The notes under the pieces: model-generated
The model's input: the letters and a program-made list of their open reading frames with translations, nothing else
Database searches by the model: none
Told to the model about the DNA's origin: nothing
Part shown: positions 1 through 64,000 of the stretch, piece after piece
How the letters are laid out: each line of letters starts with the position of its first letter
Numbering within the stretch: the stretch's first letter is position 1
Program-made: the position numbers and the translations under genes
Assembly: GCA_947499725.1 (NCBI GenBank)
Contig: CANMPK010000006.1
Coordinates: forward strand, 40,590-104,589
DNA: 64,000 nt
Origin: an uncultured Paracoccaceae bacterium
GTDB lineage: Bacteria > Pseudomonadota > Alphaproteobacteria > Rhodobacterales > Rhodobacteraceae
Direction: 5' to 3'

Positions 1-939
<939 letters not shown>

Positions 940-1014
940 AGGCCATCCTTTGTGGGTGATCGGCGGGGAAAACCGCGCCATGATCAGATGAATTCAAATT
1001 TGAAGGTCGGAGCC

Positions 1015-1040
1015 TTGGGGCGACGCCGTTGCCGCCCCAA
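1015..1040 (-). promoter_or_regulatory. Intercistronic hairpin between the two Nit1C genes
   Basis: The 112-bp gap contains the perfect 8-bp inverted repeat TTGGGGCG (1015-1022) / CGCCCCAA (1033-1040) just after the stop of the MSMEG_0572-family gene. No strong T-run follows on the minus strand, so an mRNA-processing or 3'-stabilising hairpin is more likely than a full terminator. A 12-bp palindrome TTCAAATTTGAA sits at 993-1004, closer to the nitrilase start. Confidence 0.45.
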
Positions 1041-1051
1041 AGCTTCCGGTG

Positions 1052-1534
1052 TTAGACAGTCCAGGTGTCCACGATCACCGCATCGTCGCGGATGTGTAGC
1101 AACTTGAGATCAAGCACATCTTGCGGTGCGATTGGCACGATGCCAGGAAGCAAGGATGGCTCGCCGTGGCCCATAAGCATTTGCAGGGCAAAACGGCAGG
1201 CATAGACTTTGCCGCCCTCTTTCATGAACTTTTTCAAGTTGGCCGAATAGTTCTGCGCGCCCGGAAAGGCTTCGTCGCCCAATGTCGGGAAACCACGTTG
1301 AACACCCAAAGACACACCTGGGCCATAAAGCAGCACAGACGTCTCAAAACCTTTGCGCTGTAGGCGGATGGCCTGAAGGATATTCACCAATCCAATAGAG
1401 CCCTCAAAGGCAACAGAGTGGAAGGTCACAAGTGCTTTCTGGCCTTCTTCGGCCTGTACGTCTTCGAATACTTTCTCTTCGTAGTCCACAAAGAAATCAC
1501 CGTCTTTATGGGCTGGTGTTGTTACCTTTGGCAT
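1052..1534 (-). CDS. MSMEG_0572-family / NitB-like protein of the Nit1C cluster
   Basis: 160-residue soluble protein resembling the MSMEG_0572 'nitrogen starvation response' family (NitB position in described nit1C clusters), with a DsrE-like feel. Visible features are an N-terminal stretch with [13 protein letters not shown], a core [21 protein letters not shown] followed by [19 protein letters not shown], and a short cysteine-containing segment [17 protein letters not shown]. The biochemical role is not established for the family; it is recognised mainly by its constant linkage to Nit6803-type nitrilases. It is the first gene of the minus-strand unit and faces the divergent MocR regulator across about 265 bp. 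The start ATG at 1532-1534 is preceded by CAGGAGAGCG, a good ribosome-binding site. Confidence 0.8.
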
Positions 1535-1603
1535 TTCGCTCTCCTGTAGTTTGCGGTTGTCTTGCCTTAGGTGTGTCAGGTCATGCGGTAGGCTTCTATT
1601 GGT

Positions 1604-1645
1604 GCGTACAATTATACATACAATGCAATTGTATTGATTGTACGC
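1604..1645. promoter_or_regulatory. Nested TACAAT/ATTGTA inverted repeats, probable MocR operator
   Basis: Between the divergent Nit1C and mocR genes an outer perfect 9-bp pair GCGTACAAT (1604-1612) / ATTGTACGC (1637-1645) encloses an inner perfect pair ATACAAT (1618-1624) / ATTGTAT (1628-1634). The half-site recurs nearer mocR: TATTGATTG at 1632-1640 and again at 1741-1749, and ATACAATG at 1760-1767. Repeated half-sites of this kind are what MocR regulators bind. Assignment to this regulator is inference from position. Confidence 0.55.
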
Positions 1646-1799
1646 TTTTGCTTAACTGCTGTGCGATACCGGATAAAATATGCGAATATTTGGGCTGTAT
1701 TTGTTTTTTTGGCGCTTTACAGGCTTGCTTCTCGCCCTAATATTGATTGCATATTATGCATACAATGTTGGCACTAAGCGCAAGGATGAACGGAGAGCA

Positions 1800-3164
1800 A
1801 TGGAGAATTGGTCGAAAAGAATCGAACAAGCGAGCAAACCGCGGTATTTGGCGATTGCCGATTGTATTGCGCAGGACATGAAGGATCGTGTGTTGTTACC
1901 CGGTGATCGGTTGCCGCCGCAGCGGCGGCTTGCCGACATGATTGGCGTTGATTTCACAACCGTTTCACGTGGCTATACCGAAGCGATCAGTCGCGGACTT
2001 GTTGAATCACATGTTGGGCGTGGCACCTTTGTGTTGCCCCAGCACAATATCAACGGTGCCAGCGATGAACGCCGCGCGATGGCGAATGATCTCACCATGA
2101 ATGCGCCGCCCGAACCCACGGATCCTGATCTTATCGAACGCATGCGCTTAGGGCTTTCTGCCGTGTCCGAAGATCTCTTGCATCTGCTGCGCTATCAAGC
2201 ACCGATGGGCGGCGATGTCGACAAAGAAGCGGCGTCGATCTGGCTGTCTATGCGTGGGTTGGTGCCCAATCTGGATCGCGTGTCGGTCACCCCTGGGGCA
2301 CATGCCACGATGCTCGCGATCCTCACTGTTTTGGCGCGCCCTGGTGATTGCATTTTGTGCGAAGATATTACCTATGCGGGCTTCAAAAAGATCGCGGCGC
2401 AGCTGGGTCTTGAACTGATTGGTTTGCCGATGGACAAGGATGGCATTTTGCCAGACGCCCTCGAAGAGGCCATTCACCGCCATGGTCCAAAAGCGCTTTA
2501 TCTTAATCCGACCTTGCACAATCCGACCACTATGATTGTGCCTCAACATCGCCGCCTTGAGATTGCCAAGGTGATCAACCGCCACAGTCTTCCGCTGATT
2601 GAGGACGATGCCTATGGGTTTGTTCTACCTGATGCGCCGCCTCCGATGGCAACCAGCGCGCCTGAGTTGACGTGGTACATCGGGGGGCTTGCGAAGTGCA
2701 TTGGCGCGGGGTTGCGTCTTGCCTATACCGTCACTCCCAATGCGAGGGCCAATTTCGCCCTTGAAAATGGTATTCGTGCCGTATCAGGCATGTCTTCGCC
2801 GGTGTGTATGGCGCTTGCGACCCGCTGGGTTCTAGATGGCACGGCGGATCAAATTCGACGCTATATTCGCAAAGAAAGCGCCATCCGTCAGGAAATCGCC
2901 GCGCAGGAAATCACCGAGGCCGAGTTTTGGTCACACCCGCATGCATTTAATATCTGGCTGCGGCTCCCCGAGAACGTGAGCTGTGCGACGTTGATGTCCC
3001 ATATGTCCAACCACGAGATCGGCATTGCCCCTGAAAACGCGTTTCGCACCGCGGGGATACATGACCAAAACGTGCGCATTTGTCTTGGCGGGCGTATTCA
3101 ACGCGAAACTCTGCCAAAGCTTCTGTCCCATCTCAATAATCAAATTTGGCAGCTCAGCCAGTGA
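1800..3164 (+). CDS. MocR-type GntR/aminotransferase-fusion transcriptional regulator
   Basis: 454-residue MocR protein: an N-terminal GntR winged helix (about residues 12-80, RYLAIADCIAQDMKD through LPPQRRLADMIGVDFTTVSRGY to GRGTFVLP), then a fold-type I aminotransferase-like domain. PLP-site features are present: GAHATMLAIL, LNPTLHNPTT, LPLIEDDAYG and the presumed Schiff-base Lys299 in GGLAKCIGAGLR. The ORF track starts at 1680, but the ATG at 1800 follows CGGAGAGCA and begins at the usual MocR N-terminus; the extra 40 residues would be an unusual hydrophobic stretch encoded by operator-like DNA. It is divergent from the Nit1C genes and probably regulates them, possibly sensing an amino compound. 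Described Pseudomonas nit1C clusters instead carry a sigma-54-dependent activator. Confidence 0.88.
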   Translation: MENWSKRIEQASKPRYLAIADCIAQDMKDRVLLPGDRLPPQRRLADMIGVDFTTVSRGYTEAISRGLVESHVGRGTFVLPQHNINGASDERRAMANDLTMNAPPEPTDPDLIERMRLGLSAVSEDLLHLLRYQAPMGGDVDKEAASIWLSMRGLVPNLDRVSVTPGAHATMLAILTVLARPGDCILCEDITYAGFKKIAAQLGLELIGLPMDKDGILPDALEEAIHRHGPKALYLNPTLHNPTTMIVPQHRRLEIAKVINRHSLPLIEDDAYGFVLPDAPPPMATSAPELTWYIGGLAKCIGAGLRLAYTVTPNARANFALENGIRAVSGMSSPVCMALATRWVLDGTADQIRRYIRKESAIRQEIAAQEITEAEFWSHPHAFNIWLRLPENVSCATLMSHMSNHEIGIAPENAFRTAGIHDQNVRICLGGRIQRETLPKLLSHLNNQIWQLSQ

Positions 3165-3253
3165 TGCGGCTTGGAGGGTGTCTTGGCGACGGCTCAATCA
3201 ATTTAGCTCAAAACATCACTATAGCATCTAGAAGGTGTTGTGACTGATTTTGA

Positions 3254-3538
3254 TCAAATTCGGGCTTGCTTGTCTCCGTGGCTGATGGCAGGAGCGATCC
3301 GCTCTAAGAGAGAGTTTGCCGCTTGCGAAAGCCTGAGAAAAGGTTCCTGTGCACTTGCAAGATGGTGGCGCAGGGGTTCCTTCAGCGGTGAAGATAGTTG
3401 CGATGATGAGTGCGGACTGTCCGAGATTGTATGCGTTGAAAATATCTTCACCACGGCGTCTTCCTCCGGACAGATGATCGGCTCTCTGATCTTGAGGGGC
3501 TGGTGGTCAAGTTTGTATCCGAAATTCCGGCCACCACC
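3254..3538 (-). pseudogene. Possible serine-recombinase gene fragment (uncertain)
   Basis: The 558-bp gap between mocR and aapJ holds no convincing intact gene. In one minus-strand frame, after an in-frame TAA, 94 codons read GGGRNFGYKLDHQPLKI.. then CPEEDAVVKIF.., which loosely resembles the 'PFGY(K/R)LD...EEAxxVxxIF' segment of large serine recombinases. The following sequence does not clearly continue that family and no catalytic N-terminal domain is present. If correct, this is a decayed integration gene at the left border of the catabolic island. It could equally be chance similarity. The overlapping plus-strand ORF 3240-3563 shows nothing recognisable. Confidence 0.2.
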
Positions 3539-3665
3539 TTATTTAGGAACTTCCACACAATGATGTGCCTTTCATTTTAGGCGATATGCGGTTGTTTTGG
3601 GCAAATTGATAATTCGAAAGCTGATACTCATTTAAAATTGTTGACTCGATGAATTGGCCTCGTCA

Positions 3666-3701
3666 TGCTGTATGTCAATACATATGTGCTGACATACAGC
3701 A
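3666..3701. promoter_or_regulatory. Perfect 12-bp inverted repeat upstream of aapJ (operator)
   Basis: TGCTGTATGTCA (3666-3677) and TGACATACAGCA (3690-3701) are exact reverse complements separated by 12 nt, ending 21 bp before the aapJ ATG and just before its ribosome-binding site AAGGAG. A 12+12 perfect dyad with a one-turn spacer fits a dimeric repressor/activator site better than a terminator, because no T-run follows. The only regulator genes near the island are the IclR protein at 12563 and the MocR protein at 1800. Which one binds here is unknown. Confidence 0.65.
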
Positions 3702-3722
3702 CAAACAACAAGGAGTGAAATC

Positions 3723-4760
3723 ATGAAAAAGAATACGACACTTGCAATTGCAGTGGGTCTTGCGGGCGCAGCCTTGGCTCCAACTGCATCATTCGCGCAG
3801 AGCGCGACGGTTCAGCAGATTATGGATCGCGGGACTATGTTGTGCTCTGGCCACAACGGTAGCTACTTCGGTTTTGTCGAAGTGAACGACAAGAACGAAT
3901 GGAAGGGTCTTGATATCGACCTTTGCCGTGCAATGACCACCGCGATTCTTGGTGATCCAGACAAGGCGCAAATTGTGCCGCTTAGCTGGGCCCAACGTTT
4001 CCCTGCACTTCAGTCCGGCGATGTCGATATCATTATTAAGGCGACAGGTTGGACAATGGGCCGCGATACAGAGCTTGGTCTTCAGTTCAGCTTGCCTTAC
4101 TTCTTTGGTGGGACACAGTTCATGGTCCACGGTGATCTGGGTATCTCGGACTCGTCCGGCCTCGAAGGCGGTACCGTTTGTGTTGAAGCGGGTACAACGA
4201 TTGAACGTATTTCCGCAAACTACCTTCAGACCGCTGGCGTTGAGCACACCATGGTGTCCTACGAAAGCGCGGCTGAACTTCGTGCGGCATATCTTGCAAA
4301 TCGCTGTGATGCCTTTGCGGGTTGGGGCCCAAGTCTGGCGGTTCTACGCGCGACCGAACTCGATAACCCAGACGCACACGTCATTCTGAATGACCAACTC
4401 TCGAGCGAGCCAATCGCAGCAGCAATGCGTCAAGGCGATGAAGGTTTCGTTGATATGGCGAACTGGACAATCGCGGCGCTTTTGATTGCCGAAGAAGAAG
4501 GCGTCACCTCTGCGAATGTCGAAGAAATGGCCGCAACACCTCCGAACCCTAAGGTGGCACGCCTTCTTGGTGTTGAACCGGGAATGGGCGAGCGTCTTGG
4601 CATCCGTGATACTTGGGCGCGTGAAATGATCGCAGCAGTTGGTAACTTCGGTGAAATCTACGATCGAAACCTCGGTTCTGAAAGCCCGTACAATCTTGAG
4701 CGTGGCTTGAACAATCTCTGGAGCCACGGCGGCGTTCTTTACGCTCCGATCCTTGACTAA
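3723..4760 (+). CDS. aapJ: Polar amino-acid ABC transporter, periplasmic binding protein
   Basis: 345-residue solute-binding protein of the AapJ/BztA type (general L-amino-acid / Glu-Gln-Asp-Asn class) delivering substrate to the AapQM permease. The N-terminus MKKNTTLAIAVGLAGAALAPTASFAQS is a clear Sec signal peptide with cleavage after SFAQ. The SBP_bac_3 fold follows, with VNDKNEWKGLDIDLCRA, WAQRFPALQSGDVDII and GTTIERISANYLQ. Length matches AapJ (about 340). It has a strong AAGGAG Shine-Dalgarno sequence and is the first gene after a perfect inverted-repeat operator. aapQ and aapM follow directly, but the ATPase is absent here and is found at 21951. The actual ligand may be unusual given the sulfur and hydantoinase genes of the island. 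Confidence 0.9.
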   Translation: MKKNTTLAIAVGLAGAALAPTASFAQSATVQQIMDRGTMLCSGHNGSYFGFVEVNDKNEWKGLDIDLCRAMTTAILGDPDKAQIVPLSWAQRFPALQSGDVDIIIKATGWTMGRDTELGLQFSLPYFFGGTQFMVHGDLGISDSSGLEGGTVCVEAGTTIERISANYLQTAGVEHTMVSYESAAELRAAYLANRCDAFAGWGPSLAVLRATELDNPDAHVILNDQLSSEPIAAAMRQGDEGFVDMANWTIAALLIAEEEGVTSANVEEMAATPPNPKVARLLGVEPGMGERLGIRDTWAREMIAAVGNFGEIYDRNLGSESPYNLERGLNNLWSHGGVLYAPILD

Positions 4761-4817
4761 ACAGTATATGGACCGCCCAATCGATATTGGGCGGTTCACT
4801 TATATTTGGGGGCTAAT

Positions 4818-5954
4818 ATGACGACAACAGAAGTGCTTCGAAAGAAGAGTAGACAGCGAAAAATTACGATACAAGTATTGCTTGTTATCATCTCAATCAT
4901 AGCGATTTGGGGGGCAGTGAGCAGTGCCCAAGTCAACCTTGCTGCGCTAGGAATTACGAACGGTTTTGGGTTTTTAGATCGCAGTACAGGCTGGGACTAC
5001 AGCTTTTCTCTGGTCGAGCGATCCATCAATGATCCCTATTCAAAGACTTTGGTAATAGGATTTCAAAATACGATTTTCGTCGGTTTTATTTCCATCTTTT
5101 TTGCAACGATTTTTGGCTTCATCATCGGAACTGGACGCGATTCATCCCATCCTGGCGTGAAGGCCGCCGCAACAGTTTTTGTTCAAACGTTCCGTAATAT
5201 TCCTTTGATTTTGCAAGGCGTTTTCCTTTACTCAGTTCTCATACATTTCCCAGGACCGCGCCAATCCATGTCATTCGCTGACAGTGTATTTTTGTCAAAT
5301 CGTGGGCTTATGTTGCCAGGCTTAAATGTATCGCCTAGCGTCGCGGTCGCTTTGATTTTGGCCATAGCTAGCGTGGCTGTGCTTTTGGTGTGGAGAAAGG
5401 TGCCTTTGCTGCGTGGTTTGATAATTTGGATTGCTGCGGCCATCTCGATGTCTGTGATTGTTGCGTTTGTGATGCGTCCCGAGGGTGAGCCGTTGTTGTC
5501 AATCCCATCATTGAAAGGGCTTCGATTTAATGGGGGCATAACCGTTTCTATTGAACTCGTAGCGATGATCACAGCGATCACATTGTACGGAAGTGCGTAT
5601 ATCGCAGAAGTTGTGCGCGGTGGCCTCAAACAAGTGCCCAGTGGTTTGATTGAAGCGGGGCAGGCTGTGGGACTAACACAAGGTCAAATTTGGCACCGCA
5701 TCAAGATGCCCATGTCGCTACGCAGCATCATTCCGCCATTGGGCAATCAGTGGATTTTCATCATGAAAGCCACCACCATCGGTATCGCTATTGGCTTTAG
5801 TGATATGTTCTACATTGTATCGAATTCCATTACGCAATCTGGGCAGACGCTTGAACTTATCTTCTTGTTGATGGCGGCGTTTCTTACCGTGAATTTTTCA
5901 ATCTCAATTTTTACGAATTGGTTGAACAATCGACTAAAGCTAAAGGCACACTAA
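4818..5954 (+). CDS. aapQ: Polar amino-acid ABC transporter permease AapQ-like
   Basis: 378-residue inner-membrane permease. After a basic N-terminus (RKKSRQRK) and a first membrane segment come a periplasmic loop, several hydrophobic spans and the conserved cytoplasmic EAA loop: GGLKQVPSGLIEAG followed by AVGLTQGQIWHRIKMP. The long N-terminal part and total size (near 400) match AapQ/BztB rather than the short HisQ-type permeases. The ORF track starts at a TTG (4806), but the ATG at 4818 follows TTGGGGGC and is preferred. It lies 57 bp after aapJ and 1 bp before aapM, so the three genes form one operon. Confidence 0.9.
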   Translation: MTTTEVLRKKSRQRKITIQVLLVIISIIAIWGAVSSAQVNLAALGITNGFGFLDRSTGWDYSFSLVERSINDPYSKTLVIGFQNTIFVGFISIFFATIFGFIIGTGRDSSHPGVKAAATVFVQTFRNIPLILQGVFLYSVLIHFPGPRQSMSFADSVFLSNRGLMLPGLNVSPSVAVALILAIASVAVLLVWRKVPLLRGLIIWIAAAISMSVIVAFVMRPEGEPLLSIPSLKGLRFNGGITVSIELVAMITAITLYGSAYIAEVVRGGLKQVPSGLIEAGQAVGLTQGQIWHRIKMPMSLRSIIPPLGNQWIFIMKATTIGIAIGFSDMFYIVSNSITQSGQTLELIFLLMAAFLTVNFSISIFTNWLNNRLKLKAH

Positions 5955-5955
5955 G

Positions 5956-7038
5956 ATGGCACATACTCAAAAATTATCTCCCAACCGCTTTCACGCCTAT
6001 ATGGCGTCTTTCTCAAAACGCGCTTTCGGGACCCCATCTGCAGCAGTTTTGTCCATCGTCATTTTTGGCGCTCTCGGGTATTGGACTTGGCTTGCGGTTG
6101 ATTGGGCCATTTTTCGAGCGGTGTGGTCCGCCGAAAATGTTGCCCACTGTACCGAAGAGGCGGGTGCCTGTTGGTCTGTGATTGATGCGCGCCATCGCCT
6201 GATCCTCTTCGGTCTTTATCCCTATGAGGAACATTGGCGATCTACATTTGCTTGCCTGTCCATTATTGCGACAGTGATCATTTCTTGTTTTCCGGCCACC
6301 TGGACGGCGAAGCGACTCACAAGCCTTTGGGTGGCAGGATTTGCTGCATATTATCTCCTGATGGAAGGGAGCTTGCTGGGCCTTGCGCAGGTTACAACGG
6401 ATGGGTGGGGCGGGCTTTCCCTCACGTTATTTCTGTTTGCGTCTGTTGTTCTATTGGGCATGCCTATGGGGCTTGGCTTGGCGTTGATGCGCCGCTCTGA
6501 GATGCCTGTTGTGCGTAGCTTTGCGGTGATCGTGATCGATACAATTCGTTCATTGCCTCTTTTGACTACACTGTTTACCGCGGCTGTCGTCGTTCCAATC
6601 CTTTTGCCAAGCTGGCTTGAAGGTGACAAGATTTGGCGCGTTATCATCGCGTTTTCTTTGTTCTTTGGCTGTTATCAGGCCGAAGTTTTCAGAGGCGGTT
6701 TTCAGGCCATTCCGAAAGGGCAATTCGAAGCCGGCAAGGCCCTTGGTATAGGGTATTGGAAGATCATGGCGCGCATCATTTTGCCGCAAGTGTTCCGCCA
6801 TGCTTTGCCAAGTACCATCAATATGGTTGTTGTGACGTTTAAAGAGACAGCCATCGTGATCATCATCGGCTTCTTTGATGTACTGGCATCGGCCAAGGCT
6901 GCTTTCGGGACAGGCGAGTGGGCGCCGCATTACATGGAGGTCTATGTCTTTGTCGGTGCGATATATTGGACATTCATCTTTTCGCTCGGCCAGTATGGCG
7001 AGTATTTGAAAGGAAGAATGGCCTTATCGACGCACTAG
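5956..7038 (+). CDS. aapM: Polar amino-acid ABC transporter permease AapM-like
   Basis: 360-residue second permease. It has the AapM/BztC layout: an N-terminal membrane helix, a Trp/Cys-containing periplasmic stretch (CTEEAGACWSV), an LFGLYPYEEHWR motif and C-terminal spans carrying the EAA loop GGFQAIPKGQFEAGKALG then YWKIMARIILPQ. It forms the heterodimeric channel with AapQ and would need an AapP-type ATPase, which in this window is only at 21951. The start follows the aapQ stop by one base (translational coupling). A strong bidirectional terminator follows at 7058. Confidence 0.9.
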   Translation: MAHTQKLSPNRFHAYMASFSKRAFGTPSAAVLSIVIFGALGYWTWLAVDWAIFRAVWSAENVAHCTEEAGACWSVIDARHRLILFGLYPYEEHWRSTFACLSIIATVIISCFPATWTAKRLTSLWVAGFAAYYLLMEGSLLGLAQVTTDGWGGLSLTLFLFASVVLLGMPMGLGLALMRRSEMPVVRSFAVIVIDTIRSLPLLTTLFTAAVVVPILLPSWLEGDKIWRVIIAFSLFFGCYQAEVFRGGFQAIPKGQFEAGKALGIGYWKIMARIILPQVFRHALPSTINMVVVTFKETAIVIIIGFFDVLASAKAAFGTGEWAPHYMEVYVFVGAIYWTFIFSLGQYGEYLKGRMALSTH

Positions 7039-7057
7039 CGACCTAGGAGGTGCAAAG

Positions 7058-7095
7058 AAAAGGGGCGAAGAGGTAAAACCCGCTTCGCCCCTTTT
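7058..7095. terminator. Bidirectional rho-independent terminator between aapM and the small membrane gene
   Basis: AAAAGGGGCGAAG (7058-7070) and CTTCGCCCCTTTT (7083-7095) are perfectly complementary over 13 bp with a 12-nt loop. An A-run on one side and a T-run on the other let it work for both convergent genes. Confidence 0.9.
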
Positions 7096-7117
7096 CTATT
7101 GGATCAAGTGTTGGGTA

Positions 7118-7333
7118 TTACGAATTCAAATATCCAGCAATGAGTGCAACAAAGGCCCCGATGTGCACGACCATCAGCGCTCGGTCCCTCCACATAAATC
7201 CAACGACAAACCACAGCACGATACCGATGACAAAGGCCGCAATATTCCACGGCACGATATTCATCCCCGTCAAGGCATATCCAATAAGTTGCACGACCGT
7301 CGCAATCCATTTGATCACATCTACGCGTTCCAT
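7118..7333 (-). CDS. Small membrane protein next to the persulfide dioxygenase
   Basis: 71-residue hydrophobic protein, starting MERVDVIKWIATVVQLIGYA and ending AGYLNS. Two to three membrane helices are evident: residues about 8-26, 28-48 (PWNIAAFVIGIVLWFVVGF) and 52-69, with WRDRALMVVHI between the last two. I suspect it matches a small roseobacter family of unknown function (DUF6552-like), but this cannot be verified here. It is the last gene of the minus-strand operon metC-like / VOC / persulfide dioxygenase, 30 bp after the dioxygenase stop. That position suggests a membrane role in the sulfur branch, for example an anchor or a small transport or redox accessory. No function is known. Confidence 0.7.
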   Translation of the reverse strand: MERVDVIKWIATVVQLIGYALTGMNIVPWNIAAFVIGIVLWFVVGFMWRDRALMVVHIGAFVALIAGYLNS

Positions 7334-7363
7334 ATCTTTACTCTTTCGTTATTTCGTTAGGGA

Positions 7364-8248
7364 TCACAACGCATCAATTGGCACAGTAAGCGTCATGTTA
7401 CCGTCTTTATCTTTGGGAACTTCGCCGGCGCGCATATTGACTTGGAGCGACGGAATAATCAGTTTTGGCATGCCAAGGGTCGCGTCGCGGGCTTCGCGCA
7501 TGGAGACGAACTCTTCACGAGACGCCCCTTCACCAACATGGATATTCGCTTTCTTTTGTGCGCCGATGGTCGTCTCCCAACGGATTGCGCGCCCATTGGG
7601 GCCGTAGTCGTGACATACAAACAGTCGCATTTCTTCAGGGAGAGCAAGAACGCGTTCGATTGAATCGAACAACTCACCGGCATCGCCTCCAGGAAAATCC
7701 GCCCGCGCGGACCCGCCATCTGGCATGAATAATGTATCACCCGTAAAGACCGCATCCCCTATGACATGCACCATACAGGCCGGCGTATGTCCGGGCGTAT
7801 GCATGGCAAAACAAGTCATTTTTCCGACATTATAAACCTGATTGTCCGTGAACAGACAGTCGAACTGTGTGCCGTCCCGTTGGAATTCGGTGCCAGCATT
7901 AAAGATCTTTCCAAAGGTTTCTTGCACAGTCAGGATATGTTCACCGATCCCGATTTTACCGCCCAGTTTTTTCTGTATATAGGGCGCGCCAGATAGGTGA
8001 TCTGCGTGAACATGTGTTTCAATAATCCATTCAAGTCTAAGCCCGCGTTCGGTTATGAATGCGATGATCTGATCCGCGGTATCAAAGCTGAGGCGTGCAG
8101 CCGCGTAATCAAATTGCATGACAGCATCAATGACCGCGCAAGACGTGCTTGCGGGGTCTTTGATGACATAGCTTATTGTGTTGGACTGCGCATCGAAGAA
8201 TGCCGTTACGTCTGGCTTTTGATCCAGAGATGCAATTGGATGTTCCAT
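7364..8248 (-). CDS. MBL-fold persulfide (sulfur) dioxygenase-like protein, Blh/ETHE1 family
   Basis: 294-residue metallo-beta-lactamase-fold protein predicted to oxidise glutathione persulfide (GSSH + O2 to GSH + sulfite) in the cytoplasm. The metal-binding THVHADHLSG motif (His79, His81, Asp83, His84), the later GHTPACMVHV and FTGDTLFMPDGGSARADFPGG blocks and the CHDYGPNGR motif are typical of Blh/persulfide dioxygenases rather than glyoxalase II. It sits 15 bp after the VOC gene in a four-gene minus-strand unit beginning with a C-S lyase-like PLP enzyme. A rhodanese (13392) and a SulP transporter (22733) in the same island complete a sulfide-disposal route. Roseobacters often carry a BigR repressor with this gene; none is seen here. 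Confidence 0.85.
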   Translation of the reverse strand: MEHPIASLDQKPDVTAFFDAQSNTISYVIKDPASTSCAVIDAVMQFDYAAARLSFDTADQIIAFITERGLRLEWIIETHVHADHLSGAPYIQKKLGGKIGIGEHILTVQETFGKIFNAGTEFQRDGTQFDCLFTDNQVYNVGKMTCFAMHTPGHTPACMVHVIGDAVFTGDTLFMPDGGSARADFPGGDAGELFDSIERVLALPEEMRLFVCHDYGPNGRAIRWETTIGAQKKANIHVGEGASREEFVSMREARDATLGMPKLIIPSLQVNMRAGEVPKDKDGNMTLTVPIDAL

Positions 8249-8263
8249 GCCCGTCTTCCTTTT

Positions 8264-8902
8264 CTAATCGAGAGTTACAGCGCCTTTTGGTGTACTTAGA
8301 TCAAAGGACAACGCGGCGGGGCCCTCGCTGACATTGGCCAAGTGATCGACCTTGAGTGCTTTCAAAACTTCCAACAGTTCAGACGGGTTTGGGTGGGCCA
8401 ATTGAACCTTGTCCAAGGTCACGCCCAAATCTTGTTGGCCTGTGCTTGGATGGGGCCCTGGCGACCATTCGATGAACGCAGGCAACAAACCTCCCATCGG
8501 CAAGCTTCCGTCTTTTGGTACAGTCAAACGCCATGAGCGATCACCGCGCGTGAACAGTACCACTTCGCCCAGATCCACGGGGCTCGCGGCGATGACCGCA
8601 TCCAGATCGTCGGTCCCAACGACCCAGCACAATGCACGAGGACGGGTTTTTAGGCGGGCTTGGGTGGCACGGTCATCCAGCGTGAACCAACGTACCCGTC
8701 CTGGATCGGCTGGTGCGTCGGGATCGATCGCGATAAGTTCAAAGAAGCTCTCGTTGCCTGATTGCATCACACAATTATGCGTGCTCATCGCGTCGTGTTT
8801 GCCGCCGCGTGGAACTTCGACGCCAAGGACGTCCTTCAGGCTTTCGATACCTTGCTCCAAGCTGTCGGCGCCAATCGCAAAGTGGTCAATTTTGTTGTGC
8901 AT
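8264..8902 (-). CDS. VOC-superfamily (glyoxalase-like domain) protein
   Basis: 212-residue cytoplasmic protein of the vicinal-oxygen-chelate superfamily, glyoxalase_3-like type. The N-terminus KIDHFAIGADSLEQGIESL is the usual betaalphabeta start with the metal-ligand His, and HNCVMQSGNESFFELIAIDP carries a typical C-terminal Glu ligand. A second, weaker half begins near LGVTLDKVQLAHPNP. Members of this group are isomerases, lyases or dioxygenases of small organic acids and cannot be assigned from sequence. It lies between the PLP lyase (25 bp) and the persulfide dioxygenase (15 bp) in one operon, so it may act on a thiol adduct or an intermediate of the sulfur branch. Confidence 0.8.
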   Translation of the reverse strand: MHNKIDHFAIGADSLEQGIESLKDVLGVEVPRGGKHDAMSTHNCVMQSGNESFFELIAIDPDAPADPGRVRWFTLDDRATQARLKTRPRALCWVVGTDDLDAVIAASPVDLGEVVLFTRGDRSWRLTVPKDGSLPMGGLLPAFIEWSPGPHPSTGQQDLGVTLDKVQLAHPNPSELLEVLKALKVDHLANVSEGPAALSFDLSTPKGAVTLD

Positions 8903-8927
8903 TTGGGCACTCCGTTTTGATGGTAAA

Positions 8928-10103
8928 CTATGAATTCAAAAGAGGTAACGCGGCCTGCAGGTCTGCTTTCAGGCTATCTGTGTCTTCAAGGCCGATGTTA
9001 AACCGCACCAAGGCACCGGTCTCAGTCCAAGCTTTCGCGCTGCGCATGGGGTCAACGGGCAATACAAGGCTCTCGTATCCACCCCAGCTCACGCCGATAC
9101 CAAAATGATGCAGGGCGTCGACAAAATCGCGGATTTGTGCCGCGCTGCAGGGGTGAAAAATCACGGAGAACAGACCTGCGGCGCCGGTGAAGTCACGCTT
9201 CCAGAAATCGTGGCCGGGGCAACTCTCAAAGGCTGGGTGCAGAACAGTCTTTACTTGTTTTTGTTGTCCCAGCCATGTCGCGATTTCACGGCCGGCCTTG
9301 TCAAAATACTCCATGCGGACCTTAAGCGTTCTAAGCCCGCGCAAGGCGAGGAAAACTTCGTGTGATCCTGGCTTGTCGCCGATTGCAAAAACGGTCTTAC
9401 GTATCTGATCATGGTACATGGTATTGCTCGCGATCATGCCCATCATGCAATCTGAATGCCCGCTGATGTATTTTGAGCAAGAGGCGACCACGACATCGCA
9501 GCCCAGATCAAGGGGTTTGCAAAACAACGGCGTGGCCCAAGTGCTATCGATAATCGAGGGGATAGAGGCATCGCGTGCGGCTTTTGCAATGGCCGGAATG
9601 TCAGGTATTTCAAAGGTGCCCGACCCTGGGGCTTCGAGCATAATGGCGCAGGTTGTTTCACGAATTAAATCGTAGATATCTGTGCCGATCATGGGATCGT
9701 AGTATTCAATCTCAACGCCCATGCGGCTCAAAACGCCATCACAAAAGGCGCGCGTGTTGCCGTAGACGTGATCGGCGACCAATAGGTGTTTTCCCGGGGC
9801 AACGAATGTCATCAACGCCGTAGAGATGGCCGCCACGCCGGATGATGTTAAGGTGACACCGCGTGCGTTTTCGAGATTGGCAAGTAGCGCTTCCAGTTGA
9901 AATGAGGCGTCATTTCCATACCGCCCATAGTAAAGGGTACCGGATGCGTAGCGCGCATCGCGTGCGCTCTCAAAACTTGCCATACTGTCAAAGACAATCG
10001 TCGAGCCAAGCTCAATAGGCATGTTAACATGACGACCATCGACACGGGGAGGCCTACCGTTTTGCACGAGAGCATCGGCGTTATTTCTTGTATCTGAAGG
10101 CAT
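8928..10103 (-). CDS. metC: Cys/Met-metabolism PLP-dependent lyase (cystathionine beta-lyase type)
   Basis: 391-residue fold-type I PLP enzyme of the trans-sulfuration family. PLP-binding features include YYGRYGNDAS, TSSGVAAISTALM, the Asp-containing IPSIIDSTWATP and the Schiff-base Lys211 in SCSKYISGHSD. The spacing fits MetC/cystathionine beta-lyase, whose members also act as cysteine desulfhydrases, releasing sulfide and 2-aminoacrylate (then pyruvate and ammonia). It leads the minus-strand operon with the VOC protein and persulfide dioxygenase and is divergent from bisC. In this context a catabolic C-S lyase feeding sulfide or persulfide to the dioxygenase is more likely than methionine biosynthesis. 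The RidA protein at 21591 would hydrolyse the enamine product. The symbol denotes family only. Confidence 0.8.
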   Translation of the reverse strand: MPSDTRNNADALVQNGRPPRVDGRHVNMPIELGSTIVFDSMASFESARDARYASGTLYYGRYGNDASFQLEALLANLENARGVTLTSSGVAAISTALMTFVAPGKHLLVADHVYGNTRAFCDGVLSRMGVEIEYYDPMIGTDIYDLIRETTCAIMLEAPGSGTFEIPDIPAIAKAARDASIPSIIDSTWATPLFCKPLDLGCDVVVASCSKYISGHSDCMMGMIASNTMYHDQIRKTVFAIGDKPGSHEVFLALRGLRTLKVRMEYFDKAGREIATWLGQQKQVKTVLHPAFESCPGHDFWKRDFTGAAGLFSVIFHPCSAAQIRDFVDALHHFGIGVSWGGYESLVLPVDPMRSAKAWTETGALVRFNIGLEDTDSLKADLQAALPLLNS

Positions 10104-10150
10104 GGAATAATCTCGCTTAATATAGACGTTCTGAGGATGACATCCTAGAT

Positions 10151-10190
10151 CTACTGTGTCAATATGCAGAAAATATGTTCACTATAGCAG
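10151..10190. promoter_or_regulatory. Divergent metC-like/bisC control region with shared TGTCAATA motif
   Basis: The 101-bp gap between the divergent genes contains CTACTGTGTCAATAT (10151-10165) and, 12 bp on, TTCACTATAGCAG (10178-10190), a degenerate inverted copy. The 12-mer CTGTGTCAATAT (10154-10165) recurs exactly, in reverse orientation, in the rhodanese/FAD-oxidase gap (13833-13844). TGTCAATA is also in the aapJ operator. On the minus strand it reads ATATTGACACAG, so it may double as a TTGACA -35 element for the metC-like operon. Confidence 0.45.
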
Positions 10191-10204
10191 CACGTGAGAG
10201 TTGA

Positions 10205-12541
10205 ATGCCTAAGATTGAAACAAAGATTACTGCAAGCCACTGGGGCGTTGGTGTCGCTGTGGTTGAAGATGAAAAAATTCAATCGGTCGCTGGGCATTGC
10301 GAGGATCCAAATCCGTCGCGGATCAACGATAATATCGCAAGCAGCTTGCATGGCGATGCGCGTATCACGCGTCCAGCCGTGCGCAAATCATGGCTTGAGA
10401 ACGGTCCCGAAGGGCGCGGTACAAGCGGCGAAACAGCACGCGGTCGCGATGGCTTTGTCGAAGTCAGTTGGGATACGGCTCTCGATTTGATTGCCAAAGA
10501 ACTTAGACGTATTCGTAAGGCGTATGGGAATGGAGCAATTTTTGCCGGTTCATATGGTTGGTCAAGCGCCGGACGCTTTCATCACGCCCAGAGTCAACTG
10601 AAGCGTTTTTTGAACACGCAGGGCGGGTTCGTGCGTTCAGAGGGTAACTATAGCTATAATGCGGCCCTTGTCCTGATGCCGCATATCGTTGGGCCGTACC
10701 GACAACATGTTGTGGACGCGACCCGCTGGCCGGTCATTGCCAAACACAGCGATCTTGTTGTGTGTTTTGGTGGCATCGCACAGCGCAATACTCAAGTCAG
10801 CGATGGTGGCGTTGCGCGTCATCGGATGAAAGATAACTTGACCCTATGCAAGGACGCGGGCGTTGAGTTTGTCAACATCAGCCCATTGCGCAGCGATATC
10901 TTAGAGACACTTGATGCTGTCTGGATGCCACCATTGCCGGGTTCTGACACTGCATTGATGTTGGGGCTCGCGCATACCTTGCTAACCGAAGGTCTGCATG
11001 ATGTTTCGTTTTTGGATAAATACACCGTCGGCTTTGACCGCGTCGCAGCGTACATTCTGGGCAAAACCGATGGCCAGCCAAAAGACGCCGCTTGGGCTGC
11101 GGCACAATCGGGAATCGACGCCGAAGACATTGCGGCCCTCGCTCGAAAAATGGCGTCGTCCCGTACGATGATCAGTATTGCCGCGGGGGTACAGAGGGCA
11201 GATTATGGCGAACAACCCCTTTGGATGGGAGTGACTTTGGCAGCGATGCTGGGGCAAATCGGCTTACCTGGTGGCGGATATGTGATTGGGTACGGCGTGA
11301 ACGCGAACATCGGGAATGTAGAGCGCCCATTTCGGTGGGGCGCCTTTTCACAACTCAAGAACCCGCACGATGACTTTATCCCAGTCGCGATGATTTCCGA
11401 GATGTTACTAAGTCCCGGGAAAAGCTATGATTACAACGGGCGTAAACGGAAATTCCCCCATGCGCGTATGGTCTGGTGGGCCGGAGGAAACCCTTTTCAT
11501 CATCACCAAGACCTGAATAGGTTACACGAGGCGTTCCAGGCCCCCGACACCGTGATTGTGAATGAGCTGAATTGGACCGCAACCGCGCGTCATGCGGATA
11601 TCGTTTTGCCGATTGCGTCTGCGCAAGAACGTACAGACTTTGGCGCAGGGAAATCAGACAATGCCCTTGTTCCGATGCCAGCACTAATCAAGCCGGTGGG
11701 CGAGGCGCGGATGGAATATGACATCTATGCAGACCTCGCAGGGCGTCTTGGAAATGCCGAGGCGTTTACGGAGGGGCGCAGCAGTGAAGACTGGTTGCGG
11801 TGCATTTGGCAACAAACGCAATCTACGGCTTCGAAGGCCGGTATTGATCTGCCGAACTGGGATGAATTTATCTCTGGGGACGTTGTGCATGTGCCAGATC
11901 CAGCGCCTGAGCAAGTATTTCTGGACAAATTTCGTGCCGATCCGGTGGCAAATCCCTTGTCGACCCCAAGCGGTCGCATCGAGCTATTCTCGCAAACCAT
12001 TGCGTCGTTTGGTCGCCCTGACTGCCCAGGCCATGCGGCGTGGTTCGCGCCACGGGATGTGGCAGCCGGAGCGGAACAAAAATACCCACTGTATATGTTG
12101 TCGGGGCAACCAAAAACGCGGTTGCACAGCCAGCTTGATAATGGCGACTATAGTAAAAGCCATAAGATCAAGGATCGCGAGCCGGTGCTGCTTCATCCAA
12201 GAGATGCGGCTGAGCGTGGGATTGAGCATGGAGATATCGTTGAGCTCTACAATGATCGCGGGCGTTGTCTTGCTGGTGCAAAAATAACCGATGAAGTCCG
12301 CGAGGGCTGTGTCTTTTTGTGGACGGGAGCTTGGTATGATCCCGATTTCAATGCGCCGCAAAACCGTGATCGACATGGAAATCCGAATGTTTTAACCCAT
12401 GATCTTCGCACATCGTCCCTTAGTCAAAGCACGGCGGCACATTCAACCTTGTTGAATGTACGTAAGTTTGAAGGTGTATTGCCAAAAATCACGGCTCATT
12501 CAGCTCCTGACTTCCTGTTTCGGAATGAACCTGATACTTGA
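10205..12541 (+). CDS. bisC: BisC-type molybdopterin sulfoxide reductase (cytoplasmic)
   Basis: 778-residue molybdenum enzyme of the DMSO-reductase family, subgroup BisC/TorZ. There is no Tat signal and no N-terminal [4Fe-4S] cysteine motif: the protein starts MPKIETKITASHWGVGVAVV. The molybdenum-ligand region GSYGWSSAGRFHHAQSQLKR carries the Ser-type site of DMSO/TMAO/biotin-sulfoxide reductases. Further cofactor blocks are GGIAQRNTQVSDGGVA, WWAGGNPFHHHQDLNRL, VNELNWTATARHADIVLP, MLSGQPKTRLHSQLDNG and the C-terminal molydop-binding domain. It probably reduces a sulfoxide, such as methionine- or substrate-S-oxide, in the cytosol. It is co-directional with the IclR gene 21 bp downstream and divergent from the PLP lyase. 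That links sulfoxide reduction to the sulfur branch; biotin sulfoxide itself need not be the substrate. Confidence 0.85.
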   Translation: MPKIETKITASHWGVGVAVVEDEKIQSVAGHCEDPNPSRINDNIASSLHGDARITRPAVRKSWLENGPEGRGTSGETARGRDGFVEVSWDTALDLIAKELRRIRKAYGNGAIFAGSYGWSSAGRFHHAQSQLKRFLNTQGGFVRSEGNYSYNAALVLMPHIVGPYRQHVVDATRWPVIAKHSDLVVCFGGIAQRNTQVSDGGVARHRMKDNLTLCKDAGVEFVNISPLRSDILETLDAVWMPPLPGSDTALMLGLAHTLLTEGLHDVSFLDKYTVGFDRVAAYILGKTDGQPKDAAWAAAQSGIDAEDIAALARKMASSRTMISIAAGVQRADYGEQPLWMGVTLAAMLGQIGLPGGGYVIGYGVNANIGNVERPFRWGAFSQLKNPHDDFIPVAMISEMLLSPGKSYDYNGRKRKFPHARMVWWAGGNPFHHHQDLNRLHEAFQAPDTVIVNELNWTATARHADIVLPIASAQERTDFGAGKSDNALVPMPALIKPVGEARMEYDIYADLAGRLGNAEAFTEGRSSEDWLRCIWQQTQSTASKAGIDLPNWDEFISGDVVHVPDPAPEQVFLDKFRADPVANPLSTPSGRIELFSQTIASFGRPDCPGHAAWFAPRDVAAGAEQKYPLYMLSGQPKTRLHSQLDNGDYSKSHKIKDREPVLLHPRDAAERGIEHGDIVELYNDRGRCLAGAKITDEVREGCVFLWTGAWYDPDFNAPQNRDRHGNPNVLTHDLRTSSLSQSTAAHSTLLNVRKFEGVLPKITAHSAPDFLFRNEPDT

Positions 12542-12562
12542 TACGTATCGGAGGATGAACCA

Positions 12563-13333
12563 ATGACAGATACGCCGCCTAAGACGCCCAAAGTTGACTC
12601 TACCCTCTCCAAGGGATTGAGCATTCTTGAAAACTTGGCACATGCCCCATCAGGCAAGGGCGTTACCGAGTTATCGGTGGAGTTGGGTCTTACGAAATCT
12701 AACACATTTCGCCTTTTGCAGAGTCTCACAACACTTGGATATGTCAAACACTTGGAAAGCAAAGCTTATGCCGCGACGTTGAAGACGTGGCAAATTGGAC
12801 GAGCTTCGGTTGATAATTTGAACCTGCGCGAACTGGCCGCGCCTGAGATGTCATTCCTGTCCAAGGAAACCGGCGAGACGATTTATCTGGCCGTTCCTGA
12901 ACATCTTGGGATCGTCTATATAGATAAGATTGAGAGCCAAAAACCCATCCGGTCTTGGAGCCCGATTGGCGGCGAAGCGCCGATTCATTGCGTGGGTACC
13001 GGGAAGGCCATCTTGGCGGCGAATTATGGTAGCATGCGCGAACGCATTAAGGGGCAACTGACCCGACATACGGAAAAGACAATATCCTCTATTGCGGCCC
13101 TTGATGATGATATGAATGCGACGCTTGCCCGAGGATATGCCGTAGACCAAGGCGAATTTCGCGAGCGCATTTGGAGTCTTGGGGCAGCGATTACGCTTCC
13201 CAGTGGAGAAAGCATAGCGTCGTTGGGGATTTCGTTGCCAGATGTGAGTATGCCCGAAAACGGGTTAGATAGATATGGATCTTTGGTTGCCAATTGCGCC
13301 GAAAGCGTATCTGCGAAACTGGCGCGCCGCTAA
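12563..13333 (+). CDS. IclR-family transcriptional regulator
   Basis: 256-residue IclR regulator: an N-terminal winged helix-turn-helix (about residues 13-75, LSKGLSILENLA, VTELSVELGLTKSNTFRLLQSLTTLGYV), then the effector-binding GAF-like domain (LRELAAPEMSFLSKETGETIYLAV, HCVGTGKAILA, RGYAVDQGEFRERIWSLGAAI). It is the second gene of the bisC unit and sits centrally among the island's divergent promoters, so it is the best candidate to control them, with a substrate or pathway intermediate as ligand. A strong terminator follows. The start ATG comes after CGGAGGATGAACC, a strong Shine-Dalgarno sequence. Confidence 0.92.
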   Translation: MTDTPPKTPKVDSTLSKGLSILENLAHAPSGKGVTELSVELGLTKSNTFRLLQSLTTLGYVKHLESKAYAATLKTWQIGRASVDNLNLRELAAPEMSFLSKETGETIYLAVPEHLGIVYIDKIESQKPIRSWSPIGGEAPIHCVGTGKAILAANYGSMRERIKGQLTRHTEKTISSIAALDDDMNATLARGYAVDQGEFRERIWSLGAAITLPSGESIASLGISLPDVSMPENGLDRYGSLVANCAESVSAKLARR

Positions 13334-13349
13334 ATTTCACTTGATCTAA

Positions 13350-13393
13350 CTGTTTCGCGCCTTCTTTGTAGAGTGCGCGAAACAGAGTTTTTT
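13350..13393. terminator. Rho-independent terminator after iclR
   Basis: CTGTTTCGCGC (13350-13360) pairs perfectly over 11 bp with GCGCGAAACAG (13375-13385), followed by AGTTTTTTAG. It overlaps the stop codon of the convergent rhodanese gene. Confidence 0.9.
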
Positions 13394-13793
13394 AGCCCTT
13401 CTTTTCAGGAAATTCGACTGAACCGCCTTGTTTTTCCCAAGTGGAGAAACCTTCTTTGAGGTGAGCCGCTTCAAACCCCATGTCTTGGAGCGTGGCAACT
13501 GTTAGCGACGAGCGCCAACCTGAGGCGCAATGGAAGACAAACTTCTTATCTTCTCCAAAGATGTCCTTGAAATATGGGCTGTCTGGATCGACCCAGAATT
13601 CGATCATGCCACGCGGCGCGTGAAAGCTGCCAGGAATAAAACCTGTGCGCTGGCGTTCACGTGGGTCGCGAATGTCAACCACGACAACATTTGGATTTTC
13701 GAGCATCGCGATGAGGTCGGCGGTTTCGACTTCCTCAATGCGCGCTCTTGCGGCTTTCACCATGTCAGATGATGACAATTTGAGCTTTTTCAT
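13392..13793 (-). CDS. Rhodanese-domain sulfurtransferase
   Basis: 133-residue single-domain rhodanese. The N-terminal linker MKKLKLSSSDMVKAARARIEEV precedes VVVVDIRDPRERQRTGFIPGSFHAPRG and the active-site loop FHCASGWRSS (Cys89 carrying the persulfide), then AAHLKEGFSTWEKQGG. It probably transfers sulfane sulfur, for example to glutathione or sulfite, feeding or relieving the persulfide dioxygenase. The ORF track begins at 13982, but the ATG at 13793 has a strong ribosome-binding site (ACGGAGGTCTTT) and matches family starts; the upstream 63 residues are promoter DNA. It is divergent from the FAD-oxidase operon and convergent with iclR. Confidence 0.88.
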   Translation of the reverse strand: MKKLKLSSSDMVKAARARIEEVETADLIAMLENPNVVVVDIRDPRERQRTGFIPGSFHAPRGMIEFWVDPDSPYFKDIFGEDKKFVFHCASGWRSSLTVATLQDMGFEAAHLKEGFSTWEKQGGSVEFPEKKG

Positions 13794-13807
13794 AAAGACC
13801 TCCGTGC

Positions 13808-13844
13808 TGATATATAGAACTTGTATATCATATATTGACACAGA
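13808..13844. promoter_or_regulatory. Divergent rhodanese / FAD-oxidase control region
   Basis: TGATATA (13808-13814) and TATATCA (13824-13830) form a 7-bp dyad with a 9-bp spacer. It is followed directly by ATATTGACACAG (13833-13844), the exact reverse complement of the 12-mer in the metC-like/bisC gap. TTGACA at 13835-13840 points toward the FAD-oxidase gene and could be its -35, but no good -10 follows. Shared control with the sulfur operon is inferred. Confidence 0.45.
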
Positions 13845-13904
13845 GGAGAAGCTGTTGCAACCTTTCTTCAATCGCAGCCATTCCGTTTGAGGTAGGGAAT
13901 CTAT

Positions 13905-15179
13905 ATGAGTGCACAAAATGCAATTTCGCTTTGGAACGCCACGGCGATTGAAGAAGATTTTCATGCGCCGCTCGATACGCAAGGTATCTTGGATGTCGTG
14001 ATTATCGGCGGTGGGTTCACCGGGTTATCATCAGCGCTTCATTGCGCCGAGCAGGGACTGTCGGCGCATGTGCTTGAGGCGAATCAAATCGGTTTCGGTG
14101 GGTCAGGACGCAACTGTGGGCTGGTAAATGCCGCGCTTTGGTTGCCACCCCAAAAAGTGCGTGAGAAATTGGGACCGGTATATGGTCCGCGTTTCATCGA
14201 TATGTTCGGTCAAGGCCCAGGGTATGTGTTTTCTCTAATTGAAAAGCACCAAATCCGCTGTGAAGTGACCAAAACTGGGACAATTCATGGTGCGCATGCC
14301 CCTTCAGGTTTTCGCGACCTACAGGACCGCCACAAAGAGTGGCAGCGCCTGGGTCAGCCAGTGGATCTGCTATCGCGTGAGGAGGTATCCGAGAAATTGG
14401 GCACGACTGTGTTCCATGGTGGCCTTTTGGATCACCGCGCCGGCACGATAAACCCAATGGGCTATGTGCGAGGACTTGCACGTGCGGCGCTCGGAGCCGG
14501 TGCGAAAATAAGCACCAAGGTCCGCGCGACCAAATTATCCAAAGAAGGTGATCTGTGGATCGTTGAAACGGATAAGGGCACAGTGAAAGCTAAGGCGGTT
14601 GTTCTGGGAACCAACGCTTACACGGATGACCTATGGCCAGGCTTGAAGCAGAACTTTACGTTGATCAATTACTTTCAACTCGCCACCAAGCCGCTGGGGC
14701 CAGAGGCCGCGCATATTATGCCCGAAAAACAGGGTTTGTGGGATACCGGTCAGATCATGTTTAATGTGCGCCGCGATGCATACGATCGCCTGCTGATTGG
14801 ATCTATGGGTAAGGTCATGGGTGATATTAATGGCGGCGTTTCACAGCGTTGGGCGCGCAAACAAATCGCGCGTTTGTTCCCAACACTTGGCCCCGTCGAG
14901 TTCGAAGAGGCGTGGACAGGGCAAATTGCAATGACACCAGATCATCTGCCCCGCATTCATGAGCTTGATAAAAATCTATTCACGCCAATTGGTTACAATG
15001 GTCGTGGTATCACAACCGGTACGATGTTTGGGCGCACGATGTCGCAATTATTGACCGGCATGGATCGTGCAGATCTGCCGCTACCTATGACGGACCCATC
15101 GACAGTGAAATCTGCTCCTGTCTTTTCGCGCTTGTACCAAACGGCGTTCACAGCAAAACAAATCTTGAAAGCAATTTGA
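13905..15179 (+). CDS. FAD-dependent amine/amino-acid oxidoreductase (DadA/PuuB-like)
   Basis: 424-residue DAO-family flavoenzyme. The dinucleotide-binding motif is in DVVIIGGGFTGLSSALHCAEQG (residues about 30-50), followed by GFGGSGRNCGLVN, KAVVLGTNAYTDDLWPG and the C-terminal FAD block PIGYNGRGITTGTMFGR. The family oxidises secondary or D-amines to imines (sarcosine, D-amino acids, gamma-glutamylputrescine), passing electrons to O2 or a quinone. It is the first gene of the plus-strand operon, with the hydantoinase A gene 2 bp downstream, so it probably starts breakdown of the imported compound by oxidising a C-N bond. The substrate cannot be read from sequence. The start follows TTTGAGGTAGGGAATCTAT. 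Confidence 0.85.
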   Translation: MSAQNAISLWNATAIEEDFHAPLDTQGILDVVIIGGGFTGLSSALHCAEQGLSAHVLEANQIGFGGSGRNCGLVNAALWLPPQKVREKLGPVYGPRFIDMFGQGPGYVFSLIEKHQIRCEVTKTGTIHGAHAPSGFRDLQDRHKEWQRLGQPVDLLSREEVSEKLGTTVFHGGLLDHRAGTINPMGYVRGLARAALGAGAKISTKVRATKLSKEGDLWIVETDKGTVKAKAVVLGTNAYTDDLWPGLKQNFTLINYFQLATKPLGPEAAHIMPEKQGLWDTGQIMFNVRRDAYDRLLIGSMGKVMGDINGGVSQRWARKQIARLFPTLGPVEFEEAWTGQIAMTPDHLPRIHELDKNLFTPIGYNGRGITTGTMFGRTMSQLLTGMDRADLPLPMTDPSTVKSAPVFSRLYQTAFTAKQILKAI

Positions 15180-15181
15180 CT

Positions 15182-17269
15182 ATGACACTGGCTTCTACAC
15201 GCGTCGGCGTGGATATCGGCGGCACCTTTACGGATGTTGCATTGCAACATGCGGGCGGGCTTTCGACGTGCAAAGTTCTGACCAACTACACTCAACCTGA
15301 ACAGGCGATTTTGGATGGAATTGCCTTGGCTTCCAAACAGGCTGGGATCGAATTGTCTGATATTGATCAAGTGATCCACGGCACCACTTTGGTGACGAAC
15401 TCTTTGATTGAGCGTCGCGGAGCAAAGCTGGCGTTTATCACGACCGAAGGTTTTCGCGACGTCATCGAAATGCGTTCTGAAAATCGGTTTGAGCAGTATG
15501 ACCTGAACCTTAACCTGCCAAAGCCGATGGTGCCTCGTCAGGATCGTTTCACATTGAATGAACGGATCGGCGCAAGTGGCGAGGTCCTGTTGCCGCTTGA
15601 GCAAGACGACGTGGACGCAATGGTACAAACCATTCTGGCCGGCGACTTTGAAGCCGTCGCGATTGGGTTGATGCACTCCTATGCCAATGATGCGCACGAA
15701 CGTCAGATGGCGGATGCATTGCGTACTGCGGCCCCTGATTTGTCGATTTCGATCTCATCTGTGATTTCGCCACAAATGCGCGAACTGCCACGGTTTAATA
15801 CAGTGATCGCAAACGCATATGTACAACCACAGGTCGCGGATTATCTTGGACGTTTGGTCGCCCGCCTTCGTGGCGCCGGCGTCGCGGCCCCAGTCTTTAT
15901 GTTACATTCTGGGGGTGGTTTGATTTCGGTAGAAACAGCCGCAGAACAGCCTGTCCGTCTGCTTGAATCTGGTCCCGCAGGGGGCGCAATTTTTGCCGCC
16001 GATTTTGCGCGGGCGCATGATCTCGACAAAGTCTTGAGCTTTGATATGGGGGGCACCACTGCCAAGATTTGCTTGATCGAAGATGGTGCGCCCAAGACGG
16101 CGAATACCTTCGAAGTCGCGCGTACATATCGTTTCAAAAAAGGCTCGGGCATGACCGTGTCCACACCCGTTGTTGAAATGGTCGAGATCGGCGCGGGAGG
16201 CGGTTCAATTGCGTCCATCGACAGCATGAACCGAATCCAAGTTGGACCTCGATCCGCGGCCTCAGAGCCAGGCCCGGCGTGCTATGGCCGAGGCGGAGAA
16301 GAGCCAACTGTGACGGATGCGAACCTGCTTTTGGGTCGCCTTGATCCAAACAATTTCGCGGGAGGTGCGATCCAACTGCACCCTGACGCATCGGACACTG
16401 CCGTGGCTGCGAAACTTGGCGAAACTTTGAGTATTACAAGCAGCGACGCCGCCTTTGGTGTTACTGAAATGGTTGACGAAAACATGGCCAACGCGGCGCG
16501 TGTTCACACGGTTGAAAATGGCCGTGATATTGAACATTTTACCATGATCGGTTTCGGAGGTGGGGCACCGCTTCATGCCTGTCGTCTCTGTGAAAAACTC
16601 GGCATACGTGATTTGATCATTCCGCCAGGTGCGGGTGTTGGTTCTGCGATTGGCTTCCTGAAGGCCCCCTTCAGTTATGAAGCTACGCGCGGATTGTTTC
16701 AGCAACTCGCTGATTTCAATGGCGCTGCAGTGAACTCAGCTTTGGCTGAGCTGGAGCAAGAGGCCCGCGCTTTTGTTGAAGCAGGGGCCAAGGACGCGGA
16801 TACCTCATCTAAACTGACTGCGTTTATGCGATATGCGGGGCAGGGTTGGGAAATCCCAGTGTCCCTACCGTACAAACCGTTTGCGGACTCGGATAAATCA
16901 GAGATCCAAGATGCGTTTGAAGCCGCATATGAAATGTTGTTTGGCCGGACCATCGATGGGCTTGCGATTGAAATCACCAACTGGTCGCTTGTGGTTGCAT
17001 CCGTGCTGCCTGATGTTGCAAAGGCCGCGCATTTCGCATCGGGAGATGCAGCAACAGAGCGACGGACACGTCAATTCTATGACGCTGCACTGCGAAGCAC
17101 CGTGGATGCGCGCGAAGTAGAGCGTAGCGAAATGAGCGCTGGGAAATCTGTCGAAGGCCCCGCCGTGATTATCGAAAATGAGACCACCACAATTGTCACA
17201 TCCGCCTATACGGCGATTGGCCAAGGCGACGGCAGCTTGCTGCTGCGCCGCAAGGGAGACGCACTATGA
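15182..17269 (+). CDS. hyuA: Hydantoinase/oxoprolinase subunit A (ATP-dependent ring opening)
   Basis: 695-residue HyuA/OplA-type subunit of ATP-dependent N-methylhydantoinase / 5-oxoprolinase enzymes. The N-terminal actin-fold ATPase start is clear (RVGVDIGGTFTDVALQH), with VIHGTTLVTNSLIERRGAKLAFITTEGFRDVIEMR. The second phosphate segment FDMGGTTAKICLI and the family motifs LESGPAGGAIFAADFA and GAGGGSIASID follow. With HyuB it would phosphorylate and hydrolyse a cyclic amide (hydantoin, 5-oxoproline or a sulfur analogue). The ORF track begins at a TTG overlapping the upstream stop; the ATG at 15182 is preferred. hyuB starts 4 bp before its stop (ATGA), so the two are translationally coupled. 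Confidence 0.88.
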   Translation: MTLASTRVGVDIGGTFTDVALQHAGGLSTCKVLTNYTQPEQAILDGIALASKQAGIELSDIDQVIHGTTLVTNSLIERRGAKLAFITTEGFRDVIEMRSENRFEQYDLNLNLPKPMVPRQDRFTLNERIGASGEVLLPLEQDDVDAMVQTILAGDFEAVAIGLMHSYANDAHERQMADALRTAAPDLSISISSVISPQMRELPRFNTVIANAYVQPQVADYLGRLVARLRGAGVAAPVFMLHSGGGLISVETAAEQPVRLLESGPAGGAIFAADFARAHDLDKVLSFDMGGTTAKICLIEDGAPKTANTFEVARTYRFKKGSGMTVSTPVVEMVEIGAGGGSIASIDSMNRIQVGPRSAASEPGPACYGRGGEEPTVTDANLLLGRLDPNNFAGGAIQLHPDASDTAVAAKLGETLSITSSDAAFGVTEMVDENMANAARVHTVENGRDIEHFTMIGFGGGAPLHACRLCEKLGIRDLIIPPGAGVGSAIGFLKAPFSYEATRGLFQQLADFNGAAVNSALAELEQEARAFVEAGAKDADTSSKLTAFMRYAGQGWEIPVSLPYKPFADSDKSEIQDAFEAAYEMLFGRTIDGLAIEITNWSLVVASVLPDVAKAAHFASGDAATERRTRQFYDAALRSTVDAREVERSEMSAGKSVEGPAVIIENETTTIVTSAYTAIGQGDGSLLLRRKGDAL

Positions 17270-18912
17270 GCCCGACAGCAATCGATTATCAAATCATGTG
17301 GAACCGCTTGATTGCGGTTGTCGAAGAACAAGCCACGACATTGATCCGAACCGCTTTTTCAACCTCAGTGCGCGAAGCGGGCGATTTGTCGGCAGGGCTT
17401 TTTGATCGCCAAGGCCGAATGATGGCGCAGGCGGTCACCGGCACGCCAGGTCACGTGAACGCAATGGCCGAGAGCGTGACGCATTTTGTACGTGAGCTGG
17501 GACTGGATAACGTATTTGAAAACGACGTTTTCATCACCAACGACCCATGGCTTGGCACGGGGCACCTTCACGACATTACGGTTGTGTCGCCAACGTTTCG
17601 CAACGGCCAACACATCGGTTTCTTTGCCTGTACTGCGCATGTTGTGGATATTGGTGGTCGGGGTTTTGGGCCTGACGCGAACGAAGTGTATGAAGAGGGT
17701 CTCTTGATCCCGATCATGAAGTTCGCCGAACGGGGAAACGTGTCCAAGGATCTTATCCGTATGGTGCGCTCTAACGTGCGTGAACCGGATCAAGTGGTCG
17801 GCGATCTTTATTCTCTAGCGGCCTGTAACGAGGCAGGGGATCGCCGCTTACAGACCATGATGGGCGAATTTGGCATCTCTGATCTGGAGGGTCTGTCGGA
17901 TTTCGTGATTGAGACATCGCGCAAAGCCACCCGTGAGGCCATCGCCAAAGTTCCCGATGGCACGTTTCGTCATTCTATGCAGGTGGATGGGTATGATGCA
18001 CCGGTCAATATGGTTGTGCGTTTGGATGTCGCTGGGGATAAAATCAAAGCCGATTTTGATGGTACCTCAGGCATGAGCCGCTTTGGCGTAAACGTTCCCG
18101 AGGTCTACACACGTGCCTATGCGTGCTATGGCTTGAAATGCGCGATTGCGGCAGAGGTGCCGAATAACACGGGTTCACTTGAACCCTTTGAAATTACCGC
18201 TCCTGAGGGATGCATCTTGGCCGCGCGTCGACCTGCTCCGGTTTCGGTGCGCCATGTCTTGGGACATTTGGTGCCTGATGTGGTGCTGGGCGCTTTGCAC
18301 CAAGCGATGCCCGACACAGTTCCCGCCGAGGGGGCAAGCGCACTTTGGAATATCCAAATTTCGGCACGCGCCAGTGACCCCGCAAGCGGTTTGCCGAATG
18401 CCGAGGTCCTGATGTTCAACTCTGGCGGGACAGGGGCCCGCCCAACATTGGACGGATTGTCTGCGACGGCCTTCCCATCTGGTGTGTCGACGATGAGCGT
18501 CGAAGCGACCGAGCACGTTGGCCCGATCACAGTGTGGCGAAAAGATCTTCGTGAGGGATCAGGCGGGGCGGGGGCCTTTCGGGGCGGCCTTGGTCAGAAC
18601 ATCGAAATCGAACCCCGCGAAGGCTATGACTTTTACTTTAACGCCATGTTCGATCGGGTGGAAAATCCCGCGCGCGGTCGCGAAGGTGGCCATGCGGGTG
18701 CCAAGGGACAGGTCGAACTTTCAGATGGCACCAAGATGAGAAGCAAGGGGCGCCAGTTGGTCAAAAATGGCCAACGTCTCAAACTCAGCCTCCCAGGAGG
18801 GGGCGGATATGGCGCGCCAAGCGCGCGCGACAAAACGGAAGTGGCCCAAGATCTGGCCGCTGGATTCATCACAGAAGAGCAAGCGACCGGCGTTTACGGT
18901 CTGAAAAAGTAG
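17266..18912 (+). CDS. hyuB: Hydantoinase/oxoprolinase subunit B
   Basis: 548-residue HyuB subunit, the partner of HyuA. Family motifs seen are WNRLIAVVEEQATTLIRTAFSTSVREAGDLS at the start, MMAQAVTGTPGHVNAMAESV, the metal-site segment FITNDPWLGTGHLHDITVVSP, and the C-terminal RGGLGQNIEIEP and LPGGGGYGAP blocks. Length (about 550) is normal for the two-subunit form. The ATGA overlap with hyuA and the 8-bp gap to the SDR gene place it inside a tight operon. Related complexes include acetone and acetophenone carboxylases, but the presence of only two subunits and of amine-oxidase and RidA neighbours favours a cyclic-amide hydrolase. Confidence 0.88.
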   Translation: MSPTAIDYQIMWNRLIAVVEEQATTLIRTAFSTSVREAGDLSAGLFDRQGRMMAQAVTGTPGHVNAMAESVTHFVRELGLDNVFENDVFITNDPWLGTGHLHDITVVSPTFRNGQHIGFFACTAHVVDIGGRGFGPDANEVYEEGLLIPIMKFAERGNVSKDLIRMVRSNVREPDQVVGDLYSLAACNEAGDRRLQTMMGEFGISDLEGLSDFVIETSRKATREAIAKVPDGTFRHSMQVDGYDAPVNMVVRLDVAGDKIKADFDGTSGMSRFGVNVPEVYTRAYACYGLKCAIAAEVPNNTGSLEPFEITAPEGCILAARRPAPVSVRHVLGHLVPDVVLGALHQAMPDTVPAEGASALWNIQISARASDPASGLPNAEVLMFNSGGTGARPTLDGLSATAFPSGVSTMSVEATEHVGPITVWRKDLREGSGGAGAFRGGLGQNIEIEPREGYDFYFNAMFDRVENPARGREGGHAGAKGQVELSDGTKMRSKGRQLVKNGQRLKLSLPGGGGYGAPSARDKTEVAQDLAAGFITEEQATGVYGLKK

Positions 18913-18920
18913 GACATGAC

Positions 18921-19673
18921 ATGAGCAAACAACCAATCGCATTGGTCACGGGCGCCGCCCAAGGGATCGGCTATGCCTGTGCAGAAGCCATCGCAGAAGA
19001 TGGTGCAAAGGTGATTTTGGCAGATATCAACGCCGAAGGTGTCGCGGCAGCGGCCGAAAAACTTGGTGGTGGTGCCGTTGGCATGGCCTGTGACATGGGG
19101 GATCCTGCGCAGATCGAAGCCATGTTCGACGCAATCGAAGCAGAGCATGGCCCTGTTGAAATTCTTGTGAACAACGCGGGCATCGCGATGCCGGGAGATT
19201 TTCTTGAAACGTCGCTCGAGAGCTTTCAAAAGGTGATCGACGTTAATCTCACTGGGACGTTCCTTGCACTTCAACGTGCTGCAAAAACCATGGCCGCCAA
19301 TAACATTGAGGGCGCGATTGTGAATATGTCGTCCATCAATGCGGTCGTCGCAATCCCGTCAATCCCTGCGTATTGTGCCTCAAAGGGCGGTGTGATGCAG
19401 TTGACCAAGGCGACGGCGCTGGCATTGGCTCCGCACAATATTCGGGTGAATGCTGTTGGACCTGGTTCGATCGATACCGAAATGATGGCCGGCGTGAATG
19501 CAAACCCAGAAGCCATGAAAATGGTTATGTCGCGTACGCCTCTGAAACGTGTCGGCGAGCCACGTGATATTGGCGATGCCGTCGCATTTCTCGCGAGCAA
19601 AAAAGCCAAATATATCACTGGCGAAACCATCTATGTGGATGGTGGGCGCATTGGTATGAACTACACGTGCTGA
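18921..19673 (+). CDS. Short-chain dehydrogenase/reductase
   Basis: 250-residue classical SDR. The cofactor motif VTGAAQGIGYACAEAIAEDGA, an acidic residue after the second strand (LADINAEG, favouring NAD), the NNAGIAMPG strand, the catalytic Ser and YCASKGG (Tyr-x3-Lys), and the VGPGSIDTEMM and YITGETIYVDGG C-terminus are all present. It probably oxidises an alcohol or reduces a ketone arising from the imported substrate. It sits between hyuB (8 bp) and the acyl-CoA ligase (5 bp) in the same operon. The substrate is unknown. Confidence 0.88.
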   Translation: MSKQPIALVTGAAQGIGYACAEAIAEDGAKVILADINAEGVAAAAEKLGGGAVGMACDMGDPAQIEAMFDAIEAEHGPVEILVNNAGIAMPGDFLETSLESFQKVIDVNLTGTFLALQRAAKTMAANNIEGAIVNMSSINAVVAIPSIPAYCASKGGVMQLTKATALALAPHNIRVNAVGPGSIDTEMMAGVNANPEAMKMVMSRTPLKRVGEPRDIGDAVAFLASKKAKYITGETIYVDGGRIGMNYTC

Positions 19674-19678
19674 GGTAA

Positions 19679-21598
19679 ATGATGTCGAAATACCCACAAA
19701 CCTATGCCGATTGGCAGGCGGATCCCGCGGCCTTTTGGGCCAATGCCGCTAAAGCAATTGATTGGTTCACCCCGCCGACGTCCACGTTCAATTCCGACAA
19801 AGGCGCCTATGGGCGTTGGTTTGATGGGGCGACATGCAATACCTGTTACAACTGCGTTGATCGCCATGTCGAAGCCGGCCACGGCGACCGCGCGGCTGTT
19901 ATTTATGATAGCCCTGTTACGGGAACCGCGAAAACCTATTCCTATGCCCAAACCAAGGACGAGGTCAGCGCGTTGGCGTCTGTTCTGCGTGGGCTAGGCG
20001 TCACCAAAGGTGATCGTGTTATTATATACATGCCAATGGTGCCTGAGGCGATCTTTGCGATGCTGGCCTGTGCGCGCCTTGGTGCGATCCATTCGGTTGT
20101 ATTCGGTGGTTTTGCTGCGCGCGAATTGGCAACCCGAATTGACGATGCTGCTCCAAAAGCGATCATTTCGGCGTCCTGTGGGATCGAGCCAAATCGGGTG
20201 ATCGCCTATAAGCCGTTATTGGATGAAGCGATTGAAATCGCATCGGCCAAGCCTGATCACTGTGTGATCTTGCAACGCGATACCCAGACATGTGAGCTGA
20301 TCGAAGGGCGCGATGTTGATTACGCGCAATCGGTTCAATCTGCCATTGCGGCTGGCGAGGGTACAGAATGTGTGCCGGTCGAGACGACTGATCCGCTTTA
20401 TATCCTTTATACATCGGGCACGACGGGCCAGCCCAAAGGCGTTGTTCGCGACAATGGCGGGCATATGGTCGCGCTGCGTTGGTCGATGGAGTATCACTAT
20501 GATATCAAACCGGGAGAAACCTTCTGGGCCGCCTCTGATGTGGGTTGGGTCGTTGGCCATTCCTATATCTGCTACGGACCATTGCTGAATGGCAGTGCAA
20601 CGGTTGTCTTTGAGGGCAAACCCGTTGGCACACCGGATGCTGGGGCGTTCTGGCGCGTGATCCAAGACCACAAAGTCGCGGCGATGTTCACCGCACCGAC
20701 CGCGCTTCGCGCGATCAAAAAGGTTGATCCCTCGGGGCTGCTTATTCAGGATTACGATCTAAGCAACTTCAGGACCTTGTTCTTGGCGGGTGAACGATCT
20801 GATCCGGCGACGATTGAATGGGCGCAGGAGAAACTCGACCGTCTTGTTATCGACCATTGGTGGCAAACCGAAACCGGATGGGCCATGTCTGGCAACCCTG
20901 TGGGGCTGGGGGCATTTCCGATCAAGCTTGGTTCACCTGGGAAACCAATGCCTGGTTACGATATCCGTGTGCTGGATGACGAGGGTAACCCTGTAGAAGC
21001 TGGTACGTTGGGGAATATCGTCTGCAAGCTACCGTTGCCCCCTTCGGGATTTCCTACATTGTGGAATGCTGAAGAGCGTTTCCGATCCTCCTATATGGAG
21101 GAGTTCCCTGGGTATTATGCGACATCTGACGCTGGTATGATCGACGAAGACGGATATGTTTTTATCATGGCGCGCACAGATGACATCATCAATGTCGCAG
21201 GGCACCGGTTGTCCACCGGCGCGATGGAGGAAGTTATCTCGGGGCATGAAGACATCGCCGAATGCGCAGTGGTGGGTGCAGCCGATGCGCTTAAGGGACA
21301 GATGCCGCTCGGATTTTTTGTTGTGAACGATGGTGTGGATCGCGACCCTGCTGACTTGGAAAAAGAACTGGTTCAGTTGGTCCGTGCCAAGATTGGCGCA
21401 GTTGCGGCGTTTAAATTGGCTGTGCCGGTAAAACGTTTGCCCAAAACGCGATCAGGCAAAGTGTTGCGTGGGACGATGCAAAAAATCGCAAACGGCGAGA
21501 CTTACAAGATACCCGCAGCGATTGATGACACAATGATTTTAACCGAAATCCACGAGGCGCTTGGCGCACGAAACTTGATTGGAAAACCCAATGATTGA
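19679..21598 (+). CDS. Propionyl-CoA synthetase-like (PrpE/Acs-type) acyl-CoA ligase
   Basis: 639-residue AMP-forming ligase close to PrpE/AcsA. The N-terminal AcsA domain ([21 protein letters not shown]), the AMP motif [46 protein letters not shown] and the C-terminal catalytic Lys in [13 protein letters not shown] are visible. It activates a short carboxylate (propionate, 3-hydroxypropionate or acetate) to its CoA thioester, draining the carbon end-product of the pathway into central metabolism. A GAG(G) ribosome-binding site precedes two adjacent ATGs (19679, 19682). Its last codons overlap the ridA start by 8 bp. PrpE-type rather than Acs-type is judged from overall motif spelling; a dedicated larger substrate is possible. 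Confidence 0.88.
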
Positions 21599-21935
21599 AC
21601 GCATTCACACATCTGAACGCATGAGCAAAATCGTCAAACACAACGGTGTCGCCTACCTTTGTGGTCAAGTCGGCGCGGGTGACAGCGTCGCCGAGCAAAC
21701 CGCTGACTGTCTGGCGCGTGTAGATGCGCTTCTTGCGGAGGCAGGCTCAGACCGCGAACACATTCTTCAGGCTGTAATTTGGGTGTCTGACATGGCTCAT
21801 TTCGCTGAAATGAACGCGGTGTGGGATGCTTGGGTGCCTGCCGGCCATGCGCCTGCCCGCGCCTGCGGCGAAGCCAAGCTTGCCCGCGATGTGTTGAAGG
21901 TAGAAATCATCGTTACCGCCGCCGTTAAATCGTAA
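21591..21935 (+). CDS. RidA-family enamine/imine deaminase
   Basis: 114-residue RidA/YjgF/UK114-type protein. It hydrolyses reactive enamines and imines such as 2-aminoacrylate, made by PLP lyases and amine oxidases, to ketoacids and ammonia. Motifs are [31 protein letters not shown] and the C-terminal [25 protein letters not shown], including the conserved Arg that binds the substrate carboxylate. The ORF track begins at a TTG (21579); the ATG at 21591 overlaps the ligase stop and fits the family N-terminus. Its presence in a pathway with a FAD amine oxidase and a cystathionine-lyase-type enzyme is functionally coherent. Confidence 0.9.
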
Positions 21936-21950
21936 ACAAAAGGATCGCCT

Positions 21951-22688
21951 ATGACTTATGCAGTAGAAATGAAAGATGTGAACAAGTTTTACGGAACGTT
22001 TCATGCCTTGAAGGGCATTAATCTTTCGGTGAAAAAGGGTGAGAAAATCGTGGTTTGCGGGCCGTCTGGTTCAGGTAAGTCAACGATGATCCGCACGATC
22101 AACCAGCTCGAAGAGCATCAATCCGGCGAGATATTGATCAACGGTGACCCGATCAACGCCGATGCGCCAGATATCGAAGAAATGCGTCGTGAGGTGGGGA
22201 TGTGTTTCCAGCATTTTAATCTCTTCCCGCATCTGTCCATTTTGGAAAACTGCACGCTTGCACCGATGCTTGCGCGTAAAGAAACCCAAGCAGATGCAGA
22301 GGCGACCGCGATGGCATTCTTGGAAAAAGTTCAAATCGCCAACCAAGCCGACAAATTTCCAGGTCAACTGTCTGGCGGTCAACAACAGCGTGTTGCGATC
22401 GCGCGGGCACTTTGCATGAAGCCGGAAATTTTGCTCTTTGATGAACCGACTTCGGCGCTTGATCCCGAGATGATTGGTGAGGTTTTGGATGTCATGGAAA
22501 CATTGGCCCAAGAAGGCATGACGATGGTCTGCGTGACGCATGAAATGGGTTTTGCGCGCAAGGTTGCTGACCGTGTTATCTTTATGGATGCCGGGGAAAT
22601 CATCGAAGAAAGCGATCCGGAAACTTTCTTCACCTCGCCAGCCAATGAGCGGACACGGAACTTCTTAGATCAAGTTCTCACTCACTAA
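21951..22688 (+). CDS. aapP: Polar amino-acid ABC transporter ATP-binding protein
   Basis: 245-residue ATPase of the GlnQ/AapP class that powers amino-acid uptake. Walker A is [10 protein letters not shown], the signature [15 protein letters not shown], Walker [15 protein letters not shown], the H-loop [16 protein letters not shown]. It ends a plus-strand catabolic operon, 15 bp after ridA, and has no permease or binding-protein gene next to it. The aapJ-aapQ-aapM unit at 3723-7038 has permeases but no ATPase. The two parts almost certainly make one transporter, so the intervening 15 kb belongs to the same function. Confidence 0.92.
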
Positions 22689-22732
22689 TAAACTAGCGGC
22701 GCTTCAGCTACACGCAAACTCGAGGGCTCGTG

Positions 22733-24466
22733 ATGATACACAACTACGTTCCGATATTGTCGTGGGGCCGGCGTTATTCGAAAAAGATAATGCTGGAGGA
22801 TCTGCTTGCTGCTGTGATCGTCACGGTCATGCTTATCCCGCAATCTTTGGCCTATGCATTGCTTGCTGGCCTGCCTCCCGAGGCAGGCCTATATGCGTCC
22901 ATAGCGCCGATCATCCTCTATGCGATCTTTGGGACAAGCAGCGCACTTGCTGTTGGTCCTGTTGCTGTTGTTTCCCTGATGACCGCCGCAACGCTCAGCC
23001 AGATCGCTGAACAAGGTACAATGGGATACGCGATTGCTGCGCTTTCTCTGGCGGGATTGTCTGGGCTTATCTTGCTTGTGATGGGCATGCTTCGCCTTGG
23101 ATTTATCGCGAATTTTCTTTCTCATCCTGTGATGTCTGGGTTTGTCTCGGCATCAGGGATTATTATCGCCGCAAGCCAAATTCAACATATCCTCGGCATC
23201 GACGCATCTGGCCAAAGCTTGTGGCAGTTGATGCAGTCATTGAGTAAAAACATTTCGCAAACAAACATCTATACAGCCGTGATTGGCGTTTGTGCTACTG
23301 CATTTTTGTTCTGGATGCGGCTTGGGTTGAAGCCACTTTTGAGCAGGCTAGGGGTAGGGGCACCCTTGGCTGGGGCCGTCGTCAAGATTGGACCTATTTT
23401 CGTTGTCGTTCTCACAACCCTCGCTGTATGGCTCGCGGGACTGATGAACAAAGGTGTCCGAATTGTCGGGGAGGTACCTCAGAGTTTGCCTCCATTGACG
23501 TTCCCGTCTTTGTCCACAGAGTTATTAGATGCATTGGTGATGCCAGCGATCTTAATCTCGATCATTGGTTTCGTGGAATCTATTGCTGTGGCTCAAACTC
23601 TAGCGGCTAAAAAACGCGAGCGAATTGACCCAGACCAGGAGTTGATTGGATTGGGCGCTGCGAATATCGGTGCATCTCTCACGGGCGGCTTCCCGGTGAC
23701 CGGCGGTTTCTCTCGGTCGGTGGTGAATTTTGATGCGGGGGCTGCAACACCTGCGGCGGGGGCCTTTACGGCGATCGGGTTGGCCTGTGCCGCGCTTTTC
23801 TTGACCCCACTGATCTATTTCCTACCTAAGGCAACACTGGCGGCCACGATCATTGTCGCGGTGGCCAATTTGGTTGATTTCAGTGTTCTACGCCGGAGCT
23901 GGTCGTATTCAAAACCGGACTTTGCGGCCGTGTTCGTGACACTCATTCTGACCTTGGGGTTCGGCGTTGAGGCCGGTGTCTCAGTCGGAGTAGGGGTGTC
24001 AATTTTGCTCCACCTATACCGGACATCAAAGCCCCATATTGCCGAAGTTGGTCTTATTGAAGGAACGGAACATTTTCGTAATGTGCTGCGACATGACGTT
24101 CAGACGGATCCGAGCGTGATCAGCCTGCGTGTCGATGAAAGCCTTTATTTCGCCAATGCGCACTACCTAGAAGAGGCGATCTACAATAGGGTTATGGGGG
24201 ATACAGCGGTACGTCATGTGATCTTGCAATGCTCAGCGGTGAACGACATTGATCTCAGCGCGCTTGAGGCACTGGAGACGATTAACAAGGTACTAAATGA
24301 GATGGATGTGAAACTTCATCTTTCAGAAGTGAAAGGGCCAGTTATGGATCATCTTGGATCGGAGCAATTCTTAAGCGACCTCACAGGTTTTGTTTTTCTC
24401 TCTCAATTTGAAGCCGTAAAAGCGGTAGGTCGACATTCAAAAAATGAAACTTTACTCACTCGTTAA
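22733..24466 (+). CDS. SulP-family anion (sulfate-type) transporter with STAS domain
   Basis: 577-residue SulP/SLC26 membrane protein. The sulfate-transporter domain begins LEDLLAAVIVTVMLIPQSLAYALLAGLPPEAGLYAS and continues with GTSSALAVGPVAVVSLM and a conserved GLGAANIGASLTGGFPVTGGFSRSVVN block, about 12 spans in all. A C-terminal STAS domain runs from about residue 455 (SVISLRVDESLYFANAHYLEE, CSAVNDIDLSALEALE). The start is the ATG at 22733 after GAGGG rather than the GTG at 22730. With no terminator seen in the 44-bp gap after aapP it may be co-transcribed. In this island it plausibly moves sulfate or sulfite formed from organic sulfur; SulP proteins may also carry bicarbonate or dicarboxylates. 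Confidence 0.88.
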   Translation: MIHNYVPILSWGRRYSKKIMLEDLLAAVIVTVMLIPQSLAYALLAGLPPEAGLYASIAPIILYAIFGTSSALAVGPVAVVSLMTAATLSQIAEQGTMGYAIAALSLAGLSGLILLVMGMLRLGFIANFLSHPVMSGFVSASGIIIAASQIQHILGIDASGQSLWQLMQSLSKNISQTNIYTAVIGVCATAFLFWMRLGLKPLLSRLGVGAPLAGAVVKIGPIFVVVLTTLAVWLAGLMNKGVRIVGEVPQSLPPLTFPSLSTELLDALVMPAILISIIGFVESIAVAQTLAAKKRERIDPDQELIGLGAANIGASLTGGFPVTGGFSRSVVNFDAGAATPAAGAFTAIGLACAALFLTPLIYFLPKATLAATIIVAVANLVDFSVLRRSWSYSKPDFAAVFVTLILTLGFGVEAGVSVGVGVSILLHLYRTSKPHIAEVGLIEGTEHFRNVLRHDVQTDPSVISLRVDESLYFANAHYLEEAIYNRVMGDTAVRHVILQCSAVNDIDLSALEALETINKVLNEMDVKLHLSEVKGPVMDHLGSEQFLSDLTGFVFLSQFEAVKAVGRHSKNETLLTR

Positions 24467-24554
24467 GTCGCTTAGAGGCGCGGGACGACAACCGCTCTCC
24501 ATTAAATGTGTTCGCCCTTCTAAAGCGTGCATTTCAATCGAGGAAATTTACGGC

Positions 24555-24606
24555 GGTTGCGCCCTCCCGCAACCAATAAAACCCGCCAAAAATGGCGGGT
24601 CTTTTT
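24555..24606 (+). ncRNA. Hairpin pair with CCCTCC loop and strong terminator; sRNA 3' end or SulP terminator
   Basis: Downstream of the SulP gene, GGTTGCG (24555-24561) and CGCAACC (24568-24574) form a perfect 7-bp stem whose 6-nt loop is exactly CCCTCC, complementary to Shine-Dalgarno GGAGGG. Seven bases later ACCCGCCA-AAAA-TGGCGGGT (24581-24600) forms a perfect 8-bp stem followed by CTTTTTG, a canonical terminator. Anti-SD loops beside a terminator are a known design of alphaproteobacterial trans-acting sRNAs. The terminator is secure; a separate sRNA is inference and its 5' end is not visible. The rest of 24467-24784 shows nothing else recognisable. Confidence 0.55.
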
Positions 24607-24784
24607 GATTCTAAGGGACCGAAATCTAGCGCCTCTAGTAAACCATACGGCGATACATCTCGGCTTTACTTGACCCCTAAATGAAATCGACTTTAGAGTG
24701 CATGATGGTTAATCACATGCCGACCACATCACCCGTGCTGGAGCAGAAGATCGCTACGTGTCGCCCCCAAAAAGGCGGCTCTTG

Positions 24785-26284
24785 ATGCAAAGTAGCCGTG
24801 CGATCCTCCTGAACAAACAAGATAATATTGCAGTGGCTTGCTGTAATATTTCTAAAGGTATCAAGGCTTTAGGTGTGGTTTTGCGTGAGGCCATACCAAA
24901 TGGTCATAAGTTCGCGATTGCCGATATCTCATTCGGTTCGCCGATTGTGAAATATGGCCAATACATGGGAGTCGCTACAGTCGACATCCGAAAGGGCGAC
25001 CATGTGCACAGCCACAACGTTGCCATGCCGCAAGACAATCACCTCTCTCAAGCCCCTAACAAAACGACTTCTTTACCCATTCCAGAAAACCGTTTCTTTC
25101 AAGGTTACGCACGCACGACTGGCAAGGTCGGCACCCGCAACTACATTGGCATTCTCGCGTCGGTGAATTGTTCTGCGACGGTCTGCGGCGCGATTGCTGA
25201 GGCCGCAAACCGTGTCCTGAAGCCTTTATTTCCAAACATCGATGGGTTCACCGCAATCGTGCATGACCAAGGGTGTGGCATGGCCAATCAAGGGGAAGGT
25301 TTTGAGACCTTAGTACGCACCTTAAAAGGCTACCGAGATCACCCGAACTTTGGTGGGGTTCTGATCGTTGGACTGGGTTGTGAAGTGAACCAGCTAACTC
25401 TCTATCAACGTAGCGATTGGACGAAAGAACGGTTCGCCACGTTCAATATCCAAGAGGTCGGTGGCTCGCGTTCTGCTGTTCAGAGGGCGGTTGAAATACT
25501 GAAGCCAATCGCCGAAGCCGCATCCAAAGATCAACGCAGCTCACAGCCGGTCAGCAACCTCGTTTTGGGCATGCAATGTGGTGGGTCCGATGGGTTTTCT
25601 GGAATAACGGCCAATCCGGCCTTAGGTGTGGCCTCTGATCTCTTGGTGGCCGCTGGCGGTACATCGTTGCTTTCAGAGACGCCCGAGATCTATGGCGCCG
25701 AGCATTTGCTCATAGCACGGTCTGAAACGCCCGCGGCTGACAAGATACGAGGGATGATTGATTGGTGGCGCAGCTACGTCGCCCGCAATGATGCCTCGCT
25801 TGATAACAACCCTTCGCCAGGGAACAAATTAGGCGGTCTGACCACCATTCTTGAAAAGTCTCTCGGTGCAGTGGCCAAGGCCGGAATGGCACCTGTCAGC
25901 GATGCAATCGCCTATGCAGAGCCTGTGGCAACCAAAGGGCTCGTCTTTATGGATAGCCCGGGATACGATCCCGTTGCCGCAACGGGGCAGGTCGCCAGCG
26001 GCGCAAACCTGATTGCCTTTACAACGGGGCGCGGGTCTTGCTTTGGCGCGAAGCCGACGCCTTCAATCAAGCTGTCCTCTAACAGCCAGCTCTTTCAGAA
26101 CATGCCTGAAGACATAGATCTGAACTGCGGTGTTATCTTAGATGAGGGTATCAGCCTGCAACAGATGGGCGCGCAGATCTATGAGACATTGCTCGACGTG
26201 GCCTCTGGTGAAACAACCAAATCCGAAGCCTTTGGCTATGGCGATAATGAATTTGTACCATGGAAAATTGGCGCTGTTTTGTAA
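24785..26284 (+). CDS. UxaA-family dehydratase (altronate/galactarate-type)
   Basis: 499-residue protein of the UxaA/GarD family, iron-dependent sugar-acid dehydratases. An N-terminal SAF-type domain (AILLNKQDNIAVACCNISKGI, KGDHVHSHNV) is joined by a linker to the main domain, with GYARTTGKVGTRNYIGILASVNCSATVC, HDQGCGMANQGEGFETLVRTL, GLGCEVNQ, GMQCGGSDGFSGITANPALG and TTGRGSCFGAKPTPSIKL. The conserved Cys residues are the probable metal ligands. The ATG at 24785 is preferred to 24758 because it begins the SAF domain. No sugar-acid dehydrogenase, isomerase or transporter is adjacent, so it is a stand-alone gene whose substrate (altronate, galactarate or another hydroxy acid) is unknown. Confidence 0.85.
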   Translation: MQSSRAILLNKQDNIAVACCNISKGIKALGVVLREAIPNGHKFAIADISFGSPIVKYGQYMGVATVDIRKGDHVHSHNVAMPQDNHLSQAPNKTTSLPIPENRFFQGYARTTGKVGTRNYIGILASVNCSATVCGAIAEAANRVLKPLFPNIDGFTAIVHDQGCGMANQGEGFETLVRTLKGYRDHPNFGGVLIVGLGCEVNQLTLYQRSDWTKERFATFNIQEVGGSRSAVQRAVEILKPIAEAASKDQRSSQPVSNLVLGMQCGGSDGFSGITANPALGVASDLLVAAGGTSLLSETPEIYGAEHLLIARSETPAADKIRGMIDWWRSYVARNDASLDNNPSPGNKLGGLTTILEKSLGAVAKAGMAPVSDAIAYAEPVATKGLVFMDSPGYDPVAATGQVASGANLIAFTTGRGSCFGAKPTPSIKLSSNSQLFQNMPEDIDLNCGVILDEGISLQQMGAQIYETLLDVASGETTKSEAFGYGDNEFVPWKIGAVL

Positions 26285-26311
26285 GGGAAGACCCATCTCA
26301 GTGCGCAAGTG

Positions 26312-26339
26312 AGGTTCAGACGCCAATGCGCCTGAACCT
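26312..26339. terminator. Hairpin between convergent uxaA-like and arsB/nhaD-like genes
   Basis: AGGTTCAG (26312-26319) and CTGAACCT (26332-26339) pair perfectly, with an inner CGC/GCG pair and a CAAT loop. There is no strong T-run, so it is a moderate candidate for a shared 3' end. Confidence 0.5.
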
Positions 26340-26348
26340 AAGGGCGTG

Positions 26349-27713
26349 TTAATAGAAGTAACGTAGCCAGATATAGATATTGGCGATCACCAATGTCAGC
26401 AGCATGATTGGGAAAGCCATCTTCATGAACTGCACAAAGCCAATCGGCTGTTTGGCTTTCTCAGCGAAGGCCGCGACAGACAGGTTCGCGCTTGCGCCTA
26501 GCAATGTGCCGTTCCCGCCCAAGCATGCGCCAAGCGCCAAAGACCACCACAGTGGCTCGATGGATTGATCGCCAAAGTTGCCAGCGGCCGCTTCGATCAT
26601 TGGGATCATCGTGGCCACGAACGGGATGTTGTCTAGGATCGCTGACAGCAGACCTGCGGACCAGAAGATCAGGAAGGCCGTCCATTTCAGATCGCCATTC
26701 GTCACGTTCAGCGCAAAATCTGCGAACATCTGCAACAAGCCCACATGTTCTACGCCAGCCACGATCACAAACAGGCCCGCGAAGAACAGGATGGTGATCC
26801 ATTCCACTTCGCCAAAGATATGATGCACGGATTCAGATTGCTCTTCCGCACTCTCATGCCAATAGGCCAGCAGCATCAAAAGTGCCGCGCCGGCCAAAGC
26901 AGAGGTGCCTGGCTGAATGCCGTACCCATGACCCACTGTGAAACCAAAGATCACAAGGGCAAGTACACTCAGAGATTTCACCATCAAACGCACATCCTGA
27001 ATGGCGCCAGAGGCGTCGAACTTCATGATGCGGTCACGGGATTCCTGCGGGATTTCAGACAATGTTTTGCGATAGGTGAAATAGATGATCGCTGTCACGA
27101 CCACCAAACAGATCGCTGCAATCGGCGCGAGGTTCACAACAAAATCGTTAAAGCTCAGCCCCGTTGCAGAGCCGATCAGAATGTTGGGGGGATCACCAAT
27201 CAATGTCGCTGTGCCGCCAATGTTAGACGCCAAGATTTCCGCCATAAAGAACGGCAAAACCTTTGTCTCCAAAGCTTCGGTGATCAGCAAAGTGATCGGA
27301 GCAATCAGCAGAACAGTGGTCACGTTGTCCAGCAATGCCGAGAACACCGCCGTGATCAACGTCAGCATGATTAGAATGCCCACAGGGTTCGCGTTCACCC
27401 ATTTTGAAGCCGTAATGGCCACAAACTGGAAAAGGCCGGATTTAGATGTGATGGCCACGATCACCATCATCCCAATCAACAAGGCGAGGGTGTTTGCATC
27501 AACACCAGCCACAGCTTGCTGCTGGTTCAGAATGCCAAAGATAACCATCATCGCCGCACCAAGCATCGCGAGAATGGCGCGGTTCAGTTTTTCGCTGATC
27601 AGCAAAGTGTAGGTCAGAATAAGGATCGCAGTTGCAACCCAAAACGGAGAGATGCCCAACAGGTCGGGCAGGGAGAACGCATGTCCCCCGTGTAGGTCTG
27701 GATGTTCAGTCAA
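26349..27713 (-). CDS. ArsB/NhaD-type ion transporter (IT superfamily)
   Basis: 454-residue inner-membrane transporter with about 12 spans in two related halves. The first half has LLIGMMVIVAITSKSGLFQ, TAVFSALLDNVTTVLLIAP and IGGTATLIGDPPNILIGSA; the second mirrors it with LSAILDNIPFVATMIPMIEA and GACLGGNGTLLGASANLSV. The paired DNV/DNI and GG(T/N)(A/G)TL motifs mark the ArsB/NhaD/CitM group. The substrate could be arsenite, Na+/H+ or an organic anion; no ars genes are near. It follows the CBS-domain gene by 23 bp, so cytoplasmic nucleotide sensing may modulate it. Confidence 0.82.
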   Translation of the reverse strand: MTEHPDLHGGHAFSLPDLLGISPFWVATAILILTYTLLISEKLNRAILAMLGAAMMVIFGILNQQQAVAGVDANTLALLIGMMVIVAITSKSGLFQFVAITASKWVNANPVGILIMLTLITAVFSALLDNVTTVLLIAPITLLITEALETKVLPFFMAEILASNIGGTATLIGDPPNILIGSATGLSFNDFVVNLAPIAAICLVVVTAIIYFTYRKTLSEIPQESRDRIMKFDASGAIQDVRLMVKSLSVLALVIFGFTVGHGYGIQPGTSALAGAALLMLLAYWHESAEEQSESVHHIFGEVEWITILFFAGLFVIVAGVEHVGLLQMFADFALNVTNGDLKWTAFLIFWSAGLLSAILDNIPFVATMIPMIEAAAGNFGDQSIEPLWWSLALGACLGGNGTLLGASANLSVAAFAEKAKQPIGFVQFMKMAFPIMLLTLVIANIYIWLRYFY

Positions 27714-27736
27714 GGTAGTGCTCCGCCGTAAAGGCT

Positions 27737-28231
27737 TTATGTGTCGTTCAGGATAGAATCCAAAAGAGAGTTCGCGCTTACAGTGCCCACGAACTTCTGC
27801 GTCTCTTCCTCAACGAGGATGACGTGACGTTTGAATTTATTGATCATGAAAATCCCTTCCATCACCGGCGTATCCGGCGTGGTGACTGGGATATTTTCGG
27901 GCAGAGACATGTTGTCAGCAACACGCTCGTCCTTCAGTGCATCGATGCGCTCTTCGAAATCTGCCTTAGACAGGTTCATGAAGTTCAGGTTGTCCAAACC
28001 CATGCGAGTCAATGCAGGGTTATTGGTCATTGTGACGGCTTTTGGCAGGATCAGCTTAAGCAATGTCGGTGCGGTGAACACCCCAACATACGTGCCATCT
28101 GTATCAACAACCGGCAAAAACCGAGCGCGGCTTTCTTTGATAATACGCAACGCCGTTGCCACGTTCTCAGTGGGTTCAACTGTTTTTTGGATGTGTGGAG
28201 GCACCATCACATCACGACAGGTCAGGCCCAT
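27737..28231 (-). CDS. CBS-domain pair protein
   Basis: 164-residue soluble protein made of two CBS motifs (about residues 5-60, CRDVMVPPHIQKTVEPTENVATALRII.. VVDTDGTYVGVFTAPTLL; and about 108-160, NIPVTTPDTPVMEGIFMINKFKRHVILVEEE..). CBS pairs bind adenosine nucleotides and regulate partner proteins. It is the first gene of a two-gene minus-strand unit with the ArsB/NhaD-type transporter, its likely partner. The 28232-28610 gap to manC carries AT-rich divergent promoter DNA in which I see no further gene or clear motif. Confidence 0.85.
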   Translation of the reverse strand: MGLTCRDVMVPPHIQKTVEPTENVATALRIIKESRARFLPVVDTDGTYVGVFTAPTLLKLILPKAVTMTNNPALTRMGLDNLNFMNLSKADFEERIDALKDERVADNMSLPENIPVTTPDTPVMEGIFMINKFKRHVILVEEETQKFVGTVSANSLLDSILNDT

Positions 28232-28610
28232 TTTGTCCCCTTCCTAAGTCTTTTGACTAAGTTTTTTGGTTTGCCCAAGCATGTTGGCCTAGCTGTTGAA
28301 AAAGCGCGGATCGCCAAAGTCGGGTTACCTGCGCGATAAACCGATTTGATGAGTCTGACCAATGCTTTTTTATGGTTTTCTATGCAAAAATGTACAAAAA
28401 ACAGTCAGTTTGAAAATTAGTGCTGCTTCGGGTTTTCCGAAAAGAAACTTTGTAAATTTTGCACTCAATCGCGCGGCGATTTGGAGCCTCGTTTTTCAGA
28501 ATTGTGCAATCAAACATCTATGGCGGACAGATATTTCTTAGGTCATTAAACTTTGTTTAAATTACTCCGCTAAATCTGCTAGTTCTGATGCAAAAGAGCA
28601 GGAAAATGTT

Positions 28611-30044
28611 ATGACGATCACCCCAGTATTGCTTTGCGGCGGGTCTGGCACGCGGCTTTGGCCCTTGTCACGCAAAAGCTATCCCAAGCAATTTGCGCCT
28701 CTGATGGGCGAGGAAACCCTGTTTCAAGCGGCGGCCAAGCGCCTCAGCGGGGCGGGGGGCACTGTGACATTCAAAGCGCCAATGGTGCTGACCAATTCTG
28801 ATTTTCGCTTTATCGTTGCTGAACAATTGCAAGCCGTTGGGATTGATCCAGGCGCGATTATGATCGAACCGGAAGGGCGCAATACGGCGCCAGCCGTTTT
28901 GGCCGCAGCGCTTCAAGCCCACAAAGAGGATGCAGATGCGGTGCTATTGGTTGCGCCCTCTGATCACGTGGTGCCAGATAAAGCCGCCTTTGCTCAAGCG
29001 GTCGCAAAGGGTATGTCTGCGGTTCAGCAAGGCCAGCTTGTGACCTTTGGGATCACGCCAACCCATGCAGAAACGGCCTATGGCTATCTAGAGCTTTCAG
29101 AAACACCCGACGCAGAAGGCAACCCAGTTGCGCTGAAGCGGTTTGTCGAAAAGCCAGATCAAACGCGCGCCGCAGAAATGCTAGCGGCGGGCAATTTCAA
29201 ATGGAATGCAGGCATCTTCCTGTTCCGCGCGGCGGATATGATCGCAGCCTTTGAAGCCTATTGCCCAGATTTGCTTGGGCCGGTGCAGCAGTCTTTGGAT
29301 GACGCGGAAATCGATCTCGGCTTCCTGCGACTGGCCCCTGCACCTTGGGCAAAGGCCGAAGATATCTCGATTGACTATGCCGTCATGGAAAAGGCCGACA
29401 ACCTGTCAGTGGTGCCATTCGATGAAGCTTGGTCCGATCTTGGCGGTTGGGACGCCGTTTGGCGCGAAAGCACCCCTGACAGCGCAGGTGTCGTGACCAG
29501 CGGTGAGGCCACAGCGATTGATTGCCACAACACATTGCTCCGTTCGGAAAGCGCAAACCTCGAATTGGTGGGGATTGGGCTTGAAAATATCATGGCCATC
29601 GCCATGCCAGATGCGGTGCTTGTCGCCGATATGAGCGATGCGCAAAACGTGAAAAAAGCCGTGGCTGCGCTGAAGGCCAAAAGCGCGTCGCAAGCCACGC
29701 AATTCCCCAAAGACCACCGCCCATGGGGCTGGTTTGAAAGCCTTGTGGTTGGCGGGCGTTTCCAAGTGAAGCGCATTCAGGTGCATCCAGGGGCGTCCTT
29801 GTCTCTGCAAAGCCATGTGCACCGCTCTGAACATTGGATCGTCGTGGAAGGCACTGCCAAAGTCACCATCGATGATGAAGTGAAATTGGTCACAGAAAAC
29901 CAATCGGTCTACATTCCGGTCGGGGCAAAACATCGGATGGAAAATCCGGGGAAAGTTCCCATGGTTTTAATTGAGGTACAAACGGGCGCCTATGTCGGAG
30001 AAGACGACATCGTGCGTTACGAAGATGTTTACGCAAGGAAGTAA
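28611..30044 (+). CDS. manC: Mannose-1-phosphate guanylyltransferase / mannose-6-phosphate isomerase
   Basis: 477-residue bifunctional type II enzyme making GDP-mannose for surface polysaccharide. The N-terminal nucleotidyltransferase starts with LCGGSGTRLWPLSRKSYPKQFAPL and has the FVEKPD lysine motif. The C-terminal cupin isomerase domain (from about residue 355) has HRPWGWFESLV, QVKRIQVHPGASLSLQSHVHRSEHW and VYIPVGAKHRMENPG, with the metal-binding His/Glu residues. The start follows GCAGGAAAATGTT. ugd follows after 3 bp, so GDP-mannose and UDP-glucuronate supply are co-expressed. Confidence 0.94.
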   Translation: MTITPVLLCGGSGTRLWPLSRKSYPKQFAPLMGEETLFQAAAKRLSGAGGTVTFKAPMVLTNSDFRFIVAEQLQAVGIDPGAIMIEPEGRNTAPAVLAAALQAHKEDADAVLLVAPSDHVVPDKAAFAQAVAKGMSAVQQGQLVTFGITPTHAETAYGYLELSETPDAEGNPVALKRFVEKPDQTRAAEMLAAGNFKWNAGIFLFRAADMIAAFEAYCPDLLGPVQQSLDDAEIDLGFLRLAPAPWAKAEDISIDYAVMEKADNLSVVPFDEAWSDLGGWDAVWRESTPDSAGVVTSGEATAIDCHNTLLRSESANLELVGIGLENIMAIAMPDAVLVADMSDAQNVKKAVAALKAKSASQATQFPKDHRPWGWFESLVVGGRFQVKRIQVHPGASLSLQSHVHRSEHWIVVEGTAKVTIDDEVKLVTENQSVYIPVGAKHRMENPGKVPMVLIEVQTGAYVGEDDIVRYEDVYARK

Positions 30045-30047
30045 CCC

Positions 30048-31214
30048 ATGAAAATCGCCGTCGCTGGCTTAGGCTATGTTGGCATGTCAAATGCCGTTCT
30101 GTTGGCGCAAAACCACACTGTGGTGGCCATCGATCTCTCGCAAGAGCGGGTGGATATGGTCAATGCCCGCCAGTCTCCGATTGAAGACACGGAAATCGAA
30201 GACTTCCTTGCCAATCGCACGCTTGATCTGACAGCCACAACCGATGCAGAAAACGCCTATACCGATGCGGATTTTGTCATCGTGGCCACGCCAACGAATT
30301 ACGACCCAAAGTTCAACTACTTTGATACCTCCAGCGTTGAAGCGGTGATTGCGCAGGTGGTGGCGCTCAACAAAACGGCTACCGTTGTGGTGAAATCCAC
30401 CATTCCGGTGGGCTTTGTCAGCGACATCCGCGCGCGGTTAGAAACCGATCAGGTGATCTTCTCGCCAGAATTCCTACGCGAAGGCCAAGCTTTGTATGAC
30501 AACCTGCACCCATCGCGCATTATCGTGGGCGAGCGGTCTGACCGCGCGGAAACCTTCGCAAACCTTCTGCTGGAAGGGGCGATCACCAAAGACGTGCCGG
30601 TGCAGTTCACCGACCAAGACGAGGCAGAGGCGATCAAGCTTTTCGCCAACACCTATCTGGCGATGCGCGTGGCTTTCTTTAACGAACTTGATAGCTACGC
30701 CATGGCCGGCGGTATGGACAGTCGCCAGATCATCGAAGGGGTCAGCCTCGATCCGCGCATTGGCAGCCATTACAACAATCCCTCCTTTGGCTATGGCGGT
30801 TACTGCCTGCCAAAAGACACCAAGCAGCTCTTGGCCAACTACAGCCACGTTCCGCAAAACTTGATCCGTGCCATTGTGGATGCCAACCGCACCCGCAAAG
30901 ACTTTCTGTCAGATCAAATCCTGATGAAGGGCGCCAAGGTTGTGGGGATCTACCGGTTGGTGATGAAGGCGGGGTCTGACAACTTCCGCCAAAGTTCGAT
31001 CCAAGGCATCATGAAACGCTTGAAAGCCAAGGGTCTTGAGGTGATCGTGTATGAGCCGGTGCTAGAAGAAGAGCACTTCTTCCATTCGCGCGTGATCAAC
31101 GATCTGGAGGCCTTTAAAGAAGAGGCCGATCTGATCGTAGCCAACCGCCAATCCGAAGACCTAGAAGACGTGGCAGATAAATTATTCACCCGCGATCTCT
31201 TTGGCGCAGACTAA
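30048..31214 (+). CDS. ugd: UDP-glucose 6-dehydrogenase
   Basis: 388-residue NAD-dependent UDP-glucose dehydrogenase, oxidising UDP-glucose to UDP-glucuronate. The Rossmann motif [14 protein letters not shown], the central STIPVGF and [21 protein letters not shown] segments, and the catalytic Cys253 in [14 protein letters not shown] are present. This is the shorter class of about 390 residues, without a long C-terminal extension. It lies 3 bp after manC and 10 bp before the epimerase gene, in a three-gene sugar-nucleotide operon. Confidence 0.95.
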
Positions 31215-31224
31215 GGAAGACCCT

Positions 31225-32250
31225 ATGCAAACCGTTCTTGTCACTGGCTCTGCTGGTTTTATCGGCTATCACCTGTGCAAACTCCTGCTGGCGGATGGTT
31301 TTCGCGTGATCGGTCTGGATGCGCTCAGCGATTACTATGATGTGTCCCTGAAAGAAGCACGCCACGATCAGCTCCAAAACGATGCTTTCGTGCCGGTCAT
31401 TGGCAAGGTCGAAACACCCGGCCTGATGATGGACCTGTTTGAAAACCACAAGCCTGACTATGTGGTGCATTTGGCCGCGCAAGCTGGCGTGCGCTATTCC
31501 ATCGAGAACCCGCGCTCTTATCTGGAAAGCAATATCATCGGCACCTTCGAAATCCTCGAAGCAGCCCGCGCACATCCGCCGAAACATATGCTGCTTGCGT
31601 CGACCTCTTCGGCCTTCGGCGCCAACACCCAGATGCCTTACCAAGAAACGCAACGCGCCGATCACCAGATGTCGTTTTATGCGGCCACCAAAAAGTCGAC
31701 CGAGAACATGTCGCATTCCTACGCGCATCTCTTTGATCTGCCGGTCACCATGTTCCGTTTCTTCACGGTTTATGGCCCATGGGGCCGCCCAGATATGGCG
31801 CTGTTCAAATTCACCAAGGCGATTTTGGAAGGCAATCCAATCGACGTCTACAACCACGGCGACATGAAGCGCGACTTCACCTATGTCGAAGACCTCGTGC
31901 ATGGCATTCGCCTGCTGATGGATGCGATCCCACAGCGCCCTGAAAACGGCGAAGTCCCTGAAGGCGACAGCCTGTCGCCCGTCGCGCCGCACCGCGTGGT
32001 TAACATTGGTAACAACGATGCCGTGCAACTGACCGACTTCATCGAGGCCATCGAAGACGCCACAGGCCTAAAGGTCGAGCGTAACTTGATGCCAATGCAG
32101 GCAGGCGATGTGCCAGCCACTTGGGCAGATGCTGAGCTTCTGAAAACGCTGACAGGCTATCAGCCGAAAACCGAAGTACGCGAAGGGGTGGCCAAGTTCG
32201 TGCAGTGGTATCGCGACTTCTACCGCCCCAACGAAGCGGGCAACACCTAA
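31225..32250 (+). CDS. UDP-glucuronate 4-epimerase-type NAD-dependent epimerase
   Basis: 341-residue extended-SDR sugar-nucleotide epimerase. It starts MQTVLVTGSAGFIGYHLCKLLL (GxxGxxG), has HLAAQAGVRYSIENPRSYLESNIIGTFEILE, the catalytic Ser region STSSAFGANTQMPY and YAATKKSTE (Tyr-x3-Lys), and RFFTVYGPWGRPDMALF, a block typical of UDP-glucuronate 4-epimerases. It would turn UDP-glucuronate from Ugd into UDP-galacturonate. The ORF track begins at 31201, inside ugd; the ATG at 31225 follows AAGGAAGACCCT. No glycosyltransferase genes are in this operon. Confidence 0.92.
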   Translation: MQTVLVTGSAGFIGYHLCKLLLADGFRVIGLDALSDYYDVSLKEARHDQLQNDAFVPVIGKVETPGLMMDLFENHKPDYVVHLAAQAGVRYSIENPRSYLESNIIGTFEILEAARAHPPKHMLLASTSSAFGANTQMPYQETQRADHQMSFYAATKKSTENMSHSYAHLFDLPVTMFRFFTVYGPWGRPDMALFKFTKAILEGNPIDVYNHGDMKRDFTYVEDLVHGIRLLMDAIPQRPENGEVPEGDSLSPVAPHRVVNIGNNDAVQLTDFIEAIEDATGLKVERNLMPMQAGDVPATWADAELLKTLTGYQPKTEVREGVAKFVQWYRDFYRPNEAGNT

Positions 32251-32263
32251 GGGTCCACATAAC

Positions 32264-32294
32264 AAAAGCCCCACGCCAAGGCGCGGGGCTTTTT
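32264..32294 (+). terminator. Terminator of the sugar-nucleotide operon
   Basis: AAAAGCCCCACGCC (32264-32277) pairs with GGCGCGGGGCTTTT (one mismatch), AA loop, followed by a T-run. A classic intrinsic terminator 14 bp after the epimerase stop. Confidence 0.9.
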
Positions 32295-32320
32295 CTTTAC
32301 CCATGTCACTCAGTATATGT

Positions 32321-32354
32321 GAAGTGGCGCCCCTTAAGGGAGAGGCGCCACTTC
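32321..32354 (-). terminator. 11-bp GGCGCC-type hairpin at the 3' end of the polyol operon
   Basis: GAAGTGGCGCC (32321-32331) and GGCGCCACTTC (32344-32354) are perfectly complementary; the loop includes part of the palindrome CCCTTAAGGG. There is no T-run on either side, so it may protect the mRNA 3' end of the minus-strand operon rather than terminate by itself. A smaller CCCGA/TCGGG pair lies nearer the smoK stop. Confidence 0.6.
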
Positions 32355-32379
32355 GCGACCCGAAGGGAGCTCGGGCAAA

Positions 32380-33408
32380 TTAACCGATGCGCTGGTTTGT
32401 TGCGCTGTCAAAGAAATGCACCAGCTCTGGCTTTGCTGTGAAATACAGCGTGCCGCCTTTTGCGACGCTTGGTGCTTTGTCCAGCTTGGCAATGAACTCT
32501 GTGCCCGCATCATTCACCATGTGCGCCAATGCGTATTCACCAAGGTTCTCAACCAGATCCAGCTTTGCAGACATCAGGGCATCACCCTCGCCACATTCTT
32601 CCAGATGCTCTGGGCGAATGCCGACGATCGCGTCGCCTTTGTCCGCACCAGGGGAGCGGCCCGCAACGAAGTCAGCATTGCCAAAGAAGTTCATCTTTGG
32701 GCTACCAATGAACTGCGCCACGAATGCGTTTTGTGGGCGTTCATACAGTTCAATCGGGCTACCAACCTGCTCAACACGGCCATCGCGCAGAACAACAATC
32801 TTGTCCGCCAGCGTCATCGCCTCGACTTGGTCGTGTGTCACGTAGATCATGGTTGTGCCCAGACGCTCGTGCAGACGTGCGATTTCCAGACGTGTCTGAA
32901 CGCGCAGCGCGGCGTCAAGGTTGGACAGCGGCTCGTCGAACAGGAAGACCTGTGGTTCACGAACAATCGCACGGCCAATAGCCACACGCTGACGCTGACC
33001 ACCAGACAACGCACGTGGGGAGCGCTCTAGGTAATCTGTCAGGTGCAGAACTTCAGCCGCCTGACGAACACGACGATCAATTTCGTCTTCTGGTGTCTTC
33101 GCTTGGATCAGGCCAAACGCCATGTTCTTGTAAACAGTCATGTGCGGGTACAGAGCGTAAGTCTGGAACACCATCGCAACGCCGCGCTTAGATGGCGCGA
33201 CTTCGTTCATGACGCTGCCGCCGATAGAAATGTCACCGCCGGAAATGTCTTCCAGACCTGCGATCATGCGCAGCAGGGTGGATTTACCACAGCCTGACGG
33301 GCCAACAAAAACGACGAATTCACCGTCTTCGATGTCCAGGTCAATGCCATGCATAACCTGCACATTGCCGTAGGATTTTACGACGTTTTCAATTTTCAAA
33401 TTTGCCAT
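32380..33408 (-). CDS. smoK: Polyol ABC transporter ATP-binding protein (SmoK/UgpC/MalK type)
   Basis: 342-residue CUT1-class ATPase. The nucleotide-binding domain has Walker A GPSGCGKSTLLRM, signature LSGGQRQRVAIGRA, Walker B VFLFDEPLSNLDAALR and the H-loop VTHDQVEAMTLADK. The C-terminal TOBE/regulatory domain (from about residue 240, IGSPKMNFF, GIRPEHLEE) is of normal length. It powers the SmoEFG importer. It is the last gene of the minus-strand operon and starts 13 nt inside the end of the mannitol dehydrogenase gene. Confidence 0.88.
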   Translation of the reverse strand: MANLKIENVVKSYGNVQVMHGIDLDIEDGEFVVFVGPSGCGKSTLLRMIAGLEDISGGDISIGGSVMNEVAPSKRGVAMVFQTYALYPHMTVYKNMAFGLIQAKTPEDEIDRRVRQAAEVLHLTDYLERSPRALSGGQRQRVAIGRAIVREPQVFLFDEPLSNLDAALRVQTRLEIARLHERLGTTMIYVTHDQVEAMTLADKIVVLRDGRVEQVGSPIELYERPQNAFVAQFIGSPKMNFFGNADFVAGRSPGADKGDAIVGIRPEHLEECGEGDALMSAKLDLVENLGEYALAHMVNDAGTEFIAKLDKAPSVAKGGTLYFTAKPELVHFFDSATNQRIG

Positions 33409-34805
33409 TGTTGTTCCATCTCCTTGATGGCCCCGACCAAAGCCGGAGCAAAGTGTTCAAAGCGGTCTGGTAGGTCTGTCCAAAGCTGCTTGTTTGTCGC
33501 GAAACTGCTTTCTGCCCCTGGCGCGAGCAAAGGCAGAAGGTCGTCCCAGAATGGGTCGACATAGGTGTGCTGTAGCTGGCCGTCGCGCGCACGGCGGGCG
33601 TAAATCACCCAGCTTGCGATGCAGTTCAGCGTGTGCTCGGGATTGATCCCCTGCTCGAGGCAGGATTCAAGCGTCGGGCGAATGTAGATTGGCATTTTAG
33701 ACCAACCATCCATGCAGATACGCTCCAGCGCATCTGCAATGCTCGGGTTCGCAAAGCGATTGGCGATTTCTTCCATGTAAGCTTTGCGATCAAACGGCAG
33801 CTCTAGTTGCAAACCAGGCAGCACGTTCTCTGTTTCAAAGGCATTGAAATACGGGCGGATGTTGTCATCCATCATGGCTTGGTCAAAGGTCTTATGACCC
33901 GCCAATGCTCCGTAATAACAAAGCGCCGTGTGGCCACCGTTCAGAATGCGAATTTTCGCTTCCTCATATGGGTCCACATCATCCACGATCTGCACACCGC
34001 TTTGGGCCAGATCAGGCATCGGGCCAGCAAATTTGTCTTGCAGCACCCACTGTTTGAAGCTCTCGCCATGTACCGGCGCTGCACTGTTGTCTGGCCAGTT
34101 TGCGGAAACCTCTGCAAACAGGGATTCAGAGGCGCGCGGCGTGATGCGATCCACCATAGAGTTCGGGAAAGACACGTTGTCCTTAGCCCAAGCCAGCAAG
34201 TCGGTCAGGCCCATCGCCTTAAGATAGGCCAGCACGTTTTCTTCCAGCATATGGCCGTTGCCGCGAATGTTGTCACAGCAGCCAATCGTGATCGGCGCGC
34301 CACCTGCTGCCAGACGCTTGGCCAAACCACGCGCCAGATAGCCGTACACAGATACCGGATCACCACCTGCGATCTCTGCGGCAATCACCGGATCATCGGT
34401 GTTCAAACTGCCACGATCCGTCAGGGAATAGCCGCTTTCGGTCACGGTGATTGTCACCAAATGCACGTTGTCTTGCGCCAGCAAACCCTCGGCTGCATCG
34501 GCATCTTGGCTCCAGTCGCTGAACGCCACATGCGAACGCACCAAACGGAAGCCAACCTCTCCTTCAGGAGACATCGTCTTAAGCACATAACCCGCATCCT
34601 TCGCAGCGCGCGCAAAGCTCTCGCTTTCTGCACCGCGCAGGTTCACTGCGGCGATGCCCCAGTTCAGATCGCCCGAGGTCTGCATGTAGTCATCGATATA
34701 GACAGCTTGGTGGGCACGGTGAAACGCGCCAAAGCCAAGATGCACGATGCCGACGTTGCAGTCTGCTTGAGCATAGGTTGTTTGATATAGGTTGGGCTTA
34801 TTCAT
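33396..34805 (-). CDS. mtlK: Mannitol 2-dehydrogenase family (polyol dehydrogenase)
   Basis: 469-residue long-chain polyol dehydrogenase oxidising mannitol (and often sorbitol or arabitol) to the ketose with NAD. The N-terminal Rossmann half starts VGIVHLGFGAFHRAHQAVYIDDYM. The C-terminal catalytic half contains KQWVLQDKFAGPMPDL and KIRILNGGHTALCYYGALAGHKT, with the conserved catalytic Lys/Asn/His set. Size and motifs match Rhodobacter MtlK and Pseudomonas mannitol dehydrogenase. Its ATG overlaps the araC stop by 4 nt and its 3' end overlaps smoK by 13 nt, so translation across the three genes is tightly coupled. Confidence 0.92.
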   Translation of the reverse strand: MNKPNLYQTTYAQADCNVGIVHLGFGAFHRAHQAVYIDDYMQTSGDLNWGIAAVNLRGAESESFARAAKDAGYVLKTMSPEGEVGFRLVRSHVAFSDWSQDADAAEGLLAQDNVHLVTITVTESGYSLTDRGSLNTDDPVIAAEIAGGDPVSVYGYLARGLAKRLAAGGAPITIGCCDNIRGNGHMLEENVLAYLKAMGLTDLLAWAKDNVSFPNSMVDRITPRASESLFAEVSANWPDNSAAPVHGESFKQWVLQDKFAGPMPDLAQSGVQIVDDVDPYEEAKIRILNGGHTALCYYGALAGHKTFDQAMMDDNIRPYFNAFETENVLPGLQLELPFDRKAYMEEIANRFANPSIADALERICMDGWSKMPIYIRPTLESCLEQGINPEHTLNCIASWVIYARRARDGQLQHTYVDPFWDDLLPLLAPGAESSFATNKQLWTDLPDRFEHFAPALVGAIKEMEQQWQI

Positions 34806-35695
34806 GCCTCTGTGCTTTCTTTATTCACCAGGTTGCGCTGGGCCTGTGCGCGATATTCGGACGGCGTCATGCCTTTCATCTTCAGGAACTGACGATTGAA
34901 GTTGGCAAGGTTCTGGAACCCGACCTCGTAGCAAATCGAAGAGATCTGCTCGTCACTTGCGTAAAGCATCGAGCAGGCCTGACCGATGCGAACACGGTTC
35001 ACAAACTCAATAAAACGATTGCCGGTGGCCTTCTGGAAGTTACGGGTAAAGGCTGTTGGGCTCATCCCCGCCAATTCTGCTGCCGCTTCCACGCTGATTT
35101 CCTCAGCGAAGTTCTTGGTGATGTGGTCCACCACATCGCCAATTCGGGCGTGTTTGCTGCTGCCCTCGGTGTTGGCAATGCCAGTCACCGAAAGCGTCTT
35201 CTTTTCTGCATGTTCGTTGATGCGAACAAGGAAACGCAGGAACGCAACAATGCGTTCAGCGCCTTTGGTATCGCGGATCGCTTCCATATGCCCTTTGGCA
35301 AAGGTTGGATTGAACCCGACAAATTCGATGCCCATCTGGGCCAGTTTGAACAGCTCTTGCATCTCACCAAATTCAGGGAATGCATTCAGCAGGTGTTCCA
35401 CGCTCTTGCCATCAAATTGCACGAGCATATCGCGCACCGGCACGTCCTTTGTGTAGGACTTATTGGTCACCCAGTTGTGCGGCAGGTTCGGGCCGGTCAG
35501 GAACAAAGCGCCTGCATCGAATTCACCGAAATAGTCGCCCACAAAGGCTTTGCCGCGTGTCTCAAGGATCAAATGCAGCTCATACTCTGGGTGGCTATGC
35601 CAACGGCACAGCTCACTCGGCCAGCCGTGCTCTAGATAGCGAATGCTGGAGGTGCTGCGATCAACGATCTCGTATTCTGGCATGATGATTGACAT
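34802..35695 (-). CDS. AraC-family transcriptional regulator inside the polyol operon
   Basis: 297-residue AraC regulator: an N-terminal cupin sensor (WHSHPEYELHLILETRGKAFVGDY, GALFLTGPNLPHNWVT) and a C-terminal double helix-turn-helix (ISVEAAAELAGMSPTAFTRNFQKATG, QISSICYEVGFQNLANFNRQFLKMKGMTPSEYR). It probably senses a hexitol and activates the smo operon. Encoded within that operon, between the SDR gene (4 bp) and mtlK (4-nt overlap), it would give positive autoregulation. Confidence 0.92.
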   Translation of the reverse strand: MSIIMPEYEIVDRSTSSIRYLEHGWPSELCRWHSHPEYELHLILETRGKAFVGDYFGEFDAGALFLTGPNLPHNWVTNKSYTKDVPVRDMLVQFDGKSVEHLLNAFPEFGEMQELFKLAQMGIEFVGFNPTFAKGHMEAIRDTKGAERIVAFLRFLVRINEHAEKKTLSVTGIANTEGSSKHARIGDVVDHITKNFAEEISVEAAAELAGMSPTAFTRNFQKATGNRFIEFVNRVRIGQACSMLYASDEQISSICYEVGFQNLANFNRQFLKMKGMTPSEYRAQAQRNLVNKESTEA

Positions 35696-35699
35696 AGCT

Positions 35700-36464
35700 T
35701 TACCTCAATACCGATCCGCCATCGACCGACAGGGTTTGTGCGGTGATGTACTCTGATTGATCGGACGCTAGGAAAACAGCCACACGTGCCACATCTGCCG
35801 GCGCGCCCATGTACCCCAAAGGCACGGCTTCACCGACTTCGATTTTCTTCTGCCCAATCGGCTTGCCTTCGAATTTGGCAAACAGGGCATCCACATCTTT
35901 CCACATCGGGGTGTCGATCACGCCCGGAGAAATCGCATTTACGCGCACCTTATGCGGTGCCAGCGCTAATGCGGCAGATTGGGTATAGCTAATCACAGCG
36001 GCCTTCGTGGCGCAGTAATGCGCAACAAGCGCCTCGCCACGATGCCCGGCTTGGGAGGCCAAGTTGATCAATGATCCAGGCTTGCCCGCTGCAACCAACG
36101 CCTGCGCACATCCCTGCATCACTGCATAGAAAGATCGAACATTCAGGCCAAACAGGCGGTCGTACTGATCTAGATCAGCCTCCAGCACAGAGCCCATGTC
36201 GAATATGGCGGCGTTGTTAAACAAAACGTCTGGTGTCTCTTCTGCGATCCAAGTCTGCATGTCCTGCAGCCCGTCCGCGGTTAGTAGATTAATAGAACGG
36301 TAAGTGCTGTCGCAGCTGCCTACAAAACTGTCGCCCAAATCCGTCGTCAGCACACGCGCGCCAAGGGCGGCGAAATGCTCGGCGGCGGCGGCGCCGATGC
36401 CACCATTGGCACCGGTCACCAGGCACGTTTTGCCCGCCAGATTTGTAGGAGCTGCGTCCAACAT
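35700..36464 (-). CDS. smoS: SDR polyol dehydrogenase (SmoS-like sorbitol dehydrogenase)
   Basis: 254-residue short-chain dehydrogenase. It shows LVTGANGGIGAAAAEHFAALGA, an NNAAIFDMGS strand and the catalytic YCATKAAV. The stretch ALFAKFEGKPIGQKK followed by VGEAVPLG strongly recalls the Rhodobacter sorbitol dehydrogenase SmoS, as does QTLSVDGG near the end. It probably oxidises D-sorbitol to fructose, or another hexitol. The ORF track begins at 36542; the ATG at 36464 overlaps the smoG stop by one base (TAATG) and fits the family start. The context of an SmoEFGK-type importer and mannitol dehydrogenase supports the role. Confidence 0.85.
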   Translation of the reverse strand: MLDAAPTNLAGKTCLVTGANGGIGAAAAEHFAALGARVLTTDLGDSFVGSCDSTYRSINLLTADGLQDMQTWIAEETPDVLFNNAAIFDMGSVLEADLDQYDRLFGLNVRSFYAVMQGCAQALVAAGKPGSLINLASQAGHRGEALVAHYCATKAAVISYTQSAALALAPHKVRVNAISPGVIDTPMWKDVDALFAKFEGKPIGQKKIEVGEAVPLGYMGAPADVARVAVFLASDQSEYITAQTLSVDGGSVLR

Positions 36465-37294
36465 TACTTCACCGCACCGAAGGTTAGACCTTGTACCAGC
36501 TGCTTTTGCGCCAGCCAGCCGAAGATCACGATAGGTGCACATGCCAGCGTGGAAACCGCAGACACTTTCGCCCAGAACAAGCCCTCAGGTGCTTGGAAGG
36601 AAGCAACGAAAGCGGTCAAAGTGCTCGCTTCTGTTGTTGTCAGAACGATAGACCAGAAGGCTTCGTTCCAGCACAGGATGATCGACAGCAATGCTGTGGA
36701 TGCGATCCCGCCCCAAGCCAGTGGCATAACCACCTGACGGATCTCGTTGAAGGTGGATGTACCGTCCATCCGGGAAGCTTCCAAAATCTCTTTCGGAATT
36801 TCGCGGAAGTAGTTGAACAGGATCAACATCACGATCGGCAGGTTCATCATCGCATAGATGATCACCAGAGCCAGTTTCGAGTCCAGCATCCCCAGTTTCT
36901 GGCTGATCAAGTAGATCGGCATCAGAACGCCCACAGCTGGCAACATCTTCGTGGACAGCATCCACATCAGAATGTCTTTGGTCCAGCGGCCTGTGTTAAA
37001 GGCCATAGAGTAAGCAGAAGGGATCGCAATCAGCAGCGCCAGTCCGGTGCCGCCAAAGGCTGTGATGATCGAGTTCAATGCGAACTTGCTGTAGTTGGTA
37101 CGCTCTTGGATCTCCGTGTAGTTCTCCAATGTTGGTTCAAAGAACAACAGCGGAGGGATCGCAATCGCCTGGTTTTCTGTTTTGAAGCTGGTCAAAACCA
37201 TCCAGAAGATTGGGAAGAAGAACAAGATCGCGGCAATCCAACCAAAGGCAACTGCAACACGGTTGATAAGGTTTTGGCGTTGTTTATCAGTCAT
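36464..37294 (-). CDS. smoG: Polyol ABC transporter permease (MalG class)
   Basis: 276-residue CUT1 inner-membrane permease with six spans: an N-terminal helix (VAFGWIAAILFFFPIFWMVLTSF) and the EAA loop FREIPKEILEASRMDGTSTFNEIRQVVMPLAW before the last two spans, ending QKQLVQGLTFGAVK, the usual MalG-type C-terminus. It pairs with SmoF. It starts 5 bp after smoF and its stop overlaps the smoS start. Confidence 0.92.
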   Translation of the reverse strand: MTDKQRQNLINRVAVAFGWIAAILFFFPIFWMVLTSFKTENQAIAIPPLLFFEPTLENYTEIQERTNYSKFALNSIITAFGGTGLALLIAIPSAYSMAFNTGRWTKDILMWMLSTKMLPAVGVLMPIYLISQKLGMLDSKLALVIIYAMMNLPIVMLILFNYFREIPKEILEASRMDGTSTFNEIRQVVMPLAWGGIASTALLSIILCWNEAFWSIVLTTTEASTLTAFVASFQAPEGLFWAKVSAVSTLACAPIVIFGWLAQKQLVQGLTFGAVK

Positions 37295-37299
37295 AGCGC

Positions 37300-38160
37300 T
37301 TACACCGTCAGAGTTTTGCCAACAGCGCGGATCAAGAAGATCGCAACGATGTTCGCGAGGATGATTGCAAAGACACCACCGGCAGAAGCCACGCCTACGT
37401 CAAACGCTTGCTGCGATTGGATGTAGATCAGGTAGGTCAAGTTTGTGGATTGAACGCCAGGACCACCGCTTGTTGTCACAAAGATCTCTGCGAAAATCGC
37501 CAGGTGGAAAATCATCTGGATCAAGATCACAATAGAAATCGGACGCGCCAAGTGTGGCAGTGTGAGGTTGCGGAACTGAGACCAGAAGCCAGCGCCATCA
37601 AGCATGGCTGCTTCTTTCTGTTCTTGGTCTTGGCTCTGCAAAGACGTCATGAAGATCAAGATTGCAAAAGGTGTCCACTGCCAGCTGACCATGATGATCA
37701 CCGAGAACAGCGGCATATCTTGCAGCCATTCGATTGGTGTCACGCCAATTGCATTGGCAAAGGCAGCGAAAAGGCCGTTGTTCGGATCCATCAGCATGTT
37801 CTTCCAAACCAACGCAGATACGGTTGGCATGATAAAGAATGGAGAGATCAGCATAACACGGGCAATGCCGCGGCCTCTGAAAGGACGATCAATCAAGATC
37901 GATACGGTTAGACCAAGTACAACTGTAATGATCAGAACAGATCCAACCAGAATTAGAGTGTTTACCAAGGCCGGGCCAAAGGCCGGGTCTGTAGCAAAGA
38001 AGCTATAGTTGTCCCAACCGACAAAACCTGTGCGCTCAGGGTAGAGCAGGTTGTAACGGATGGTGGAGAAGTAAATGGTCAGGCTCAGCGGAACAATCAT
38101 CCAAATAAACAATAGAATAATTGAAGGTGCCTGAAGCCATCGGGCAAGCGTCGGGTTCAT
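37300..38160 (-). CDS. smoF: Polyol ABC transporter permease (MalF class)
   Basis: 286-residue permease. LFIWMIVPLSLTIYFSTIRYNLL forms the first span, followed by a periplasmic loop, PFRGRGIARVMLISPFFIMPTVSALVWKNM, and an EAA loop (DQEQKEAAMLDGAGFWSQFRNLTLPHLARP). It forms the channel with SmoG. It is separated from smoE by a 110-bp gap containing a stable hairpin. Confidence 0.92.
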   Translation of the reverse strand: MNPTLARWLQAPSIILLFIWMIVPLSLTIYFSTIRYNLLYPERTGFVGWDNYSFFATDPAFGPALVNTLILVGSVLIITVVLGLTVSILIDRPFRGRGIARVMLISPFFIMPTVSALVWKNMLMDPNNGLFAAFANAIGVTPIEWLQDMPLFSVIIMVSWQWTPFAILIFMTSLQSQDQEQKEAAMLDGAGFWSQFRNLTLPHLARPISIVILIQMIFHLAIFAEIFVTTSGGPGVQSTNLTYLIYIQSQQAFDVGVASAGGVFAIILANIVAIFLIRAVGKTLTV

Positions 38161-38194
38161 CGCCGGTTCCTGATTTTAGAGTGGGGTAAAGGTC

Positions 38195-38223
38195 TCTGGG
38201 GCAGCGGCAATGGCCGCCCCAGA
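38195..38223 (-). promoter_or_regulatory. smoE-smoF intercistronic hairpin
   Basis: TCTGGG (38195-38200) pairs with CCCAGA (38218-38223), and GCGGC (38204-38208) with GCCGC (38213-38217) around an AATG loop, with a 3-nt bulge. There is no T-run. Such hairpins downstream of binding-protein genes commonly stabilise the upstream mRNA and keep SBP expression above that of the permeases. Confidence 0.6.
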
Positions 38224-38238
38224 GTATGAAAGAAAATC

Positions 38239-38260
38239 TTAGATCTTAGTTAGATCTTAG
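38239..38260. repeat. Tandem 11-bp repeat TTAGATCTTAG x2
   Basis: Two exact, adjacent copies of TTAGATCTTAG (38239-38249, 38250-38260) lie just after the smoE stop on the minus strand. Each contains the palindrome AGATCT. Function unknown; possibly replication slippage or part of the processing region with the neighbouring hairpin. Confidence 0.85.
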
Positions 38261-38270
38261 AATTTTCGAC

Positions 38271-39557
38271 TTAGTAGTAGCCCGCTTTCTTCATCTCGCG
38301 GTCAGCAGCTGTTTGAGCATTCTCAAGAGCTTCTTCTACAGAGATGTCGCCAGCCAGAGCAGCAGTCATTTGCTGACCTACAGCTGTACCGATCGCCTGG
38401 AACTCAGGGATCGCAGCGAACTGAACACCTACGTAAGGAGATGGGTTCTGCGTAGAGTTGGATGGGTCCGCGGACATGATCGCCGCCAGTTCTGCGTCAG
38501 CAAAGCCTGCTGCAGCCTGGAAGTTCGCATTGTCGTATGTGGACTGACGTGTACCTGTCGGAACAGCGCCCCAACCATTGGTTTCAGCAACCAGCTCGAT
38601 GTACTCTTTAGATGTAGCCCATTCGATGAACTTCTGAGCGTCTTCAGCTTGGTTTGTACCCGCTGGGATCGCCAGAGACCACGCCCACAACCAGTTCGCG
38701 CCACGTGTTGTGATCGCTTGTGGTGCTTGTGCGTATGCCATGTTCTCGTTGGTCAAGAAGGATGCCGCGATAGTCGCGTCGATCCACATGCCACATTTGC
38801 CTTCGTTCATCAGCGCGAGGATCTCGTTGAAAGAGTTCGCGGAAGAACCTGGAGGGCCGTAGTTGTTCAGCAGGTCAACATAGAAGTTAACTGCGTGGTT
38901 CCAAGCTGGGCTATCCAGTGCTGGTGTCCAGTCTTCGTTAAACCACTGCGCGCCGAAAGAGTTTGCCATAGTGGACAGGAACGCCATGTTGTCGCCCCAG
39001 CCTGGCTTACCGCGCAGACAGATGCCGTATTGGCCAGCGTCTTTGTCGGTCATCGCTGCAGCTGCGTCAGCAATGTAACCCCAAGATGGGTTATCAGGCA
39101 TTTCCATGCCAGCCGCATCCATCAGGTCCTTACGGTACATGATCATTGAAGATTCACCGTAGAATGGAGCTGCATAGAGGTTGCCGTCATGGGACAGACC
39201 GCCGCGCATTGCTGGCAGAATGTCATCAACGTCATAGTCTGCACCGAATTCCAGTGCTTCCAACCAGCCGCGCTCACCCCAGATTGGAGCTTCGTACATA
39301 CCGATTGTCATGATGTCGAACTGACCACCTTTAGTGGTGATGTCAGTTGTGACGCGGGAACGCAGTGTACCCTCGTCCAGTGTAACCCAGTTTACAGTGA
39401 TACCTGGATTTGCTTCTTCAAAAGCTGGTGTAAGCTTCTGCATTTCGATCATGTGACCGTTGTTAACAGTCGCGATCGTCAATTCGCCTGCGGATGCTGC
39501 CAGCGCACCGGACAAGCCGAGCGCCACACCCATTGCGGTTGTGCAAAGTGCTTTCAT
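38271..39557 (-). CDS. smoE: Polyol ABC transporter periplasmic binding protein
   Basis: 428-residue SBP_bac_1 (CUT1) binding protein. A Sec signal peptide is clear (MKALCTTAMGVALGLSGALAASAGE). The mature part begins LTIATVNNGHMIEMQKL and has APFYGESSMIMYRKDLMDAAG, ANSFNEILALMNEGKCGMW and a WLWAWSLAIPAG segment near the binding cleft. Length and layout match SmoE/MtlE sorbitol/mannitol-binding proteins. It is the first gene of the minus-strand operon; its start is preceded by TGGGAGGAAAAT. Substrate identity is inferred from the downstream MtlK and SmoS enzymes. Confidence 0.9.
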   Translation of the reverse strand: MKALCTTAMGVALGLSGALAASAGELTIATVNNGHMIEMQKLTPAFEEANPGITVNWVTLDEGTLRSRVTTDITTKGGQFDIMTIGMYEAPIWGERGWLEALEFGADYDVDDILPAMRGGLSHDGNLYAAPFYGESSMIMYRKDLMDAAGMEMPDNPSWGYIADAAAAMTDKDAGQYGICLRGKPGWGDNMAFLSTMANSFGAQWFNEDWTPALDSPAWNHAVNFYVDLLNNYGPPGSSANSFNEILALMNEGKCGMWIDATIAASFLTNENMAYAQAPQAITTRGANWLWAWSLAIPAGTNQAEDAQKFIEWATSKEYIELVAETNGWGAVPTGTRQSTYDNANFQAAAGFADAELAAIMSADPSNSTQNPSPYVGVQFAAIPEFQAIGTAVGQQMTAALAGDISVEEALENAQTAADREMKKAGYY

Positions 39558-39634
39558 ATTTTCCTCCCAGTTAGAGCATTAATCAAAATGCATTCCCTAT
39601 GATGGTCTCCCAACTCGACCTTAGGCCAATACCA

Positions 39635-39691
39635 AATTTGCAATCAATGGTACAAAACTGACGTAATTTGCGGGAATTCCCGAAAAATTTG
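39635..39691. promoter_or_regulatory. Phased AATTTG repeats upstream of smoE, candidate AraC sites
   Basis: AATTTG occurs at 39635, 39665 and 39686, spaced 30 and 21 bp (about 3 and 2 helical turns). Two copies share a longer context: AAATTTGCAATCAATGGTACA (39634-39654) resembles AAATTTGTAAAAAAAGTACA (39685-39704). The palindrome CGGGAATTCCCG lies between them (39671-39682). Direct, helically phased half-sites 80-135 bp upstream of the start fit AraC-type activation. The remainder of 39558-39932 is AT-rich promoter DNA without a gene. Confidence 0.4.
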
Positions 39692-39932
39692 TAAAAAAAG
39701 TACAGCGCGCAAGTGTCGCACCCCTAAAAAGTATAAGAACTTTAATGGGTAACAATCAGACACAGTGTTTACAGATTCGGTTATAAAATTTCTTCGATTT
39801 GTTTCGAATTCTTCAAATATCTACCTGATTTTCACGGATTTTCCGGTGCCTCGGAACCAATCAGTGCCCAAAATTTGCCTCAATTGATGCGAATCCCCTA
39901 ACTGAACCTCGGGGCACAATTGAGGATTCGTT

Positions 39933-40550
39933 ATGAGTTACGACAGCGATTCTGGTCAGAGCAAAACCACACACAAAGGTCTTGGTCTCGACAGCGAAAC
40001 AATGCGACTGATCCACGAGGTCATGCAGCAAGACCATATAGAGCCCCCACAACCAGCGGGCCGTTTGCGCGCCAGCGCCCTGTCATCTCTGGATTTGCCA
40101 GACGAAGAAGATACCTCTTCAAAGACAACCCCTCGCTTGCCGTTTGACATGTCAAAACTCTTCACGCCACGCCGTTTGGCGATTGCTGTCATTCTTATAG
40201 CTGTCTGGATGCAGCCTTGGTTCATTCCAACAGTGCTATTGTGTCTGGCTGCTTTGGTCGGTGTGACACTGCTGATTTTTGGCCGCGAACGCTGCGGCAA
40301 TGTCAGCGCTCGCCTTTGGTCTTTCTATGCCAATCGCAATCCAGACAAGGCTGAACGTATTCGTAAACGGGTTGATGCCCGCCGTGCGCGTTTTCAGCGT
40401 CGTCTTGATAAGCTGGCATTCCTGTCGGGTCCGAAGCCTCATGCGCAGCAGTGGAAGGCCGAAGAAAGCGAAGCCGCAGCCGAACGCGCCTATGCGCGTC
40501 GCATGCGCGCGATCCATAAAGATGCCCGTCACAATCCTTACGCAAGTTAG
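39933..40550 (+). CDS. Hypothetical membrane protein upstream of secE
   Basis: 205-residue protein of unknown function. The N-terminal about 80 residues are polar (LGLDSETMRLIHEVMQQDHIE), one strongly hydrophobic region lies at about 85-120 (RRLAIAVILIAVWMQPWFIPTVLLCLAALVGVTLLIFG), probably two closely spaced helices, and the C-terminal tail is very basic and helical (RIRKRVDARRARFQRRLDKLAF, then an acidic/basic AEESEAAAERAYARRMRAIHK). The tail could bind nucleic acid or membrane phosphates. It lies 76 bp upstream of secE in the same direction. I do not recognise a named family. Confidence 0.75.
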   Translation: MSYDSDSGQSKTTHKGLGLDSETMRLIHEVMQQDHIEPPQPAGRLRASALSSLDLPDEEDTSSKTTPRLPFDMSKLFTPRRLAIAVILIAVWMQPWFIPTVLLCLAALVGVTLLIFGRERCGNVSARLWSFYANRNPDKAERIRKRVDARRARFQRRLDKLAFLSGPKPHAQQWKAEESEAAAERAYARRMRAIHKDARHNPYAS

Positions 40551-40626
40551 GAAGCCGCAAACCTGTACTTGAATTTCATGGTGCAGAGGCGTATGTGGGC
40601 CACTGATTAATCAAAGAAGATGTATC

Positions 40627-40821
40627 ATGGCCCGCACGAACCCAGCTCAGTTTATCCAGCAGACCCGCGCCGAGATCGCCAAAGTTGTTTGGCCGACCCG
40701 TCGCGAAGTGATCCTGACAACAGTCATGGTCTTTATCATGGCAGCGCTCACCGCAGCGTTCTTTGCGCTTGTTGATCTGGGCATTCGCAGTGGTCTAGAG
40801 GCCGTTCTGAACGCCTTCTAA
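40627..40821 (+). CDS. secE: Preprotein translocase subunit SecE
   Basis: 64-residue short-form SecE of the SecYEG protein-conducting channel. The motif FIQQTRAEIAKVVWPTRREVILTTVMVFIMA combines the amphipathic surface helix with the single membrane span, as expected; family members of this type are 60-70 residues. It precedes nusG, the usual order. No tRNA-Trp gene was found in front of it, although one is often there in related genomes. Confidence 0.95.
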   Translation: MARTNPAQFIQQTRAEIAKVVWPTRREVILTTVMVFIMAALTAAFFALVDLGIRSGLEAVLNAF

Positions 40822-40895
40822 GGCTCAGCGTCCTTCTGACAAAGCGCTTGATATCGACCGTTTTCATCTTTAGGTCACTCAGTACTCTTGTATCT

Positions 40896-40929
40896 GGCGC
40901 GCGGCGATTCGACTTGCGCGCCGATTTTT
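40896..40929 (+). terminator. Possible terminator/attenuator between secE and nusG
   Basis: GGCGCGC (40896-40902) and GCGCGCC (40916-40922) pair perfectly with a 13-nt loop, followed by GATTTTTG. It lies about 80 bp upstream of nusG and could attenuate read-through from secE. NusG itself affects pausing, so feedback is conceivable but not shown. Confidence 0.6.
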
Positions 40930-41007
40930 GTTGTAAGAGCGGGCAAAACGCCCAAATAAATTAAGATTTCTCGGCCTAGCGCCGAATGCACGGGAAAGAA
41001 CGGACAT

Positions 41008-41541
41008 ATGGCAAAGCGTTGGTACTCGGTAAGCGTTCTCTCAAACTTCGAGAAGAAAATCGCTGAACAGATCCGCCAGTCCGCTGAAGAAAGCGGCTTG
41101 GATGACCAGATCGAAGAAGTACTGGTTCCAACCGAAGAGGTGATCGAAGTACGCCGCGGTAAGAAAGTGACTGCAGAGCGTCGCTTCATGCCGGGTTACG
41201 TTCTTGTGCGCATGGAAATGAGCGACCAAGGCTATCACCTGATCAGCTCTATCAACCGCGTCACAGGTTTCTTGGGCCCGCAAGGTCGCCCAATGCCAAT
41301 GCGCGATGCTGAAGTTCAGGCGATCCTGGGCCGTGTTGCAGAAGGCGAAGAAGCACCAAAGCTGATGATCTCCTTCGAGATCGGCGAAAAGGTTCAGGTC
41401 AACGAAGGCCCGTTCGAAGGTTTCGACGGTTCCGTCGAAGAAGTCGACGACGAGAACCAGCGCTTGAAAGTAACCGTATCCATCTTTGGCCGCGAAACAC
41501 CGGTCGAACTGGAATTCGGTCAGGTGAACAAGCAAGCCTAA
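41008..41541 (+). CDS. nusG: Transcription termination/antitermination factor NusG
   Basis: 177-residue NusG. The NGN domain ([55 protein letters not shown]) binds RNA polymerase. The C-terminal KOW domain ([48 protein letters not shown]) contacts Rho or ribosomal S10. Normal length, ending in the canonical manner. The start follows AACGGACAT. A strong terminator comes 28 bp downstream, separating it from the barrel-protein gene. Confidence 0.96.
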
Positions 41542-41568
41542 GCGCTACGCTCCATCAGATTTCTAAAA

Positions 41569-41596
41569 CGCCCGAGCCGAGCGCTCGGGCGTTTTT
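41569..41596 (+). terminator. nusG terminator
   Basis: CGCCCGAGC (41569-41577) and GCTCGGGCG (41583-41591) pair perfectly around a CGAGC loop, followed by TTTTT. A textbook intrinsic terminator. Confidence 0.95.
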
Positions 41597-41651
41597 GTTT
41601 GCGCAGGCCACATGATCCCCATAAAACAAGCCAATACTGGGGATATACATC

Positions 41652-42554
41652 ATGAAATACACTGCACCTGTTGCGGGGCTTTTGGCCTTGGCGGCTTTGC
41701 CCGTGGTCGCGCAAGGCACCACTTACGAACTCGATCTCAGCACCAGCTACGACTGGCGCGGTGGGGCGGACCTCAACGGGTCAGGCCCGCCTCAAGAGAT
41801 CGAAGACTTCGCGCTGGGCCAAATCGGCCTCAGCGTGGCGACCCCTTTGCAAAATGGCCTGCTGCTGCAAACCAGCGCGCGCTACGATCAAAGCTTCGCA
41901 GAGACTGAACTGTTTGGCTTCATCCCAAGCGATGATACCTACGCCTATGGGCTAGAGGCCAATCTGCAACTGGGCCAATCCACCGACACGCGCTATTTCG
42001 GCAGCTACGCCAGCTTTGGCGAAGTCGGGTTCAATCCAGACGACACCGATCAAAACACGCGTTTCTATAGTCTCGGCGCGCAAGCCGCTTGGGCGCAAGA
42101 AGACTGGGTGATTGGCGGCACAGTGGGCCTTCTGCAAAGCCGCGCAGACAATCCTGAATCCATCGACAATGCTGTACTGCTTGGCCTGAACGGCGCCTAC
42201 TATTTCAACGACGGTGACACGCGTGTTTCTGCGTCTCTGGGCTGGATGAATGGCGACCAAGACACAGACTCCGGCAGCGGCCCCGATCCGGTCACTATCT
42301 GGTCTGCTGGTTTTGAAATTCAGCACACGCTCGCCACCCGCTCTAGCCACGCCATCGCATTATATACCGGCGTGGATTGGCTCGAAGTGCGCGAGGGCTC
42401 CTCTGGGGGCTCAACAGAAGTCGTAAACGACACGATCTTCACCGCTGGTCTGCGCATGCGCTTTGGCGCTGGGCATCAAGCCCAAGCACGTACCAATACG
42501 CCACCACTGCCAGACATGCTGCGCGCGATCGGCGCGGTCGTTGCGGTGGATTGA
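41652..42554 (+). CDS. Putative outer-membrane beta-barrel (porin-like) protein
   Basis: 300-residue secreted protein: signal peptide MKYTAPVAGLLALAALPVVAQG, then alternating amphipathic strands rich in aromatic residues (TTYELDLSTSYDWRGGADL, LLLQTSARYDQSFAETELFGFI, TRVSASLGWMNGD, TIFTAGLRMRFGAGH), as in barrel proteins. Unusually, a short tail (PPLPDMLRAIGAVVAVD) follows the last strand, so the C-terminal aromatic BAM signal is not at the very end. I do not recognise a specific family. It sits between nusG and rplK with its own promoter space, after a strong terminator, and is probably an independent gene. Confidence 0.72.
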   Translation: MKYTAPVAGLLALAALPVVAQGTTYELDLSTSYDWRGGADLNGSGPPQEIEDFALGQIGLSVATPLQNGLLLQTSARYDQSFAETELFGFIPSDDTYAYGLEANLQLGQSTDTRYFGSYASFGEVGFNPDDTDQNTRFYSLGAQAAWAQEDWVIGGTVGLLQSRADNPESIDNAVLLGLNGAYYFNDGDTRVSASLGWMNGDQDTDSGSGPDPVTIWSAGFEIQHTLATRSSHAIALYTGVDWLEVREGSSGGSTEVVNDTIFTAGLRMRFGAGHQAQARTNTPPLPDMLRAIGAVVAVD

Positions 42555-42621
42555 TCCGAGAATCCGCGTATTTCCATAGGTTTTCGGCAAAAACGCCGCC
42601 TAACCCCCTTGCCAAGACCAT

Positions 42622-42696
42622 GGGCGCGATGTACTTCGCGCCCTTATCGTCTTAGGGCGAGAGTCTCTCGTGGGAGAATCACAGATCGCGATCTGT
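42622..42696 (+). promoter_or_regulatory. Three consecutive hairpins upstream of rplK (rplKA leader)
   Basis: Perfect inverted repeats follow one another: GGGCGCGA (42622-42629) / TCGCGCCC (42636-42643); CGAGAG-T-CTCTCG (42658-42670); and the 16-bp palindrome ACAGATCGCGATCTGT (42681-42696). The first may end the barrel-gene transcript (TTATCGTCTT follows). The others lie in the 5' leader of rplK, where L1 autoregulation acts in other bacteria. Assigning L1 binding here is inference. Confidence 0.5.
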
Positions 42697-42759
42697 ACTT
42701 CGGACCACGCAACACAAACCGGACGAAACGCGTTTCGTCTATGTTGAAAGGAAAACCAA

Positions 42760-43212
42760 ATGGCTAAGAAGCTAGCTGGTACAATGAAGCTGCAGATCCC
42801 TGCGGGCGCAGCAAACCCATCCCCGCCAGTCGGCCCAGCACTGGGTCAGCGCGGCATCAACATCATGGAATTCTGTAAAGCGTTTAACGCGAAAACACAG
42901 GAACTGGAAAACGGCGCGCCGTGCCCAACCGTGATCACGTATTACCAAGACAAGTCCTTCACCATGGACATCAAGACGCCACCAGCGTCTTACTACCTGA
43001 AAAAAGCCGCTGGCCTGAAGCCAGTTGGTAAGCGTAACCGCCCTCGCGGTGCCGAAGCGCCAGGTCGTGAAGTTGTTGCATCCGTAACAGCGAAACAGGT
43101 TCGTGAAATCGCGGAAGCGAAAATGAAAGACCTGACAGCGAACGACGTTGAAGCAGCAATGCAAATCATCATGGGCTCCGCTCGTTCGATGGGTATCGAG
43201 GTGAAAGGTTAA
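42760..43212 (+). CDS. rplK: 50S ribosomal protein L11
   Basis: 150-residue L11, part of the GTPase-associated centre. It starts [44 protein letters not shown], carries the Pro-rich hinge and the C-terminal rRNA-binding domain ([44 protein letters not shown]). A strong GAAAGGAAAACCAA Shine-Dalgarno region precedes it; rplA follows after 3 bp. Confidence 0.98.
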
Positions 43213-43215
43213 GTC

Positions 43216-43914
43216 ATGGCTAAACTAGGTAAACGCACCCTCGCGGCCCGCGAAGCATTCGCAGGCAAAGAAAACCTGACAGTTGAAGAAGCTGTTGCAC
43301 TGGTTAAAGGCAACGCAGGCGCGAAATTCGACGAGACTGTTGAAATCGCGGTTGTTCTTGGTGTTGACCCACGTCACGCAGACCAAATGGTTCGCGGCGT
43401 TGTTGGTCTGCCAAACGGCACTGGTAAATCTGTACGCGTTGCGGTTTTCGCACGCGGTCCAAAAGCAGAAGAAGCTCAAGCAGCTGGCGCAGACATCGTT
43501 GGCGCAGAAGACCTGATGGAAACCGTTCAAGGCGGCACCATCGACTTCGATCGCTGCATCGCGACTCCTGACATGATGCCAGTCGTTGGTCGTCTGGGTA
43601 AAGTTCTGGGCCCACGTAACCTGATGCCAAACCCAAAAGTTGGCACTGTAACAATGGACGTGAAAGCGGCCGTTGAAGCAGCAAAAGGCGGCGAAGTTCA
43701 GTTCAAAGCTGAAAAAGCTGGTGTTGTACACGCCGGTGTTGGCAAAGCATCCTTCGACGAAGGCAAGCTGGTTGAAAACGTTCGTGCATTCATGGACGCA
43801 ATTCAAAAAGCACGCCCATCCGGCGCAAAAGGTGCATACGTTAAGAAGGTATCTCTGAGCTCCACAATGGGCCCAGGCGTATCCATCAGCGTAGACAACG
43901 CAGCAGCTGAATAA
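43216..43914 (+). CDS. rplA: 50S ribosomal protein L1
   Basis: 232-residue L1, which forms the L1 stalk and represses its own operon in many bacteria. Typical blocks are [47 protein letters not shown] and a C-terminal [14 protein letters not shown]. It is coupled to rplK (3-bp gap). A terminator follows, so rplKA is transcriptionally separated from rplJL here, with a Hint-domain gene in between. Confidence 0.98.
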
Positions 43915-43935
43915 GCAAACTGCTTACGAATTTAG

Positions 43936-43965
43936 AAAGGCGCTTGCTGCGGCAGGCGCCTTTTT
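43936..43965 (+). terminator. rplKA terminator
   Basis: AAAGGCGC (43936-43943) pairs with GCGCCTTT (43956-43963), with an inner CTG-CGG-CAG stem-loop, followed by further Ts. Strong intrinsic terminator. Confidence 0.9.
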
Positions 43966-44130
43966 ACATTTAAGGGTCAAAGCGATCCTAAAGGGGGTAA
44001 GTTGACCCATTCGTGTAGATTTTTTCAAAGAATTCCCCTTTTTTAAACAAATTTCGACGTCACAATGTCCGCAAGCCATTGGTGTGCCTAAAACATGCCA
44101 CCCGATATTTGATGAGTATGAGGTGCAATT

Positions 44131-45207
44131 ATGCCAACAACGTTTAGTGTCCTCTCTTTGGGTCAGTTCGCAGACATCGACCCAACCGAAGGCAACAACA
44201 ATGCCGAAAACGCCGCCTCTTTGGTGGGGGAGTCTTTCGGTACGGCGTCTGATCCGCTGTTTAACAACGAACAGACCTTCTCTTCGATCAGCCACTCTGG
44301 GGGCGGTTCGACCTATTTCGATCAAAACCAATGGTCATCAAGCGATCAGTTCTCGATCAACGGCAGTGGGTCTTTCACTTTCGACTCCTCTGTCGTCTAC
44401 AACGCCACCATCACCTACACCGATGGCACGACCGACACGATCACCGCCGTCGTCTTCCAAGACACCAACGGCAACACGTTCCTCGCGCCAGAGTTCTCTG
44501 CCAACGCAGATCAGGCGGCTCTCGAGGCCGGTCCAATCCAGTCTTTGACTCTGGATAGTCTGGCGGGCTCAAACTTCTTGGGCATGACCGCGAACCGCCA
44601 AGATTGGGATGTCGTGACCTGCTTTGCCAAGGGAACGCATATTCTAACGCCGAACGGCGAATGCCGGATCGAAGATCTCAACGTCGGCGACCTTGTCGAA
44701 ACCCGTGATGGCGGTGCTCAGAAGATCCAATGGATCGGAACGACCACGCGCAAAGTCACACCAAAGCTTGCGCCAATCCGCATCACTGCGGGCGCATTGG
44801 GGCAGGGCCTGCCAAAGCGCGATCTGCTTGTGTCTCCACAGCACCGTATGCTTGTGCGCTCTCGTATTGCGCAGCGCATGTCAGACTCGGGTGAGGTTTT
44901 GATTGCAGCCAAGAAACTGCTGGATCTGCCGGGTGTCATGGTGGCTTCAGAGTTTGAAGAGATCACATATTTCCACATTCTCTGCGAAGACCACCAAATT
45001 CTATTCGCAGAAGGGGCAGAGGCAGAGTCTTTCTACCTTGGTCAAATGGCACTGCAGGCATTGGATGCCGAGGCGCTGGAAGAGGTCAAAGAGCTCTTCC
45101 CAGAGCTGCTGGATCAAGATCACGTGCCCGTGCGCCCAATTGCAAGCGGCGCGCAGGCCAACCGCTTGATCGAGCGCCACAAGAAGAACAACCAGACCTT
45201 GATCTAA
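44131..45207 (+). CDS. Hint-domain (Hint_2) protein between rplA and rplJ
   Basis: 358-residue protein. The N-terminal about 160 residues resemble a beta-rich extracellular module (SSDQFSINGSGSFTFDSSVVYNATITYTDGTTDTITAVVFQDTNG). The Hint_2 domain then begins at Cys164 in VVTCFAKGTHILTPNGECRIEDLNVGDLVETRDGG and continues LVSPQHRMLV and YFHILCEDHQILFAEGAEAES. This hedgehog/intein-type fold is common in Rhodobacterales proteins next to RTX-like modules. No C-terminal intein His-Asn pair is obvious, so self-cleavage rather than protein splicing is more likely, if it is active at all. No signal peptide is visible, so type I or other non-Sec export is possible. Being placed between two ribosomal operons is unusual. 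Confidence 0.82.
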   Translation: MPTTFSVLSLGQFADIDPTEGNNNAENAASLVGESFGTASDPLFNNEQTFSSISHSGGGSTYFDQNQWSSSDQFSINGSGSFTFDSSVVYNATITYTDGTTDTITAVVFQDTNGNTFLAPEFSANADQAALEAGPIQSLTLDSLAGSNFLGMTANRQDWDVVTCFAKGTHILTPNGECRIEDLNVGDLVETRDGGAQKIQWIGTTTRKVTPKLAPIRITAGALGQGLPKRDLLVSPQHRMLVRSRIAQRMSDSGEVLIAAKKLLDLPGVMVASEFEEITYFHILCEDHQILFAEGAEAESFYLGQMALQALDAEALEEVKELFPELLDQDHVPVRPIASGAQANRLIERHKKNNQTLI

Positions 45208-45454
45208 AGGCTGATCAACCGGATGCGCAGTTTGGCGTGATCTGAAATTTCTAAAGCGCGTGCTGCTGTGATTGTTTGTGGCCGCGCGCGCTTTATGTTA
45301 TACTTGTCTTAACCTTTTGAGCGCCCGCAGAAAATATTGCGGTTTTACAGGCAAGGCGTCGTCTTGCCTCTTGCGCTGTGCATTAATCCAAACTAAATGA
45401 TCCTGTACGATCCAGCGTGCGATTCTTCGTGCGCTGTTTTGTATTTCGTCCAAG

Positions 45455-45627
45455 ACGGTGAGTGAGGGTTCCCCTCTTAATATCTTGCCTGAGACGGGAA
45501 AGACCAGATTTACCGAGGTATTTCCTCGGGCGATTTTGGTTCAGCCCCGTAATTCGGACCTGAACGCTGGGTTTTGCCCAGCAAATATGAGCCGGGGGGC
45601 TTTGCCTCCCAAATTTGGAGTAAAACT
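45455..45627 (+). promoter_or_regulatory. L10 leader RNA of rplJL (autoregulatory)
   Basis: The 420-bp gap before rplJ ends in a structured leader: CCGAGG/CCTCGG (45513-45529), GTTCAG/CTGAAC (45539-45544, 45560-45565), GCTGGG-TTTTG-CCCAGC (45566-45582) and GGGGGGC-TTT-GCCTCCC (45594-45610), the last just before the ribosome-binding site. This arrangement matches the L10(L12)4-binding leader that represses rplJL translation. The earlier part (45208-45454) has an AAAGCGCG/CGCGCTTT pair (45253-45294) and promoter-like AT-rich DNA but no gene. Confidence 0.6.
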
Positions 45628-46146
45628 GTGGATAGAGCACAAAAAGAGAAAGTGGTCGAGGAACTCGGCCAAATCTTTGAAAGCTCTGGCGTTGTAGTGG
45701 TTGCCCACTACGCGGGTCTTACAGTTGCTGATATGCAAAACCTGCGTGCGAAAGCACGTGAAGCAGGCGCTGCTGTCCGCGTTGCCAAAAACAGGCTCGC
45801 CAAAATTGCCCTGGAAGGAAAGCCTTGCGAAAGCATGGGTGATCTCCTGTCAGGCATGACTGTTCTAACCTACTCTGAGGATCCAGTTGCTGCAGCGAAA
45901 GTTGCAGAAGACTACTCCAAAGAGAATGACACCTACGAGATCCTCGGTGGTGCCATGGGTGAGAACGCTCTTGACCGTGCTGGCGTTACAGCAGTGTCCA
46001 AGATGCCTTCCCGCGAAGAGCTTATTGCTACGATCGCTGGTATGCTTGGTGCACCTGCTTCCAACATCGCTGGCGCAATTGGCGCACCTGCTTCGAACAT
46101 CGCGAGCATTCTGTCTACCGTAGAGGAAAAGGCAGAAGCTGCGTAA
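45628..46146 (+). CDS. rplJ: 50S ribosomal protein L10 (GTG start)
   Basis: 172-residue L10, the stalk base that binds L7/L12 dimers. [41 protein letters not shown] and [15 protein letters not shown] form the rRNA-binding domain; the C-terminal helix ([18 protein letters not shown]) binds L12. The ORF track starts at 45574, but family starts and the GGAG Shine-Dalgarno sequence (TTGGAGTAAAACT) place initiation at the GTG at 45628. The C-terminal region repeats GAPASNIA twice, as usual for alphaproteobacterial L10. Confidence 0.95.
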
Positions 46147-46217
46147 GCAACTTGAGAACCGCGTTTGGTTAAGAACTGAACGTTGGAACACATATCTTAT
46201 AACGGAAAGAGTCTAAA

Positions 46218-46598
46218 ATGGCTGATCTGAAAGCACTCGCAGAAAGCATCGTGGGTCTGACCCTGCTGGAAGCACAAGAACTGAAAACAATCCTCAAAGA
46301 CGAGTACGGCATCGAGCCAGCTGCTGGCGGCGCCGTAATGGTTGCAGGCGCAGCAGGCGGCGACGCTGGTGCGGCAGCTGAGGAAAAAACTGAATTTGAC
46401 GTAATTCTGAAAGCCGCAGGCGACAAGAAAATCAACGTCATCAAAGAAGTCCGCGGCATCACAGGCCTGGGTCTGAAAGAAGCTAAAGAGCTGGTCGAAG
46501 CTGGCGGCAAAGCCGTTAAAGAAGGCGTAGACAAAGCGGAAGCAGAAGACATCAAAGCGAAGCTGGAAGCAGCAGGCGCAGAAGTTGAGCTGAAGTAA
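46218..46598 (+). CDS. rplL: 50S ribosomal protein L7/L12
   Basis: 126-residue L7/L12 stalk protein recruiting translational GTPases. The N-terminal dimerisation domain ([29 protein letters not shown]), an Ala/Gly-rich hinge ([19 protein letters not shown]) and the C-terminal factor-binding domain ([39 protein letters not shown]) are all present. It follows rplJ by 71 bp and is followed by processing or attenuation hairpins before rpoB. Confidence 0.97.
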
Positions 46599-46602
46599 TC
46601 TT

Positions 46603-46657
46603 TTCCGGGATTTTCCCGGAAGGATGAGTGAGCAGGGTACGGATTTCCGTACCCTGC
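46603..46657 (+). promoter_or_regulatory. rplL-rpoB intercistronic hairpins (attenuator/processing site)
   Basis: TTCCGGG-ATTTT-CCCGGAA (46603-46621) is followed by the perfect 11-bp stem GCAGGGTACGG-ATTT-CCGTACCCTGC (46632-46657). Neither has a T-run. In E. coli the same gap holds an attenuator and an RNase III site that reduce rpoBC relative to rplJL; the position here is equivalent. A third hairpin (GGGATTG 46772-46778 / CAATCCC 46800-46806) lies just upstream of rpoB. Confidence 0.6.
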
Positions 46658-46835
46658 TTAACCTGTCTTAGAAAGGGCCTTTTGTGTAAGGCGTTTTCTA
46701 AGACGAGGTTACGGATCGGGAGGCCTCTGGTGGGAAAGAGGCCGGGAATTGATCCATCGTCTGTCTCGAAAGGGATTGGTGCCGGGGCCCGACGGCATGC
46801 AATCCCGTTGAGAAACTTGAAAGGTGTCATCCAAT

Positions 46836-49800
46836 ATGGCTCAAACTTTCCTTGGCCAGAAGCGCTTGCGCAAATACTTCGGTAAAATTCGCGAAGTCCT
46901 GGAAATGCCGAACCTGATTGAGGTTCAAAAATCTTCTTACGATCTTTTCCTTCGCTCCGGCGATGCTGAAACGCCAACAGATGGCGACGGTATCCAAGGT
47001 GTGTTCCAGTCGGTTTTCCCGATCAAAGACTTTAACGAGACTTCGATCCTGGAATTCGTTGGCTACGAACTGGAAAAGCCAAAGTACGACGTTGAAGAAT
47101 GTATGCAACGCGACATGACCTACAGCGCACCGCTGAAGGTTACTCTGCGTTTGATCGTATTTGATATCGACGAAGATACTGGCGCCAAGTCTGTTAAAGA
47201 CATCAAAGAACAAGACGTCTTCATGGGCGACATGCCTCTGATGACTCCAAACGGTACATTCGTGGTTAACGGCACAGAGCGTGTGATCGTTTCCCAGATG
47301 CACCGTTCTCCTGGCGTGTTCTTCGATCACGACAAAGGTAAAACACACTCTTCCGGTAAACTGCTGTTTGCTTGCCGCATTATCCCATATCGCGGCTCTT
47401 GGTTGGATTTCGAATTCGACGCCAAAGATGTTGTGTACGCACGTATCGACCGTCGCCGCAAATTGCCTGTGACCACCCTGCTGTATGCACTGGGTCTGGA
47501 CCAAGAAGGCATCTGTGACGCGTATTTCGATACGGTCAACTACAAGCTGGAAAAGGGCAAAGGTTGGGCAACCAAGTTCTTCCCAGAGCGTGTGCGCGGC
47601 ACCCGTCCAGTCTATGATCTGGTCGACGCAGCAACAGGCGAAGTGATCGCTGAAGCAGGCAAGAAAGTAACACCTCGTGCAGTTAAGAAACTGATCGACG
47701 AAGGCAACGTTACAGAATTGCTGATCCCACATGAGCAGATCATCGGCAAATACGTTGCCAAAGATCTGATCAACGAAGAAACCGGCGCGATCTACGTTGA
47801 AGCAGGTGATGAAATCACTGTGGAATACGACAAAGACGGCGACGTCATTGGCGGCACACTGCAAGACCTGATGAACGCGGGTATCACCGATATTCCAGTT
47901 CTGGACATCGACAACGTGAACGTGGGTCCATACATCCGCAACACAATGGCGATCGACAAGAACATGGGTCGCGACACAGCGCTGATGGACATCTATCGCG
48001 TGATGCGTCCAGGTGAGCCACCGACCGTTGAAGCAGCTTCCGCGCTGTTCGACACATTGTTCTTCGATTCCGAGCGTTATGATCTCTCCGCGGTGGGCCG
48101 CGTGAAGATGAACATGCGTCTGGCACTGGATGCTGAGGACACTCAGCGTACACTGCGCAAAGAAGACATCATCTCCTGCATCAAAGCGCTGGTTGAACTG
48201 CGTGACGGCAAAGGCGACGTGGACGACATCGACCACCTCGGCAACCGTCGTGTGCGTTCCGTTGGCGAGCTGATGGAAAACCAATACCGTGTTGGTCTGC
48301 TCCGCATGGAGCGCGCGATCAAAGAGCGTATGTCCTCTGTCGAAATCGACACAGTGATGCCGCAAGATCTGATCAACGCGAAACCAGCGGCTGCGGCTGT
48401 TCGTGAATTCTTCGGCTCTTCCCAGCTGTCTCAGTTCATGGACCAAACCAACCCGCTGTCCGAAGTCACGCACAAGCGCCGCTTGTCCGCGCTTGGGCCA
48501 GGTGGTTTGACACGCGAACGCGCAGGCTTCGAAGTCCGCGACGTTCACCCAACCCACTACGGTCGTATGTGTCCAATTGAAACGCCGGAAGGCCCGAACA
48601 TTGGTCTGATCAACTCGCTGGCGACATTCGCACGCGTGAACAAATACGGCTTCATCGAAACACCATATCGCAAGGTGATCGACGGTCAGGTAACGGACGA
48701 AGTCCAATACATGTCCGCGACCGAAGAAATGCGCCACACTGTGGCTCAGGCGAACGCGAACCTCGACGAAGACGGTAAGTTCGTAAACGAGCTGGTGAAC
48801 ACACGCCAAGCGGGCGACTACACAATGGCCTCCGTTGCCGCTGTAGACCTGATTGACGTTTCTCCAAAGCAGTTGGTTTCTGTTGCGGCATCTTTGATCC
48901 CGTTCCTTGAAAACGACGATGCGAACCGGGCCCTGATGGGTTCGAACATGATGCGTCAGGCGGTTCCACTGCTGCGTGCCGAAGCACCACTTGTTGGTAC
49001 AGGCATCGAAGAAGTTGTGGCCCGCGACTCTGGCGCGGCGATCATGGCGAAACGCGGCGGTGTCATCGACCAAGTTGACGCACAGCGTATCGTTATTCGC
49101 GCGACCGAAGATCTGGAACTGGGCGACGCCGGCGTAGACATCTACCGCCTGCGTAAATTCCAACGCTCCAACCAAAACACCTGCATCAACCAGCGTCCGC
49201 TGGTAAAAGTAGGCGATCGCGTCACCAAAGGCGAAGTTGTTGCAGATGGTCCATCCACAGATATGGGTGAACTGTCCTTGGGTAAAAACGTGGTTGTCGC
49301 GTTTATGCCTTGGAACGGCTACAACTACGAAGACTCCATTCTGATCTCCGAGCGTATCGCACGTGACGACGTCTTCACATCCGTCCACATCGAGGAATTC
49401 GAAGTGGCCGCACGTGATACGAAACTGGGTCCAGAAGAAATCACACGCGACATTCCAAACGTTGGTGAAGAAGCGCTGCGCAACCTCGACGAGGCGGGCA
49501 TCGTTTACATCGGCGCGGATGTTGAACCAGGTGACATTCTGGTTGGTAAGATCACACCAAAAGGCGAAAGCCCGATGACACCAGAAGAAAAACTTCTGCG
49601 CGCCATCTTTGGTGAAAAAGCATCCGACGTGCGTGATACTTCCCTGCGCGTAAAGCCAGGCGATTTCGGTACTGTTGTTGAGGTTCGTGTCTTCAACCGC
49701 CACGGCGTTGAAAAAGACGAACGTGCACTGCAGATCGAGCGTGAAGAAGTTGAAGCACTGGCACGTGACCGTGACGACGAGCTGGCGATCCTGGATCGTA

Positions 49801-50972
49801 ACATCTACGCCCGTCTGCACGATCTGATCCTCGGCAAAGTTGCCGTGAAGGGTCCGAAAGGCGTGCGCTCGAATGCTGTGATCGACGAAGAAATGCTCTC
49901 CATGCTGACCCGCGGTCAGTGGTGGCAGCTGGCACTCGAAGATGAGGGCGACGCCCAAATCGTAGAAGCCCTGCACGAGCAGTACGAAATCCAGAAACGT
50001 GCGCTGGACGCACGCTTTGAGGATAAAGTCGAGAAAGTCCGTCGCGGCGATGATCTGCCACCGGGCGTTATGAAGATGGTCAAAGTCTTTATCGCGGTGA
50101 AGCGTAAGCTGCAGCCGGGCGATAAAATGGCGGGTCGTCACGGGAACAAAGGTGTTATTTCCAAGGTTGTACCAATGGAAGACATGCCGTTCCTCGAAGA
50201 CGGTACACCAGTCGACTTCTGTCTGAACCCTCTGGGTGTTCCATCGCGTATGAACGTTGGTCAGATCCTTGAAACCCACATGGGTTGGGCCGCACGCGGT
50301 CTGGGCATCAAAATTGACGATGCTCTGCAAGACTACCGCCGCTCTGGCGATCTGACTCCAGTGCGTGAAGCAATGGAAGAAGCCTATGGCGCAGATGTCT
50401 ACGAAGAAGGCATCGCCGGCATGGACGAAGACGAGCTGGTTAACGCAGCTGGTAACGTCACACGCGGTGTTCCGATTGCGACACCAGTATTTGACGGTGC
50501 GAAGGAAAGCGACGTAAACGACGCTCTGCTGCGCGCTGGCTTTAGCGAAAGCGGTCAGTCCATCTTGTTTGATGGCCGTACAGGCGAGCAATTCGCGCGT
50601 CCTGTTACCGTTGGCGTGAAATACCTGCTGAAACTGCACCACCTTGTGGATGACAAAATCCACGCGCGTTCTACTGGTCCATACTCGCTGGTTACTCAGC
50701 AGCCATTGGGCGGTAAAGCGCAGTTCGGTGGTCAGCGCTTCGGTGAGATGGAGGTCTGGGCTCTGGAAGCTTACGGCGCTGCATACACCCTGCAGGAAAT
50801 GCTGACTGTGAAATCGGATGACGTGGCTGGCCGGACGAAAGTCTACGAAAGCATCGTCAAAGGCGAAGACAACTTCGAGGCTGGCATCCCAGAATCCTTC
50901 AACGTTCTGGTGAAAGAAGTCCGCGGCCTTGGCCTGAACATGGAACTCCTGGATGCGGAGGTTGAGGAATAA
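46836..50972 (+). CDS. rpoB: DNA-directed RNA polymerase subunit beta
   Basis: 1378-residue RNA polymerase beta subunit, length typical of alphaproteobacteria. It starts [18 protein letters not shown] (ATG at 46836; the ORF track extends 4 codons upstream). The rifampicin pocket reads [20 protein letters not shown] then [12 protein letters not shown], with the wild-type Asp, His and Ser at the common resistance positions, so sensitivity is predicted. Other landmarks are the [12 protein letters not shown] lobe, [16 protein letters not shown] and the C-terminal [34 protein letters not shown] clamp. rpoC follows after 53 bp. Confidence 0.98.
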
Positions 50973-51025
50973 GGGCCTCGGCCCTTCTTCCCTTCCACCC
51001 TTCCGCACTAATTTGAGGTATCAAA

Positions 51026-54000
51026 ATGAACCAGGAACTGACCAACAACCCGTTTAACCCTCTGACGCCACCAAAAGTCTTTGATGAAATCAAAGTCTCC
51101 CTGGCATCCCCAGAGCGGATTCTCTCTTGGTCCTACGGCGAAATCAAAAAGCCGGAAACAATCAACTACCGTACGTTCAAACCAGAACGCGACGGCCTGT
51201 TCTGCGCACGTATCTTTGGCCCAATCAAAGATTACGAATGCCTATGCGGCAAATATAAGCGCATGAAGTATCGCGGCGTTGTCTGCGAAAAATGTGGTGT
51301 TGAAGTTACGCTTCAAAAAGTACGCCGTGAGCGTATGGGCCACATCGAACTGGCTGCGCCTGTCGCACACATCTGGTTCCTGAAATCGCTGCCAAGCCGC
51401 ATCGGCCTGATGCTGGACATGACACTGCGTGATCTGGAACGTGTTCTGTACTTTGAAAACTACGTTGTCATCGAGCCGGGTCTGACCGACCTGCAATACG
51501 GTCAGATGATGACCGAAGAAGAGTACATGGACGCGCAAGACGCCTACGGTATGGACGCGTTCACCGCGAACATCGGCGCCGAAGCGATCCGTGACATGCT
51601 GGCCCAGATCGATCTGGAAGCCGAAGCCGAGCACCTGCGCGCAGAGCTGGCCGAAGCAACTGGCGAATTGAAGCCTAAGAAGATCATCAAGCGTCTGAAA
51701 GTTGTGGAATCCTTCTTGGAATCCGGCAACCGTCCAGAGTGGATGGTTATGACTGTGATCCCAGTGATCCCACCAGAACTGCGCCCACTGGTGCCTCTGG
51801 ATGGTGGCCGCTTTGCGACATCCGATCTGAACGATCTGTATCGCCGCGTGATCAACCGGAACAACCGTCTGAAGCGTCTGATCGAACTGCGTGCGCCTGA
51901 TATCATCGTACGTAACGAAAAGCGTATGCTTCAGGAATCCGTTGACGCTCTGTTCGACAACGGCCGTCGTGGTCGTGTGATCACTGGCGCCAACAAGCGT
52001 CCGCTGAAATCTCTGTCCGACATGCTGAAAGGTAAGCAGGGTCGTTTCCGTCAAAACCTTTTGGGTAAACGCGTAGACTTCTCCGGCCGTTCCGTCATTG
52101 TGACAGGTCCTGAACTGAAACTGCACCAGTGTGGTCTTCCTAAGAAGATGGCGCTCGAGCTGTTCAAACCGTTCATCTATTCCCGCCTTGAAGCCAAAGG
52201 TCTGTCTTCCACAGTGAAGCAAGCCAAGAAGCTGGTGGAAAAAGAACGTCCAGAAGTGTGGGATATCCTCGACGAGGTTATTCGCGAACACCCTGTCATG
52301 CTGAACCGTGCGCCGACTTTGCACCGTCTTGGCATTCAGGCCTTCGAACCAACCCTGATCGAAGGTAAAGCGATCCAGCTGCACCCGCTCGTATGTTCCG
52401 CGTTTAACGCTGACTTCGACGGTGACCAGATGGCGGTTCACGTTCCTCTGAGCCTCGAAGCTCAGCTGGAAGCACGTGTTCTGATGATGTCCACAAACAA
52501 CGTTCTGTCGCCTGCAAACGGTGCACCAATCATCGTTCCGTCTCAGGATATGATTTTGGGCCTGTACTACGTGACCATCGCACGCGATGGCATGAAGGGC
52601 GAAGGCATGGTCTTCTCTTCCATCGAAGAGGTAGAGCACGCGTTGGACGCTGGTGTTGTACACCTGCACACCAAAATTCAGGCCCGTATCCCTCAGATCG
52701 ACGAAAACGGTCTCGAAGTGATGAAACGTTTCGAAACGACCCCAGGTCGTGTGAAACTGGGCGCGCTGCTGCCGCAAAACGCGAAAGCACCGTTTGAACT
52801 GGTGAACCGTCTTCTGCGTAAGAAAGACGTTCAGAACGTGATTGATACGGTCTACCGCTACTGTGGTCAGAAAGAATCCGTGATCTTCTGTGACCAGATC
52901 ATGTCCATGGGCTTCAAAGAAGCGTTCAAGGCAGGCATCTCGTTCGGTAAAGACGACATGGTTATCCCTGACACCAAGTGGACATTGGTCGACGATACAC
53001 GTGATCAGGTAAAAGACTTCGAACAACAGTACATGGACGGCCTGATCACTCAGGGCGAAAAGTACAACAAAGTTGTTGATGCGTGGTCGAAGTGTAACGA
53101 CAAAGTCACTGATGCGATGATGAACACCATCTCCGCAGCGAAGCATGACGAAGCCGGTACTGAAATGGAGCCAAACTCCGTTTACATGATGGCCCACTCT
53201 GGTGCGCGTGGCTCGGTGACACAGATGAAACAGCTGGGTGGTATGCGTGGTCTGATGGCCCGTCCAAACGGCGACATTATCGAAACACCGGTTATCTCGA
53301 ACTTTAAAGAAGGTCTGACCGTTCTCGAATACTTCAACTCCACACACGGTGCTCGTAAGGGTTTGTCTGATACGGCGTTGAAAACAGCGAACTCCGGTTA
53401 CCTGACACGTCGTCTGGTTGACGTTGCTCAAGACTGCATCGTGCGTATGCTCGATTGTGGCACCGAAAACGCGATCACTGCGGAAGCAGCGGTTAACGAC
53501 GGTGAAGTTGTGGCAACTCTGGCAGAACGTGTTCTGGGTCGTGTGGCTGCAGAAGATATCGTTCGCCCAGGCACAGACGAAGTTCTGGTGTCCAAAGGCC
53601 AACTGATTGACGAGCTGATGTCTGACTCAGTCGGCGAAGCGGGTGTTGCCTCTGCACGCATCCGTTCCCCACTGACATGTGAGGCCGAAGAAGGCGTCTG
53701 CGCAATGTGCTACGGTCGTGACCTTGCACGCGGTACCATCGTGAACACAGGTGAAGCTGTCGGTATTATCGCCGCACAGTCCATCGGTGAACCAGGTACA
53801 CAGCTGACAATGCGTACATTCCACATTGGTGGTGTTGCGCAGGGTGGCCAACAGTCCTTCCAGGAAGCGTCTCAAGAAGGTACAATCCGCCTTGAGAACC
53901 CGAACCTGCTGGACAACACCATGGGCGAGACCATGGTCATGGGCCGCAACATGAAGATGGAAATCATCGACGGCAACGGCGATGTGCGCGTGACTCACAA

Positions 54001-55276
54001 AATCAGCTACGGTTCCAAGCTCTTCGTCAAAGATGGCGACACAATCGAGCGTGGCGCGAAGCTGTTTGAATGGGATCCGTTCACACTGCCAATCATCGCG
54101 GAAAAAGCGGGTAAAGCGAAATACGTGGACCTCGTGTCCGGTCTCGCAGTACGCGACGTAACCGATGAAGCCACAGGTATGACACAGAAAATCGTAACCG
54201 ATTGGCGTTCCGCGCCAAAAGGCAACGAGCTGAAGCCAGAAATCATTTTGGTCGACGCAGATGGCGAGCCAGTCCGCAACGCGGCCGGCAACCCAGTGAC
54301 ATACCCAATGTCTGTTGATGCGATCCTGTCCGCTGAAGACGGTCAGACTGTTGAAGCCGGTGACGTTATCGCGCGTATCCCACGTGAGGGCGCGAAAACA
54401 AAAGACATTACCGGTGGTCTGCCTCGCGTTGCGGAACTGTTCGAAGCCCGTCGTCCAAAAGACCACGCGATCATCGCAGAAGCCGATGGTTACGTACGCT
54501 TTGGCCGCGACTACAAGAACAAGCGTCGTATCGCGATCGAACCAGCTGACGAGTCCGCGGAAACCATCGAATACATGGTGCCGAAGGGTAAGCACATTCC
54601 TGTACAAGAAGGCGACTTCGTACAGAAAGGTGATTACATCATGGACGGTAACCCAGCGCCGCATGACATCCTGTCCATCATGGGTGTCGAAGCACTGGCG
54701 AACTACATGATCGACGAAGTTCAGGACGTTTACCGCCTGCAGGGTGTTAAGATTAACGATAAACACATCGAAGTTATCGTGCGTCAAATGCTGCAGAAAT
54801 GGGAAATCTCCGACTCTGGCGAGACAACCCTGCTCAAAGGCGAACACGTTGATAAGCAAGAATTCGAAGCAGCCAACAAAAAAGCTCTGGATCGCGGCAA
54901 GCGTCCAGCGCAAGGCGCGCCGATCCTCTTGGGTATCACCAAAGCGTCCCTGCAGACACGTTCCTTCATCTCTGCCGCGTCCTTCCAGGAAACAACACGC
55001 GTTCTGACCGAGGCCTCTGTCCAAGGTAAGAAAGACAAGCTGGTTGGCCTGAAAGAAAACGTCATCGTGGGTCGTCTGATCCCTGCGGGTACAGGCGGGG
55101 CAACCCAATCTGTGCGCAAGGTTGCGACAGATCGTGACAACGTGGTGCTTGAAGCGCGTCGCGAAGAAGCCGAACAAGCCGCCGCACTGGCAGCTCCAAA
55201 GGCAGATGACTTCGCAGCAGCGGAAGACATCTTCGACAGCGGTCTGGTCGAAACACCAGAAGCGCGCGAAGAATAA
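51026..55276 (+). CDS. rpoC: DNA-directed RNA polymerase subunit beta'
   Basis: 1416-residue beta' subunit. The N-terminal zinc site ([23 protein letters not shown]), the [27 protein letters not shown] rudder/lid region, the catalytic Mg-binding loop [16 protein letters not shown], the trigger-loop/bridge region ([24 protein letters not shown]) and the second zinc site ([19 protein letters not shown]) are all intact. The C-terminal acidic tail ends [15 protein letters not shown] terminator follows, so the rpoBC transcript ends before the DUF1963 gene. Confidence 0.98.
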
Positions 55277-55297
55277 GCGTCAGCTCATAAAAGACAA

Positions 55298-55325
55298 AAA
55301 ACCCCCGGCCTTGGCTGGGGGTTTT
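55298..55325 (+). terminator. rpoBC terminator
   Basis: AAAACCCCC (55298-55306) pairs with GGGGGTTTT (55317-55325), with an inner GCC-TT-GGC stem. Strong intrinsic terminator, able to act in both directions. Confidence 0.92.
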
Positions 55326-55415
55326 GCTTTTGTAGGGGAGTGAAGCAAAGTGAGAGGCGATTTCACCAGAGAGGACCTGAACAACAAGCCCAACCCCTTA
55401 GTGAATGACCAATTG

Positions 55416-57041
55416 CTAAGACATCTCTAGCTCTGACCAAGTGCGATCAAAACGACCGGCTGCAAGATCTTCCTTGGATATCCATATCTGAAGTAAGCAA
55501 CCTCTCAGGTTCACAGCCGTCCCAAATTGATCAGAGATCTGAAAAAGCAGAACCGCGTCAGCATTGGTATCTCTGCCTTGCTGAATTTGATCACCAACTC
55601 CGAACATCTGGATCGGATAATCCTCAAGACGGACGCCAACCGCAGATTTCGGCACGTCACATGTCGCGGCAGACGCTACCGGTTTTATTGGCTCTTTTTT
55701 GGGCTTAATGACCAAGCCGAGCCTTTTCACTTCGTCAAATGCGTCGTTCACGGAGGAATGGACAGAGTCGAATAACATACCTGTTGTTAGGTAATGAGTA
55801 TGGTTCTCGAGAAGCTTTAGTTTTGCCGTTGCTTCCGCTTCTTCTCCCTCAACAACGATGCTGTTTAAGAAATCGATGAGCTTTCTTTTGATCTGATTTG
55901 GAAGAGCGCCATCCGACGCCGAGTGAGACATTTCTAGCCAATGGATCAATTGGGCGTCCGGCAAGAGATTTGAACTCAAATCCTCCGTGGGAACCGGTAA
56001 TTCATCATTGGGTTGTCGAATTAGGGATTTGACCTTGGATAACCCACGTTCACAACGCTTACGTAAGCCATTCGTGCGTACACGTTCGAGCCAACCTTTC
56101 TGGACCTTGAAAGCCTCAGTCGAAGCCTCATGGAAGTCGTTCAGTAACCGCAAAGAGAAACTTTGGGACAGAGCGTACAGAAACCCCCATGTTAGATACC
56201 CATCGTGCAAGTCAGAATGATAGTTCCCGCTTAGGTGTTTGGTGAAAGTGCGATCAAGCACTGGCTTGGGCGATGATGGACGCTTGCGTAAAAAGGGCTT
56301 GATGGCGCCCCGAACCTCGCGGCGATTTCTGTCAGTGCCAGCTTGCAAGGCCGCATAATAGTCCTGCCACGCCGCGTCGAATGCACGTTGTTCCGGTGTA
56401 TCTGGTTTCTCGGAACTTCTGCTAAGGCGCCTTTGCTCTTTGACAGAAAGTTGCTTGTAAGCCGCCTGCCTTTCAAGGGAGAGGGCGCGATATTTCTTGA
56501 ACCAAGACTGATCCGCGCGCCAAGTTCGGTACGGGATGGCCTGCACCGATTGCGGGGGCAGAAGCTTTGGATGAATGAGGGCCTCTTCATCCACGTAAAG
56601 CGCATCATACTCCGAATCTGGCCCGATTTCATCTAGATCTTCAGGGGCTGCTCTCTCGGGCAGTTCCTTCGGGCTTTGCGGAAAGTACAAAACGACGGGA
56701 TCACAGCCATGCAGACAGTCGCCCATAAGAGGTAGAAAAATGCTCAGCGTGCCTGTCGAAGGCTTTGCAACAAAAGGAAGGCTTTCTTCCGGCAATTCCA
56801 GACGCCTCGGGATCCCCGCAAGATCAATTTCCGCAAAGAAGTGCAGGCGCAATCTGTTTTCCGACGTCCACTCGGTCTCTGGCGTTATGTGTTCGGGCCA
56901 TTCGGTACCCTTCGGCAGCCGCGGCAGACCACCAAACCGAACAGCGGTGTGCTCGGGGTGGGGCTCTTCTAAAGGGCACAAAATAAGAGCGGCTTCTGCG
57001 GTAAGCTCTATATCGGGTGTGTCTATTGTCTTCTGCGCCAT
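55416..57041 (-). CDS. DUF1963 (YwqG-like) domain protein
   Basis: 541-residue protein. The N-terminal half has features of the DUF1963/YwqG family: TAVRFGGLPRLPKGTEWP, RLRLHFFAEIDLAGIPRR, GTLSIFLPLMGD and later a short MFGVGDQIQQGRD segment near residue 490 followed by VLLFQISDQFG, the usual C-terminal strands of this family. Between them is an insertion of about 270 residues, helical and basic, unlike short YwqG proteins (about 250-300). The ORF track starts at 57314; the ATG at 57041 has a GAGG ribosome-binding site and starts where the conserved region begins. Base and codon use look looser than in the flanking ribosomal genes, suggesting acquisition. Function unknown. Confidence 0.75.
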   Translation of the reverse strand: MAQKTIDTPDIELTAEAALILCPLEEPHPEHTAVRFGGLPRLPKGTEWPEHITPETEWTSENRLRLHFFAEIDLAGIPRRLELPEESLPFVAKPSTGTLSIFLPLMGDCLHGCDPVVLYFPQSPKELPERAAPEDLDEIGPDSEYDALYVDEEALIHPKLLPPQSVQAIPYRTWRADQSWFKKYRALSLERQAAYKQLSVKEQRRLSRSSEKPDTPEQRAFDAAWQDYYAALQAGTDRNRREVRGAIKPFLRKRPSSPKPVLDRTFTKHLSGNYHSDLHDGYLTWGFLYALSQSFSLRLLNDFHEASTEAFKVQKGWLERVRTNGLRKRCERGLSKVKSLIRQPNDELPVPTEDLSSNLLPDAQLIHWLEMSHSASDGALPNQIKRKLIDFLNSIVVEGEEAEATAKLKLLENHTHYLTTGMLFDSVHSSVNDAFDEVKRLGLVIKPKKEPIKPVASAATCDVPKSAVGVRLEDYPIQMFGVGDQIQQGRDTNADAVLLFQISDQFGTAVNLRGCLLQIWISKEDLAAGRFDRTWSELEMS

Positions 57042-57204
57042 GAAATGCCTCGGTTTGAAATTTTTCTTATCTAATAGGTATTTAAAATCCGCTCCACTCT
57101 GACCTGTCAAGCTGTGCAGCATGGCGTCAGCCAAACAACCTCTTGACCTAAACCTAACTTCAAGTCGCAGGGTGTGTGCTCCTAAATTGCACTGGAGTCT
57201 CCCC

Positions 57205-58614
57205 TTGGCCAATTCCCCCATACCCACCGACAGGAAAAGAATATTCGCAGCACTCTGCGCGCCCAGCGTGGCGATCATGCTGGCAGCGTTTGGAATAAGT
57301 TCCGCCGCCGTCACATTACCAGAGGTCTCAGGCGCCTTTGTGGCTCAGGGCCCCAACCCGACACTCATCGTCTCCATCTACATCCTCGCTGTCACATCGC
57401 TTGTTGTGCCGGTCGGACGTGCCGGCGATGTCTATGGCAAACGGGCTGTCCTGATTTCGGGCCTGTGCGTCTTTACCCTCGGTGCCGCCTTGGCCTCAGC
57501 CGCGGCGACCCTACAGGTTTTGATCGCCAGCAGATTTGTCCAAGGCGCAGGCGCAGCGGCCATGATGGCCATGCCACTGGCCTTGGTGCGCGATCTGGTG
57601 CCGTCTGGGCAAATCGGGCGTTGGATGGGGCTTTTGGGAAGCATGACAGCCATCGGAACAGCCTCAGGCCCCGCGATCGCAGGCGCCACAGTAGCCGCCT
57701 TTGGCTGGCGCGCGGTGTATGTGCTGCAAGTCCCGATTGCTTTGGCGACCCTCATACTGTGCTTCATCTGGCTGCGAGCTGGCGCAACGCAGGCTGAGAA
57801 AAAGTCGATCGATTTTCCCGGTGCGGCGGCCTTGGCCCTTTTCCTCGCTGCGATAACCTTCCTTATCTCTGGCTTGGGCAACGGGCTGGATCGCACGGAT
57901 GGTCTGCTTGCCTTGCTCGCAATAGGCGCGCTGATGGCCTTCAAGGTGATCGAAACCCGAAGCGCATCACCCATCATCCCATTTGATCTCCTACGCTCCA
58001 GCCACCTGCGCATAAGCTTTGCTATGAACGCCATCGTGTCTCTTGTGATGATGGGTATGCTCGTGATCGGACCCTTTTTCCTCATGAACGGGCTGGGGCT
58101 GACAACCGCGCAAATGGGCCTCGCCATGAGTGTCGGCCCAATCTCGGCCGCACTCAGCGGCGTTCCAGCCGGGCGGCTCACAGAAAAACTTGGCGCAGAC
58201 CATGCAGTAACAGCCGGCGCCAGCGCGATGGCCTTGGCATGTGTGGCCATGTCCGCGCTGCCTTACATGTTTGGACTTGTCGGGTTTGTTCTGGCCTTCA
58301 TTCTTCTGGCGCCCAGCTATCAGGTGTTTCTGGCCGCGCTCAACACATCCGTCATGCAGCGCGCCTCTGACCAACAGCAGGGCGTCACATCGGCAGTCCT
58401 TAATCTCAGCCGCAACTTTGGCTTTATCCTCGGAGCCGGATCCGTCAGCGCAATCTTTTGGGCCTTAGTCTCTTTGAGCAATGGCACGCAAAGCGCGCGT
58501 TTCGCCATGGCAGGGAGCTTTGCGATCTGCTTTGTCTGCGTGCTTGGGGTCGCCTTGCTATCGGTACGCTCGCGCGGCCATGGCCTAAAGAGACGGCGCG
58601 CTGCACAGGGATGA
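57205..58614 (+). CDS. MFS drug exporter, DHA2-like
   Basis: 469-residue major-facilitator transporter. Motif A-like PVGRAGDVYGKRAVLISG, then RFVQGAGAAAMMAMPLALVRDLVP and GSMTAIGTASGPAIAGATVAAFGWRAVYVLQVPIAL (antiporter motif C region), point to the DHA2/EmrB-QacA group with 12-14 spans. The ORF track starts at 57121, inside the 5' region of the divergent DUF1963 gene. TTG at 57205 follows TGGAGTCTCCCC and is the better start, but this is not certain. A proton-driven exporter of unknown substrate. Confidence 0.8.
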   Translation: MANSPIPTDRKRIFAALCAPSVAIMLAAFGISSAAVTLPEVSGAFVAQGPNPTLIVSIYILAVTSLVVPVGRAGDVYGKRAVLISGLCVFTLGAALASAAATLQVLIASRFVQGAGAAAMMAMPLALVRDLVPSGQIGRWMGLLGSMTAIGTASGPAIAGATVAAFGWRAVYVLQVPIALATLILCFIWLRAGATQAEKKSIDFPGAAALALFLAAITFLISGLGNGLDRTDGLLALLAIGALMAFKVIETRSASPIIPFDLLRSSHLRISFAMNAIVSLVMMGMLVIGPFFLMNGLGLTTAQMGLAMSVGPISAALSGVPAGRLTEKLGADHAVTAGASAMALACVAMSALPYMFGLVGFVLAFILLAPSYQVFLAALNTSVMQRASDQQQGVTSAVLNLSRNFGFILGAGSVSAIFWALVSLSNGTQSARFAMAGSFAICFVCVLGVALLSVRSRGHGLKRRRAAQG

Positions 58615-58743
58615 CCCGCGCCGCATTCAGAAACCTGAGCCCCAGCACAACATCCGCGCGCGCCCCACACAAACCACCTTTCCCCCACGTCGCCCAGGGT
58701 CTAAGTTGCCGCTAACGAACTCCAACACAGACAAGGGCAGGGC

Positions 58744-59634
58744 ATGAACGTCTCAGACAATATGCGCGGGGCGTTTTTCATGATGCTGACCATGCTCTGC
58801 TTCACCCTTGGTGACACCTTCACCAAGATCGTCCTCAAATCCCTGCCGCTTACACACTTCATCTTTATCCGTGGCTGTTTCTGCGTGTTGTTCATCGGCC
58901 TTGTGGCTTGGGCCATGGGCGCATTGAAATTTAACCTAAGCAAAAGAGACTGGCGCCTGCTCACCCTGCGCAGTGTCGCCGAAGCGGGGGCGACGTTCCT
59001 ATTCCTCAGTGCCCTGCGCACCATGGATCTGGCCAACGCCACCGCCGTTTTGCAATTCTTGCCGCTCAGCCTTGCTCTCGCCGCTGCGGTGTTCTTCCGC
59101 GAACCGCTCGGCTGGCGCCGCATGGCTGCGATCCTGATCGGCTTTTTCGGCATGCTGTTGATTGTGCGCCCAGGCACGGATGGGTTTGAACCCGATAGCC
59201 TCTATGCGCTCGGAGCCGTCTTTTGTGTCACGATCCGAGACCTCTCCGCCCGCCGTCTGTCCAAAGATGTGCCGCCCCTGATGGGCGCGCTTATCATGGC
59301 GGTTGCTGTGGCAGTGCTGTCTTTCTACTTCGCAGTGATCACCCCTTGGGAAGGGATCGCCTTGCCAAGTCTGGGCTTCACCGCCCTAGGGGCGGCATGT
59401 CTCTCAATGGGATACCTGCTGCTTGTGCTCGCCATGCGCTTTGGCGAAATCGCCTTCGTCGCGCCTTTCCGCTACACAGGGCTCGTCTTTGCGCTGATCT
59501 TTGGCTTTCTGATTTTCGGAGACTTCCCCGACGGGCTCACCCTGATCGGCGCGGCCATCGTGGTCAGCACCGGTATCTTTACACTGTACCGAGAAACCGT
59601 GGCCAAACGTCAGGCAAACGCCGCGCGCACCTGA
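58744..59634 (+). CDS. DMT-superfamily (EamA) transporter
   Basis: 296-residue membrane protein with ten spans in two EamA repeats: residues about 5-140 (MRGAFFMMLTMLCFTLGDTFTKIVLKSLPLTHFIFIRG, SALRTMDLANATAVLQFLPLSLALAAAVFFREPLGWRR) and about 150-288 (LYALGAVFCVTIRDLSARRLS, IAFVAPFRYTGLVFALIFGFLIFGDFPDG). These carry metabolites or nucleotide sugars; the substrate cannot be predicted. Its 3' end overlaps the convergent glycosyltransferase-like gene by 25 bp. Confidence 0.88.
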   Translation: MNVSDNMRGAFFMMLTMLCFTLGDTFTKIVLKSLPLTHFIFIRGCFCVLFIGLVAWAMGALKFNLSKRDWRLLTLRSVAEAGATFLFLSALRTMDLANATAVLQFLPLSLALAAAVFFREPLGWRRMAAILIGFFGMLLIVRPGTDGFEPDSLYALGAVFCVTIRDLSARRLSKDVPPLMGALIMAVAVAVLSFYFAVITPWEGIALPSLGFTALGAACLSMGYLLLVLAMRFGEIAFVAPFRYTGLVFALIFGFLIFGDFPDGLTLIGAAIVVSTGIFTLYRETVAKRQANAART

Positions 59635-60431
59635 TCACTGTCGATGGCAAAGGTCTTCTTGAAATGGGCCTCGCCGGCGGCATCCAGAAGTTCAAAGTCC
59701 AACTGCTTCACACCGGCCTTTTGACGCGAGTCATTAAACCCATTGTGCCCCCGCACGAACATATCCTCATCCGTATAGGTCACGGTTGGCATCACGCGGT
59801 TAAGCTTGCCATGGGCAAAGTTCATGATCGTCTGCTGCTGATACTGCGCCACGGCCATGCCCAGAGCGACGCCATAATAGGGCATCACATGCGCCTTAGA
59901 CATCATGCCCTCGGCTGTCGGCAGGGCAGAATACCCACGGTTAAAATCAATCCCCACCATAGGCTGGCTGGCCATCAACCCTGCGCAATCCGCCGCAGCC
60001 CCGCGCAACCGCTCGACAAACCGCACCGACACCGCATCATCATCGTCATGGCGAAACTGTAGGCTCGGCAAAGCCGTATCGCGGTCGATATGATCATTGA
60101 TGATCTGCTTCATGACGGGCCGATGCTGCTTCGGCGGCATCGCCACGATCTTGGCTTGCGGCATATCCGCAGTCATATCCTGCAAACGCGCCAGATAAGG
60201 CGCGGGCATACAGTCGCCAATGACGATCAAGAAGGTAAAGTTCTGATCCGTCTGCGCCTTCAAGCCGGGCAGGGCGATGGTTTCAAACATCGCCAACCGC
60301 TCGTCCATCCGCTCAGGCGCATAGAGATACGCGCGGCGATCCTCGATACTTTCGTGTTCGACCTGAAAGCCACCCAACGCCGGATAGGAAAACCGACAAA
60401 GCCCGATGACTTGCATATCCTGACTGTTCAT
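59610..60431 (-). CDS. Putative rhamnosyltransferase-family glycosyltransferase
   Basis: 273-residue protein of the 'putative rhamnosyl transferase' type common in roseobacters. The start (MQVIGLCRFSYPALGGFQVEHESIEDRRAYLYAPERMDERLAMFE) and FTFLIVIGDCMPAPYLARLQDM are characteristic, and an acidic cluster in LQFRHDDDDAVSVRFVERL (Asp129-Asp132) is the likely nucleotide-sugar/metal site. A cytoplasmic enzyme modifying a surface glycan or small molecule. The gene is solitary. The start could be the ATG at 60431 or the in-frame ATG 15 bases downstream. Confidence 0.75.
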   Translation of the reverse strand: MNSQDMQVIGLCRFSYPALGGFQVEHESIEDRRAYLYAPERMDERLAMFETIALPGLKAQTDQNFTFLIVIGDCMPAPYLARLQDMTADMPQAKIVAMPPKQHRPVMKQIINDHIDRDTALPSLQFRHDDDDAVSVRFVERLRGAAADCAGLMASQPMVGIDFNRGYSALPTAEGMMSKAHVMPYYGVALGMAVAQYQQQTIMNFAHGKLNRVMPTVTYTDEDMFVRGHNGFNDSRQKAGVKQLDFELLDAAGEAHFKKTFAIDSDQVRAAFA

Positions 60432-60568
60432 AGGAAGGTCCTAGCGCTGCTCAAGTGTTTTGCCAAAGAATGCCAGCGCATCAGGCGAAGAGCAACGCTC
60501 AATACACGCTAAACCTGCGCAGAGCCAAACGTCCTGACCGCAGAGCAGGGCGCCTCGGCCTGATACTG

Positions 60569-60597
60569 TTGACATACCCCCCGACTCCCCCTATACG
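60569..60597 (+). promoter_or_regulatory. Sigma70-type promoter of the str operon
   Basis: TTGACA (60569-60574) and TATACG (60592-60597) are separated by exactly 17 bp, in a pyrimidine-rich spacer (TACCCCCCGACTCCCCC). It is the best consensus promoter noticed in the window. The transcript would have a leader of about 220 nt before rpsL, in which no ORF is evident. The rest of 60432-60821 shows no gene. Confidence 0.8.
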
Positions 60598-60821
60598 CCC
60601 GCTTATCCGGCTATGGGACAAGTGTGCCCAACGCCGAAATCAAAATTTCAGTGGCTAAGGTCCATACCGCTTTTTGGTGTGCACCCTCTGGAAACTAACC
60701 GCGACGTTCGCCTCGGAATGGGAACGTTTGCGGCTTTTCGCTATGTGGCAACGCGTAGTGTCGGAAATAAGTAGCGTATGGGGCAACCCATGCAGAATGA
60801 GTTAGGAAACGGGATTACCCT

Positions 60822-61193
60822 ATGCCAACGATCCAACAGCTGATCCGCAAGCCGCGTCAGCCTAAAATCAAGCGCTCCAAGTCACAGCACCTGGAGCAGT
60901 GCCCACAGAAACGCGGCGTTTGCACACGCGTTTACACAACCACGCCTAAGAAACCGAACTCCGCGATGCGTAAAGTTGCGAAAGTTCGTCTGACAAACGG
61001 CTACGAAGTTATCTCTTACATCCCGGGTGAATCCCACAACCTTCAGGAACACTCCGTGGTTCTGATCCGTGGCGGCCGTGTAAAAGACCTTCCGGGTGTC
61101 CGTTACCACATCCTCCGCGGTGTTCTGGATACCCAAGGTGTTAAAGACCGTAAGCAACGTCGTTCCAAGTACGGCGCGAAGCGTCCTAAGTAA
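60822..61193 (+). CDS. rpsL: 30S ribosomal protein S12
   Basis: 123-residue S12 of the decoding centre. The conserved [21 protein letters not shown] and [17 protein letters not shown] loops keep wild-type Lys at both classical streptomycin-resistance positions. First gene of the str operon; rpsG follows after 15 bp. Confidence 0.98.
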
Positions 61194-61208
61194 GAAGGAT
61201 ATTTATAG

Positions 61209-61679
61209 ATGTCTCGTCGTCACGCTGCAGAAAAACGTGAAGTATTGCCTGACGCCAAATTTGGCGATCGCGTACTTTCTAAATTCATGAACAACCTGAT
61301 GATCGACGGTAAAAAGTCGGTTGCAGAAAAGATCGTTTACAACGCGCTAGACCGTGTTGAATCCAAGATCAAACGCGCTCCAGTGGAAGTGTTCCACGAA
61401 GCGCTGGACAACATCAAACCGTCCGTAGAGGTTCGCTCTCGTCGTGTTGGTGGTGCCACATATCAGGTTCCTGTTGAGGTTCGCCCTGAGCGCCGTGAAG
61501 CACTGGCAATTCGCTGGTTGATCACTGCCTCCCGCGGTCGCAACGAAAACACAATGGAAGAGCGCCTCGCAGGTGAACTTCTGGATGCCGTGAACTCTCG
61601 CGGTAACGCTGTTAAAAAGCGCGAAGATACTCACAAGATGGCAGATGCGAACAAAGCATTCAGCCATTATCGCTGGTAA
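61209..61679 (+). CDS. rpsG: 30S ribosomal protein S7
   Basis: 156-residue S7, the primary 16S rRNA 3'-domain binder. It starts [20 protein letters not shown] and has the typical [33 protein letters not shown] hairpin and the ending [15 protein letters not shown]. It lies between rpsL and fusA with short gaps (15 and 21 bp), the standard str operon order. Confidence 0.98.
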
Positions 61680-61700
61680 TCCCAAAAGGTATTTTGACCA

Positions 61701-63821
61701 ATGGCACGCGAATATACACTCGAACATTACCGTAACTTCGGTATCATGGCGCACATCGATGCGGGTAAAACAACCTGTTCCGAGCGCATCCTGTACTACA
61801 CAGGTAAATCCCACAACATCGGCGAAGTGCACGATGGTGCGGCGACCATGGACTGGATGGAGCAAGAGCAAGAGCGCGGTATTACAATTACTTCCGCTGC
61901 GACAACCACATTCTGGGAACGCACAGAAGATGGTAAAACAGCTGACTCTCCTAAGCACCGTCTGAACATCATCGACACTCCAGGCCACGTTGACTTCACA
62001 ATTGAAGTTGAGCGTTCCCTGGCGGTTCTCGATGGTGCGGTTTGTGTTCTTGACGCAAACGCTGGTGTTGAGCCTCAAACAGAAACTGTTTGGCGTCAGG
62101 CTGACCGCTACAAAGTTCCACGTATGGTTTTTGTCAACAAAATGGACAAAATCGGCGCGGACTTCTTCAACTGTGTTGAAATGATCGAAGACCGTACAGG
62201 CGCACGTGCTGTTCCTATCGGTGTTCCAATCGGCGCAGAAACAGAGCTCGAAGGTCTGGTTGACCTCGTGACTATGGAAGAGTGGGTCTACATCGGTGAA
62301 GACCTCGGCGCATCTTGGGAAAAACGCCCAATCCGCGCAGAGCTGCAAGACATGGCCGACGAATGGCGCGGCAAGATGATCGAAGCAGCCGTCGAAATGG
62401 ACGACGATGCAATGGAAGCATACCTGGAAGGCGAAGAGCCATCCGTTGAGGAGCTGCGCAAGCTGCTTCGCAAAGGTACGCTGGAAATGGCGTTCGTTCC
62501 TGTTCTGGGTGGTTCCGCGTTCAAAAACAAAGGTGTTCAACCTTTGCTGAACGCCGTAATCGACTATCTGCCGTCCCCACTGGACGTTGTTGATTACATG
62601 GGCTTCAAACCAGGCGACGAAGAAGAAGTTCGTGACATTGCCCGCCGTGCGGATGATGACATGGCGTTCTCCGGTCTGGCGTTCAAAATCATGAACGACC
62701 CATTTGTTGGCTCCCTGACATTCACACGTATCTACTCTGGTACGTTGAGCAAGGGCGACACACTGCTGAACTCTACAAAAGGTCGTAAAGAGCGCATCGG
62801 TCGTATGATGATGATGCACTCCAATGATCGTGAAGAGATCACAGAAGCATTCGCAGGCGACATTATCGCTCTGGCAGGTCTGAAAGACACAACAACAGGT
62901 GACACACTCTGCGCAGTGAACGAACCAGTTGTTCTGGAAACAATGACTTTCCCAGATCCGGTGATCGAGATTGCGGTTGAGCCTAAGACAAAAGCTGACC
63001 AAGAGAAAATGTCTCAAGGTCTGCAGCGTCTGGCAGCCGAAGATCCATCCTTCCGTGTTGAGACTGATCTGGAATCCGGTCAGACCATCATGAAGGGCAT
63101 GGGCGAACTTCACCTGGACATTCTTGTTGACCGTCTGAAGCGTGAATTCAAAGTCGAAGCGAACATTGGTGCGCCACAGGTTGCGTATCGTGAGACCATC
63201 GGCCACGAAGTCGAGCACACATACACACACAAGAAACAGTCTGGTGGTTCCGGTCAGTTCGGTGAGGTTAAACTCATCATCACACCAACAGAGCCGGGTG
63301 AAGGTTACTCCTTCGAATCCCGCATCGTTGGTGGTTCTGTTCCTAAGGAATACATCCCAGGTGTTGAAAAAGGCATCCAGTCTGTCATGGACTCCGGCCC
63401 TCTGGCTGGCTTCCCAGTGATCGACTTTAAGGTTGCTCTGATCGACGGTAAGTTCCACGACGTTGACTCCAGCGTTCTGGCCTTCGAAATCGCATCCCGT
63501 ATGTGTATGCGTGAAGGTATGCGCCAAGCTGGCGCGAAACTGCTGGAACCAATGATGAAGGTCGAAGTTATTACTCCTGAAGAGTATACCGGCGGCATCA
63601 TCGGCGACCTGACATCCCGTCGTGGTCAAGTGTCCGGTCAGGAACCACGCGGCAACGCTGTTGCGATTGACGCATTCGTTCCTCTGGCGAACATGTTCGG
63701 CTACATTAACACTCTGCGTTCCATGTCCTCTGGCCGTGCGCAGTTTACAATGCAGTTCGACCACTACGATCCAGTTCCGCAGAACATCTCTGACGAGATC
63801 CAAGCGAAATTCGCATCTTAA
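61701..63821 (+). CDS. fusA: Elongation factor G
   Basis: 706-residue EF-G, the translocation GTPase. G1 is AHIDAGKTT, switch [12 protein letters not shown]4 NKMD, G5 GVPIGAE region. Domains II-V follow with [38 protein letters not shown] and the C-terminal [20 protein letters not shown]. Length and motifs fit the canonical translational EF-G rather than EF-G2. tuf begins 81 bp downstream; that gap contains the stem GTCGGG/CCCGAC. Confidence 0.98.
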
Positions 63822-63902
63822 TCGGGGCGGCGGGCTTCGGTCCGCCCTACCCACAACTCGTAGGTCGGGAATTTCCCCGACACCCCAAATAAGGAGGCCA
63901 TC

Positions 63903-64000
63903 ATGGCTAAGGAAAAGTTTGAACGTTCCAAACCGCACTGCAACATCGGCACAATCGGCCACGTTGACCACGGTAAAACAACACTGACAGCTGCGATCAC
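63903..64000 (+). CDS. tuf: Elongation factor Tu, 5' part only
   Basis: The first 32 codons read [31 protein letters not shown], including the G1 loop GHVDHGKT. It is the last gene of the str operon and is cut by the window end. The start follows AAGGAGGCCATC, a near-perfect Shine-Dalgarno sequence fitting one of the most highly translated genes. Confidence 0.97.

Follow-up and report, generated by a model that had tools for sequence, protein, structure and literature searches.

A MetC-like lyase operon belongs to a larger gene cluster conserved in marine roseobacters and may serve the breakdown of a cyclic thioether amino acid

In a 64,000-nucleotide stretch of DNA from an uncultured Paracoccaceae bacterium (the window), four adjacent genes encoding a MetC-like C–S lyase (METC), a VOC protein, a predicted persulfide dioxygenase (PDO) and a small DUF6552 membrane protein form one arm of a larger cluster of approximately 16 genes conserved in marine roseobacters and their relatives (Table 1). 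A sequence-only reading of the window had treated the four genes as a unit; the genes are real and form one operon, but that unit is too small, being a single arm of a regulon of about 16 genes. The comparisons below establish the gene content of the cluster, its co-conservation and its common 38-bp element, and they show that the cluster can do without PDO and DUF6552. Judging from the predicted protein families, we give an even chance to the proposal that the operon is the C–S-cleaving arm of an IclR-type regulon for a cyclic thioether amino acid, whose S-oxide is the form most likely imported.

Table 1. Genes and predicted regulatory elements of the cluster in the window
Feature	Position	Strand	Remarks
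Amino-acid ABC transporter binding protein, family 3 (SBP)	3723-4760	+	PF00497; PDB 4z9n; convergent to the operon, conserved
ABC permease 1	4806-5954	+	PF00528; conserved
ABC permease 2	5956-7038	+	50-81% identity to permeases of other clusters
DUF6552 small membrane protein, passenger	7118-7333	-	71 aa; PF20189
PDO, metallo-beta-lactamase fold, Blh/PDO2-like, optional gene	7364-8248	-	294 aa; PF00753, NF040641 C-terminal part
VOC protein (Glyoxalase_3), core gene, directly downstream of METC	8264-8902	-	212 aa; PF13468
MetC-like PLP C–S beta-lyase (METC), core gene	8928-10103	-	391 aa; PF01053, TIGR01324; intact motifs
Predicted 38-bp operator/promoter element, METC–BISC divergent promoter	10156-10193	-	GTGCTGCTATAGTGAACATATTTTCTGCATATTGACAC
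BisC-family molybdopterin S/N-oxide reductase (BISC), no visible signal peptide	10205-12541	+	TIGR00509; PDB TMAO and DMSO reductases
IclR-family regulator (ICLR)	12563-13333	+	PF01614, PF09339
Rhodanese-domain protein (RHOD), active-site loop CASGWR	13392-13796	-	PF00581; 19/21 clusters
Predicted 38-bp operator/promoter element, RHOD–DAO divergent promoter	13804-13841	+	GTGCTGATATATAGAACTTGTATATCATATATTGACAC
FAD amine oxidase (DAO), L-pipecolate-oxidase-like	13905-15179	+	PF01266; NF050086
HyuA, ATP-binding subunit of ATP-dependent lactamase/hydantoinase	15176-17269	+	PF05378, PF01968; NF050156 CapA
HyuB, metal-binding subunit	17266-18912	+	PF02538; HLHD at 100, H125 as in CapB
SDR dehydrogenase	18921-19673	+	PF13561; 20/21 clusters
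Propionate/acetate-CoA-ligase-like acyl-CoA synthetase (ACS)	19679-21598	+	PF00501; NF007815 725 bits
RidA-family imine/enamine deaminase	21591-21935	+	PF01042 6e-24
Amino-acid ABC transporter ATPase, GlnQ-like	21951-22688	+	PF00005
SulP sulfate-permease-family transporter	22730-24466	+	TIGR00815

All four open reading frames of the operon lie on the minus strand, and ORF calls confirmed the spacings claimed for them: 25 bp between lyase and VOC, 15 bp between VOC and PDO, and 30 bp between PDO and DUF6552. In profile searches METC matched PF01053 (E 2.4e-95) and, with 412 bits, exceeded the curated cut-off (365.9) of the cystathionine beta-lyase model TIGR01324. Its catalytic motifs YGRYG (at 59), SKYISGH (at 210, containing the PLP lysine, residue 211), SWGG (at 339) and LVRFNIGLE (at 365) are intact. 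Orthologues with 62-75% identity are confined to clusters of this kind, and the lyase–VOC order cannot be put down to chance since it persists in Rhizobiales, where identity has dropped to 59-62%. Rhizobium and PS1-clade genomes encode more distant homologues of the lyase (42-48%) that adjoin related amino-acid transporters; because their neighbourhoods yielded no BisC, DAO, HyuAB or VOC matches they were left out of the cluster comparison.

That comparison covers 21 independent clusters: the window's own, 18 others of roseobacter type, in which METC–VOC is syntenic with BISC, ICLR, RHOD, DAO, HYUA, HYUB, SDR, ACS and the transporter (60-88% identity), and two from Rhizobiales holding a subset of these genes. 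METC and VOC occur together in every one of the 21, VOC always directly downstream of METC, which bears out the suggestion that VOC is a genuine, previously unassigned partner of the lyase. HyuAB and SDR are found in 20 clusters, BisC and DAO are each missing from one or two, and BisC is absent from the Paracoccus stretch that we examined. The minimal cluster (G1013) retains METC, VOC, ICLR, HYUA, HYUB and SDR, which associates the lyase with lactam opening. A DAO–HyuAB–SDR–rhodanese module also exists without METC, VOC and BISC (at L160, L162 and L164-L166), so the substrate of this module need not contain sulfur; this and the gaps in BisC and DAO count against the cyclic-thioether proposal. 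Among the neighbours of these stand-alone modules, no additional gene recurs consistently enough to identify the substrate.

The VOC protein matches PF13468 (Glyoxalase_3; E 1.7e-33, 116.6 bits versus a gathering score of 25.1), and its AlphaFold model (pLDDT 95), together with the Foldseek matches of that model, supports a paired beta-alpha-beta fold. Those matches (3p8a, methylmalonyl-CoA epimerase and HPPD) are generic for the VOC superfamily. A plain sequence search for solved homologues returned none, and a profile search returned 3p8a alone, whose function is unknown. From sequence alone, a candidate metal site comprises the invariant H7 and E55 with W93 apparently in the third position, and E145 is invariant only within the cluster group.

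The PDO is highly similar to PDB chains 9g8t, 4efz and 4ysk (E about 1e-93 to 1e-103; 2.4e-93 for 4ysk) and has the metal-site motifs H79-x-H-x-D-H (H79-V-H-A-D-H), H150, D171 and H213. Its score against the Blh equivalog model NF040641 is 357 of the 625 bits set as cut-off, with matches only at model positions 139-423, and the N-terminal sulfurtransferase part is missing. PDO adjoins METC–VOC in nine of the 21 clusters and is absent from the other 12, and a PDO-like gene is present in all 17 cluster genomes searched, mostly elsewhere when it is not in the cluster. The direct coupling of lyase to PDO that the sequence-only reading had proposed is not supported by these counts: what stands is that the operon can include a PDO, as an optional gene.

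DUF6552 fared no better as a pathway component, and we reject it in that role. Its family membership is clear (PF20189, E 1e-28; 99.9 bits versus a gathering score of 27); the gene occurs in three of 21 clusters, of which two belong to relatives; in both of these it lies on the opposite strand, and in one an insert interrupts it. In a neighbourhood survey of 249 relatives, DUF6552 occurred about 52 times and had PDO nearby in only three cases, including one in a near-identical twin of the window's genome; elsewhere DUF6552 adjoins aldehyde dehydrogenase, LysR or ribosomal genes. Co-conservation of the small gene with PDO genes, a check put forward with the original claim, is thus absent. We found no paper on DUF6552 in the open literature. 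The reading of lyase, PDO and small membrane protein as one unit is hereby corrected.

BISC scores 922 bits over the full length of TIGR00509 and is related to that family, though under its cut-off of 1017.55; DAO scores 447 bits against the L-pipecolate oxidase AmaA model NF050086 (cut-off 600) and HyuA 455 bits against the caprolactamase equivalog NF050156 (cut-off 1000). That all three fall under their NCBIfam cut-offs is a counterpoint to the ring model. HyuA matches N-methylhydantoinase and 5-oxoprolinase/CapAB structures in the PDB and has the phosphate motifs DIGGTFTD (at 13) and DMGGT (at 290), with SEPGP instead of GxxPGP as its adenosine motif. The rhodanese gene also adjoins HyuAB in clusters without METC, and RidA is conserved between ACS and the ATPase in the clusters for which this stretch was retrieved. 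The two Afipia-type genomes lack ACS; their family III CoA-transferase carries the 38-bp element. SulP is a possible exit or entry route for oxyanions, and two relatives likewise have it with the cluster, there next to SBP. An EhuR-like regulator and nitrilase/MSMEG_0572 genes (1-3164) were rejected as members, being conserved only in the near-identical twin.

A pattern search found two copies of the 38-bp element in the whole 3.1-Mb genome, both in the cluster, with none expected, and no matches to the reversed control pattern. Most cluster genomes have exactly two elements per cluster; none was found in four genomes carrying only the DAO–HyuAB module. Relocated cluster genes keep the element: BISC and ICLR do so at a separate locus in genome G488, and in Afipia it lies at SBP and at the CoA-transferase. 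The two copies tie the METC arm and the DAO–HyuAB arm into one predicted regulon, and ICLR is the likely reader of the element, since all clusters examined have both.

We ordered the steps of the proposed pathway by protein families and gene content. After import by the amino-acid ABC transporter, the S-oxide of a cyclic thioether amino acid would be reduced to the thioether by BisC, DAO would oxidise the ring amine to an imine, and SDR would oxidise the hydrated imine (hemiaminal), producing a lactam that HyuAB would open with ATP to give an S-(carboxyalkyl)-L-cysteine. The MetC-like lyase would cleave this to 2-aminoacrylate and a mercapto-acid. RidA, which fits the route because 2-aminoacrylate or an imine would arise in it, would turn the 2-aminoacrylate into pyruvate and ammonia; the acyl-CoA synthetase, or CoA-transferase III in Afipia-type genomes, would activate the mercapto-acid; and VOC may use as substrate either what the lyase releases or the CoA thioester made from it. 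Freed sulfide or persulfide would be disposed of by a PDO, whether encoded in the operon or at another site of the genome, and the rhodanese may assist. Relatives of HyuAB do hydrolyse lactams (PMC8453981). Also in favour of the cyclic-thioether route, an extra ketimine reductase in the Afipia cluster has thiomorpholine-carboxylate dehydrogenase/mu-crystallin as its best PDB match (4bv8, E 3.5e-68); the gene is present in one genome only and is also similar to pyrroline/piperideine-2-carboxylate reductases. We noticed this enzyme only after the ring-amino-acid hypothesis had been framed.

Our best single guess at the substrate is thiomorpholine-3-carboxylate S-oxide (chondrine), which occurs naturally in algae. 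Ring opening would then give S-carboxymethylcysteine, which is to this route what 2-aminoadipate is to that of pipecolate, being its thia-analogue. We know of no obvious desulfurisation route for thioglycolyl-CoA, and the acyl-CoA ligase would be better suited to 3-mercaptopropionate, hence to a larger ring than that of chondrine. We found no paper on chondrine or thiomorpholine-carboxylate catabolism in the open literature. We put forward only tentatively, as less likely than not, that marine roseobacters and some Rhizobiales have an undescribed pathway mineralising a chondrine-type cyclic thioether amino acid S-oxide through ATP-dependent opening of a sulfur-ring lactam and then a C–S lyase, with a functionally new VOC enzyme that would have the mercapto-acid or the corresponding CoA thioester as substrate.

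Other substrates would engage some of the same enzymes. With thiazolidine-4-carboxylate (thioproline), DAO and SDR would form 2-oxothiazolidine-4-carboxylate, HyuAB would release cysteine and CO2, the lyase would desulfhydrate the cysteine, and rhodanese and PDO would take the sulfide. HyuAB is related to 5-oxoprolinases, enzymes that act on 2-oxothiazolidine-4-carboxylate; the rhodanese is tied to HyuAB even in lyase-less clusters, and a cysteine-like product would account for PDO. We nevertheless consider this route unlikely, since it leaves the acyl-CoA ligase/CoA-transferase and VOC without explanation and the Afipia ketimine reductase suggests a six-membered ring. A slightly less likely reading keeps the operon as a stand-alone desulfurisation and detoxification unit. 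In it, cystine or cysteine would be broken down by the lyase, with thiocysteine or sulfide as product, and the glutathione persulfide that then forms would be oxidised to sulfite by PDO. Lyase and PDO do share an operon in the window and eight other clusters, and cystine cleavage by CBL-type enzymes yields cysteine persulfide, from which a PDO substrate can form; against this, a cystine route needs no BisC, DAO, HyuAB or acyl-CoA ligase, and it is HyuAB and SDR, under the common regulatory element, that are nearly universal, whereas PDO is absent from the majority of clusters.

BisC, a C–S lyase and an oxoprolinase-type HyuAB would also be the enzymes expected if S-alk(en)yl-cysteine sulfoxides (e.g. 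methiin) or their gamma-glutamyl peptides were consumed, with BisC reducing the sulfoxide, the lyase cleaving the S-alkylcysteine and HyuAB serving as 5-oxoprolinase for the glutamyl part. The conserved genes include no gamma-glutamyl cyclotransferase or peptidase, DAO, SDR and the acyl-CoA ligase are left unexplained and the Paracoccus stretch lacks BisC, all of which makes this route quite improbable. Finally, that METC is a biosynthetic cystathionine beta-lyase of methionine synthesis, adjoining PDO by chance, is highly improbable even though it passes the TIGR01324 equivalog cut-off and its Paracoccus seriniphilus orthologue is annotated metC: orthologues occur only inside the catabolic cluster and are missing from most relatives, and the common 38-bp element points to co-regulation with DAO–HyuAB. 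Distribution and context thus argue for a role of METC in catabolism over methionine biosynthesis.

If the cyclic-thioether reading is true, marine bacteria can recycle a new kind of organic sulfur, a VOC family without known function gains a role, and the 38-bp element with METC–VOC becomes a ready marker for tracing the pathway. Even with a wrong substrate guess, the regulon boundary is firm enough for direct testing in type strains.

The proposed route can be set beside several known systems. METC shares fold and catalytic residues with MetC cystathionine beta-lyase and cysteine-S-conjugate beta-lyase (PDB 1cl1, 21kb) but is confined to a catabolic cluster, where it probably acts on an S-carboxyalkyl-cysteine instead of cystathionine. 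PDO shares fold, metal-site motif and C-terminal region with the ETHE1/Blh/PDO2 family (4ysk/4ysl, 4efz; full-length high similarity); it is a stand-alone domain, whereas Blh has a fused sulfurtransferase, and its operon is a lyase–VOC operon rather than one for sulfide oxidation. In Pseudomonas L-pipecolate catabolism (AmaA/AmaB), an FAD oxidase acts on a cyclic imino acid and a dicarboxylic amino acid is then formed, as proposed for the cluster, in which an SDR together with an ATP-dependent lactamase would stand in for the aldehyde dehydrogenase, with a C–S lyase as the next step. HyuAB shares ATP motifs and metal-site His/Asp residues with the two-subunit ATP-dependent caprolactamase CapAB of Pseudomonas jessenii (PMC8453981), but lies far below the caprolactamase cut-off and is expected to act on a sulfur-ring lactam. 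Within Rhodobacteraceae, the family of the cluster's host, organosulfur breakdown through methanethiol oxidase also leads to sulfane sulfur metabolism (PMC10936201); in the cluster, by contrast, a PLP lyase would cleave the C–S bond of an amino acid in place of methanethiol oxidase.

All four genes proposed in the sequence-only reading are present, with gaps of 25, 15 and 30 bp; their products are a PLP enzyme of the cystathionine-beta-lyase type, a VOC protein (Glyoxalase_3), an MBL protein of the persulfide-dioxygenase type (PDO) and a DUF6552 protein. A sequence check found the catalytic motifs of the enzymes intact. As a unit this sulfur operon is real but larger than was claimed, for in other clusters it is always divergent from or adjoining one common gene set, also present in the window, with which it shares a 38-bp element. 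On one flank lie genes for a BisC-family S/N-oxide reductase, IclR, a rhodanese, a pipecolate-oxidase-like FAD amine oxidase (DAO), the ATP-dependent lactamase/hydantoinase subunits HyuA and HyuB, an SDR, an acyl-CoA synthetase, RidA and an ABC ATPase; on the other lie an ABC binding protein and two permeases.

Coordinates of features in the window and in compared loci
Locus	Position	Strand	Feature
Window	7118-10103	minus	Four-gene operon
Window	46824-51008	opposite strands	Two ORFs >1380 aa, almost fully overlapping; one presumably an antisense artefact
L138	9959-13751		Decaying cluster copy
L195 (Paracoccus seriniphilus plasmid)	15779-18774	same as METC-VOC	Genes after METC-VOC annotated hypotaurine-pyruvate aminotransferase and aldehyde dehydrogenase
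L190	3039-3076		38-bp element before family III CoA-transferase
L192	10071-10108		38-bp element before family III CoA-transferase
L034, L077, L079 (18-kb loci)	~8.7-9.1 kb		DUF6552 beside S10-operon genes
L035	1.6-1.8 kb		DUF6552 beside S10-operon genes

Alignment of the two divergent intergenic regions revealed the common element, with consensus GTGCTGATATATAnAACAnnTATTCCnTATATTGACAC, whose arms repeat each other imperfectly in inverted orientation; the right one holds a TTGACA −35-like box. Exactly two copies occur in the window, where none is expected, exactly two in the complete 3.1-Mb genome and two per cluster in most cluster genomes. Genome searches with a reversed control pattern gave no matches, and the element is absent from four genomes holding only the DAO-HyuAB module. 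With the window, Afipia, Paracoccus and the minimal cluster G1013 all left out of its training, a matrix recovered both sites in the window, in Paracoccus and in G1013, as well as three in the Afipia locus (lyase-BisC, DAO and binding protein), at 32-58 bits; no site in 22 unrelated loci scored above 8. Sites outside the main cluster point to its missing parts: in genome G488 they lead to BisC and IclR, and in the two Afipia-type genomes (L190 and L192), where the acyl-CoA synthetase is absent, to a family III CoA-transferase. Oligopeptide-type ABC transporter genes lie close to the latter sites. Since both arms carry this element, the lyase-VOC-PDO and DAO-HyuAB operons are, as judged from sequence, a single regulon, and co-occurrence suggests that the cluster's IclR protein reads the element.

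Scanning GTDB genomes with the lyase, together with searches of relatives, yielded 21 independent clusters from 20 genomes. Besides the window they comprise 18 of roseobacter type, one of them carried by a Paracoccus seriniphilus plasmid, and two of Afipia type (Rhizobiales); a further genome, whose cluster is nearly identical to that of the window, was excluded. In every one of the 21, lyase and VOC lie side by side, and these two are the core genes. PDO, downstream of VOC in nine of the 21, is an optional, predicted sulfur-disposal step; each of the 17 genomes in which PDO was looked for gave one match or more, mostly elsewhere if not in the cluster. HyuAB and SDR occur in 20 clusters, DAO and rhodanese in 19 each, acyl-CoA synthetase in 18 and BisC in place in 18 plus one relocated. 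In the decaying copy (L138) lyase and VOC are both frameshifted, DAO-HyuAB-SDR-acyl-CoA synthetase is lost, permease and binding-protein genes are shortened and PDO is intact. The plasmid's aminotransferase and dehydrogenase genes lack an element of their own.

The small membrane protein does not hold up as an operon component. DUF6552 occurs in three of the 21 clusters, on the PDO strand in the window and on the transporter strand in L129 and L127 (in L127 split by a ~1.1-kb insert), and scores over the cut-off in 48 of 249 genomes of the family. Within the stretches fetched around these matches, a few of which ended early at contig ends, PDO lies nearby in just three cases: the window, its near-identical twin and G128. 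Other neighbours, tens to a few hundred bases away, are an aldehyde-dehydrogenase-like gene, a LysR gene or, in four genomes, ribosomal S10-operon protein genes. Found in such widely differing neighbourhoods, DUF6552 behaves as a passenger gene unrelated to the pathway.

Other Rhodobacteraceae carry the DAO-HyuAB-SDR-rhodanese module by itself, so sulfur may be absent from its original substrate; a rhodanese is nonetheless kept there. Even where HyuAB occurs without DAO, SDR or any of the sulfur genes, rhodanese remains its divergent partner (L169, L171, L172; also L160, L164-L166), which suggests that this rhodanese and the lactamase/hydantoinase are directly linked in function. Related HyuAB (~61% identity) is very common in the order (>100 genomes); L173 and L175, where it accompanies LysR, DAO and a further gene (an NAD-dependent epimerase in L173), possibly represent a separate DAO-HyuAB system.

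Read in order, the enzyme families predict a consistent chain. The substrate would be taken up as an amino acid, its S-oxide reduced by BisC, its ring amine oxidised by DAO and the hydrated imine oxidised to a lactam by SDR; HyuAB would open the lactam with ATP, as its relatives do (PMC8453981), the lyase would perform C-S beta-elimination, RidA would clear 2-aminoacrylate, acyl-CoA synthetase or CoA-transferase would activate the freed acid with CoA, and PDO and rhodanese would dispose of the sulfur. The gene content of the minimal G1013 cluster (lyase, VOC, IclR, HyuAB and SDR) speaks for lactam opening and C-S cleavage being directly connected. AlphaFold models the VOC protein with high confidence (pLDDT 95) and in the VOC fold; its nearest structures are 3p8a (unknown function), methylmalonyl-CoA epimerase and HPPD, and 39 relatives show no variation at H7, H36, N43, E55, R71, W72, D76, W93, R119 and W124. 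The constant position of the VOC gene beside the lyase suggests that the protein's substrate is the thiol made by the lyase or the CoA ester of that thiol.

Our best guess for the substrate is a cyclic thioether amino acid S-oxide. The sole extra gene of the Afipia transporter operon encodes an ornithine-cyclodeaminase/mu-crystallin protein, identified after thiomorpholine-3-carboxylate had been proposed. Among solved structures its best match is thiomorpholine-carboxylate dehydrogenase (4bv8, E 3.5e-68), an enzyme type that makes such rings from ketimines (PMC7545470). This gene supports the thiomorpholine ring but does not prove it, since it comes from one genome and also resembles pyrroline/piperideine-2-carboxylate reductases. 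DAO, HyuA and BisC score under curated cut-offs, and we therefore do not assign them as pipecolate oxidase, caprolactamase or TIGR00509 member. The cluster is a catabolic regulon, built from known enzyme families, that has apparently not been described before; set beside pipecolate, the thia-analogue is thiomorpholine-3-carboxylate, the ring-opened acid of which is S-carboxymethylcysteine.
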